Shown: positions 1-38,848, numbered from the stretch's first letter. The stretch is DNA of 38,848 bases from a bacterium (GCA_040754625.1 JBFMCF010000061.1:1-38848); one strand, 5' to 3'. Made by a program: numbers and translations. Notes: generated by a model not told the origin, from the letters alone.

Positions 1-125
1 GTCTGCTGGGCGAAAGCCTCTTGAAGAAAGTTATCGGAAAGCCGTGTGAGGGAAAACTTCAAGCACGGTTTGATGAGGGGATGCTGGAAACGGAACGAAA
101 GTTTTGCGCCAGTGTTCTACTCTAC
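1..125 (+). mobile_element. 3' end of a group II intron (domains V and VI)
   Basis: Positions 39-72 form a 34-nt domain V: the AGC catalytic triad at 40-42 lies in a stem (AGCCGTG at 40-46 with CACGGTT at 64-70), and TGAGG pairs with CTTCA around a GAAAA loop. Domain VI follows (about 73-125), with a GCTGG/CCAGT stem, and the intron should end at the CTCTAC around 120-125. The reverse-transcriptase reading frame and the 5' part lie outside the window. The intron sits just upstream of the DUF3800-like gene. The 34-nt length and triad are diagnostic; the exact 3' splice point is inferred. Confidence 0.8.
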
Positions 126-179
126 AATAATTTGTTATAGGCAATCAGCTATTACAGCGAATAAGCTTTATCTTTCAAT

Positions 180-658
180 ATGAAACAGAATACATTTAAA
201 CACTGCTATATTGATGAAAGTATTCACGATTCCATTGGTATTGTAGTTACTGCCTTTGTTTTTTCTGACGATAATTTTGAATATTCTATAACAGAGGCAT
301 TACAAAAAGCCGGTTTGAATACGTCCCAAGATGAGTTTAAAAGCAGTGTACGTATGGATGTAAATGAACCAATGCAAAAAGCAAGGGAAAATCTACTTGC
401 GCTTGCTGGCTGCAAATCAAAAATAGCTGTTTTTTAGGGCCATTTTCTCGCCCACATTTGGGCAGACAAACTCTTCAAGCTCTTCAATCTGTCTTAGTTC
501 GAAATGCAATTCCAGCAGATTCATTGTCTGCTCATTTTGATAAAGAAATATTCCCCTCATTGAGTGAAGCGGCTCGATTACATGCTTTATTTCATTCTTT
601 GAAAGGTTGCAAAATTTATGGGCGTGAAGATTCTAGTAGCCCTTCAATTTATGCTTGA
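180..658 (+). pseudogene. DUF3800-like protein, frameshifted and truncated
   Basis: The N-terminus (CYIDES, then a hydrophobic strand IGIVVTAFVFS) resembles the start of DUF3800 proteins, a family with a predicted RNase H-like fold that is often found in mobile or defence contexts. The frame stops at 437 just after a run of six Ts (429-434). Adding one T there gives an uninterrupted reading through AVFLGPFSRPHLGRQ into the frame that runs to 658. It could be a true frameshift or a homopolymer sequencing error. The protein then breaks off near GREDSSSPSIYA at the hairpin (631-671), so the C-terminal part of the family is missing. No ribosome binding site is seen before 180. The family assignment rests on the short N-terminal motif only. 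Confidence 0.5.
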
Positions 659-1298
659 AGGGCTACTAGAAAATAAGGTTGAATATCTAATTGAAGCGAA
701 GGCAATAGGCATTGAATTAAAAGACAGTCATTTGCGACAGGCAATAGAATATTGCGCAAACAACGGCGCACAATGGGTAATTCTAACTAATGCCTTAATA
801 TGGCAGGTTTATAAAATCAAATTTGAGAAACCAATCAATTTTAATTTGGTTTGCTCTTTCAATTTTTCAGAGATAGACCCCAAAAATGAAGAACATCAGG
901 AACAATTATTTATAATATGCAAAGAAGGCCTGGTAAAAGATGCAAGAGAAGAATTCCATGAAAAAATTTCAACTGTTAACAGATTTATTCTTGGCGCACT
1001 AATTCTAAGTGATGAAATTATAAATGTTATCAGACGTGAACTTAAGAAATTATCCGATGGGGTTTTAGCAACACCTGAAGAAATAGCAAAAGTTCTTACC
1101 GACGAAGTATTGAAACGAGATATTTTTGAGGGGGAAGAAGCTTCAAAAGCGCAAAATCGTGTACGCCGCTTTTACGATAAAGCAACTAAACGGCAGAGAG
1201 AAATTTTAACAGATAAACAATCTATTGAAATTCAACAAAATGTTTCCTTGCCAGACAAATCTCTTATTGTCGCCCAACCTACGGAAGATAAAGATTGA
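618..1298 (+). pseudogene. HsdR_N-type (type I restriction R N-terminal domain) protein, N-terminus missing
   Basis: Residues from about 19 onward match stand-alone proteins carrying the type I restriction enzyme R N-terminal nuclease domain. VEYLIEAKAIG holds the E-x-K half of the PD-(D/E)XK site, followed by LRQAIEYCANNGAQWVILTN and WQVYKIKFE. The middle (EEFHEKISTVNRFILGALIL, VIRRELKKLS) and the coiled C-terminus (AQNRVRRFYDKATKRQRE) also fit. Full-length relatives have an extra N-terminal stretch with the other catalytic acid; here the first 18 residues are encoded by the junction hairpin, so the nuclease site is incomplete. The gene is probably a beheaded remnant, though its remaining frame is intact over about 620 bp. 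Confidence 0.7.
631..671. repeat. Perfect 17-bp hairpin at a gene-fusion junction
   Basis: TTCTAGTAGCCCTTCAA (631-647) is followed by a 7-nt loop and its exact reverse complement (655-671). Left of it the reading frame is DUF3800-like; right of it the HsdR_N-like homology begins. No T-run follows on either strand, so it does not look like an intrinsic terminator. Confidence 0.85.
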
Positions 1299-1307
1299 TA
1301 TATTGGT

Positions 1308-1336
1308 TTGCAAAATAATAATATATTTGTTATAAT
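1308..1336 (+). promoter_or_regulatory. Promoter of hicBA
   Basis: TTGCAA (1308-1313), a 17-bp spacer and a perfect TATAAT (1331-1336). A transcript would begin near 1343, at the GGAGGT ribosome binding site (1343-1348) of hicB, so the leader is very short. Confidence 0.65.
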
Positions 1337-1353
1337 CTTTTTGGAGGTAAAAA

Positions 1354-1557
1354 ATGAATCTTAAAATTATTTTAGAACCAAGTGAAGAAGGTGGTTATAC
1401 CGCTATTGTCCCCGCCCTTCCGGGATGCATAAGTGAAGGTGATACGCGAGAGGAAGCATTAAATAATATTCGTGAAGCAATTGGTCTTTATCTTGAGCCT
1501 GTTGAAGATGATTCAAATTTTTCTCCGGTTGCTGAACAACTCGAAATAGCTGTATGA
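1354..1557 (+). CDS. hicB: HicB-family antitoxin
   Basis: This 67-residue protein is a single partial RNase H-like HicB fold. The N-terminal strand LKIILEPSEEGGYTAIVPAL is followed by PGCISEGDTREEALNNIREAI, the classic HicB signature. It binds and neutralises HicA; HicB proteins with a C-terminal DNA-binding extension repress their own promoter, but here only about 15 residues follow the core, so DNA binding would need another surface or a partner. The start is fixed by GGAGGT 6 nt upstream. Its TGA overlaps the ATG of hicA (ATGA), showing translational coupling. The antitoxin comes first, opposite to the toxin-first order of the E. coli hicAB locus but common elsewhere. Confidence 0.88.
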   Translation: MNLKIILEPSEEGGYTAIVPALPGCISEGDTREEALNNIREAIGLYLEPVEDDSNFSPVAEQLEIAV

Positions 1558-1784
1558 GTGAAAAAGTCCCAAGTTTAAATTATCAACAAGTCATCAATGC
1601 TTTAAAACGAGACGGCTGGGTGGTAGTTTGTCAAAAAGGCAGTCATATTCGTTTACAAAAACATTTACTTTCCGAAACACTGAAAATCATTGTGCCTGCA
1701 CACAAGCCAATAAAAAGATCAACATTATCACATGTTTTGAAACAATCTCATTTATCAGTACCAGATTTTATAAAATTAATTTAA
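1554..1784 (+). CDS. hicA: HicA-family mRNA interferase toxin
   Basis: The 76-residue protein has the double-stranded-RNA-binding-like HicA fold. The pattern LNYQQVINALKRDGWVVVCQ, then GSHIRLQ with the catalytic histidine, then IIVPAHKPIKRSTLSHVLKQ, is typical of HicA/YcfA toxins that cleave mRNA. It is a little longer than the usual 60-odd residues. It overlaps hicB by 4 bp and ends 4 bp before the attC-like hairpin, so hicBA reads as a compact unit with its own promoter. All key residues are present, so the toxin is probably active. Confidence 0.85.
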   Translation: MSEKVPSLNYQQVINALKRDGWVVVCQKGSHIRLQKHLLSETLKIIVPAHKPIKRSTLSHVLKQSHLSVPDFIKLI

Positions 1785-1786
1785 GA

Positions 1787-1845
1787 ATCCAACATTGCGC
1801 TACACTGGACGGGCAGTAGCCCGCCAGTGAGCTTCCGCGATTGCC
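1787..1845. repeat. attC-like imperfect palindrome behind hicBA
   Basis: The 59-bp segment reads ATCCAAC ... GATTGCC at its ends. Inside are GCG/CGC (1797-1799 with 1836-1838) and a strong stem, CACTGG-A-CGGGC (1803-1814) pairing with GCCCG-CCAGTG (1819-1829) with one extrahelical A. This layout (AAC box, GCGCT, stem with an unpaired base, TGAGCTT, degenerate GTTG box) is that of an integron cassette attC site. The outer right box is GATTG rather than GTTRRRY, so it would be degenerate. It might instead be a simple hairpin or weak terminator. Confidence 0.45.
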
Positions 1846-1901
1846 TGTCGAAAAACCCCTATTTTCATAAAAAAGTACTTTCTTCTGATTAAATAATAAG
1901 G

Positions 1902-1935
1902 TATAATGTAAAAAAAATATTATAACTGAAAGGAG
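1902..1935 (+). promoter_or_regulatory. -10 box and ribosome binding site of the transposase
   Basis: TATAAT lies at 1902-1907; the -35 region is weak. AGGAG at 1931-1935 sits 10 nt before the ATG at 1946 and fixes the transposase start. Confidence 0.4.
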
Positions 1936-1945
1936 AAAGTATTAA

Positions 1946-2872
1946 ATGGCCCGCTATAAGAACTATTCGTATGAACAGACCATTATGGTTCCAGTCCGCT
2001 ATGACCGCCAGATAATTCCCGGAAGCTTTGAAGAAGCAATAAACAGAATAGTGGATGAGCATTTGGATCTGGAAGTATTTGAAACACGGTACAAAAATGA
2101 TGCAACCGGCAGGAAAGCGTATAATCCGGCAATATTGCTTAAGATAACATTATTGGCGTATTCCAAAGGGATAACGAGTTCAAGGGAAATAGAAGAACTA
2201 TGTAATGAGAATGTGGTTTTTATGGCACTATCCGCGGACAGCCATCCAGACCACTCAACGATAGCGTCATTCATATCATCCATGGGAAATGAAATATCCC
2301 CAATATTTACGGATATTCTTTCAATATGTGATGAAATGGGTCTAATCGGCGGGACAATGTTTGCAATTGATGGATGCAAAATACCTTCAAACGCGTCAAA
2401 AGAATGGAGTGGCACAAAGGCCGATTTTATTAAAAAGAAAGAAAAGATAGAAAATAAAGTAAAGTCCCTGATGAAACAGCATAAAGAAAAAGATAATGAA
2501 GAAAAAAAAGATAAAGATGATGAAGACAGAAATAAACGCATAACTAACCTGAAAAGCAAAATAGAAAAGATCACAAAATGGATAAATGAAAATGATGATA
2601 AAGCCGGGGTTAAAGGTAATATAAGAAAAAGCAACATAACAGACAACGAGAGCGCGAAAATGCCTTCATCCCATGGAGTAATACAGGGTTATAACGGAGT
2701 AGCCGTGGCTGACAAGAAACACCAAGTAATTTTAACCGCCGAAGCTTATGGTAACGGTAACGAACAAAAAGTATTAAAAGATGTTCTGAACAAGACGGAA
2801 GAAAATCTAAAAGATATAGGAAAAAACGAGGATTTCTTAATAGGGGGATTAGAGAGGGGATTAGAGACGTAG
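1946..2872 (+). pseudogene. IS1182-family transposase, C-terminally truncated
   Basis: The protein has the usual IS1182 order: an N-terminal DUF772-type region (ARYKNYSYEQTIMVPV, YNPAILLKITLLAYSKG, HSTIASF), the first catalytic aspartate in FAIDGCKIPSNASKEWSGT, a highly charged coiled insertion at about residues 165-225, and the N-ITDNESAKM and QGYNGVAVADKKHQVI blocks. Full-length relatives have roughly 450-550 residues; this one has 308 and ends in an unrelated GGLERGLET. The region with the second catalytic aspartate and the final glutamate is gone, so it cannot transpose by itself. The break coincides with a 12-bp tandem duplication (2844-2867). CTGTCGAAAAACCCC at 1845-1859 is a possible left end; no matching right end was found. 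Confidence 0.85.
2844..2867 (+). repeat. 12-bp tandem duplication at the transposase break
   Basis: GGGGATTAGAGA occurs twice head to tail (2844-2855 and 2856-2867), exactly where similarity to IS1182 transposases ends. It looks like the scar of a slippage or end-joining event. Confidence 0.8.
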
Positions 2873-2946
2873 ATAAAAGTATAAAAGAATTAAAAAACGA
2901 ATTACGATTTTAACCAGACAAGAGACTGTGTGAAAACTCCTTTTAG

Positions 2947-3084
2947 GATTATATCACCGATGATATAGTTATCAAGGAAAGATTAAGGGGAGTTGGTTCC
3001 TATCGATACTATGGTGTGAACGGTTCCATAGATAACTGGCGCGAGATACTTTTTCCCCTATTAAAAATTAAGAAGCAACGTTAA
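2947..3084 (+). pseudogene. Possible C-terminal scrap of a group II intron reverse transcriptase/maturase
   Basis: An open frame of 45 codons without a start reads DDIVIKERLRGVGSYRYYGV, then NGSIDNWREILFPLLKIKKQR split over the rest, and a stop at 3082-3084. The pattern L-R-G...Y-R-Y-Y-G-V followed by a basic tail resembles the maturase (X) domain of group II intron proteins (KLRGHYxYYGV). It is preceded in frame by a stop (2944-2946) and not followed by a domain V. The match is short, so this is a suggestion only. It would fit with the intron 3' end at the left edge of the window. Confidence 0.35.
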
Positions 3085-3095
3085 AATATTTGTGT

Positions 3096-3124
3096 TATAA
3101 TTTTATTAGAATTTCCGAAGGAGG
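3096..3124 (+). promoter_or_regulatory. -10 box and ribosome binding site of the antitoxin gene
   Basis: TATAAT at 3096-3101 has no clear -35. AAGGAGG at 3118-3124 lies 6 nt before the ATG at 3131. Confidence 0.4.
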
Positions 3125-3130
3125 AAAAAT

Positions 3131-3361
3131 ATGCCCTCGTTATTACAAGAAGTAGAAAATAAAGCCAACAACCTATCTGAAAAGGAACGCGCTAAATTAG
3201 CGCATAAATTAATTCTGAGCTTGAACAATGAAACGGATAAGGGTTTTGGAGAAGCATGGGAAGCGGAAATAGAGAGGCGCATTAAAGAAATTAAATCCGG
3301 TAAGGCTAAAGGAAGGCCTGCTCAGGAAGTACTTGCGGAAATACAGGCAAAATATTCATGA
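3131..3361 (+). CDS. Addiction-module antitoxin (PF09720 / TIGR02574 type), orphaned
   Basis: The 76-residue protein follows the pattern of the 'putative addiction module component' family: an N-terminal helix with LSEKERAKLAHKLILSLN, then WEAEIERRIKEIKSGKAKG and a C-terminal EVLAEIQAKYS that normally wraps the partner toxin. Members pair with RelE/ParE-type toxins encoded directly downstream. Here the ATG of the expected toxin overlaps the antitoxin stop (ATGA at 3358-3361) but that frame ends after six codons (MKNIVI) at 3378. The antitoxin therefore seems to have lost its partner. It has a strong ribosome binding site, so it may still be made. Confidence 0.8.
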   Translation: MPSLLQEVENKANNLSEKERAKLAHKLILSLNNETDKGFGEAWEAEIERRIKEIKSGKAKGRPAQEVLAEIQAKYS

Positions 3362-3553
3362 AGAATATTGTTATTTGAAATAAACGGCCCGGGGGCGAAA
3401 ATAGGTTTTGACGAAAATAAGACACAAGCTTTTTTCTATGCGGAAAGAAATAGAAGCATTGGCGTTAAAAATCCTAAATGTAAATTTGTTTTGTTTGAAA
3501 AAATCAGCGGAACGTGGAAATTGACGGCAACATTTCCAGCCTGGACTATGTGA
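3358..3553 (+). pseudogene. Broken toxin start and an unidentified open frame
   Basis: The toxin-position ATG (3358) gives only MKNIVI before a stop. A second frame entered at 3368 (TTG) runs 61 codons to 3553 with FEINGPGAKIGFDEN, KFVLFEKISGTWKLTATFPA. This does not look like a RelE/ParE toxin; the alternating hydrophobic pattern suggests beta strands of some other protein. There is no ribosome binding site or ATG. I read it as the tail of an unrelated gene joined to the antitoxin by deletion. It ends 49 bp before the DUF4846 gene. Confidence 0.3.
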
Positions 3554-3602
3554 AGAAAAGATAATTCAAAATATAAAAAAATAGAATATAAACTTGCCAA
3601 TT

Positions 3603-4448
3603 ATGAATGTATATATTAAGCTGATATTCGCCATATTTATTTCCGTTATTTACGCTACAGTATATGCAAATTCAAATATCTATCCCTGGCTTGGCCGGTA
3701 TAATGAAAGACATGCAATTGGTAGTCAAATTGCGGTTCCGGCCGGATATCAAAGGATGAACGTGCAAAAGGGTTCTTTTCCATATTGGCTGAGACATATG
3801 CCCCTGAAAGAGGGACAGACTGCGGTTTATCTTTATAACGGGGAAAAAAAGGAGAATCAGGAAGCACACGCGGCTGTGATAGATATAGATACTGGCAATA
3901 CCGATTTACAGCAGTGCGCGGACGCGGTCATCAGGCTTAAAGCGGAATATCTTTATTTAAAAAGGGATTATAAATCTATTCATTTTAATTTCACAAACGG
4001 GGAGAATTTATTATTCGAAACATGGATAGCGGGATACCGTCCTGTTGTGACCGGCAGTAAGATAAAATGGCAAAAACAGGAAGAGCCCGATTCCACATAT
4101 TCAAATTTTAAAAAATATTTAAAAGCAGTATTTACATACGCCGGAACGTTTTCGTTAAACCAGGAACTTCAAGCAGTCGGTATTAATGAAATGGAAATCG
4201 GCGATGTTTTCATCCAGGCGGGATTTCCGGGCCACGCGGTTATTGTAGTTGATATGGCTGTCCATCAAAAAACCGGGGATAAGATATTTTTATTGGCACA
4301 GAGTTATATGCCTGCGCAGGATATTCATGTCCTGAAAAATCCTTCAAATGAATCATTAAGTCCCTGGTATGAATTGATGTTTGAGAAAGAGCTTAAAACA
4401 CCCGAATGGACATTTCAGAAAGAACACTTGAAAAGATTTCGGAATTGA
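3603..4448 (+). CDS. DUF4846 secreted protein
   Basis: The ATG at 3603 begins a signal peptide (MNVYIKLIFAIFISVIYATVYA); a TTG nine bases earlier is less likely. The mature part carries the DUF4846 landmarks in order: YPWLGRY and RMNVQKGSFPYWLRHMPL, AVIDIDTG with DLQQCADAVIRLKAEYL, HFNFTNGE, then GDVFIQAGFPGHAVIVVDMA and LLAQSYMPAQDIHVLKNP. The PGHAVIVVDMA-AQSYMPAQD part is reminiscent of the His/Asp half of papain-like amidases, but no catalytic cysteine is evident, so I make no enzyme claim. At 281 residues it has the normal family length. It converges on the radical SAM gene with 9 bp between the stops. Biological role unknown; exported. Confidence 0.8.
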   Translation: MNVYIKLIFAIFISVIYATVYANSNIYPWLGRYNERHAIGSQIAVPAGYQRMNVQKGSFPYWLRHMPLKEGQTAVYLYNGEKKENQEAHAAVIDIDTGNTDLQQCADAVIRLKAEYLYLKRDYKSIHFNFTNGENLLFETWIAGYRPVVTGSKIKWQKQEEPDSTYSNFKKYLKAVFTYAGTFSLNQELQAVGINEMEIGDVFIQAGFPGHAVIVVDMAVHQKTGDKIFLLAQSYMPAQDIHVLKNPSNESLSPWYELMFEKELKTPEWTFQKEHLKRFRN

Positions 4449-4457
4449 TTTATCCGC

Positions 4458-5897
4458 TTACATTTTTTCCTGCTTTGAAAAAATATTTTTCATAGAGATT
4501 TTAATAAAAATAAGGCATTCAAGAATTAATTTCCTCCATGAATACCCATGAATAATTTTTTTTATAAATTTCAAAACTGTTTTTGGCCTTAAATAAAATT
4601 CACGGTAAATTCTTTGTTTGTAATCCAGCAAGACTTCTTTGCTGAGCCCTTTGGGTATAAAAACAAGGTCAAAGGTTGTAAATTTATCCCAGTCCTTTTC
4701 CAGTGTTCCAAACTCCTCAATTTTTTCATAGCTGTCCGAATTCGGGAAAGGCGTAAAATAAAGGGGGAGGATGTATGTCAGGTTAAGTTCTTTTATAAAA
4801 TTTATTGTTTCTTCCATCGTTTCTTTCGTTTCGGCGGGGGGGGCTATCACGATAAATCCGATTGTTTCCAGTCCCGCTTTGGACGCTGAATCAACAGCCC
4901 CTTTAATTGTCTGTATCTTTGTCCCTTTTTTTATAAAATCAAGAATTTTTTGAGAACCGCTTTCAATGCCGAATGCGATTGACCAGCATCCGGATTTTTT
5001 CATTAACGATAAAAGCTCAAAATCAACGAGATCTGCCCTGGTCTGGCATGACCAGGTTAAATCGATTTTTTCCGACAAGATTGTATTGCAGAATTCAATT
5101 ATTTTATGCCTGTAAAGCGTGAAGGTATCGTCATGGAAATTGATGTCTTTTATTTTATAATTAGCCTGCAGGTATTTTATAAGGCTGATTATATATTTAA
5201 CGGAGTAACTCCTGTAACTGTTTTTTAATCCTTTGGAGTCACAGAAAATGCATTTATACGGGCACCCCCGTGAAGTAAGAAGAATTGAAGAAGGCATTCT
5301 CCTGAATTTTTGTATTGACGGCCGGTATTTATTTGGGAAATTTTGTAGAAGGTGAAAAGAAGGAAACGGCAGTTCGTCTAAATCTTCAATAAAACAGCGG
5401 GCGTCTGTTATTTTGATTTTGTTGCCGGTGCGGTAAATTATTCCTTTAACATTTTCCAGGGGGGTGTTTTTGCTTAAGGTGTCCAAAAGTTCAACGATTG
5501 TGATGTCCCCCTCCCCGATTACACCTATATCAAAATGGGGATAATCGTTCATGGTTTTTTCAGGCAGTGATGTTAGATGGATACCACCGATAATAATCTG
5601 GATACCCTTATCAGAAGATTTAAGTTTTTTTGCAATTACTGCGGCGGTTTCGATGGATAATGTCATAGCTGTGATACCGACAAATTTCGGATTGATCTTT
5701 AATATTTCTTGGACAGTCAGCCCGATACTGAATTTTGATATTTCGGCATCGAGTATCTGGCTTTTAAACCCTGCTTTTTCAGCAGCAGCAGAAAGATATA
5801 AAAGGTTAACCGGAGGGTTATGACTGCCAATGGATGAAAATTCCCGGAGCCTTCTTTTACCTGCAAGCGGCGGATTTATAAAAAGTATATCAATCAT
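4458..5897 (-). CDS. B12-binding-domain radical SAM protein (copy 1)
   Basis: The 479-residue protein has a cobalamin-binding-like N-terminal domain (about 1-150: ILFINPP, VGITAMT, IIIGGIHLTS, IGVIGEGD) and a radical SAM core. The 4Fe-4S cysteines are C212, C216 and C219 in TSRGCPYKCIFC; further SAM-binding landmarks are FHDDTF, and FGIESGSQKILDFIKKGT. The DxHxxG motif of base-off B12 binding is not seen. This large family (BchE/P-methylase-like) contains methyltransferases, cyclases and lipid-modifying enzymes, so the reaction cannot be told. It is the last gene of the purM-PQQ-rSAM-rSAM operon, 7 bp after its paralogue. The C-terminal part (YREFYLRPKTVLKFIKK) is shared with copy 2. Confidence 0.88.
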   Translation of the reverse strand: MIDILFINPPLAGKRRLREFSSIGSHNPPVNLLYLSAAAEKAGFKSQILDAEISKFSIGLTVQEILKINPKFVGITAMTLSIETAAVIAKKLKSSDKGIQIIIGGIHLTSLPEKTMNDYPHFDIGVIGEGDITIVELLDTLSKNTPLENVKGIIYRTGNKIKITDARCFIEDLDELPFPSFHLLQNFPNKYRPSIQKFRRMPSSILLTSRGCPYKCIFCDSKGLKNSYRSYSVKYIISLIKYLQANYKIKDINFHDDTFTLYRHKIIEFCNTILSEKIDLTWSCQTRADLVDFELLSLMKKSGCWSIAFGIESGSQKILDFIKKGTKIQTIKGAVDSASKAGLETIGFIVIAPPAETKETMEETINFIKELNLTYILPLYFTPFPNSDSYEKIEEFGTLEKDWDKFTTFDLVFIPKGLSKEVLLDYKQRIYREFYLRPKTVLKFIKKIIHGYSWRKLILECLIFIKISMKNIFSKQEKM

Positions 5898-5904
5898 GAT
5901 GGGT

Positions 5905-7305
5905 TTAAATAAAATCTTTGTTGGTTTTATTGCTAAAAAGATATTTTAATAAAGTAAAAAAGCCTTTTAAAAGCTCCCCGGGATGACTTAACAGATTTTT
6001 TGCCTGCTTTATTATATAGCTGGGCCTTAGATAAAATTCCCTGTAAAATTTTTTTTCATTCAGGGTCGACTTTTGTTCATCCATCGGGTCCTTGAATCTA
6101 TTTTCAAAAGGGAAAAGATTGAATTGGATTTTGTCTTTATATTTTTCATAAATGTCTGTTCCCGGCCATAGTTTTAACTTTTTGACAAGAATATAATCCA
6201 GTCCGGTTTCTTTTGCAAGAGTGATACTTTCGTTTAAATCTTCCTCTGTTTCTCCCGGGATTCCCGTGATAAAGAAACTGCTTATTTCAAGACCGCTTTT
6301 TTTTATTTGGATTAATTTATCTTTTAAAATATTTTTGTCGATTTTTTTGTTTAAAATATTTAATATTTTCTGGGAGCCGCTTTCAATACCAAGATAAACC
6401 CGTTTACATCCTGATTTTTTCATAGTTTCAGCGAGTTCCGTATCCAGTGTATCTATTCTGCTGAGGCATGTCCAGTTTATATTATTTTTTTCAAGCAGTC
6501 TGCAGATTTGCAAGGTATTCTTTTTTTTAAATGTGAACATGTCGTCCAAAAATCTGATATTTTTTACGCTGAAATATTTAAGATTATGTTCTAGTTCCTC
6601 TTTAATATTTTCCAGTGAGCGGAAATATACTTTTTGCCCATAGGTATGGATGCAGAAACTGCAATTGTATGCGCACCCGCGGCTGGCAGTCATAGTTGTG
6701 AACGGCCGGCCAAGGTATGGTTCCCTGTAAATCTCTAAATTTTTTCCGATAATAGATAAATCGGGAAAAGGGATTTGGTCGAGGCTGACAATTCTTTCTG
6801 ATGCCGGATTGACTGAAATTTTCCCGTCCTTTTTAAACGCTATCCCTGTTATATTGTTAAGCGGTTCATTATTTTTGATTTTGTCGTAGAGAGAGGAAAA
6901 GGTCAATTCCGGTTCACCCCGGATTATGATATCAATAGAAGAATTATTTAATATTTTTTCAGGGAAAACAGTAGGAAAAAAACCCGCGGCAATAATTACA
7001 ATTTTTGGGAATGAAATTTTAATTTCATTAATTGTTGTTAAATCCTCGTTAAGTGAAAAATGTCCCACGTAAGTAATTAAAATATCAGGCTTAGACAATG
7101 AGATTTCACTTAAAATATCAGGAGCCTTTTTCCTGTCCGCGATAGAATCAATGAAAAAAACAGGGTCATTTTTCCATTTTTTTACAATAGTCGCAAGTTG
7201 AAGCAATTCATGCGGAGGGAAATAAAAATTGGGTGAATAATAAGAAGATATATACCGTCTTATTATTTTATCAGGATAAGGAAGATTGATAAACAAAGAT
7301 TTCAT
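5905..7305 (-). CDS. B12-binding-domain radical SAM protein (copy 2)
   Basis: The 466-residue paralogue of the next gene has the same two-domain plan. N-terminal part: SLFINLPYP, DILITYVGHF, IIAAGFFPTVFPE, IIIRGEPE. Radical SAM core: C211, C215 and C218 in TASRGCAYNCSFC, then FLDDMFTF and LGIESGSQKILNILNKK. The tail FYREFYLRPSYIIKQAKNLL matches copy 1 and is typical of this subgroup, in which a membrane-proximal amphipathic tail is common. It lies 17 bp after the PQQ protein. The two enzymes are clearly diverged duplicates, so they may catalyse successive steps on one substrate; that is inference. Confidence 0.88.
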   Translation of the reverse strand: MKSLFINLPYPDKIIRRYISSYYSPNFYFPPHELLQLATIVKKWKNDPVFFIDSIADRKKAPDILSEISLSKPDILITYVGHFSLNEDLTTINEIKISFPKIVIIAAGFFPTVFPEKILNNSSIDIIIRGEPELTFSSLYDKIKNNEPLNNITGIAFKKDGKISVNPASERIVSLDQIPFPDLSIIGKNLEIYREPYLGRPFTTMTASRGCAYNCSFCIHTYGQKVYFRSLENIKEELEHNLKYFSVKNIRFLDDMFTFKKKNTLQICRLLEKNNINWTCLSRIDTLDTELAETMKKSGCKRVYLGIESGSQKILNILNKKIDKNILKDKLIQIKKSGLEISSFFITGIPGETEEDLNESITLAKETGLDYILVKKLKLWPGTDIYEKYKDKIQFNLFPFENRFKDPMDEQKSTLNEKKFYREFYLRPSYIIKQAKNLLSHPGELLKGFFTLLKYLFSNKTNKDFI

Positions 7306-7322
7306 GATATAAAAAATATTTT

Positions 7323-8432
7323 TTATTTATCTTCTGTAAAAGCATAGAGAAAACCATCTGAAGACCCGCAATAAAGTATATTGTCTGCAATTACAGGGGA
7401 CCCCCCTATGTCTCCGCCGGTTTTGAATTCCCATACTTTTTCCCCGGTTGAAGCTTTCAGGATATATATCGAATCGTCCATTGATCCGAAATAAACAAAT
7501 TCCCTGGTGGCGACTGCACAGGTCAGGATCCTGTCTCTTGCCAGGAATTCCCACAAAATTTCTCCTGTCTCAAGATTTAAGGCATAAAGATTTTTGTCCC
7601 AGCTTCCCACAAAGACCTTATTTTCGGTAATTGACGCGGGAGAACAGATTTTATCTTTTAATTTTGTCTTCCAGATTATTTCCCCGTTTTTAGGATTAAA
7701 GGCATATACAAAGCTGTCCCAGGATGGAACAACTATTTTATTTCCGGAATAACCGGGAGAAGCTTCGACGCTGTTACCTGCGCGGTAAGCCCAGTTTAAG
7801 CCGCCTGTTTTTTTATCCAGGGCATATAGATAATAATCCATTGAACCTATAAAAATTTGATCTTCAATTACAAGGGGCGAGCAGACCCATATTTTCCCCT
7901 GGGTTTTGAATTCCCAATTTAGTTTCCCGTTTGATATGCCAACCGAATAAACATAATAATCATAGGAACCAAAATAAACGGAATCCCCGTCGATGGTAGG
8001 AGGGGAATATATTTTGTCCCTGGATTTAAATTTCCAGGCAAGTTTCCCTGTTTCTGCGTCTAAACAATAAAGATGTTTATCCAGGGATCCAAACAAAATT
8101 TTATTTTGAGCGATCGCGGGCGAAGATTGAATCCATGAACCGGTTTTAAATTTCCATTTAAGCCGGCCGTTTAGAGCATCAATGCAGTAAAGATGGCTGT
8201 CGTTTGTTCCGAAAAAAACCATGTTTTTCCAAACAGCGGGTGTGGAACAAATTTCTTTACCTGCCTTGAACTTCCAGATTAATTTTAACGGCGGCCTGGG
8301 GTAATCTCCCCTTATCCCGTTTCGGGCCGCATTTTGGTGAAATGTAGGCCATTCAATGTCCTGGCTATATATTAAAGGCGGGTTGGTGAAGATTGAAAAA
8401 AATATTAATAGGACAATAAAAAAATTTTTCAC
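7323..8432 (-). CDS. Secreted PQQ-like (BamB-type) eight-repeat beta-propeller
   Basis: A signal peptide (MKNFFIVLLIFFSIF...IYSQ) precedes WPTFHQNAARNG, the usual opening of PQQ-repeat proteins. Eight repeats of about 40 residues follow with the pattern W-x-F-x(5)-S-x-P ... V-x-F-G-S-x-D-x-x-L-Y-x-x-D-x-x-T-G, the Trp-docking blade motif, for example LYCIDALNGR, LYCLDAETGK and LYALDKKTGG. Eight blades make a complete propeller. No PQQ-dehydrogenase catalytic residues are visible, so the fold is probably structural or for binding. It lies between purM (11 bp) and the first radical SAM gene (17 bp), so the four genes form one leftward transcript. Confidence 0.9.
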   Translation of the reverse strand: MKNFFIVLLIFFSIFTNPPLIYSQDIEWPTFHQNAARNGIRGDYPRPPLKLIWKFKAGKEICSTPAVWKNMVFFGTNDSHLYCIDALNGRLKWKFKTGSWIQSSPAIAQNKILFGSLDKHLYCLDAETGKLAWKFKSRDKIYSPPTIDGDSVYFGSYDYYVYSVGISNGKLNWEFKTQGKIWVCSPLVIEDQIFIGSMDYYLYALDKKTGGLNWAYRAGNSVEASPGYSGNKIVVPSWDSFVYAFNPKNGEIIWKTKLKDKICSPASITENKVFVGSWDKNLYALNLETGEILWEFLARDRILTCAVATREFVYFGSMDDSIYILKASTGEKVWEFKTGGDIGGSPVIADNILYCGSSDGFLYAFTEDK

Positions 8433-8443
8433 GTAATATCAAA

Positions 8444-9556
8444 TTACATTTTGTAAAAATAATTATTTTCCCCGGTTAAATTCATAGATTCAATAATTAC
8501 TTTATTTTTCTTATCTTTTACTGTGTAACCGATGGTGTATGCTTCTACTTTGTGTTTTTTGAGGATTTCCATGCATTTTTTTACATCATTTTTAGATACC
8601 GTGACACAAAAGCCTATACCCATATTGAATGTTTGGAACATCTCTTCATCAGAAATGTCCCCGAATTTTTGAATTATCCCAAAAATAGGCTGAGGTTCCG
8701 GCAGGCAGTCAATGATAAAACTGATATTTTTATTATAAACCCTTGTCAAATTTGTAAGCCCGTCACCCGTTATATTGGATAAGGCTTTGACATTAATTCC
8801 TGACCTTAGAATCTCCATTATTTCCGGCACATAAATATGAGTTGGTTCGAGCAGTTCTTCTCCAAGGGTCCTTTTTAATGCGGGGAAATATTTATTTATT
8901 TTAAATCCCGTTTTATTTAACAGCACGTTCCTGGCTAGTGTCAGTCCGTTACTGTGAATGCCGCTGGAGCGGAGCCCGATAACAATATCACCTTCCTGCA
9001 AATCCTGCCCGATTATTATTTTATCCAGGGCGACGATTCCGATACATGTCCCGGCGATATCAATTCCGGAATCATCTTCATATCCTCTTATCATCTCTTT
9101 TATCTGCGCTACTTCACCGCCAGGGATATTTATATTTGCCTGTTTCGCGCCTCTATATAATCCTTTTCCTATTTCCTCAAATATTTTCGGGTCAACTTTT
9201 TGGACCGCGAGATAATCAAGCATCGATAAAGGCTCGGAACCCACGCAGATAAGATCATTAACATTCATCGCTATACAGTCTATGCCAATTGTGTCGTATT
9301 TATTCATCATCTCGGCGATAAGAAGTTTTGTGCCAACGCCGTCGCAGGAGACGGCCAGTCCCATATTATTTCCCATATCCAGGACATTCGCAAAATAACC
9401 TGATTCAAGGACAGGCCTTCCGATGCCTTTACGAAAACTATCTGCCCTGCTTATCCATTTTAACAGGGATTTCATGCCCTTTTCTTCCTGCAGTGTGTCA
9501 ACTCCGGATTTTGAATAACTTAGTTTTTTTGCTGGTTTTAATGAAGGTTGTTTCAT
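8444..9556 (-). CDS. purM: Phosphoribosylformylglycinamidine cyclo-ligase (AIR synthase)
   Basis: This cytoplasmic enzyme closes the imidazole ring in step five of purine synthesis (FGAM + ATP to AIR). The sequence shows the PurM landmarks SYSKSGVD, VSCDGVGTKLLIA, GIDCIAMNVNDLICVGSEPL, DYLAVQK, GGEVAQIKEM and GLRSSGIHSNGLTLAR. Length (370) is slightly above the usual 345-350. I start it at 9556, not at the ATG at 9583, because a good promoter (-35 at 9589-9594, -10 at 9566-9571) overlaps the longer start; transcription would begin only a few nt before 9556. No ribosome binding site precedes either start, so a leaderless message is likely. It heads the operon with the PQQ and radical SAM genes. 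Confidence 0.93.
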   Translation of the reverse strand: MKQPSLKPAKKLSYSKSGVDTLQEEKGMKSLLKWISRADSFRKGIGRPVLESGYFANVLDMGNNMGLAVSCDGVGTKLLIAEMMNKYDTIGIDCIAMNVNDLICVGSEPLSMLDYLAVQKVDPKIFEEIGKGLYRGAKQANINIPGGEVAQIKEMIRGYEDDSGIDIAGTCIGIVALDKIIIGQDLQEGDIVIGLRSSGIHSNGLTLARNVLLNKTGFKINKYFPALKRTLGEELLEPTHIYVPEIMEILRSGINVKALSNITGDGLTNLTRVYNKNISFIIDCLPEPQPIFGIIQKFGDISDEEMFQTFNMGIGFCVTVSKNDVKKCMEILKKHKVEAYTIGYTVKDKKNKVIIESMNLTGENNYFYKM

Positions 9557-9565
9557 AATGAAGAA

Positions 9566-9594
9566 ATGATAACAGATATTCATTTGAAAGTCAA
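9566..9594 (-). promoter_or_regulatory. purM operon promoter
   Basis: On the minus strand TTGACT (9594-9589), a 17-bp spacer and TATCAT (9571-9566). The -10 box ends 9 nt before the chosen purM ATG, giving a leader of about 2 nt. Confidence 0.6.
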
Positions 9595-9630
9595 TATGCC
9601 TGTAAATCCCTGCGTATTCGGCGGGTTATT

Positions 9631-9639
9631 TGATATAAT
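9631..9639 (+). promoter_or_regulatory. Extended -10 promoter of the lipoprotein-helix pair
   Basis: TGATATAAT (extended -10 form TGnTATAAT) lies about 57 bp upstream of the lipoprotein start. No clear -35 is seen, as expected for extended -10 promoters. It is back to back with the purM promoter. Confidence 0.5.
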
Positions 9640-9696
9640 ATATCTGTTGTAACATTTTGAAATTTGAATGGTAAAAAGAAATGGAGAGTTGTTTTT

Positions 9697-10800
9697 ATGA
9701 AAAAAATGAAATGGCTGGCTGTTTTTTTATTGTTTTTGAATTTAGGTTGTTACCGGGGATTAATCAAAAGACAGGAGAATTTTCACAAAATAGAAGGTGC
9801 GGTAAGTTATAAAGATGAGACATTGCCTGGTGCCTCAGTCGAAATATTTCTGGAAAGCGGGATTTCTAAAGATGGAATTGATGCAAAACCTTTTGCGCGC
9901 TTAAAAACAGGTCCGGACGGGCAATTTGCGGTTAATCTGCCGCAAGACAGTTATTATTTCAGGGCGTGGAAACCAAAAGATGAAAGCGCAGAAAAATTTG
10001 GCGAAGGGGATTATTTTTGCTATTATGGCGGGAACCCTGTCGCTGTTATTGGTTCCAGGAAGGATTTATTCTTAAAATGCGTTAAAATCCATACATTAAA
10101 AAAAGAAGACAAGTTCGATTTAAGCAAACCGGAATTAACAGGGACTATAATTGATGTCAACGGCAGGCCCCTGGAGAACGCTTATGTATATCTTTTTTCT
10201 GTTTCTAATCCGGATTCCAGGCGTGCGGCTGATATATTGTCAGAGCCCACTTTGAAAGACGGGAGTTTTTCGATTATGTTTGATACTGCAGGGTCCTATT
10301 TTTTAATGGCAAGGAGGCGCCAGAATACAGAGGAAAAGGGGCCTTTAAAAATAGGCGATTATTACGGATATTATTATGGCAATCCTTTAGAAATAAAAGA
10401 AAAAACGAAAAGGCATTTGATATTAGAATGCGTGGAAAAGAAAAAAGATTACCTGCCGGTTAATTTCAATGTGCCCGAGGGAAAATCCGCTATCCGCGGG
10501 AGAATAACGGATAAAAATGGGAATCCTATAAGCGGTGTATTTGCTTTTACGTATAGAGATGAGTTTAATACCGGGAAAAAGCCGGATTATAAATCTATGA
10601 TAACCGGCGAGGACGGTTTGTATACTATCCTTATCGGAGAGCCTGGTTTCTATGTTGTCGGTGCAAGAAAAACACATGGCGGTCCGCCGGAACCAGGGGA
10701 CATTTATGGGGTTTATGACAATGCCAGTAATAATAAGCTTAAGATTAAAAAGGGTGAAGTTGTAAATAATATTAATATAATAGTGGAGGATATCAAGTGA
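9697..10800 (+). CDS. Lipoprotein with three carboxypeptidase-regulatory-like repeats (A)
   Basis: The start at 9697 has GGAGA about 11 nt upstream and opens a lipoprotein signal (MKKMKWLAVFLLFLNLGC); the earlier ATG at 9664 only adds a charged extension. The mature protein holds three repeats of roughly 110 residues, each a transthyretin-like or CarboxypepD_reg-like beta-sandwich: a G-x-V/I-x-D strand pair, a 'G-x-F-x-V-x-L ... Y-Y' hairpin, and a closing signature. The signatures are GDYFCYYGGNPVAV, GDYYGYYYGNPLEI and GDIYGVYDN followed by KLKIKKGEVVNNINIIVE. Two paralogues lie at 15544 and 20255. The protein is probably outer-membrane anchored; ligand unknown. Its stop overlaps the GTG start of the beta-helix gene, so the pair is translated together. 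Confidence 0.8.
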   Translation: MKKMKWLAVFLLFLNLGCYRGLIKRQENFHKIEGAVSYKDETLPGASVEIFLESGISKDGIDAKPFARLKTGPDGQFAVNLPQDSYYFRAWKPKDESAEKFGEGDYFCYYGGNPVAVIGSRKDLFLKCVKIHTLKKEDKFDLSKPELTGTIIDVNGRPLENAYVYLFSVSNPDSRRAADILSEPTLKDGSFSIMFDTAGSYFLMARRRQNTEEKGPLKIGDYYGYYYGNPLEIKEKTKRHLILECVEKKKDYLPVNFNVPEGKSAIRGRITDKNGNPISGVFAFTYRDEFNTGKKPDYKSMITGEDGLYTILIGEPGFYVVGARKTHGGPPEPGDIYGVYDNASNNKLKIKKGEVVNNINIIVEDIK

Positions 10801-12092
10801 CGAAAAGAATAAATTTACTTATTATATTATCAATAATTATATTTTCCAGAAATGCTAAAGCTGTCACGCAATTCACAAATGCAATGATTTCAGAAAACAC
10901 AACATGGAGCGGGGAAATAATAGTCCTTGGGACTGTTACTGTGGGGAAAAATGCAAGTTTAACTATTCTGCCGGGAACTGTTATACGATTCATCCCGCCT
11001 GATGGAAATTTGAATGTTAAAGGGACGTTATTGGCAGGCGGGACATATGAGCAAAGGATAACTTTCACTTTGTATGATGAAAATAATCCTTTGGAAAAAT
11101 GGGAGGGTGTGATTTTTTCTGAGGGAGTAGAAAAAGATACAACAAGCAGCTTGTCAAATTGTCTTATTAAATTTGCAAACACAGGAATTAAATGTTCTGA
11201 AAAGACAATATTAAGTATAGAAAATTGCAGTTTTATTAAGAATAATCTGGGTATTAACATTTTGTTGTCAAGCGATGTCACAGTAAGCCACAGTGAATTT
11301 ATTGAAAATATAAACGGTGCGGTTGCCTGTGAGCAGTCGAATGTAAAGATATTAAATAGTTATTTTAACAATAATAATGATTTTGCAATTACCTGCACAA
11401 AAAAAAGTGAAGGTGTTATAGAAGAAAATTTAATTATAAAGCATCGTTATGGTATTATCTTTGCGTTTGTTGAAACAAAAGGCATTATAAAAAATAATAT
11501 TATCCAGGAAAATGAATTTGGGATTTTTGTTGAAAGATTGCCGGAATTAATGGTTTCCAACAATACCCTGCGAAATAATGACTATGGTATTTATCTTGAA
11601 AGGGGGCCGAAACCGGGTATTACCATGAATGAAATAACTGAAAACAGGATTGGGATATTTATCCGGCAAAATTCCGGTTTAAATGTCAACGATAATAATA
11701 TTTATAATAATAGAGAGTATGAAATAGGGTTGAAAGAAGTGTCCAGTGATATTATAAGAAAAATGAAACAGATTGTGAAAGATAAAAAGGACACCAAAGA
11801 TGTTTTTCCTTGTATGAAAGATGGATTAGATATACCGGATGATGTATTAACTGATTATATTGATGCACAAAGAAATTTTTGGGGCGAAGAAATGACAAAA
11901 GAAATGGAGTTAAAAGGCGATAAGGCAAATATAACAAAAATTCTGGATTTCTATGATAATTCTGAGGCCCTTGGGAAAGACGGCAACATGTATAAGGAAA
12001 AATATATCTTTTACGGTGAATGGAAGAAAACGGCTATAGAAGGGGCTGGCGCGGGAAAAAAGCCTTCATACGGTTTGATTATTACCAAGTGA
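10797..12092 (+). CDS. Secreted right-handed beta-helix protein without propeller
   Basis: The GTG at 10797 follows GGAGG (10784-10788) and overlaps the lipoprotein stop. A signal peptide (TKRINLLIILSIIIFSRNAKA) leads into TTWSGEIIVLGTVTVGKNAS and LTILPGTVIRFIPP, the same cap that begins the four fusion proteins. About ten beta-helix coils follow, rich in N-N-x-I and G-I motifs (IKNNIIQENEFGIFVE, NDYGIYLERG, ENRIGIFIRQ), a NosD/pectate-lyase-like fold. The C-terminal 130 residues (KQIVKDKKDTKDVF..., RNFWGEEM...) differ from the paralogues: no PD40 propeller, only the NFWG segment is shared. Proteins of this fold often bind or cleave polysaccharides; no catalytic residues can be assigned. It ends 10 bp from the convergent paralogue. 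Confidence 0.8.
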   Translation: MTKRINLLIILSIIIFSRNAKAVTQFTNAMISENTTWSGEIIVLGTVTVGKNASLTILPGTVIRFIPPDGNLNVKGTLLAGGTYEQRITFTLYDENNPLEKWEGVIFSEGVEKDTTSSLSNCLIKFANTGIKCSEKTILSIENCSFIKNNLGINILLSSDVTVSHSEFIENINGAVACEQSNVKILNSYFNNNNDFAITCTKKSEGVIEENLIIKHRYGIIFAFVETKGIIKNNIIQENEFGIFVERLPELMVSNNTLRNNDYGIYLERGPKPGITMNEITENRIGIFIRQNSGLNVNDNNIYNNREYEIGLKEVSSDIIRKMKQIVKDKKDTKDVFPCMKDGLDIPDDVLTDYIDAQRNFWGEEMTKEMELKGDKANITKILDFYDNSEALGKDGNMYKEKYIFYGEWKKTAIEGAGAGKKPSYGLIITK

Positions 12093-12102
12093 ATAAGTTT
12101 TT

Positions 12103-13704
12103 TTATGGTATCCACATAAAAACTAAAGGATAAAGGCCGGGATAATTTTCTTCAATTTTACTAAAATCTATTTTTTCAATGATTTTGGATTCCATGTCCA
12201 TTATCACGGTCTGGCATTCAGGAGTTTCCCTGAAATAACAAAGCTTTTTGCCGTCAGGCGACCACATGGGAGGTGCTTCTTCAACAAACGAAGGGGACTT
12301 AGTCATGTTTTTAATATTTTCACCTTTAGTATCCATCGTAAAAATTTCCCAATTTCCCTCGCGGTTGGAAGTAAAAGTTATAAAACTGCCGTCAATTGAC
12401 CATACGGCTGAGCCGTTATAAGAATTATCTTTTGTAAGAAGTACCCATTGAAAAGTTGACCCGTCAAGTAAACCAATGTCCCAGCTTCCCTCCCGGAATG
12501 AGTGAAATAAGATTAAAGGTTCCACTTTCCCATCCGGAGTTACTTTTTTAGATATTTGTGTGCCAAACGCGAAGGTAGCGTTATTTTCGGAATATTTTTC
12601 CTTCCAGTAACTAATTTCAGATTTACCTCTTTTATTTTCCCAATCCCAGGTATTCTCTTTAAGATCGACGCCAAATTTATTTCTTATAAGTTTAACATCG
12701 GTTTGATTTGAAACTATATTATTGTGTATGACTTCAGGTTTGGAGTTTTCCGCAAGAATTATACCGGTCTTGGAATGTGAAATAGTATTTTCCAGGATGT
12801 ATCCCGGCGAGTTGATACAAAATATTCCCGTATTATTTTCTGAAATTATATTGTTGTAAATGATGGGGGAGGAAGAAACACATGTAATACCATAAAATCT
12901 TTTATTATATATTTTGTTTGCGGTTATTTCGGGAGAAGAATTGTAAAGTATAATACTGAATTCAGAAGTGCCTTTAGAAAGGTCGTTATTTATAATTTTC
13001 GGATTAGAAAAGGATGAGCATACAATATCAGCCCCCAGAGTTGTATTTATCGAGTTTTCGCTGATTAACGGAGAAGAATATACGTCGCAATAGATAGAAT
13101 GGCCATAATTTTTCTCCAGCGTATTTTGATAAATTTCAGGGTTTGACCATAAATTGCAGTGAATAGCCGATGTGTAAGTTTCAGCGGTGCCGTTATTTTT
13201 AATAACATTACCGGTAATTTTGGGAGAGGAATGGTTTTCACAGATAATTGCAATATCATTTACCGAGAGTATATTATTTTTGATTAGGGGAGAGGCTTTA
13301 AAACATGCAATTGCGCACCGGGCATTTTCTATACGGGTATATTCTATTATGCTTTCACTCGAAGGTTCTCCGTCGAAAATAATTCCCTGCCAGCTTTTTT
13401 CTTTGTCATTTTCAGAGGTAAAAACTATATGATTGTTTCCATCTCCCTTTGCGTATAAATTTCCATACACGAGAATTTTTATCAATTTATCCCTGTGGAA
13501 AGAAATTACAATTTTAGTCCCAGGTTCAATAATTAGGCGTGAATTTTTATTTATAAGAAGGTCATTTTTGATTAAATAAGGACCTTCTTCTTTTTTCCAG
13601 GTAATATTCCCTTCTATTACAGGTTGGTTGATGGCGGTTTCTGCATGAATTTCGGGTATAAACAATAGAAGAAAAGATATTACAAGATAAAACTTTTTTG
13701 GCAT
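12103..13704 (-). CDS. Beta-helix / TolB-like propeller fusion protein (1)
   Basis: The signal peptide (MPKKFYLVISFLLLFIPEIHA) precedes the cap (ITWKKEEGPYLIKNDLLINK, RLIIEPGTKIVISF) and WQGIIFDG. Beta-helix coils span about residues 120-340, with repeated S-S-P-x-I-x-x-N units (HSSPKITGNVIKNNG, YSSPLISENSI, SSPIIYNNIISENNTGIFC). The last 170 residues carry PD40-like blades: LILFHSFREGSWDIGLLDG, SIDGSFITFTSNREGNWEIF and MWSPDGKKLCYF, closing with LVFMWIP. Only about three blades are present, fewer than in a closed TolB propeller. It is the last gene in the leftward run and the most diverged of the four fusions. Exported; role unknown. Confidence 0.8.
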   Translation of the reverse strand: MPKKFYLVISFLLLFIPEIHAETAINQPVIEGNITWKKEEGPYLIKNDLLINKNSRLIIEPGTKIVISFHRDKLIKILVYGNLYAKGDGNNHIVFTSENDKEKSWQGIIFDGEPSSESIIEYTRIENARCAIACFKASPLIKNNILSVNDIAIICENHSSPKITGNVIKNNGTAETYTSAIHCNLWSNPEIYQNTLEKNYGHSIYCDVYSSPLISENSINTTLGADIVCSSFSNPKIINNDLSKGTSEFSIILYNSSPEITANKIYNKRFYGITCVSSSPIIYNNIISENNTGIFCINSPGYILENTISHSKTGIILAENSKPEVIHNNIVSNQTDVKLIRNKFGVDLKENTWDWENKRGKSEISYWKEKYSENNATFAFGTQISKKVTPDGKVEPLILFHSFREGSWDIGLLDGSTFQWVLLTKDNSYNGSAVWSIDGSFITFTSNREGNWEIFTMDTKGENIKNMTKSPSFVEEAPPMWSPDGKKLCYFRETPECQTVIMDMESKIIEKIDFSKIEENYPGLYPLVFMWIP

Positions 13705-13742
13705 AATTTTAACTTCTGGTACAAAGAGGCTGATTAAAACTA

Positions 13743-13770
13743 TAACGCCCCAATAAAAATTGAGGCGTTA
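13743..13770. terminator. Hairpin between two helix-propeller genes
   Basis: TAACGCCCCAAT (13743-13754) and ATTGAGGCGTTA (13759-13770) form a 12-bp stem with a 4-nt loop and one mismatch (a G-U pair on the minus-strand RNA). It lies in the 92-bp gap after the 13797-15530 gene. The U-run after it is weak (TAGTTTTAATC), so it may be an attenuator or RNA-stabilising hairpin and not a full terminator. Confidence 0.5.
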
Positions 13771-13796
13771 ATAAATTACATTTAATAAAAAAGAAA

Positions 13797-15530
13797 TCAG
13801 TGGGTTATTACGTCACTGCCTTCTTTAATATTGCATGGCGGCGGCGGCCATATATAAAGAATGGTCTGGTATCCCTCGTAACCTTTATTATAAGCAATGC
13901 TGTTAATTCCTATTTTCCCTGAGCCGTCTTTTTCCATCAAGTACAAATTGTCAAATTCATCACGGAACGCTATTTTTTCACCGTTAGGCGACCACGCCGG
14001 GTATTGTTTGTTTGAGGGGTCTTCTGTAAGCTGCAGGGGGACAAGATTTTTGTCTTCCATGCTGATAACATAAATTTCCTGGTTTAACTTATTATCCCTT
14101 TTGGAGGTAAAAGTTATTTTTTTTCCATCGGGCGACCAATTTGCCCACTCATCGCTTGCCGGGTTATTTGTTAAGTTTTTCATTACAGTTACATCTTTAT
14201 TCATTAAATAAATTTCCCAGTTGCCGTCACGATAGGATGAAAAAATGATTTTATCCCCATATATATGCCAGGGATAATTATTGTCTATTTTTGTTTCCCT
14301 TTTGTCTTTTAATAAAGTTGCGTGTATTTTAGGGTATTCATCGAATGATATTTTATCTTTCCTGACAGGGTCAATATTGATTTTTGCATCTTTATTGTTG
14401 ACAAAAACACTCTTTTCAATGTCGGACATGTCGCCTTTTTCCCACCAGTTTTCTCTCGCGTCGATTTCCCCTGTTATTGTGTTTATAGTATTTTTGTCTT
14501 CAAGCTTGATTGCATATCTTTTATTGGGTTTAAAATGGTTATAATTTATTATCGGCCTGGAATCCCCGATGATGGAAATCCCTTCGTTATTTTCTGAAAG
14601 TGTATTAAAAAATATCTTCGGATTGGAATTTACTACCGCGACACCGGAACCGTTGTCCACGATTGTGTTATTGATGACAATACCCGAACTTCCTAGGGAA
14701 AGGGATATGCCGTTCCCATCGTTACTGTGTATATAATTTCCCATGATAATCGGCGAACTTTCGTAACAGGTAATCCCGCAGTGGGTCCCGTTCATGTAAA
14801 TTTCGTTGTTTGTTATCATAGGGTCTGACATCGAGACAACCAGGATACCGCGCCCGCAATTCCAGTGTATGTTATTGTTCTCGATAAGAGGGGCAGAAAA
14901 GGTTGATACGGTGATGCCGTGCCCGATATTCCTTTCCAGGTTATTATTTGATATTCTTGGAGAGGAATATACGCTGCAGGCAATACCGGAGGCTGAAGTT
15001 GTGGTTTGTATCCCGCATTCCCTTATATCATTAAAACTTATTTCCGGTGAAGAAAAATCTTCGCAAACAATTCCCACCTCATTATACCTGATTTGATTGT
15101 TGGAAATTTTCGGCGAGGAATTAAAACAGCCTATGCCGTTAGCGGCACCTTCTATCTGGCAATATTCGATTATGCTTTTTTGGGATTTGTTTAAAACTAT
15201 TCCTCCCCATTGTTTTGCCCTTACTGCTTCTGCCTCGGATTCAGAGGTGAATTTAATTTTCTTTCCTTCAGTGCCCGCGGCAATCAGGGTGCCCTCCACG
15301 ACGAGTTTTACTTTTTCTTTTTCATTCAAAACGAAATTAACGGTCACACCGGGTTCAATGGTTAGAGTTGCATTTGGTTTTACCGTGACCGTTTTTGTCA
15401 CGAGATACGGGCTTTTTTCAAGTATCCAGACGGTATTTTTTGATATTTTCCCGTTGACTTTTGTTATTGCAAACCCTTTGGTTGTAATCAGCATCAAAAG
15501 GCACAAAATACATATTATTAGTCTTTTCAT
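13797..15530 (-). CDS. Beta-helix / TolB-like propeller fusion protein (2)
   Basis: The 577-residue product has a signal peptide (MKRLIICILCLLMLITTKGFA) and the cap TVWILEKSPYLVTKTVTVKP with LTIEPGVTVNF. QWGGIVLNKSQKSIIEYCQIE begins the helix. About ten coils follow with S-S-P-x-I-S motifs (CFNSSPKISNNQIRYN, DFSSPEISFNDI, YSSPRISNNNLERN, GRGILVVSMSDP). After an NWW segment (residues about 360-380, ARENWWEKGD) comes PWHIYGDKIIFSSYRDGNWE and PD40 blades NWSPDGKKITFTSKRDN and AWSPNGEKIAFRDEFDN, ending in ILYIWPPPP. Compared with its neighbours the C-terminus is longer, with a polar CNIKEGSDVITH tail. It follows the lipoprotein at 15544 by 13 bp. Confidence 0.82.
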   Translation of the reverse strand: MKRLIICILCLLMLITTKGFAITKVNGKISKNTVWILEKSPYLVTKTVTVKPNATLTIEPGVTVNFVLNEKEKVKLVVEGTLIAAGTEGKKIKFTSESEAEAVRAKQWGGIVLNKSQKSIIEYCQIEGAANGIGCFNSSPKISNNQIRYNEVGIVCEDFSSPEISFNDIRECGIQTTTSASGIACSVYSSPRISNNNLERNIGHGITVSTFSAPLIENNNIHWNCGRGILVVSMSDPMITNNEIYMNGTHCGITCYESSPIIMGNYIHSNDGNGISLSLGSSGIVINNTIVDNGSGVAVVNSNPKIFFNTLSENNEGISIIGDSRPIINYNHFKPNKRYAIKLEDKNTINTITGEIDARENWWEKGDMSDIEKSVFVNNKDAKINIDPVRKDKISFDEYPKIHATLLKDKRETKIDNNYPWHIYGDKIIFSSYRDGNWEIYLMNKDVTVMKNLTNNPASDEWANWSPDGKKITFTSKRDNKLNQEIYVISMEDKNLVPLQLTEDPSNKQYPAWSPNGEKIAFRDEFDNLYLMEKDGSGKIGINSIAYNKGYEGYQTILYIWPPPPCNIKEGSDVITH

Positions 15531-15543
15531 TTTAACTTTCCTC

Positions 15544-16761
15544 CTATTCTATTTTCCAGGCTTTAATCACAATATTTTTATATACCGTATTTTTTTTGAT
15601 AACAATTGAATGGTCTTCCGTTCCAAAGTAGTATCCGAAAATCTCATTGGTTTTCGGGGCCCGGCCAATAAAATCTCGTGCACCCAGATAAAAAACCCCG
15701 TCTTCTGTAAGATTTATGGTATATCTTCCGTCTTCTTTGGTAACATTGGAAATAAAATCCGGTTTTCCTCCCATGAGCATAAGCATTTTATGACGGGATG
15801 CAAAAACCCGTATCCCTGCCATTGGTTTCCCGTCCATATCTATGACTATTCCTTCTATCCTTGTCGGAGTTGCGTAGTTCGTCTGGGAAATATCATCCAG
15901 GCTGATTTTGGTAACAGCCGGCAGATTGATATTGACAAAATTCTGTTCTGTGACAGTCACGGGATTATTGGGGTAGTAGCAGATATAGTCACCTTCAAAT
16001 AGCGGCCCTGCGACTATATTCCCTGCGGGTTCGCTTGCTCCCTCATGATAAACATTATAAAACATTTTGGGATTGGTTTCTTTCTTTTTCTTGGCTAAAA
16101 TATAATATTTTCCCGGAGTAAGGTTTATTTCGAAATAACCGTTTGTGTCGGTAGGCAAAGATCTTCTGTAAACCTGTCCTCTGAAATCAGCACCTGAATT
16201 TTGATATACAATAACATAACTGTCTATAAGCGGTTTTCCGTAGTAGGTTACAATTCCTTTTATCCCTTTTCCCGCCGCTGAGGGTTCAATAGTTTCTTTT
16301 TTTATAATCTTACTGCAGTTAAAACCGATAAAAACCGGCTTGTCGGAAGTATAAAAAATATTCACCGGGTTTCCTCCGTAATAGGCATAATACTCTTCCG
16401 GCTGCATTTCAAGATTTGTGGTTTTCGGTTCATCCCCTAAAAATTTTCTCGCCACGAAATAATATCTGCCCTCCGGCAAAGTTATGGAATATTCTCCATT
16501 TTCGTTTGTAGGGTTGGAAATTAAAAAAGGAGAGTCCTTAAAATCAGTAGAAGCGTCTTTATATACATAAAGATAAGCGTTTTTTAAATAATTCTGGCGG
16601 TCTAAAGTGACAATTTTCCCTTCAATTGCTATCATAGAAGATTTTTCAGATTGTTTGGGTGCTTCGATTGATTTGTTTTTGATACTGCACCCGGCCGAAA
16701 TTATTGCCAGAATAAAAATATTTATGCATATTATTTTTTGAAATAAATTATTAATTTTCAT
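15544..16761 (-). CDS. Lipoprotein with three carboxypeptidase-regulatory-like repeats (B)
   Basis: The N-terminus (LFQKIICINIFILAIISAGC) is a lipoprotein signal with an acceptable S-A-G-C lipobox. Three repeats follow, with closing signatures EEYYAYYGGNPVNIFY, GDYICYYPNNPVTV and EIFGYYFGTEDHSIVIKKNT. Repeat openings are clear: IVTLDRQNYLKNAYLYVYKD, IKGIVTYYGKPLIDSYVIVY and IEGIVIDMDGKPMAGIRVFA. The second repeat contains MFYNVYHEGASEPAGN before the YY motif, shared in diverged form with lipoprotein C. These sandwich domains usually stabilise or anchor surface proteins. It stands 6 bp after the 16768 gene and 13 bp before the next helix gene, so it is embedded in the operon. Confidence 0.8.
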   Translation of the reverse strand: MKINNLFQKIICINIFILAIISAGCSIKNKSIEAPKQSEKSSMIAIEGKIVTLDRQNYLKNAYLYVYKDASTDFKDSPFLISNPTNENGEYSITLPEGRYYFVARKFLGDEPKTTNLEMQPEEYYAYYGGNPVNIFYTSDKPVFIGFNCSKIIKKETIEPSAAGKGIKGIVTYYGKPLIDSYVIVYQNSGADFRGQVYRRSLPTDTNGYFEINLTPGKYYILAKKKKETNPKMFYNVYHEGASEPAGNIVAGPLFEGDYICYYPNNPVTVTEQNFVNINLPAVTKISLDDISQTNYATPTRIEGIVIDMDGKPMAGIRVFASRHKMLMLMGGKPDFISNVTKEDGRYTINLTEDGVFYLGARDFIGRAPKTNEIFGYYFGTEDHSIVIKKNTVYKNIVIKAWKIE

Positions 16762-16767
16762 ATTTTA

Positions 16768-18483
16768 TTAGTCTTTTTTGCTTAAAGATATTTTGGTATC
16801 AAGTGTCGGTACCCAGACAAAAACTGCATTAAAATACCCATCCGGAGTTTTTTCCAGGCATACTTTATTTTTTCCTGTTGCATCAATAACATGATAATAT
16901 TCTTCGAGTAAATTTTCCGGGTGGCGAAAAGCTATTTTTTCCCCGTCCGGTGACCATGACGGGAATTCCTCATTTGAACTCATATCCGTTACTTGTGTTA
17001 ATGAGTTGTTGCTTAGATTTAGAACATAAATATCTGAATTTCCCGTTCTTTTTGATGAAAATACAATTTTTTGACCGTCAGGCGAGAAAACAGGGTAAAC
17101 ATCATGATAGGGGTTATTAGTCAGATTTTTCAATAGTGTACCTGACGGGTCTGTCATATATATTTCCCAATTATTGTCCCTGAAGGAACAAAATAATATC
17201 TTATCTTCAAAAATATGCCATGGGACATCTTTACGTGCGGGTGATAGAAAAGATGTTTGATTACCGGTGTTTTGTTGAACAAATTCTGAGAGGTTGAATT
17301 CACTATTTTTGAAATTTGAATAATCAATTTTGCCTGCCGGGGATTCATTGCCTGCCAGGTTAACAAAACTTTTTTCAATAACTTGTTTGTCCGTTGTACC
17401 CCAGTAATTATTTTGTAAATTTATGGGATTGGAAAGCCTGCCTATCCGAATAGCGGGAATTCCTTCTTTGAGAAAAATATGGTTATAATTGACAGAAGGG
17501 GTTGAGTTGTCCCAAAATTCCATTTCCGTTAAATTGTTTTCCATGAATAAATTATTCGTAACGGCTGGCGAGGAATAAATGCTTTTTAACCCGATTCCGT
17601 TTTTTGTAAGATAGTTATTGCTGATTACCGGCGTGCAATTAAAAATTGAAGCAATTCCCAATGCCCGCTGTTCATGAATTTTATTCCCGATAATAACAGG
17701 AGAAGCTCCATATATTATGATACCGCAATTACTGCCGTTTCTAAAGAAATTATTATTCACTATTATTGGGCTTGCCTTGGAACAAATTGTCATTCCTCTT
17801 CCAGAAGCATAAGCTAAAAAATTGTTGGCTATTCTTGGATTTGAAAAAGTGGAAACCCCGATATTTGCTCCACGCGTTTTTTCAATATTGTTATCTGAGA
17901 TTTCCGGGTTGGAATAAAGCGCAACGGAAATTCCGCCTGTCTGGCTTGTAAATATGCCGTTTTCAAGTAACTTATTTTTTGTTATTCTCGGTGATGCGCG
18001 GTCTTCACAATCTATTGCCAGTTCGTTGGCATAAAATACATTATTTGTAATTTCGGGGGACCTTGAGAAACAGCCAATTCCACAGGTGGCAAATTCTATC
18101 TGGCAATATTCGATTCGGCTTGCTTCTTTATCTTCGTTTTTATTAAAAATTATCCCCCCCCACACTCCTGGTTTTTGATAATCAGTTGTAAAAACAATGC
18201 GTTTATTTTCTTCACCCCTGGCTATGAGGTCACCATTTATTATAAATTTATTTTTTGCCTCGCCAATGCTTGTTTTGAATTTTATTACAACCCCCGGTTC
18301 GATAATAAGTTTTGCGCCTTTTTCCACGATTACATCTTTCTCAATTAAATAAGGGCTGTCTTTTATTGTCCATTTTCTGTCTTTGATAATGCGATATTCC
18401 GGTGTGGAAGCATGAATAAAAGCCTGCATTAAAGTAACAATAGCTAAAACAAAACAGATTATAGTTTGACATCTTTTTATCAT
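16768..18483 (-). CDS. Beta-helix / TolB-like propeller fusion protein (3)
   Basis: I start at 18483, where AAGGA lies 7 nt upstream and a signal peptide begins (MIKRCQTIICFVLAIVTLMQ...IHAS); the longer frame to 18561 lacks both. The 571-residue product has the cap RKWTIKDSPYLIEKDVIVEK, LIIEPGVVIKF, then WGGIIFNKNEDK, CQIEFATCGIGCFSRSP, and helix coils to about residue 360 (GRGMTICSKASPIIVNNN, YGASPVIIGNKIHEQ). A short NNYWGTTDKQVIEKSF link leads to PWHIFEDKILFCSFRDNNWE, LKNLTNNPYHDVYPVFSPDG, VFSSKRTGNSDIYVLN and FPSWSPDGEKIAFRHPEN, closing in AVFVWVP. Its closest relative is the upstream neighbour at 18579, so the two look like a tandem duplication. Exported; ligand unknown. Confidence 0.83.
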   Translation of the reverse strand: MIKRCQTIICFVLAIVTLMQAFIHASTPEYRIIKDRKWTIKDSPYLIEKDVIVEKGAKLIIEPGVVIKFKTSIGEAKNKFIINGDLIARGEENKRIVFTTDYQKPGVWGGIIFNKNEDKEASRIEYCQIEFATCGIGCFSRSPEITNNVFYANELAIDCEDRASPRITKNKLLENGIFTSQTGGISVALYSNPEISDNNIEKTRGANIGVSTFSNPRIANNFLAYASGRGMTICSKASPIIVNNNFFRNGSNCGIIIYGASPVIIGNKIHEQRALGIASIFNCTPVISNNYLTKNGIGLKSIYSSPAVTNNLFMENNLTEMEFWDNSTPSVNYNHIFLKEGIPAIRIGRLSNPINLQNNYWGTTDKQVIEKSFVNLAGNESPAGKIDYSNFKNSEFNLSEFVQQNTGNQTSFLSPARKDVPWHIFEDKILFCSFRDNNWEIYMTDPSGTLLKNLTNNPYHDVYPVFSPDGQKIVFSSKRTGNSDIYVLNLSNNSLTQVTDMSSNEEFPSWSPDGEKIAFRHPENLLEEYYHVIDATGKNKVCLEKTPDGYFNAVFVWVPTLDTKISLSKKD

Positions 18484-18578
18484 GATGTTTTCCTTACGTA
18501 TTAAAAAAACAGCAAATACCTCATATGTAGTTATACATGATTCAGATGCAAATTGTTTCACTTTTTATTATATATTAT

Positions 18579-20249
18579 TTAATTTACCGGCACCCATAAA
18601 AACAGGGTGCCATGATAACCTTCGGGTGCATTTAAAGTTTTAGTTCTATTTTTACCGTCAGGATCAATTATATAATAAAAAGAGAAATTTTCAAGCTGGT
18701 TAAAAGCTATCTTTTTGCCGTCCGGCGACCAGCAAGGGAATTCTTCATTGGTATTAGTATCGGTTAATTGTGTGATAGAATTATTGCTAAACTTAAGAAC
18801 AGATATGTCCATATTTCCATTTTTACTTGAACTAAACACAATATTTTCTCCATCAGGGGAAAATACCGGATAAACATCATGTGAAAAAGGGTCATCTGTA
18901 AGGTTTTTCAGTTCAGTCCCCCCAAAATCAGTTACATATATTTCCCAATTATTGTCCCTGAAAGAATTGAAAAGGGCCTTGTCTTTATAAATATGCCATG
19001 GTATATTTTGAGTAGAGGTGTAATTATGCGGTGCAATTTGAGCAGAAGATTCATAAGTGGATATTTGATGTGTCAAAAAATCGGAATAATTGGCTTTTCC
19101 CGTTATATCTTCGCCCTCCACTAAGCTTTTAAAACTTTTTCCTATCGTTTCTTCACTTGTAATTTCCCAAAAGTTGCTGTTTAAATTCAGGGTTTCTCTT
19201 ATTCTGCCGAGGCCGATAGTCGGACGCTCTTCTTTAAATTTTATATGATTAAAATTTACCAGAGGAATGGAATCATCCCACAGGGCGATTTCAGAACCAA
19301 TATTGTCCTTAATAACGTTGTAAATAATTGATGGTGAAGATTCAATACAGGTTATCCCTGTTCCGTTTTGATGAATTAAATTATTACTAATCAACGGATT
19401 GCCGCCTAACAATAGAATAATTCCCGAGGATAAATTTTTGTATATGTTATTTGCAATTATTACAGGTGAAGATTGAAAACTAACTATTCCATAAGCAGTG
19501 TTCCCATAAATTTCATTATTTGTGATAACCGGCATTGCATTTGTGAATACAACTATCCCTCTTCCCCATACCTCTCTTATTATGTTATTGGAAATAATAG
19601 GCCGGGAATAAGTGGAAGCACAAATTCCATAACCTTTGTTTTTTTCAATTGTATTATTTATTATTCTGGGATTAGAATATACCGCACAGGAAATTCCGCC
19701 CGGGATACTGCGGAAAGTCCCGTTTTCAGTAAAAAAGTTATTGCTGATAACGGGAGATGACCGGTCCTCACATACAATAGCTACTTCGTTAGAATTAAAA
19801 CTGTTGTTATTAATATCAGGTGAAGAGTTAAAACATCCAATCCCGCATGCGGCATATTCGATGCGGCAAAAACTCATCTCGCTTTTTGTATTTTTCACAC
19901 CTTCGAAAATTATTCCGCCCCATGTGCCGGATAACGGATAATCGGAAGTAAAAGTTATATTATTGTCCTTCTCTCCCCTTGCCCTGAGTGCCCCGCGGAC
20001 AATTAATTTCGGTTTGCTGTTCTTGCTTGTTTTTGTAAAGATAATTTTTACCCCCGGTTCAATTGTAAGAACGGCATCTTTTTTGATAAAAATATCTTTT
20101 TCTATTTTATACGGACTGGATGCTTTTGACCAAATAGTATCTTTTGTAATTACAGAAGATTTTGCCTCCCTGCCCATACCCATACTCGTTTCGGGGGTAA
20201 GTATACATAAAAAGAACGTTATTTTCAGTAAGTTATAAACTTTTTTCAT
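18579..20249 (-). CDS. Beta-helix / TolB-like propeller fusion protein (4)
   Basis: The 556-residue protein begins with a signal peptide (MKKVYNLLKITFFLCILTPE...), then TIWSKASSPYKIEKDIFIKK, LTIEPGVKIIF, WGGIIFEGVKNTKSEMSFCR and IEYAACGIGCFNSSPDINNN. Coils carry DRSSPVISNNFFTENG, YSNPRIINNTIEKNKGYGIC, GRGIVVFTNAMPVITNNEIY and FQSSPVIIANNIYKN. The link (LNSNFWEITSEETIGKSFKS) and the propeller (PWHIYKDKALFNSFRDNNWE, DVYPVFSPDGENIVFSSSKN, EFPCWSPDGKKIAFNQLEN, TLFLWVP) match fusion 3 almost blade for blade. It lies 5 bp after lipoprotein C, and 95 bp separate it from fusion 3. Exported; function unknown. Confidence 0.83.
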   Translation of the reverse strand: MKKVYNLLKITFFLCILTPETSMGMGREAKSSVITKDTIWSKASSPYKIEKDIFIKKDAVLTIEPGVKIIFTKTSKNSKPKLIVRGALRARGEKDNNITFTSDYPLSGTWGGIIFEGVKNTKSEMSFCRIEYAACGIGCFNSSPDINNNSFNSNEVAIVCEDRSSPVISNNFFTENGTFRSIPGGISCAVYSNPRIINNTIEKNKGYGICASTYSRPIISNNIIREVWGRGIVVFTNAMPVITNNEIYGNTAYGIVSFQSSPVIIANNIYKNLSSGIILLLGGNPLISNNLIHQNGTGITCIESSPSIIYNVIKDNIGSEIALWDDSIPLVNFNHIKFKEERPTIGLGRIRETLNLNSNFWEITSEETIGKSFKSLVEGEDITGKANYSDFLTHQISTYESSAQIAPHNYTSTQNIPWHIYKDKALFNSFRDNNWEIYVTDFGGTELKNLTDDPFSHDVYPVFSPDGENIVFSSSKNGNMDISVLKFSNNSITQLTDTNTNEEFPCWSPDGKKIAFNQLENFSFYYIIDPDGKNRTKTLNAPEGYHGTLFLWVPVN

Positions 20250-20254
20250 TATTT

Positions 20255-21478
20255 TTATTCAAGAGGTGAAACTTTAATTATAATGTCTTTTATCACCTCT
20301 CCATTTTTTATAAATATTGCATTATCTTTATCTTTACTGACATAATAACCAAATAAATCTCCTGCTTTCAGAAGTCTTCCCAAAACATCTTTTGCTCCCA
20401 GGTAATATAGCCCGCCGTCCGGAAAGTTAAATACAAATTTACCGTCTTTCCTGGTTTTTTTGCTTAAAAATTCCGGCTGGGATTCTATATTTGTCTTGAG
20501 TCCTCTATACGCATAGGCGTATATCCCTTCAACCGGATTACCTTTTTTATCAACAATTATGCCCTCAACACGTGTATCCGTTGCAGGCACGGTGTATTCT
20601 TTCTCTCCAATTTTTTTTATGCAGTTTAAAATTACATTATTATAATACCCTTTTCCAACTTTTATTGGATTTTCGTTATAATAACAGTAATAATCGCCTT
20701 TTTCCAGAGGTCCGGCAAATTCCTCATTCTCCCTGGTTTCAGCAGCGGGAGCTGACTCATGTATCCGGGTAGGCGCCCCTTTTTTAACTTGTGGAAATAA
20801 TTTCTTTTTTGCAAATAAATAATAAATTCCTTCAGGCAGTTCTATAGTGAAATTTCCATCTTTATCCGTTTGGGAAGACAAATAATTGGGCTGGCTTTTG
20901 AAATAATGGTCTGTTGTTTTAAATACATAGGCATAAGCATGGCTTACAGGTTCATTTTTGAATAATATTTTTCCTTTAATACCGCTTTTGTTTTTATCTT
21001 CTGCTTCTATTATTTTGTTGGAAGGCACTATCTTCCGGCCTAATATTAAATTTAAATTTGTAATTTTACCTTTCAAAACATCTATCGGGTTCCCGCCAAA
21101 ATAAGAAAAATAGTCGCCATTTTCAACCGGCCCGTTTTGGAGCCCTGTTTTTCTTTTTATTGTAATTATAAAATATCTTCCAGGTTCTACTTCTTCCTGG
21201 CAGTATCCATCTTTATCTGTGGGGTTAGATACCAGAAATGGTTTATCAGGGTGGTCCGTTATATCTTTATACAAATAAACAAAGGCATTTTCTGCATATT
21301 CATATTGATCAAAAACTGCTCTTGCTTTGATTAAACCCATGGTTTTATTTTTTAATAACGGGGCCTCTCCCAATAATTGTGTTTCCTCTGTTTTCTTTAG
21401 AATTTCTTTTTTAGCAGTACAATTTATTGAAAAGAGAATGACAATTATTAATCTTATTAGGATTTCAGTTTTTTTCAT
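20255..21478 (-). CDS. Lipoprotein with three carboxypeptidase-regulatory-like repeats (C)
   Basis: The 407-residue product has a hydrophobic signal (KKTEILIRLIIVILFSINC); the cysteine follows S-I-N, a weak lipobox, so lipidation is likely but not certain. Three repeats follow: YEYAENAFVYLYKDITDHPD with GDYFSYFGGNPIDV; IKGKILFKNEPVSHAYAYVF with GDYYCYYNENPIKV; and VEGIIVDKKGNPVEGIYAYA with GDLFGYYVSKDKDNAIFIKN. Before the second signature is RIHESAPAAETRENEEFAGP, the counterpart of the HEGASEPAGN segment in lipoprotein B. It stands 13 bp after the small secreted protein and 5 bp before fusion 4. Probably anchored to the outer membrane as partner of the helix proteins. Confidence 0.8.
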   Translation of the reverse strand: MKKTEILIRLIIVILFSINCTAKKEILKKTEETQLLGEAPLLKNKTMGLIKARAVFDQYEYAENAFVYLYKDITDHPDKPFLVSNPTDKDGYCQEEVEPGRYFIITIKRKTGLQNGPVENGDYFSYFGGNPIDVLKGKITNLNLILGRKIVPSNKIIEAEDKNKSGIKGKILFKNEPVSHAYAYVFKTTDHYFKSQPNYLSSQTDKDGNFTIELPEGIYYLFAKKKLFPQVKKGAPTRIHESAPAAETRENEEFAGPLEKGDYYCYYNENPIKVGKGYYNNVILNCIKKIGEKEYTVPATDTRVEGIIVDKKGNPVEGIYAYAYRGLKTNIESQPEFLSKKTRKDGKFVFNFPDGGLYYLGAKDVLGRLLKAGDLFGYYVSKDKDNAIFIKNGEVIKDIIIKVSPLE

Positions 21479-21491
21479 AATTATCAGAAAT

Positions 21492-22058
21492 TCAAAAAGC
21501 CGGTTCGTCTATGATATCAGAATTATTAATTATTATCTTTTTGCCTTCTATCTCTATGTTTTCGACAGCTCCGCCGTTGGAACTAATGTCGTATTTCTTC
21601 AGATAAAAATTTTCGGTATTTACAATAATTATCCCGTCGCCTTTTGTTCCGATAATCAGGTAACGGCCCAGTTTTTTTAGTAAAAACGGATAACGGTGTA
21701 TATTATCAGGATGAAATATTATAAAAAATTCATCGGACTTTATGTCATGGCCTACCACCGGGCCTTTTATATTTGTAGTGTATATTATATCTCCGTTTTT
21801 TAGCCCGCCTTCCAGGGAATAAGGATATTTGCGTTCATGCCTTTTATATTTTTTTATCTTTATTTTGCCGTCTGAAATACCATTGTTGTATTTGTTCCAG
21901 AAATACTCCGCTAATTCGGGATTATCTTCTTCTTTGGCTGAAGTTGTTGTGCTTTCCTGCCTAAAATTATTTTCTTTATTCTGGGCTGCAATTTGTTTTG
22001 AAAATAAAAAAATAGATAAAAATAAAAAAGGGGAAATTAATTTACAAAAAGATTTCAT
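21492..22058 (-). CDS. Small secreted protein heading the lipoprotein/beta-helix operon
   Basis: I start at 22058, where a signal peptide begins (MKSFCKLISPFLFLSIFLFS...IAAQ) just downstream of a strong promoter; the longer frame to 22133 would overlap that promoter. The mature protein (about 160 residues) has a charged, disordered first part (KENNFRQESTTTSAKEED, GKIKIKKYKRHERKY) and then strands such as GDIIYTTNIKGPVVGHDIK, FFIIFHPDNIHRYPFLLKK, RYLIIGTKGDGIIIVNTEN and KKIIINNSDIIDEP. I do not recognise a family; the strand pattern suggests a beta-rich fold. Being the first gene of the run, it may be a chaperone, adaptor or unrelated passenger. Confidence 0.6.
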   Translation of the reverse strand: MKSFCKLISPFLFLSIFLFSKQIAAQNKENNFRQESTTTSAKEEDNPELAEYFWNKYNNGISDGKIKIKKYKRHERKYPYSLEGGLKNGDIIYTTNIKGPVVGHDIKSDEFFIIFHPDNIHRYPFLLKKLGRYLIIGTKGDGIIIVNTENFYLKKYDISSNGGAVENIEIEGKKIIINNSDIIDEPAF

Positions 22059-22080
22059 AGTAATATCTAATTTCTTACGG

Positions 22081-22108
22081 ATTATATCATCTGATATTGT
22101 TTTGTCAA
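22081..22108 (-). promoter_or_regulatory. Strong promoter of the leftward lipoprotein/beta-helix operon
   Basis: On the minus strand TTGACA (22108-22103), a 16-bp spacer and TATAAT (22086-22081) with the extended TG one base upstream. Both hexamers match the sigma-70 consensus perfectly. Transcription would begin near 22075, about 17 nt before the chosen start at 22058. Confidence 0.8.
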
Positions 22109-22159
22109 GAGTATAACCATATTTATGTTCCAATACACCAGGCTCAAATAGTTGCCTGC

Positions 22160-23416
22160 TTATGTCTTTCTTTTAAACTTCTTTGCCGCCGGGAAAAGGA
22201 TGTTATTTAAAATCAGGCGGTATCCCGGTGAATTTTTGTGCAAATCAAGATTTGTCGGAGGGTCGCCTACCTTATGGCTGTAATCTTCGGGATCATGCCC
22301 GCCGTAAAAAGTGACAGTTCCGTCCCTGTAGTTTGTATGGATATATTTCGCGCGGCTGCCGCTTGTTACCCTGCCCATGGTAATCGCTGAGTCTTTTATT
22401 GTTAACATACTGAATGAGGTTGTCTGCCCGAAAAACCCCCTGATTTTAGTGGTATGGTTTTGCGTGAGCATTGCCGGCACCGGATCAAATTTAGCTGAAA
22501 ATTCAAAAAGAGTAAAATCCTCCATGCCGGAACTTTCGGGTATATCATAATTGCTTATATCAATATTGGAAAATTCATAATTCAGCGGATTTGTGTCCAC
22601 CTTAAAATTTGTAAAGAAAAAAGTCTGGCTGAAATCAAGTTTTTCCTGCGCGTTGGGGTCAACAGGCGTCCCGTCTATTTCCGGCGGCACAATATCCACG
22701 CCTGTCGCGGCAAGACTTATATCAATGCTGTCGCACGCGGCGCACATAGCGAAAAGAAAGCCGCCCTGTGACACAAAGGCCTTTATTGACCGGGCTACCG
22801 CATTTTTATGCTGGGGTACCGTGGAAAAGCCGGCCTCTCTCGCGGCCGCGGTGTAATTAAAAGATTGCTGCTTATACCATGGCGCGTTATAAAAAGAGGA
22901 ATAAAACTTGCCGTACTGGCCTGTAAAGTCTTCATGATGAAGGTGCAGCCAGTCATACTTGACCAGTTTCCCGGTTAAAACTTCTTTATCCCAGACCTTA
23001 TCATAAGGGATTTGTGCGTATGTTAAAGCTAATGTAACCGCGTCATCCCATGGCAGTTTTTCCGGAGGGGTATAAATCGCGACAAGAGGCGCCTTTTCAA
23101 GTAAAACCCGCTCCATATTATTGTTTTCGATTTCCTGGTATAGATTTGGAATGCTTGAATCAGGTATAATTTCAAAGGAAACACCCCTGATGGATGCTTC
23201 CTGGCGAAGAGGTGATGAATCATTCGTCAAAAAGGAGCCGCCGCGATAGTTTAAAAGCCATTCAATTTTTTCGCCCTGCTGCAAAATCCAGTATGCGAGG
23301 CCATAAGCTTTTAAATGGTTATTTTGATTTGTGTCCATATATATCAGGAATCTGTTTTGGGCAAATGAAATGTTGGACAAAAATAGGAAAGATAAGATAA
23401 ATATTAATTTTTTCAT
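22160..23416 (-). CDS. Secreted 'asparagine synthetase B'-family protein (name probably misleading)
   Basis: The 418-residue protein has a signal peptide (MKKLIFILSFLFLSNISFA) and matches a family that databases label 'asparagine synthetase B': FLIYMDTNQNNHLKAYGLAY, EWLLNYRGGSFLTND, VAIYTPPEKLPWDDAVTLAL, YDWLHLHHEDFTGQYGKFYS, GGFLFAMCAACDSIDISLAA, FYGGHDPEDYSHKVGDPPTN and PGYRLILNNILFPAAKK. It has no ATP-PPi synthetase core and no Ntn glutaminase N-terminal Cys, so real asparagine synthesis is unlikely. Parts (a cysteine in FAMCAACDS and GGHDPED) recall the class I amidotransferase-like fold used by ThuA/BPL_N-type proteins. Exported; role unknown. It overlaps the DnaC-like gene by 4 bp (ATGA), an odd partner. 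Confidence 0.78.
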   Translation of the reverse strand: MKKLIFILSFLFLSNISFAQNRFLIYMDTNQNNHLKAYGLAYWILQQGEKIEWLLNYRGGSFLTNDSSPLRQEASIRGVSFEIIPDSSIPNLYQEIENNNMERVLLEKAPLVAIYTPPEKLPWDDAVTLALTYAQIPYDKVWDKEVLTGKLVKYDWLHLHHEDFTGQYGKFYSSFYNAPWYKQQSFNYTAAAREAGFSTVPQHKNAVARSIKAFVSQGGFLFAMCAACDSIDISLAATGVDIVPPEIDGTPVDPNAQEKLDFSQTFFFTNFKVDTNPLNYEFSNIDISNYDIPESSGMEDFTLFEFSAKFDPVPAMLTQNHTTKIRGFFGQTTSFSMLTIKDSAITMGRVTSGSRAKYIHTNYRDGTVTFYGGHDPEDYSHKVGDPPTNLDLHKNSPGYRLILNNILFPAAKKFKRKT

Positions 23417-24198
23417 CGCGGATGCTTACGTCTTTCCTCTTTTTGTTTTTCAATAAACATTAAAGAAGAATGTGTCATTTTTTTACGGTAGTCATTTGCA
23501 TTAATTTCAACTACACGGCACATTTCATATAGGCGGGATCTCAATCTTGTTCCAATCCGTATTTCCAGGGGTTCATCTTTTCCGGCTGATTCATCAAGAA
23601 AATTTGAAGTAAAAATTGTGATTTTTTTATCGTTGTATCTTTGGTTAATGATGTAAGATAATGTATCCTGGACCCAGTTTGTGATTTTACTCGCGCCCAG
23701 CTCATCCAGGACGACCACCTCTTTTTGAAAGATGGGCGATAAAACCTCAAGTTCCGTTGTCTGAGATTGTGAATTGTAGGAATTTTGGATCTCTTTCAGA
23801 AGATCGCGGAAATCGTAAAAGACACAGGGTGTGGATTTTTGTTTTATAAGTTCTTTAATGATAGCCACTGCAAGGTGTGTTTTCCCGACTCCTGGTGAGC
23901 CGATGAATAACAACCCGGCGTCCACAACAGGATATTCTGTGACAAAATCATTGGCGATTTTTTGGGCCTCATGAAGCGAACGGTTATTTTCTATAGGATA
24001 GAAAGAATCAATGGTGCAATTTTCATAACGTTTGGGTATGCGCGCTTCTTTTAAAAGGCGGTCACTTATCCTGGGATAAAAACAGCCGCAGCGTTTTACC
24101 GCCTCAATGCCGTCTTCTTTAGTGACTTCCCAGCCGGAACCCCCACATTTGGGGCATGTTGCGGGTTGATTTTTTTTTATTGTTTTTAAAGCAGGCAT
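23413..24198 (-). CDS. DnaC/IstB-like AAA+ ATPase with N-terminal zinc finger (helicase loader type)
   Basis: The start at 24198 has AAGGA in the correct place; the longer frame to 24249 runs into intergenic repeats. The 261-residue protein begins with a four-cysteine zinc ribbon (CPKCGG ... RCGC, about residues 14-42) and continues as an AAA+ module: Walker A GSPGVGKTHLA, Walker B VVVLDELG, sensor ITIFTSNF and an arginine-rich end (IGTRLRSRLYEMC). This is the plan of DnaC/DnaI helicase loaders, which deliver the replicative helicase DnaB to the fork; IstB transposition helpers are the alternative, but no IS21 transposase is nearby. It follows the 24323 gene, a frequent companion in other genomes, with which it may make a loader complex. 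Confidence 0.82.
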   Translation of the reverse strand: MPALKTIKKNQPATCPKCGGSGWEVTKEDGIEAVKRCGCFYPRISDRLLKEARIPKRYENCTIDSFYPIENNRSLHEAQKIANDFVTEYPVVDAGLLFIGSPGVGKTHLAVAIIKELIKQKSTPCVFYDFRDLLKEIQNSYNSQSQTTELEVLSPIFQKEVVVLDELGASKITNWVQDTLSYIINQRYNDKKITIFTSNFLDESAGKDEPLEIRIGTRLRSRLYEMCRVVEINANDYRKKMTHSSLMFIEKQKEERRKHPR

Positions 24199-24235
24199 GG
24201 TATTTTCCTTATCATTGTTAATTGTTATCTGAACC

Positions 24236-24310
24236 GGGTCAAGGGTCATGGGTCAAGCGGCAGAAATTTATTATTATATTCCTTGCCCCTTGCTACATGC
24301 TGCTTGCCCC
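24236..24310. repeat. Short word repeats and an imperfect hairpin in front of the DnaC-like gene
   Basis: GGGTCA occurs three times with a 7-bp period (24236, 24243, 24250). CTTGCCCC occurs at 24282-24289 and 24303-24310. GGGTCAAGCGGCAG (24250-24263) can pair imperfectly with CTGCTTGCCCC (24300-24310), so a hairpin could form in the 124-bp gap between the two replication-type genes. Confidence 0.5.
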
Positions 24311-24322
24311 TTTTTCTATCAT

Positions 24323-24976
24323 TTAATCGTAAAGTCCAATATTTGTCAAGCTGAATTTCTTAAGAATCTCTTTTTGCAAAAGCTGTTCCATGGTTTGTTC
24401 ATAAGTTTTAAGGGGCATTCTTTTTTTATATGGCGCTAAATCCTTTTCAATTTTTTCTTTCATTTCCGCGTTTTCATTTTCCTTTAACCGGATTTTTAGA
24501 TATTGGACGATTTCCTTCTGGTTCTGGTTGAATTTTTCTTCAGCCTCAAGAAATGTAATGTCTTTTTCATTTTGCAGTAAAATATTATATACATTTTCAA
24601 ACAAAGATAAAATATGTTTGTAGATAAGTTTTTTTCGCCCCTTTTTGGTCTTTCCAGACAACGTTTTTATTATTTCACTGATCCTCTCAAGTATGAAAGT
24701 TGGCGCGTCTTTCCGGTCTTCTTTCCTGGCAGAACCAATCATATTTTCCTTATATATTTCCCATTCTGAAAGTATTTCGGATTCACAGTAACCTATTGAA
24801 TTTATTCTTTTGGGGCTGGGATTATTAGCGAAGGTTGTATCGATCCCCCTTAAGACAAGAGGCAGGGGGATGCCCTCGGCAAACCATTTTTTTACCAAAA
24901 GCCAGTCCTTCGGCGAAAGAATCAGGCTTTTCCCTTTTTTCTGGCAGAAATAATTTTCAACGTCTTCAATGTACAT
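24323..24976 (-). CDS. Conserved protein beside the helicase loader, function unknown
   Basis: The 217-residue cytoplasmic protein opens with YIEDVENYFCQKKGKSLILS and PKDWLLVKKWFAEGIPLPLV, LRGIDTTF, then INSIGYCESEILSEWE. This N-terminal pattern is one I associate with proteins encoded next to DnaC-like ATPases in several deep-branching and deltaproteobacterial genomes; it resembles a winged-helix or DnaD-like primosome piece, but I cannot confirm that. The rest is a charged helical region (ILSLFENVYNILLQNEKD, FLEAEEKFNQNQKEIVQYLK, KRMPLKTYEQTMEQLLQ). No ribosome binding site is seen. It lies 124 bp upstream of the ATPase and 126 bp after the TPR gene. Confidence 0.6.
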   Translation of the reverse strand: MYIEDVENYFCQKKGKSLILSPKDWLLVKKWFAEGIPLPLVLRGIDTTFANNPSPKRINSIGYCESEILSEWEIYKENMIGSARKEDRKDAPTFILERISEIIKTLSGKTKKGRKKLIYKHILSLFENVYNILLQNEKDITFLEAEEKFNQNQKEIVQYLKIRLKENENAEMKEKIEKDLAPYKKRMPLKTYEQTMEQLLQKEILKKFSLTNIGLYD

Positions 24977-25048
24977 GTTTTATGTTTTAGTTTCAGTAAA
25001 TTTAATTGTATCGTTTTTTATTCCAAAAGGAACCAGTGTTTGTGAATT

Positions 25049-25092
25049 GTAAAACGTAATAAGTATTAAGAATACATCTATTTGCGTTTTAC
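25049..25092. repeat. Inverted repeat in the gap before the TPR gene end
   Basis: GTAAAACG (25049-25056) and CGTTTTAC (25085-25092) are exact reverse complements separated by 28 bp, in the 126-bp gap between the TPR gene and the 24323-24976 gene. No T-run follows closely. Role unknown; possibly a weak terminator for the TPR transcript. Confidence 0.4.
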
Positions 25093-25102
25093 TTTTCACG
25101 TT

Positions 25103-27274
25103 TCACGGCTTCAGTTCCTCTATCTTTTTCCTTATAAGTTCAATAACCGGGTTTTCCGGGAAATCGGTCAGCAGTTTAATGTATTCGTCTTTCGCCTTAG
25201 AGGTATCTTTGAAATTTTTTTCGTAAATCAACGCCAATTGTTCAACCGCCTTTTGCTTGTAAAAATATAAGTCCATTTTCTTTATTTTTTCATAAACATC
25301 AAGCGCCTCTTTCCATTTTTTTTCTAAAGAATAAATTTCGCCCAATTCCATTAAAAAATAAAGAAGGACCGGTGAACCAGGGTTCTTGCCGATAAAATCA
25401 TTTATGCCATTTTCAGCGTCAGGCAATTTGTAAGAATTTTTTTCACGGATTGCTTTTGTTAATATTCTAAGTTCTGCCTCATTTCCCCTGTTTTTATTTA
25501 ACAGGAATATTCGGAGCAGGCTTTTATTTGTCTCCGGTTCGGAAGGAAATTTTCTGGCAAAATCTTCAAAAGATTCCTTTGCCTTTTCGAATTCATCCTC
25601 CAGGAAATAGGTTTCGGCAAGATAAAAATATGAAGCAGGGAGGAAACTGTTAACTGAGGGGTTTCCCGCTATATATTTGAATTGTTTTTCTGCCTCATTG
25701 AAATTTCCCAGAAAAAATTCCGCTTCGGCCAGCCGGAAAAGGGCCCTTTTTATAATTTCGTTTTGTTCCGGCAGGTTTTTAAAAAAACCCAGTGTTTCTT
25801 TTGCCTGTAATAAATTATGCGTTTCAAAAAATATCTCGCCTTTTAACGCGTAAGATTGCAGGATATAAGGTGCCGGGACGGATTCGTTAATCATTTCGTT
25901 TAAAATATTCAAGCTCGAATCGTAATTTTTAAGGTTATAAAAGGACAATGCAATCTGGTAATTTGCAAGCGGCCCGAACGTGGAAAAATCTTTGATTTTA
26001 TTGAAGGTTGTTATTGCCTCGTTATAGAATTTTTTATTAATAAGTTTTTCTCCAAGCTGAACCAAAGTAATTTCTCTGTTTTTTTCAAGCTCGCCCGCTT
26101 TTTCAAGGCAGGGAATGCTTAAATCAGGCTGGTTTGTTTCAAGGTAAATCTCGCCGAGAAGCTTATATAATTCACCGGATTCAGGTTTTTTTGAAATCTC
26201 AGCCTGCGTTTTTTCAACCATGAATTGAGGATTTTTCAGGTTTTTTGTAATATCATGCAATTCTGAAATTACAAGCGGAAGCTGTTCAGACGAATAGTTT
26301 AAAAGGCTAAGTAATTCCTCAAACGCCCGCTCATTTTGCATCTGTAAAAGATAAATTTCAAATATTTCGCGATGGTAAATAAAAGGATTATGAAATATTT
26401 TTCTTGCCTCCAGCAGGCAGTTAAGTGATTCGTTAATCAAACCCTTTTTATTGAATATGGATACTGTAATTTGAAGGGTCAGTTCATTTGGGTTTTGGAA
26501 GAAAATATTTTTCCATATAGATATTGCCTCATTTTTTCTGTCGGATTCAAAATATAAATTTCCCAGGATTTCAAAATAAGAAAAATCTTTGTTTGGATTT
26601 TTCTCCCACACTGAAACGGCCTTGAGATATTTTTTCTGCCATAGATGAAAATTGACAAGAAGCCGGCGGACATGATTTTTTGAAGGATTTTGGTTTAATT
26701 CATCTTCTAAATTATTAATTTTTTGCTCCAGGATATTCCTTTTTTCATATACATGGAAAAGCCGCTCCTGGAGGTCGGTATTAAACGGCAGTAAATCAAA
26801 CTTTTTTTCATATAGTTCTTGCGCCCTGGCATGGAAGTTGTTCTTTTCATAAAACCTGCCGAGAAGGAATATATAGTTTGGATTTAACGGCTCCCTTTCT
26901 GTCATTTCCCGCATAACTTCAAGTTGTTTTTCCGGGTTATTGTTGATTTGATACAATTCAGCCAGCCTTTCGCGGATTATGTTAATTTCAGGTATTTTCG
27001 GATAGTTTTTGATCAGGGTTTCATATTCTTTTACGGCTTCTTCAAAATTCCCAAGCCTGTCATAACTTTCAGCAATACCTTTCTGGCAGCTGACTCTTTC
27101 ATTTTCATTTTTACTGGTTAATAATATTTCTTTATACATCTTTATAGCTGTTTCATATTGTTTTTGATTAAAGAAATTGTTTGCCTGGAATAATTTGAAA
27201 CTTTTTAAATCATGCGCAGCCCCGGCGTCCGCGGTAAAAAATAAAATAATTAAAAAAATCGCTGATTTTTTCAT
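25103..27274 (-). CDS. Secreted or envelope TPR-repeat protein
   Basis: The start at 27274 overlaps the DUF4175-like stop (ATGA) behind a GGAGG site and opens a signal peptide (MKKSAIFLIILFFTADAGAA); the frame to 27328 lies inside the upstream gene. The 723-residue product is nearly all tetratricopeptide repeats, e.g. FFNQKQYETAIKMYKEIL, AESYDRLGNFEEAVKEYETL, FLLGRFYEKNNFHARAQELY, YKLLGEIYLETNQPDLSIP, YLAETYFLEDEFEKAKESFE and ALIYEKNFKDTSKAKDEYI. Spacing of 34-38 residues gives about 15 repeats. Such proteins act as scaffolds in envelope complexes. Tight coupling to the DUF4175-like gene suggests that the two products work together. The specific partner is unknown. Confidence 0.85.
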   Translation of the reverse strand: MKKSAIFLIILFFTADAGAAHDLKSFKLFQANNFFNQKQYETAIKMYKEILLTSKNENERVSCQKGIAESYDRLGNFEEAVKEYETLIKNYPKIPEINIIRERLAELYQINNNPEKQLEVMREMTEREPLNPNYIFLLGRFYEKNNFHARAQELYEKKFDLLPFNTDLQERLFHVYEKRNILEQKINNLEDELNQNPSKNHVRRLLVNFHLWQKKYLKAVSVWEKNPNKDFSYFEILGNLYFESDRKNEAISIWKNIFFQNPNELTLQITVSIFNKKGLINESLNCLLEARKIFHNPFIYHREIFEIYLLQMQNERAFEELLSLLNYSSEQLPLVISELHDITKNLKNPQFMVEKTQAEISKKPESGELYKLLGEIYLETNQPDLSIPCLEKAGELEKNREITLVQLGEKLINKKFYNEAITTFNKIKDFSTFGPLANYQIALSFYNLKNYDSSLNILNEMINESVPAPYILQSYALKGEIFFETHNLLQAKETLGFFKNLPEQNEIIKRALFRLAEAEFFLGNFNEAEKQFKYIAGNPSVNSFLPASYFYLAETYFLEDEFEKAKESFEDFARKFPSEPETNKSLLRIFLLNKNRGNEAELRILTKAIREKNSYKLPDAENGINDFIGKNPGSPVLLYFLMELGEIYSLEKKWKEALDVYEKIKKMDLYFYKQKAVEQLALIYEKNFKDTSKAKDEYIKLLTDFPENPVIELIRKKIEELKP

Positions 27275-30200
27275 TTTTCCTCCGACAAACGGCGGAAATA
27301 TCCTTCCACGAGTTCGCGGTATTCCCACGGTATTTTTTCATCCTGTATATTTTCTATCTCGGACAGGATTTTCTTTTTTATCTCTTTAAGAGAACCAGGC
27401 AAATCGCCGGGGCGTTCTTTTATTTCAAATTCCCGGCCCGTGGTTGATTTCCATTGTTTTCCTGCTTCGCGCTGCCTGATTGATTTCTGGGCGTCTAAAA
27501 GCCTTGTTAAAATCCTTCGCTGTTTTTGCTGTAATTTCTCGCCGGTTTCTTTGTTTTTTAGCCCTTTTTCCACTTCATCCATATCGTTTAACGCACCGCC
27601 AAAGTCACCAATTTTTTCAGAAAGAGACTGCATCTGTTTTTCCAGTTCCTCAAGGGCTTGTTTAATAAGAGATTGTTCGAATGCCATCTGCTGTAAAATA
27701 TTTTCTTCCTGTGGAGTTAATCCTCCCTGTTTTTTAATTAAGTTTTCAAGGTTTTTAGTAAGCTCGTTCAAATTTTCCTGCCTGTTGGAAAGATTTTTTA
27801 GCTCTTCCATCAATGAATCTGAACCGCCCCCCGGCGGCGCTTTTGAAAGCTCTTCGTAAAGTTTAATAAGATAAAAGGTTGTGCTGTTTACTTTCCCGAC
27901 GCCTTCTTTTCCATACGAAAGCGCCATCGGTGTTTGCCCGTTTTTTAATTCTTCGACTGCCTGGTTAATGTCCATTTGCGCGCTTTGAATATTTTCTGTT
28001 AACCGGGGATTTATAAAGACAAATTTTTTTGTTAATTCCTTGTATTCTTTTTCAAAAAGATTAACGCCCTGTTTCAGGTTATTTTCTTTACCCGCGAGTT
28101 CCTGCCTTTTTTCTTCGCTTGCGCCGGATGATGCTTCAGAGATGGATTTTTTTGTAATTTCATTTATTTCATTTCCGGATGATGAAATTATCAGTCCGTA
28201 ATTAATGGTTTTTTCAATCGCGGATAAAATCTCCTGCATGGATTTTTCTTTAAAGTCGTTTTTTATTTTGCTGAGTTTTTTTGCCATATCCTTCAGTTCA
28301 GGGGACACCTTTTCATCTATTTTTTTGATATTCTTTTTTACCGCGTCTTCAAGTTTTTTTACTAAATCATCTATTTTCTTTTCCAGCGCTTTTTCCTCCA
28401 TTTCACTGCCTGCCTCTTTGAGTTTTCCTGAAGTATTTTTGTCCATCTCGTTTAAGTCACGGCTGAGTTTATCAAGGCCGTTTTTTACGTCATTAACCTC
28501 TTTTTTTATTGCCTTTTCTTCCCGGACCGCTTTATTATCAGGGAAAATATTTTTTTCCTGCCGGTTTGCCAGCTGGTTAAGTTCATTAATAAGGGCGTCC
28601 AGTTTTTGCTCCGCCTGTGTGCGTTTTAACAAGTTAAGCGTGCGGTCTATTTTTTCCTCAAATTCCTTCTGGTTAAACTGTGTTTCCATGAGGCTTTTTT
28701 GTTTTTCCGAAAGTTCAGTCTGCTGAAGCGCCTTGTTTATCTTGTCCAGCATTTCTTTCATTTCCGCAGTCAAAACTTCATTTAGTATTTTTTGAATCTC
28801 GGCAATTTTTTCCAGAGTGTCCTCCTTGATAAAAATACTTTTAGACAGCCTGTCTGCAGTGGTTTTCATATTTTTTAATATGTTTTCCAGATTTTCTTTG
28901 ACTTTTTCTTCCCCTTTATGTATCGATTCCAGTTCTTTTTCTTTTGTCCAGTCAAATTCTTCGCCCTGGCTCATGCTTTTAATAAATTTTTCAGTCTTTT
29001 CTTTTAATTCTTTTTGTTCCTGCAGGACCTTTTGGAGCTTAACATTTTCCGACAATTGAGAATCTTCAGTGTCTTTATAAATCTCAAATAAGGACGGGAA
29101 ATGGATCTGGTACGTTTCCGATTTCCCGATATTCGGGCCTGAGATATTATCATTGTCTTTTGACTCGACATAATAAATTATGGTGTCTTCAGGCAGGAAT
29201 CCTAATCCGGATAAATTCCAGTTATAATCAAAAACAATGCCTTTCCCTTCAGGTTTCTGCATAAGAGAGACGGATGCCGTTTCATTCCGGCCGACAATTT
29301 CGGTCTTTAATTCTATTGTTTCAATTCCAAAATCATCATTAACTGAAATTTTTAAGGGGACCATCATTCTTTCATCAACAGTTATATTTTTCCCCGGCTC
29401 AATTATTTTTACGTCAGGCGGGTTGTCCAAAACAGCGTCAATTTTATAACGCGGGGATTCGTTTGTGTATCCTTCTTTATCACGGAGGTCAATATAATAA
29501 TCATCGTCTTTTTTTATTGTTATTTCTCCAAAGGCCTTGTTTTTCCGGGCATCCATGGGAATTTTTTTGCCTGAGATAAATTTAATATTTGCCGTTTTAA
29601 GTTCTTTGCTGCAATCAATGGCAATCTTTGTTTTTGTTCCGGTTAACGCCTTAATCCAGTTATCTTTAATTGTTTTTGGAGGTAATTTTGTATATTCAGG
29701 GAAAACAAGATTTGCTTCAAAATTCCGGATTTCAGGTTTTTCGGCAATTTCTATGGAATACTCAGGCGATTTTAAATCACCCTGGGCCACATAATATTTT
29801 GTGTCCTGTGTAACCCGGGCTAGTGTTGTTTGGTGTTTTGTTTTTGTTAAACTATTAAAATCCTGGTTTTTTATTTCATCTTCCTTTGTCCAGTAAAAAA
29901 TTTTCATATCGGAAGAATCAATTTTAAGTGAAAACGCCGTTATCTCAAGATCGTTCCCGGGAAATATTTTTGTGTTGCCGGGGATCACCTTTAGAGGAAA
30001 GTAAGGAGACCCGTGGATAAATTCATTCGAAAAAAATGACGAAGCCGCCGCGAACATATCCGGGGATATTATTACAAGGAATAAAGTTAACGCGGACGCG
30101 GCGCTGAATAATATAAAATTGTTTCTTAATGGTTTTAGAGAAACCGCTTTCTTAAAATTATATTTACCGATAATTTGCCCGGAATTTTCCAAATAAGCGG

Positions 30201-30567
30201 AAACAAGGTTGAGAGAATAACCATAAATATTATTTTTTAGATATTTTTTGAGTTGGACGTAAGTTATGACCGTGTCTTTTAATTCGGGAATATGGTTTTC
30301 AACTAAAAAAGCAGTTTTCTCCGCTTTATATTTTTTAAAAAGCGGAAGCTGCAGAAAAACAAATACTGTTCCCAAAAACAAAAATGACCCATACCTTAGA
30401 GCTGAAAGAAAATTATAATTATTCCCAAAATAATTTATTAACGGTGTTACGGCGATGATGAAAAACAGAGAGACGGTGAGAAATAAAACTACACCCCTGA
30501 TAAATTCAATTCCCTTTAGTTTCAAAGAAAAATTGTAAAGTTTTTGTTCCACGGGTAAATTTTTCAT
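27271..30567 (-). CDS. DUF4175-like large membrane protein with coiled coils
   Basis: The 1098-residue product has two adjacent transmembrane segments near residues 24-46 (VVLFLTVSLFFIIAVTPLIN) and 54-76, a third at about 150-172 (FILFSAASALTLFLVIISP), beta-rich domains at about 180-480 (LEITAFSLKIDSSDMKIFYW, VDERMMVPLKISVNDDFGIE, YVESKDNDNISGPNIGKSET) and a long charged coiled-coil region with K/E-rich heptads (about 500-1000). That plan matches DUF4175 proteins of planctomycetes and related bacteria, which often stand near MoxR, DUF58 and von Willebrand-domain genes; none is in this window. A TGGTATAAT -10 lies 9 nt before the ATG. It is the first gene of the operon with the TPR protein. 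Role: envelope-associated, otherwise unknown. Confidence 0.75.
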   Translation of the reverse strand: MKNLPVEQKLYNFSLKLKGIEFIRGVVLFLTVSLFFIIAVTPLINYFGNNYNFLSALRYGSFLFLGTVFVFLQLPLFKKYKAEKTAFLVENHIPELKDTVITYVQLKKYLKNNIYGYSLNLVSAYLENSGQIIGKYNFKKAVSLKPLRNNFILFSAASALTLFLVIISPDMFAAASSFFSNEFIHGSPYFPLKVIPGNTKIFPGNDLEITAFSLKIDSSDMKIFYWTKEDEIKNQDFNSLTKTKHQTTLARVTQDTKYYVAQGDLKSPEYSIEIAEKPEIRNFEANLVFPEYTKLPPKTIKDNWIKALTGTKTKIAIDCSKELKTANIKFISGKKIPMDARKNKAFGEITIKKDDDYYIDLRDKEGYTNESPRYKIDAVLDNPPDVKIIEPGKNITVDERMMVPLKISVNDDFGIETIELKTEIVGRNETASVSLMQKPEGKGIVFDYNWNLSGLGFLPEDTIIYYVESKDNDNISGPNIGKSETYQIHFPSLFEIYKDTEDSQLSENVKLQKVLQEQKELKEKTEKFIKSMSQGEEFDWTKEKELESIHKGEEKVKENLENILKNMKTTADRLSKSIFIKEDTLEKIAEIQKILNEVLTAEMKEMLDKINKALQQTELSEKQKSLMETQFNQKEFEEKIDRTLNLLKRTQAEQKLDALINELNQLANRQEKNIFPDNKAVREEKAIKKEVNDVKNGLDKLSRDLNEMDKNTSGKLKEAGSEMEEKALEKKIDDLVKKLEDAVKKNIKKIDEKVSPELKDMAKKLSKIKNDFKEKSMQEILSAIEKTINYGLIISSSGNEINEITKKSISEASSGASEEKRQELAGKENNLKQGVNLFEKEYKELTKKFVFINPRLTENIQSAQMDINQAVEELKNGQTPMALSYGKEGVGKVNSTTFYLIKLYEELSKAPPGGGSDSLMEELKNLSNRQENLNELTKNLENLIKKQGGLTPQEENILQQMAFEQSLIKQALEELEKQMQSLSEKIGDFGGALNDMDEVEKGLKNKETGEKLQQKQRRILTRLLDAQKSIRQREAGKQWKSTTGREFEIKERPGDLPGSLKEIKKKILSEIENIQDEKIPWEYRELVEGYFRRLSEEK

Positions 30568-30575
30568 TATAATAA

Positions 30576-30584
30576 ATTATACCA
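30576..30584 (-). promoter_or_regulatory. Extended -10 promoter of the DUF4175-like gene
   Basis: TGGTATAAT on the minus strand, with the hexamer at 30581-30576, 8 nt from the ATG at 30567. Transcription would begin almost at the start codon, a leaderless layout. Confidence 0.5.
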
Positions 30585-30715
30585 TAGAAACATGATTTCA
30601 ATATCATTTGCGTTTTTCTTTAGTTTGTTTAAAAATAAATGGAATATTGCGGGGAAAAAGGGTAAAATAGAAATTAAATCAAGGTAAAAATAAAATATTA
30701 CAATATAGGATATAA

Positions 30716-31276
30716 ATGGATTTTAAGCTGGTTCTCGAAAAACTTTTGATGGGTTTTAAAAAAGAAAATGTCCGTTATGCTCTTATCGGCGGGTTAGCGC
30801 TTGGCGCATGGGGGGTAACAAGGTCAACGGTTGATATAGATTTTCTTGTGCTTTTTGAAGATATGGACAAGGTTGACCGGATAATGAATAAACTTGGTTA
30901 TAGTGTCAGGTATAAAAGTGAAAATGTGTCGCAATATATTTCGCCCCTTAAAATATTCGGTGAAATAGATTTTTTACATGCTTTCAGAAAAATTGCCGTC
31001 AGTATGCTTCAAAGGGCTGAGGAAAGAAAAATGTTTAATGAAACAATACCTGTCAAAGTGTTAAAAATAGAAGATTTGATAGGATTAAAAGTACAGGCCA
31101 TAGCTAACAATGAATCCCGGAAAAACATGGATTTATCCGATATCGAATCTTTAATCAAGGAGAACAAGGCAGATATAAACTGGGATACTCTGGAAGAATA
31201 TTTTGATTTATTTGATTTTAAGGCGCTTTTTAATGAACTCAGGAGAAAAATCAATGCCGATAATAAGCAAAAATGA
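30716..31276 (+). CDS. AbiEii/DUF6036-type nucleotidyltransferase
   Basis: Residues 21-46 hold the nucleotidyltransferase motif: YALIGGLALGAWGVTRSTVD followed by IDFLVL, i.e. the G-G helix and the D-x-D metal pair (D40, D42). A third acidic residue is likely in FGEIDFLHAFR (D85-region). KIEDLIGLKVQAIANNESRK and the rest match small MNT-fold proteins of the AbiEii or DUF6036 groups. These often form toxin-antitoxin pairs, where the enzyme adds nucleotides to tRNA or a partner. Length 186 fits. AGGA precedes the ATG. It overlaps a small gene (31254-31481) by 23 bp, the probable partner. Confidence 0.78.
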   Translation: MDFKLVLEKLLMGFKKENVRYALIGGLALGAWGVTRSTVDIDFLVLFEDMDKVDRIMNKLGYSVRYKSENVSQYISPLKIFGEIDFLHAFRKIAVSMLQRAEERKMFNETIPVKVLKIEDLIGLKVQAIANNESRKNMDLSDIESLIKENKADINWDTLEEYFDLFDFKALFNELRRKINADNKQK

Positions 31277-31481
31277 GAAAATAGAGCTAATAAAATCAGT
31301 AAAATCGGATTCATTACGAAAAGATATGGAGTATTTGTCCCGCCATAAACATAATCCCGTGGTTGTAAAAGGCAGGATAAATATGGATAATTTGATTGTT
31401 TTTTTAAACGAATACAACGAATTTATCAACCACCGCCCGAAACCATTCAGAAAAATTATCGATAAAAATATGAAAATTTAA
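31254..31481 (+). CDS. Small partner of the nucleotidyltransferase, function unknown
   Basis: A GGAGAA site 7 nt upstream picks the ATG at 31254; earlier starts lie inside the previous gene. The 75-residue protein (PIISKNEKIELIKSVKSDSL, DMEYLSRHKHNPVVVKGRIN, FLNEYNEFINHRPKPFRKII) has no known domain that I recognise. The 23-bp overlap with the nucleotidyltransferase means that the pair is translated together, as in toxin-antitoxin loci. It could be the antitoxin, or a substrate or specificity subunit. Confidence 0.6.
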   Translation: MPIISKNEKIELIKSVKSDSLRKDMEYLSRHKHNPVVVKGRINMDNLIVFLNEYNEFINHRPKPFRKIIDKNMKI

Positions 31482-31568
31482 TATTTGAGTTTGATATTTA
31501 AGCCGCCATTTTCAAAATATGCCAATGGATTTTGCAGATCCCACATTTGTAGCATCCTTTGCCCTTGT

Positions 31569-31691
31569 TTAGTTTTTTTTCGCCTCATTCCATATTCTGT
31601 CCAGCTTCTCAAGCGTGTAATACGAAAAATCCTTGCCTTTGCGGGCGGTCTTATGATAGAAATAGGCAAAATGATATAGTGTTTCTTTAAG
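31569..31691 (-). pseudogene. Remnant of a second mazG C-terminus
   Basis: In the minus strand a start-less frame ends with GKDFSYYTLEKLDRIWNEAK before a TAA at 31569-31571. The intact MazG at 32943 ends with GKDFSQYTLEGLDEIWNEAK, 17 of 20 residues identical. Upstream (FLKETLYHFAYFYHKTAR) the similarity to MazG is faint, and there is no in-frame ATG back to the stop near 31788. The piece occupies much of the 310-bp gap between the nucleotidyltransferase pair and phd/relE; the last 70 bp near 31500-31565 hold nothing I can name. Confidence 0.6.
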
Positions 31692-31721
31692 AAAATTATT
31701 AAATTGCCCGGCAAAAAACCC

Positions 31722-31778
31722 TTGACAAACAGTATTATTGATAGTATTATTTATAGTGTTAATAAAAGTATTATTATG
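31722..31778 (+). promoter_or_regulatory. phd/relE promoter with four 12-bp operator repeats
   Basis: TTGACA (31722-31727), a 17-bp spacer and TATTAT (31745-31750). Superimposed are four direct repeats with a 12-bp period at 31731, 31743, 31755 and 31767: AGTATTATTGAT, AGTATTATTTAT, AGTGTTAATAAA, AGTATTATTATG. They cover the spacer, the -10 box and the start site, the right place for autorepression by the antitoxin. Confidence 0.75.
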
Positions 31779-31791
31779 AAAGGCCGCTTAT

Positions 31792-32049
31792 ATGGATTAT
31801 AAAATAACCGCGAATGAATTGAAGACAAAAGGAGTTTCAGCCATAAAAGAAGCCACTGCTGATTACCCGGAGGCAGTTATAACGGTAAGGGGCAAGAGCC
31901 GTTATGTCGTTATTCCCATCGAAGCCTATAATCATTTGAGGGAATGTGAACTGGAAGCGGCCATTATTGAATCCAAAAAGGACATCAAAAACGGTAAATA
32001 TGTCTGCGAAAGCGTTGAAGCTCACATTAAAAGACTAAAACGTGGCTAA
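31792..32049 (+). CDS. Phd/YefM-family antitoxin
   Basis: The 85-residue protein has the Phd/YefM N-terminal DNA-binding fold (ITANELKTKGVSAIKEATAD, AVITVRGKSRYVVIPIEAYN) and a charged C-terminal helix (LEAAIIESKKDIKNGKYVCE) that would mask the toxin. Members bind their own promoter as dimers, with toxin as corepressor; the four 12-bp repeats just upstream are the likely operator. GAAAGG lies 8 nt before the ATG. The gene overlaps the toxin start by 8 bp. Confidence 0.88.
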   Translation: MDYKITANELKTKGVSAIKEATADYPEAVITVRGKSRYVVIPIEAYNHLRECELEAAIIESKKDIKNGKYVCESVEAHIKRLKRG

Positions 32050-32320
32050 AATAATATATACCGAAAGTTATATTAAACGGGCAAAAAAATTCATTAAAAA
32101 ACCTCCTGAAATTATTAATCAATACGCTAAAACGCTGAAATTGCTTGAAATTAATCCATTTCATCCGTCCCTGAGGCTCCATAAATTAAAGGGCAGGCTT
32201 TCCAATCTGCATTCCGTATCAATAAATATCTCGTACCGCATATCGATTGATTTTATTATTGAAGAGGATATGATTATTCCTATTGACATCGGTTCTCATG
32301 ACGAAGTATATCAAAATTAA
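32042..32320 (+). CDS. RelE/StbE-family toxin
   Basis: Started at a GTG inside the antitoxin end, this 92-residue protein has the RelE-fold order: IIYTESYIKRAKKFIKKPPE, helices, then PFHPSLRLHKLKGRLSNLHS, VSINISYRISIDFIIEEDM and IPIDIGSHDEVYQN. The HKLKG...YRI...HDEVY pattern is the usual signature of the YafQ/StbE branch of ribosome-dependent mRNA interferases. The penultimate-region histidine (GSHDEVY) and the arginine in SYRIS may be active-site residues. It ends 8 bp before the higBA promoter, so the two TA loci abut. Confidence 0.85.
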   Translation: MAKIIYTESYIKRAKKFIKKPPEIINQYAKTLKLLEINPFHPSLRLHKLKGRLSNLHSVSINISYRISIDFIIEEDMIIPIDIGSHDEVYQN

Positions 32321-32328
32321 ATTTTTAC

Positions 32329-32361
32329 TTGACTTATTATAATTAATAAGTTATTATAATT
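32329..32361 (+). promoter_or_regulatory. higBA promoter with a 17-bp-period direct repeat
   Basis: TTGACT (32329-32334), 17 bp, TATTAT (32352-32357; a TATAAT overlaps at 32355-32360). TTATTATAATT occurs twice (32334-32344 and 32351-32361), one copy in the spacer and one over the -10, a plausible operator for HigA. The -10 region ends about 6 nt before the ATG at 32366. Confidence 0.6.
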
Positions 32362-32365
32362 GATA

Positions 32366-32638
32366 ATGTGGCATATTAAAGAACATAAGGATATTGAGAA
32401 GGTTTGCCGTAAACTTCCGCCGGTTATTGTAAAAAAATATGAGCTTTGGAAAAACATCGTGTTTCGCCATGGGCCCGACAAACTGCGGGAATTTCCCGGT
32501 TTCCATGACGAGAAGCTAAAAGGTAAAAGAGAAGGCCAACGCTCATCGAGGTTAAGTTTACAGCACAGAGTCATTTACGCGGTGGAACAAAATATTGTGA
32601 GAGTTTATGTTCTTGAAATAACGCCGCATGAATATTAG
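32366..32638 (+). CDS. higB: HigB/RelE-like toxin
   Basis: The ATG at 32366 gives 90 residues; the TTG six bases earlier lies in the -10 box. Features: WHIKEHKDIEKVCRKLPPVI, VKKYELWKNIVFRHGPDKLR, FPGFHDEKLKGKREGQRSSR and LSLQHRVIYAVEQNIVRVYV, LEITPHEY. The block KLKG-x-R-x-x-x-R-S-x-R-L-x-x-x-x-R-V-I-Y and the terminal PH(E/D)Y are the hallmarks of HigB/RelE-type mRNA interferases. The order toxin then HTH antitoxin is that of higBA. The leader is nearly absent (see promoter). Confidence 0.82.
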   Translation: MWHIKEHKDIEKVCRKLPPVIVKKYELWKNIVFRHGPDKLREFPGFHDEKLKGKREGQRSSRLSLQHRVIYAVEQNIVRVYVLEITPHEY

Positions 32639-32646
32639 GAGGGTAT

Positions 32647-32922
32647 ATGAGGATTAGAAAAAACGAATTCAGGCGTGCGAAACCGCACATAGAATTAACG
32701 ACAGGCGAGGTTATTCAGATGCTTCGCGAATTGAAAGAATGGACCCAGGAAGAATTGTCTAAACACTCCGGCATTAGTTCTACAAACATCAGCTTGCTGG
32801 AAAATGGCAGGGTCGACATTGGTAAAAAGCGGGCGGAACAATTGGCAAAGGCCTTCAATGTCCATCCGGCAACTATTATGTTCCCCGAGTATGAGTCTCT
32901 GGAAATAAAAAAAGCGGCTTAA
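32647..32922 (+). CDS. higA: HigA-type Xre antitoxin
   Basis: The 91-residue protein contains one Xre helix-turn-helix (TGEVIQMLRELKEWTQEELS, KHSGISSTNISLLENGRVDI, AEQLAKAFNVHPATIMFPEY; residues about 18-80). As in other higBA loci it should bind both HigB and the promoter region. GGAGG is placed 6 nt before its ATG and 8 bp separate it from higB. A short extension (ESLEIKKAA) closes the protein. It converges with mazG, 20 bp away. Confidence 0.87.
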   Translation: MRIRKNEFRRAKPHIELTTGEVIQMLRELKEWTQEELSKHSGISSTNISLLENGRVDIGKKRAEQLAKAFNVHPATIMFPEYESLEIKKAA

Positions 32923-32942
32923 TAATTTTCTTGATTGGCAAT

Positions 32943-33767
32943 TTATTTCCGTCCATGTTTTTGGCTTTTCCGCGCCTTTTTTGCCTCGTTCCAGATCTCG
33001 TCAAGGCCTTCAAGCGTGTATTGGGAGAAGTCTTTTCCTTCTCTTGCTATTTTTTCTTCGATAAAAGTGAAACGGCTGATGAATTTTCCGATGGTTTTGC
33101 TTAAAACCGTTTCAGGGTCTTTTTCAAGAAACCGCGCGATATTGACCAGCACGAAAAAAAGGTCGCCGAGTTCCTCCTCCATGCCCCTGGAGTCTTTTTT
33201 CTTATACGCGGTTTTGAATTCAGAGAACTCTTCATCAAGCTTTGAAAATATGTCTTCCACGTGGTTCCAGTCAAAACCGACCCGTGAAGCTCTGTCTTGT
33301 ACCCTTTGTGCGCGCATCATCGCGGGCATGCCTTTTGGTATCCCGTCCAGAATGGATTTTTGCTCCCGGGATTTTCCCTTCTTTTCCTCCTTTTTTATCT
33401 TTTCCCAGTTATTCAGGACGTCTTTAACCCCGTGGACTTTTTTGTTTTCAAACACATGCGGGTGCCGCCGGACCATTTTTGCGTAAATAATTTTCAAGAC
33501 ATCTTCGATTGTAAAAGCTTTATTATCTTTCGCTATCTGGCAGTGAAATATGACCTGGAACAGGAGATCGCCGAGTTCTTCTTTCAGTTTATCCGCGTTA
33601 TTTTCGTCAATTGCCTCGATTACCTCGTAGGTTTCCTCGATTAATGAAGGTTTAAGCGAAAAATGGGTTTGCTTCAGGTCCCACGGGCAGCCGCCTTTTT
33701 TTTTCCGCAGTATCTCCATTAACTTTACAAGTTTATAAAAAGAATCTTTTATATTATTTTCAGCCAT
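32943..33767 (-). CDS. mazG: Nucleoside triphosphate pyrophosphohydrolase MazG
   Basis: This cytoplasmic enzyme hydrolyses (d)NTPs to the monophosphate plus pyrophosphate. The 274-residue protein has both MazG domains: CPWDLKQTHFSLKPSLIEET with EVIEAIDE and EELGDLLFQVIFH (metal site one), and DEEFSEFKTAYKK with EEELGDLFFVLVNIAR (site two), then the usual tail GKDFSQYTLEGLDEIWNEAK. The family tail is followed by ARKSQKHGRK. TGATATAAT lies 9 nt before the ATG, and there is no ribosome binding site. A scrap of a similar C-terminus lies 1.3 kb away (31569-31691). Full length; probably active. Confidence 0.93.
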   Translation of the reverse strand: MAENNIKDSFYKLVKLMEILRKKKGGCPWDLKQTHFSLKPSLIEETYEVIEAIDENNADKLKEELGDLLFQVIFHCQIAKDNKAFTIEDVLKIIYAKMVRRHPHVFENKKVHGVKDVLNNWEKIKKEEKKGKSREQKSILDGIPKGMPAMMRAQRVQDRASRVGFDWNHVEDIFSKLDEEFSEFKTAYKKKDSRGMEEELGDLFFVLVNIARFLEKDPETVLSKTIGKFISRFTFIEEKIAREGKDFSQYTLEGLDEIWNEAKKARKSQKHGRK

Positions 33768-33776
33768 AATAAAAAT

Positions 33777-33785
33777 ATTATATCA
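33777..33785 (-). promoter_or_regulatory. Extended -10 promoter of mazG
   Basis: TGATATAAT on the minus strand (hexamer 33782-33777); the -10 box ends 9 nt from the ATG at 33767, so a leader of about 2-4 nt is expected. Confidence 0.5.
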
Positions 33786-33820
33786 CAATATAAAAATTTC
33801 GGTTTTTTTATATTCATTTT

Positions 33821-33829
33821 TGGTATAAT
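33821..33829 (+). promoter_or_regulatory. Possible htpG promoter (-10)
   Basis: TGGTATAAT (hexamer 33824-33829) faces right. If it serves htpG the leader would be about 280 nt and would contain the whole large palindrome at 33845-34080. Confidence 0.35.
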
Positions 33830-33844
33830 ATCTACTTATAAATT

Positions 33845-34080
33845 TTGAGTCCGGCAAATTTTTATTTTAAGAAGTAATTTTATATCTCTTTCACACGCTC
33901 TTATGGCAAGCGCAAGTATGTCGCTAATGTTGGGAATGCCCTTCCGGAATTCTCTCATCCGCCTAAGGCGGATTCGGTCAGTTCCGGCTTTCCCAACATA
34001 GACTCCGACTTGCGCTAAGCCATTTCCGCTAATGTTCTTTCGATATAAAATTACTTCTTTTTGGAATTTTGCCAACTCAA
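33845..34080. repeat. 236-bp imperfect palindrome, MITE-like or structured leader of htpG
   Basis: The two halves are reverse complements over most of their length. Outer ends TTGAGT / ACTCAA (33845, 34075) are followed by GGCAAA-rich arms. An 18-bp perfect arm AAGAAGTAATTTTATATC (33869-33886) matches 34042-34059. Inner arms share ATGGC, GCGCAAGT and ATGTTGGGAA blocks, and the centre is ATCCGCC-TAA-GGCGGAT (33957-33973). The GC-rich middle differs from the AT-rich surroundings. Flanks CTTATAAATT and GTTATTAAATT resemble each other and might be a target duplication. No gene is encoded: the open frames here are by-products of the symmetry. Confidence 0.8.
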
Positions 34081-34114
34081 GTTATTAAATTTTAAACAAA
34101 AACAGGAGATTGCC

Positions 34115-35965
34115 ATGACCGAAAAACACAAGACTGATACGTTTGAGTATAAAGCCGAGATGAAACAGCTTTTAAACATTATCGTCCATTCATTATATAC
34201 TCATCCCGAGATTTTTTTGCGCGAGCTTATTTCCAACGCTTCCGACGCGCTTAATAAAATCCGTTTCCAGGGATTGACCGATCGTAACATTACTGATCCG
34301 GACGCGCCGCTGGAGATAAGGATAGATGTTGACCCAAAACAAGGAACATTTTCCATAGAGGATACCGGCATAGGGATGACCAGGGACGAGCTTATAAATA
34401 ATATCGGGACCGTCGCCCGCTCGGGTACGGTTGAATTCTTTGAAAAGATCAAAAAAGAGGGCAAAAAATTCGATGAAAACCTTATAGGTCAATTCGGTGT
34501 GGGATTTTACTCGGTGTTCATGGTTGCTGATGATGTTATTATAGAGACAAAACATGCCGGCATGGATTCCAAAGGCCTGAAATGGGAATCAAAAGGCGAA
34601 AGCTCCTTTACAATAGAAGAGATTGACCGCGAAAACAGGGGGACAAAGATATATTTCAAATTAAAAGACAACGCGAAAGAATATTCCGACGAGTACAGGG
34701 TCAAAGAGATTATTAATAAATACTCCAATTTCGCCGATTTTCCGATACTTTTTAAGGGTGAAAGGATCAATAAGATAAGCGCGTTATGGCGCAAAAAGTC
34801 CAAAGACATCAAGGAAAACGAGGCAAATGAATTTTATAAATATATCGCGAACGACTTTGACGACCCGTTGGGTTATTTTCACCTGGATATTGAAGGCGAG
34901 GTCAATTTTAAGGCCCTTCTTTTTATTTCAAAGCACGCCCCGTTCGATTCATGGCAGTTCCAGAAGGAAAAATCACTGCATCTTTATTCGAATAAAATAC
35001 TTATACAAAATGACTGCAAGGACCTCCTGCCTGAATATCTCAGGTTTGTCAAAGGAGTTGTCGATACGGCGGACCTGCCGTTAAATGTTTCCCGTGAATT
35101 TATCCAGAATCACCCGGCTATCGGCACGATAAGGTCGGTATTGACAAAAAGGATTTTGCGTTACCTTTCGGATCTTTCGGATAAATCGAAAGACAAATAT
35201 GAAGCATTCTATAAAAATTTTTCACCCCTTCTTAAACTGGGGCTTACCAGTGATTTCGGAAACAAAGATAAAATAACGGAGCTTTTACGGTTTGAGTCTT
35301 CCCTGAAGAAGCCCGGAGAATACGTTTCTTTGAAGGATTATGTCTCCGGAATGAAAACAGACCAGAAAGAAATTTATTATATCTGCGGAGAACACCGCTT
35401 GGACATCGAAAAAAATCCCAACCTGGAATATTTCAGAAAAAAGGGAATAGAGGTTTTGTTTTTAGCTGACCCCGTTGACGCCTTTATTATCCCGTCCGTG
35501 AATGAATTCGAAAAACATCGCCTGAAATCAATAGAAAAGGCGGACATTGAACTTGCCCCTGAAGACAAGATCGAGAAACCGGAGGCCAATCTCACCAAAT
35601 CGCTGTTGACGCTGTTCAAAGAAACGCTCGGCGGCAAGGTCGAAGATGTTGTGGCCTCAAAAAGGCTTGTTGAGTCCGCGGTGACTGTCGTCGCCGGCAA
35701 AAACGCGATGGACAGCCATACCGAAAGGATGATGAAGATGATGAACAAGGATTTCAGGGGTTCAAAAAAGATCATGGAAGTAAACACCTCTCATCCTTTA
35801 ATAACCAACTTGTCAAGAATGTACATGGCCGACGCGAATGACCCTTTCATTAAAAAATGCGTGGAACAGCTTTATGAGGGCGCCCTGCTTGCGGAAGGCA
35901 GTCTCGCGTCAACCGCCGATTTTGTGAAACGGATGACGGAGATTATGGAAAGAGCGGCGAAATGA
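34115..35965 (+). CDS. htpG: Molecular chaperone HtpG (Hsp90)
   Basis: ATP-dependent cytosolic chaperone. The ATG at 34115 follows AGGAG by 6 nt; the frame extends upstream to 34061 but that part lies in the palindrome region. The 616-residue product has the GHKL ATPase domain (FLRELISNASDALNKIRFQ, DTGIGMTRDELINNIGTVAR, SGTVEFF, GQFGVGFYSVFMVAD), the middle domain (GVVDTADLPLNVSREFIQNH) and the dimerisation domain (NTSHPLITNLSRMYM). Length and order are normal for HtpG. Heat induction is common in this family; no CIRCE or sigma-32 box was recognised, but the long palindrome upstream could lie in the leader. Confidence 0.96.
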   Translation: MTEKHKTDTFEYKAEMKQLLNIIVHSLYTHPEIFLRELISNASDALNKIRFQGLTDRNITDPDAPLEIRIDVDPKQGTFSIEDTGIGMTRDELINNIGTVARSGTVEFFEKIKKEGKKFDENLIGQFGVGFYSVFMVADDVIIETKHAGMDSKGLKWESKGESSFTIEEIDRENRGTKIYFKLKDNAKEYSDEYRVKEIINKYSNFADFPILFKGERINKISALWRKKSKDIKENEANEFYKYIANDFDDPLGYFHLDIEGEVNFKALLFISKHAPFDSWQFQKEKSLHLYSNKILIQNDCKDLLPEYLRFVKGVVDTADLPLNVSREFIQNHPAIGTIRSVLTKRILRYLSDLSDKSKDKYEAFYKNFSPLLKLGLTSDFGNKDKITELLRFESSLKKPGEYVSLKDYVSGMKTDQKEIYYICGEHRLDIEKNPNLEYFRKKGIEVLFLADPVDAFIIPSVNEFEKHRLKSIEKADIELAPEDKIEKPEANLTKSLLTLFKETLGGKVEDVVASKRLVESAVTVVAGKNAMDSHTERMMKMMNKDFRGSKKIMEVNTSHPLITNLSRMYMADANDPFIKKCVEQLYEGALLAEGSLASTADFVKRMTEIMERAAK

Positions 35966-36019
35966 ATGGAATTATTTAAAATTGCCCCCGCATTTAACTT
36001 GCATTTTTTCGAATAATAC

Positions 36020-36058
36020 TTGACAAATTCACTATTTAGTCATACTATAATAAATAGT
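36020..36058 (+). promoter_or_regulatory. vapBC promoter and operator
   Basis: TTGACA (36020-36025), 17 bp, TACTAT (36043-36048; TATAAT overlaps at 36046-36051). The perfect inverted repeat ACTATTTA / TAAATAGT (36031-36038, 36051-36058) straddles the -10, the expected position for an AbrB-type antitoxin operator. Confidence 0.65.
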
Positions 36059-36086
36059 AGGAATAAAATCAAAAGTTGGAGGAATT

Positions 36087-36320
36087 ATGCAAGTAGTAAA
36101 AGTTTTACCAAAAGGACAGATTACCCTTCCTAAGAAAATAAGAAAGGCTTTAAATATAAAAGATGGGGATACATTGGTTGTTGAAAAAACCGGTCAGGAA
36201 TTAGTTATTAAAAAAGGTAAAACGATATTTGATTATGTTGGAACTTTACCTAATATAGGATTGTCAATTGATGAAATAAGAGAAAAAGCCATAGAAAAGG
36301 CAGTCAAAGAAGATGAATAG
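36087..36320 (+). CDS. vapB: AbrB/MazE-fold antitoxin (VapB)
   Basis: The first 45 residues are the swapped-hairpin DNA-binding domain: VVKVLPKGQITLPKKIRKAL, NIKDGDTLVVEKTGQELVIK. The remainder (FDYVGTLPNIGLSIDEIREK and the acidic tail) is the toxin-binding arm. 77 residues is normal for VapB/SpoVT-AbrB antitoxins. GGAGG is placed 5 nt before the ATG. The gene overlaps vapC by 8 bp, and the inverted repeat upstream is the probable operator. Confidence 0.88.
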   Translation: MQVVKVLPKGQITLPKKIRKALNIKDGDTLVVEKTGQELVIKKGKTIFDYVGTLPNIGLSIDEIREKAIEKAVKEDE

Positions 36321-36723
36321 ATCATTTATTGATACAAGTGTAATTCTGAGATTCTTGGTTAAAGATGATGATGTAAAAAAGGAAGCATCCAGGAAATTAA
36401 TTAAAGATTCAAAAGGCAATGATGTAATTCTTTACCTTTTACCTGTGACAATTTTAGAGATAGTTTGGGTATTAGAAAAAGTTTATAGATTTGAACGAAA
36501 AAAAATCAGGGAATATGTCGAATCCATTTTAAACACACCTGAATTGGAAATTGAATTGGAAAATGTATTTAGAAAGGCAATTGAAGTATACGAAGAAAAA
36601 AATGTGAAATTTGCTGATGCCGTAATGGGTTTCTGGGGATTAGAAAAGGGTTTTAATACCGTATATACTTATGATGAGAAAGATTTTAAGAGGATAGAAG
36701 GGCTTGAGGTGAAAAAACCATAA
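36313..36723 (+). CDS. vapC: PIN-domain ribonuclease toxin (VapC)
   Basis: The 136-residue PIN domain carries its four acidic residues: D7 in SFIDTSVILRFLV, E48-region in VTILEIVWVLEKVY, D99-region in VKFADAVMGFW, and D117-region in TYDEKDF. VapC toxins cleave tRNA or rRNA and are held in check by VapB. It overlaps vapB by 8 bp. After it comes a 173-bp gap (36724-36896) in which I see no feature. Confidence 0.88.
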   Translation: MNRSFIDTSVILRFLVKDDDVKKEASRKLIKDSKGNDVILYLLPVTILEIVWVLEKVYRFERKKIREYVESILNTPELEIELENVFRKAIEVYEEKNVKFADAVMGFWGLEKGFNTVYTYDEKDFKRIEGLEVKKP

Positions 36724-36896
36724 ACGCTGACGCTAAAAAAACACTTTCCAGTCAGATACAAATTTATAATTTATCCGGCCATTAAAAACTGAACGGGAAA
36801 TGAGTTTTGTATATTCATAAAATAGCTCTTCGCGGATGGTTTTAATCTATTTAGGTGGCATGGTTTTACTTGAATGTAATCTCTTTACCAACTTTA

Positions 36897-37466
36897 TTAT
36901 TCCAAACTTTTAAGGAATTCTATTAATTTTGATGCGGTAATAACAAGGACTGTTCTTTCCTGTGCTGTCATAATACCTTCTAAGCTTATTATATCTGAAC
37001 TTAATTTTAGATTTGTTGTAAAACTTTTACGAAATCTAATAAATGGTACAGTTTCAAAAACTGGATTTGTAATTTCACCGTTTTCAATTGATATATTCTT
37101 GGGATCAAATTTGCATATTTTAAGTTCAGCCGTAGTTACAATAGCAGTGAAATATATTTTTCTAAAATCACCGTTATTTTTATTCAGTTCATATTCCTTA
37201 ATAGCAATTGTTTCTGTAGCTTCTATCAATTCCGAACAAATACGTTCCAACATTGGCTTGTCATTTGGCCCTTGCCCTGGGATAATACAAAATGCTGCTT
37301 CTGGTGATGGAGGAATTGCCGTAAAATTCCACCAGTCAAAATATTTTTTATCACTTCTTTCAATATCAGTAAGCCATGCTTGAAAATGTGTTCTATCCAT
37401 ATTTGGTGTTAAAGAAGGAATCAAAAATATCCAATTTGTATCACGAACCCGTTTACATTCAATCAT
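36897..37466 (-). CDS. Protein of unknown function, possibly a truncated nuclease
   Basis: The 189-residue frame begins abruptly with MIECKRVRDTNWIFLIPS; the E-x-K of IECKR could be half of a PD-(D/E)XK nuclease site, but the aspartate half would lie upstream, where the frame runs only to a stop near 37525 without a plausible domain. The rest (FQAWLTDIERSDKKYFDWWN, FCIIPGQGPNDKPMLERICS, RKIYFTAIVTTAELKICKFD, VLVITASKLIEFLKSL) is unfamiliar; strands and helices alternate as in alpha/beta folds. No ribosome binding site. Either a truncated gene or an orphan; low certainty on function. Confidence 0.5.
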   Translation of the reverse strand: MIECKRVRDTNWIFLIPSLTPNMDRTHFQAWLTDIERSDKKYFDWWNFTAIPPSPEAAFCIIPGQGPNDKPMLERICSELIEATETIAIKEYELNKNNGDFRKIYFTAIVTTAELKICKFDPKNISIENGEITNPVFETVPFIRFRKSFTTNLKLSSDIISLEGIMTAQERTVLVITASKLIEFLKSLE

Positions 37467-37626
37467 GGAGAGAATAACAAAAAAAAGTGAAAATATCTAA
37501 AACATCCGTTTTTTTCCCATTTTAAACAGAAAACAAAAAAAGGCGGGTTTGGAACGCGTCTCTGCAAAACAAAATCAAAAATAAATTACAGTCCCATAAA
37601 CGAATCCGCGAACATAAAAATAATTC

Positions 37627-37655
37627 TTGCAAATACACACAGAATATTATAAAAT
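37627..37655 (+). promoter_or_regulatory. Promoter of the PIN/RHH locus
   Basis: TTGCAA (37627-37632), 17 bp, TAAAAT (37650-37655). The -10 ends 9 nt before the ATG at 37665, again a nearly leaderless layout. Between 37467 and 37626 I see nothing else. Confidence 0.5.
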
Positions 37656-37664
37656 AATATCGTT

Positions 37665-38186
37665 ATGAAAATTGTTATCGATACCTCTGTTCTTATATCT
37701 CTAGCAAAAATAAATTATATGGAAATTATTGCAAAATTAAAAAGCAATTTAATTTTATCGAATGAGGTATATGAAGAAGCAGTGGTTGAAGGTGAAAAAA
37801 AGGATTTACCGGATGCAACTTTAATTAAAAAATTTATAAAAGAAAATAAAATAGCTCAAGTGCAAGTTAAGAATAGTTCAATCAAAGGTTTATCTTTAAA
37901 AATAGAAAAGAATTTATCAAAAGGAGATGCGTCTATTCTTGCGTTGGCGTTGCAGGAAAATGCAGTTGAAATATTGACAGATGATGAAGGGCTTGCTAAA
38001 TTGGCATTATTTTTGGATTTTAAAGTAAGCGCTTCATCTGATTTAATATTTCAATCGCTTAGTGAAGGGATTATTAAATATAATGAATTTGATAAACATA
38101 TCAAAAATCTTGTTTTAGAAAATAGGTTAAGCCCTGTTGTTGCGGAATTTTACATAATGGAGGGTAAAAAATATGATAAAAACTAG
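37665..38186 (+). CDS. PIN-domain toxin, DUF3368 type
   Basis: The 173-residue protein starts with KIVIDTSVLISLAKINYMEI, and has ILSNEVYEEAVVEGEKKD, then NLSKGDASILALALQENAVE and ILTDDEGLAKLALFLDFKVS, the DUF3368 branch of PIN nucleases. Acidic positions D6, E39-region, D96-region and D113-region are present. Toxins of this branch pair with UPF0175 antitoxins, and the following gene has just that domain. There is no ribosome binding site, in line with a leaderless mRNA. Overlap with the antitoxin is 14 bp; toxin first. Confidence 0.83.
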   Translation: MKIVIDTSVLISLAKINYMEIIAKLKSNLILSNEVYEEAVVEGEKKDLPDATLIKKFIKENKIAQVQVKNSSIKGLSLKIEKNLSKGDASILALALQENAVEILTDDEGLAKLALFLDFKVSASSDLIFQSLSEGIIKYNEFDKHIKNLVLENRLSPVVAEFYIMEGKKYDKN

Positions 38187-38478
38187 AAAGTTAATCAGAA
38201 CAAATGTTATGCTTGATAAAGGTCTTGTGGATTCTATTGATGAATTTGCTGATATAATGGAAGAAGACCGTTCATCGGCAATCAGACAATTAATTAGAAG
38301 GGCTATTACCGAAGAAAAAATGGATATAGCTGTAAAAAAATTTCAGGAAGGTATTTCATTCAGAAAAGCGGTTGAATTGGCCGGTGTTGATTATTGGGAT
38401 TTCCAGATGGAACTGGATAAAAGAGGCATAGCAATATTGTCTTCTCTTCCGCTGGCTCAGAGAAGAATGAAAAAGTAG
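38173..38478 (+). CDS. Ribbon-helix-helix/UPF0175 fusion antitoxin
   Basis: Two domains in 101 residues: an N-terminal RHH (LIRTNVMLDKGLVDSIDEFA, DIMEEDRSSAIRQLIRRAIT; about 6-50) and a UPF0175-like C-terminus (AVKKFQEGISFRKAVELAGV, DYWDFQMELDKRGI). RHH supplies operator binding; UPF0175 proteins are the usual mates of DUF3368 PIN toxins. GGAGGG lies 11 nt before the ATG. The C-terminal LSSLPLAQRRMKK is extra. Good fit as the antitoxin of the preceding toxin. Confidence 0.78.
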   Translation: MIKTRKLIRTNVMLDKGLVDSIDEFADIMEEDRSSAIRQLIRRAITEEKMDIAVKKFQEGISFRKAVELAGVDYWDFQMELDKRGIAILSSLPLAQRRMKK

Positions 38479-38588
38479 TGAAATTACAGTTCCTGCCTTT
38501 GAACACACAGATGCTTTTACACAAATTTCATGACAATAAATTAGATTTAAACAATAATTGAAAATAATAAAACCAATATCGGAAGAAT

Positions 38589-38813
38589 ATGAGCAATATC
38601 CGGAAAATAATAAAATTTATATTTCCGGAAAAACTTTTTAAAAAAATTGAAGAAGAGTCCAAAAAATGGTTTATAGAATGTGAGGTCTGTGGATATATAA
38701 GCTGCATTTATGACAATCCTTTAGACCTAAAACAAGCGAGTTTTTTTAAGCGCGACTTAAAGTTAATCGGCAGCCATGGAAAATCTTTATTTTCGCTCTA
38801 TTCGTCCATATAA
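38589..38813 (+). CDS. Small protein with one Cys pair, unknown
   Basis: The 74-residue frame (SNIRKIIKFIFPEKLFKKIE, EESKKWFIECEVCGYISCIY, DNPLDLKQASFFKRDLKLIG) has an amphipathic start and a single C-x-x-C that in a zinc ribbon would need a second pair, which is absent here; a third cysteine follows in ISCIY. I recall similar small zinc-ribbon proteins that start with a FPEKxFKxIEEESKKW segment, so the tail may have been altered. GGAAGA precedes the ATG. Function unknown; it may be a truncated ribbon protein. Confidence 0.45.
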   Translation: MSNIRKIIKFIFPEKLFKKIEEESKKWFIECEVCGYISCIYDNPLDLKQASFFKRDLKLIGSHGKSLFSLYSSI

Positions 38814-38848
38814 AATTTATTTTTTGTTTCGTTAAACTGGGAAAATAT

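Follow-up and report, generated by a model that had tools for sequence, protein, structure and literature searches.

The window analysed here, i.e., the whole stretch of 38,848 nucleotides, is one entire contig (C61) of a bacterial genome of 2.75 Mb that is distributed over 138 contigs and is 98% complete. It holds two families of exported proteins, called L (strings of transthyretin-like domains) and H (beta-helix proteins). Gene calls place three L paralogs in front of five H genes, in the transcript order L-H and, on the opposite strand, L-H-H-L-H-H, which is the order that a sequence-only reading of the same DNA had given. On the plus strand, L378 (9697-10800; ATG start, with a TTG alternative at 9664) encodes an exported protein with three transthyretin-like/CarboxypepD_reg domains and an atypical lipobox (NLGC), and it overlaps by 4 bp with H431 (10797-12092), the gene of an exported beta-helix protein without a propeller. 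Close to this pair there is a separate minus-strand gene for a PQQ/BamB-type propeller protein (7323-8432), which is adjoined by two tandem genes for radical SAM proteins with B12-binding domains (4458-7305).

The minus-strand operon is preceded by a sigma-70-type promoter match (22081-22108, minus strand; TTGACA-16-TATAAT with an extended -10), and this perfect 12/12 match, read from 22108 to 22081, is the only one of its kind listed in the region. The first gene (21492 to about 22055) encodes a small exported protein that matches no family. It is followed by L407 (20255-21478), exported, with three transthyretin-like domains and an atypical lipobox (SINC), and 5 bp later by H556 (18579-20249), where a beta-helix is joined to a TolB-like PD40 domain of about three blades with a C-terminal W-x-P. 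The next gene, H597 (16768-18483), also encodes a beta-helix with PD40; a GTG start at 18561 is possible, but the ATG at 18483 is likelier and opens a signal peptide, so that the first H-H junction measures 17 bp with the former and about 95 bp with the latter. L405 (15544-16761; three transthyretin-like domains, canonical lipobox SAGC) starts 6 bp after H597, and H577 (13797-15530; beta-helix with PD40, clear ribosome-binding site GGAGG) starts 13 bp after L405. The spacings in front of the lipoprotein-led helix genes, i.e., the 4-bp overlap, 5 bp and 13 bp, are those that had been reported for them (5-13 bp or an overlap). The second H-H junction, of 92 bp, contains a strong hairpin of 12 pairs (13743-13770, minus strand), and beyond it lies H533 (12103-13704, minus strand), a beta-helix with PD40 that diverges most among the four fusion proteins. 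The hairpin (13770-13743) is terminator-like and separates this last H gene from the rest of the minus-strand genes.

Elsewhere in the window, a Group II catalytic intron match (Rfam RF00029, 51.8 bits) was found at the contig start (37-125, plus strand), a TPR protein of 741 aa overlaps a 1098-aa protein without a Pfam match (25103-30567), a nucleotidyltransferase of the AbiEii/DUF2204 kind (30716-31276) gives a weak PADLOC match (8.9e-6), and an HSP90-like protein of 634 aa with a TTG start lies at 34061-35965.

The three L proteins of the window are 29-34% identical over their full length, in agreement with their earlier description as paralogs. Pfam detects CarboxypepD_reg in all three, with L407 below the cut-off there (PF13620) and passing that of DUF4198, and the small beta-sandwich fold agrees with this assignment. 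AlphaFold models consist of three small transthyretin-like beta-sandwich domains (mean pLDDT 80, pTM 0.58), and in fold comparison L resembles strings of CnaB domains, while a sequence search for solved relatives of L gave none that was significant. Scores against TIGR04134, the radical-SAM-associated lipoprotein, were 18-23 bits, under the curated cut-off of 39.8. Across 81 sequences, an R, a K, an R and a D in the middle part and an R in the last domain are near-invariant; the conserved metal-type ligands are limited to one His (75% of sequences) and one Met (64%). Several long L proteins carry 400-800 extra N-terminal residues with no Pfam match (locus L174 9402-11684, locus L189 9159-11435, locus L191 8254-11649 and 386-2734); these could be additional fusions, or their starts may have been called too far upstream.

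Lipoprotein anchors had been taken as a defining trait of the system, and this part of the sequence-only reading was not supported. One lipobox of the window is canonical and two are atypical, and a lipobox is present in 45 of 156 L proteins overall, as counted with a rough pattern by which some genuine ones are missed. Many L proteins of other phyla have plain signal peptides. In Desulfuromonadia-like operons that carry three L-H pairs, N-termini read by eye show a lipobox-like Cys on L in the first pair and on H in the last; the middle pair has none. As far as N-terminal sequences tell, lipidation of L is not a conserved trait; the export signals present on both L and H do bear out the proposal of an exported envelope system.

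Pfam assigns Beta_helix/NosD to all five H proteins of the window and PD40 only to the four on the minus strand. The models of H (pLDDT 82, pTM 0.83) show a helix of about 10 coils and roughly three propeller blades. Among the four fusion proteins, identity over the helix part is 36-44%. The common plan proposed for these four stands as regards the coils, the short PD40 propeller and the C-terminus (W-x-P or W-P in all four); the proposed N-x-W-G link is really N-x-W (NYW, NFW, NWW, NTW), and a G comes next in one of the four. Two propeller types occur on this helix-propeller plan, PQQ/BamB-like in other phyla and TolB/PD40-like in the genome of the window, and the helix-PD40 fusion is a local variant.

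In an alignment of 105 H sequences, no C, H, M, D, E, K or R column is conserved at 60% or above, and what is conserved in H is its repeat scaffold alone, the sequence being otherwise variable. An enzyme role for H was rejected on this lack of conserved catalytic-type residues. This bears on the possibility that L forms a CnaB-like stalk and holds out the beta-helix of H for recognising or processing polysaccharide, which was also the leaning of the sequence-only reading (recognition or glycan-active complexes). Such a role would fit the likeness of L to the CnaB strings of pilins and surface proteins and the best structural matches of the H helix, which are the alginate epimerases AlgG and AlgE6 and phage tailspikes. 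However, these matches concern the generic fold only, conserved catalytic residues on one helix face, as in a polysaccharide lyase or epimerase, were not found in H, the epimerase-like D-x-H-D motif is present in four of the 105 sequences, and the genes that recur nearby are those of electron transfer rather than genes for glycosyltransferases or sugar transporters. We therefore consider an adhesin or glycan-active complex unlikely. To hypothesize from the near-invariant positions of L and the bare repeat scaffold of H, L could be a fixed adaptor and H a variable face.

The pairing of L and H was followed in 67 loci, taken around L or H matches in four genomes of the window's own phylum and around L matches elsewhere. 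There, the gene that comes next after L on the same strand is H in 62 cases. Shuffling the gene labels inside each locus gives 18.4 +/- 3.6 such cases (at most 31), which is a strict control as the local abundance of L and H is kept. The gap is 15 bp or less in 43 of the 62 cases, and a 4-bp overlap is the commonest arrangement. L precedes H in 36 of 46 sampled genomes, and the two adjoin or are fused in 42, so they are not unlinked in most genomes. Three-domain L genes have H within 400 bp on at least one side in 59 of 81 cases and two-domain L genes in 18 of 54; for the two-domain proteins, the partner is often a HEAT protein in place of H.

Natural fusions of the two proteins exist in both orders. 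Gap-free fusions were found with H before L (locus L186 5448-7805) and with L before H (locus L187 6283-8406 and locus L166 8329-10392), while a fourth (locus L185 4788-6641) has a clean junction and two unread residues inside L. A candidate L-HEAT fusion in G003 (locus L100) was rejected because its reading frame crosses masked bases. Since three gap-free fusions join the two proteins in both orders, L and H likely associate physically, and these fusions offer a direct structural target.

It could also be argued that L and H are just secreted repeat proteins, clustered as co-amplified surface genes and having no joint function. Both domain types are common, the two-domain L copies mostly lack H neighbours, and H is variable in sequence, all of which would be expected in that case. 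The 62 adjacencies against 18 expected, the gene overlaps of 4 bp, and the occurrence of either fusion order in different genomes speak against it, however, and make such independence improbable. The pairing of L with H is, in our judgement, very probably functional.

L is present in all four genomes of the window's phylum that the analysis covered, and a scan of 60 relatives confined strong L matches to that phylum. The broad alignment of all L proteins was too divergent for a contig scan, so a subset alignment was used, and it picked up L in one Nitrospirae MAG as well as in MAGs of Deltaproteobacteria, Geopsychrobacter and Desulfuromonas. In even draws from the phyla to which two of these belong, strong matches (E below 1e-30) occurred in 18 of 296 Nitrospirota-side and 29 of 395 Desulfobacterota-side genomes, usually in several copies each; these names label the two draws and do not place single genomes. 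L-H pairing recurs in at least three bacterial phyla.

The genome of the window has ten L matches, which correspond to nine genes (two matches belong to one gene), and five of the nine directly precede H. The two such cases outside the window lie on C1, with another helix-PD40 fusion (locus L028), and on C127, behind an FG-GAP gene (locus L031). The remaining L genes stand in the arrangements DUF362-NapGH-L (locus L029), ResB-L-MoaA-AAA-SpdS (locus L030) and EB_dh-L-HEAT-NapH (locus L032), and a ninth, on C83 (locus L030 15468-16580), is apart from these redox-neighbour sets.

The pairing was said to be conserved through duplication, and it is conserved through speciation as well. In the same-genus genome G001, L378 has an ortholog in the same setting (locus L091 5325-6461, 66% identity) and so does H431 (locus L091 6458-7858, 44% over the helix part), and the pair is retained beside the same PQQ and AIR-synthase-type genes, with the counterpart of the PQQ/BamB-type gene at 2962-4101 of this locus. 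A radical SAM/B12-kind gene is also found near the pair there. Orthologs of H556 (65% identity, locus L101 2-919) and H597 (64%, locus L102 7190-8110) occur in G003, both truncated at contig ends and with no L upstream, their contigs ending on the other side; none was shown in G001. Since each has its own G003 ortholog, on different contigs, the H556-H597 tandem is older than the split of the genomes and has been lost in, or moved between, lineages. A simple duplication of an L-H-H block in the window is, for the same reason, not cleanly supported.

The surroundings of L outside the window point to electron transfer. In Desulfuromonadia-like bacteria (loci L125 and L126; L129 is similar), one operon, read in one direction and often with 4-bp overlaps, contains an FG-GAP propeller protein, H with a PQQ propeller, a membrane spermidine-synthase-like protein, an L-H-L-H-L-H array, an OpuAC-like protein, DUF362 with a Tat-type N-terminus, NapGH and DUF3047. 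Nitrospirota-side loci (L122, L123, L159) have the same kit parts in a different order. A second conserved cluster (loci L032, L093, L131, L134, L179, L189) consists of an EB_dh heme subunit, a two-domain L, HEAT and a NapH-like ferredoxin, mostly with no adjacent H. A third, on the Nitrospirota side (loci L166, L169, L172), comprises a giant protein (tested for locus L172, where it is SBBP/fn3), L, H, L, an OpuAC-like protein, ResB and a PhnD-like protein. In two genomes (loci L180 and L183), multiheme cytochromes with 27 and 24 CxxCH are encoded behind the last H, which could be chance, given the abundance of cytochromes in such genomes. The membrane spermidine-synthase-like protein, without a Pfam match, stands beside L in more than one phylum (locus L126 4360-6774, L125, L128, L030 10997-13375, L096 3154-5529).

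At the genome level, a NapGH-type protein is present in 26 of 29 Desulfobacterota-side genomes with strong L matches against 178 of 366 others (p about 1e-5, not corrected for kinship), and for the Nitrospirota-side genomes the corresponding counts are 9 of 18 and 60 of 278 (p about 0.02, likewise uncorrected). As an exclusive marker of the L system NapGH was rejected, being common in genomes without L. The L and H genes of the window have neither a cytochrome nor a NapGH gene next to them, and the redox link rests on the other loci.

Taken together, L and H could be partner subunits of one exported cell-envelope complex in which they bind each other directly. L, as a string of three transthyretin-like domains, would serve as adaptor or stalk, lipid-anchored in at least part of this organism's copies, and the right-handed beta-helix of H would be an exposed docking scaffold, with a partial or whole propeller as an option. 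Since the genes overlap or abut, the two would be made in matched amounts, and several pairs with different surfaces might be used side by side. The complex would be part of a larger gene kit, scattered in the genome of the window and gathered in one operon in Desulfuromonadia-like bacteria, which may draw electrons from the quinol pool through NapGH-type ferredoxins, the Tat-type DUF362 protein and heme proteins, with the L-H scaffold holding or docking redox partners at the outer periplasm or surface. That L and H contribute the structural subunits to an envelope complex connected with quinol-linked electron transfer is quite conceivable and is the explanation we prefer, short of calling it probable; the redox role as such we put forward tentatively, from the operon partners. 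A wider proposal is more speculative, and we hold it with considerable doubt: at least three phyla may share a respiratory machine of the envelope, undescribed so far and patchy in its distribution, which has L-H as its scaffold and is built of NapGH, DUF362, FG-GAP, the membrane spermidine-synthase-like protein, L-H arrays and giant cytochromes. Its stalks and helices would position redox partners at the outer membrane or outside it, and swappable PD40/PQQ propellers would act as specificity modules.

About a dozen families now labelled 'hypothetical', 'NosD-like' or 'carboxypeptidase regulatory-like' travel as one kit across Desulfobacterota, Nitrospirota and the little-known phylum of the window. 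If the kit is indeed an electron-transfer machine, it would represent a route of anaerobic respiration not yet described, and naming it would make many metagenome clusters readable.

As the sequence-only reading had stated, the pair has no tie to a system known to us from the tested family models, PADLOC or PHROG, and the open-licence papers searched held no relevant description of the component sets and fold combination. No PADLOC model of anti-phage defence matched L or H. Viral origin was rejected, as a close search of viral contigs gave no relatives and PHROG matches were weak; those of H to tailspikes are partial (E 0.0004-0.001), and the annotated neighbours are cellular. Domains of H, in the window and in the related loci, match the NosD_copper_fam, TolB and BamB models, but whole-protein scores are far under the curated cut-offs (at most 46.9 bits against 300 for NosD, TIGR04247; 58-80 against 343 for TolB, TIGR02800), and therefore, by these scores, H is none of these named proteins.

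With the CnaB/prealbumin-fold surface proteins (Gram-positive pilins, SpaA, BcpA), L shares tandem small beta-sandwiches in an exported stalk; it differs in having no sortase signal, and as a whole it superposes weakly on them (TM about 0.11-0.25, normalised by L). TolB binds an outer-membrane lipoprotein. The PD40 part of H aligns with the TolB structure over about 116-124 residues (rmsd about 2-3 A), yet it has about three blades instead of six, stands behind a beta-helix and has no TolB N-terminal domain, and L is not Pal-like.

The nos system combines a beta-helix protein, a lipoprotein and NapGH/NosR-like ferredoxins. By analogy to NosL-NosDFY, which serves nitrous oxide reductase, H could be loaded with a metal or cofactor by the lipoprotein L and pass it on to a redox enzyme. 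However, L is a transthyretin-like string unlike NosL and often not recognisably lipidated, its metal-type ligands are restricted to the His and Met given above, H has no conserved Cys, Met or His column, and, as far as the annotation of the locus partners goes, neither NosL, a NosF/NosY-type ABC transporter nor NosZ was recognised among them. A maturation role of this kind seems to us decidedly improbable, and the envelope scaffold remains our preferred reading. Even so, H shares with NosD the right-handed beta-helix fold and export, NosD is by far its closest solved sequence relative (7o0y, E 2.6e-12), and both systems join a periplasmic beta-helix with a lipoprotein and NapGH/NosR-like ferredoxins.
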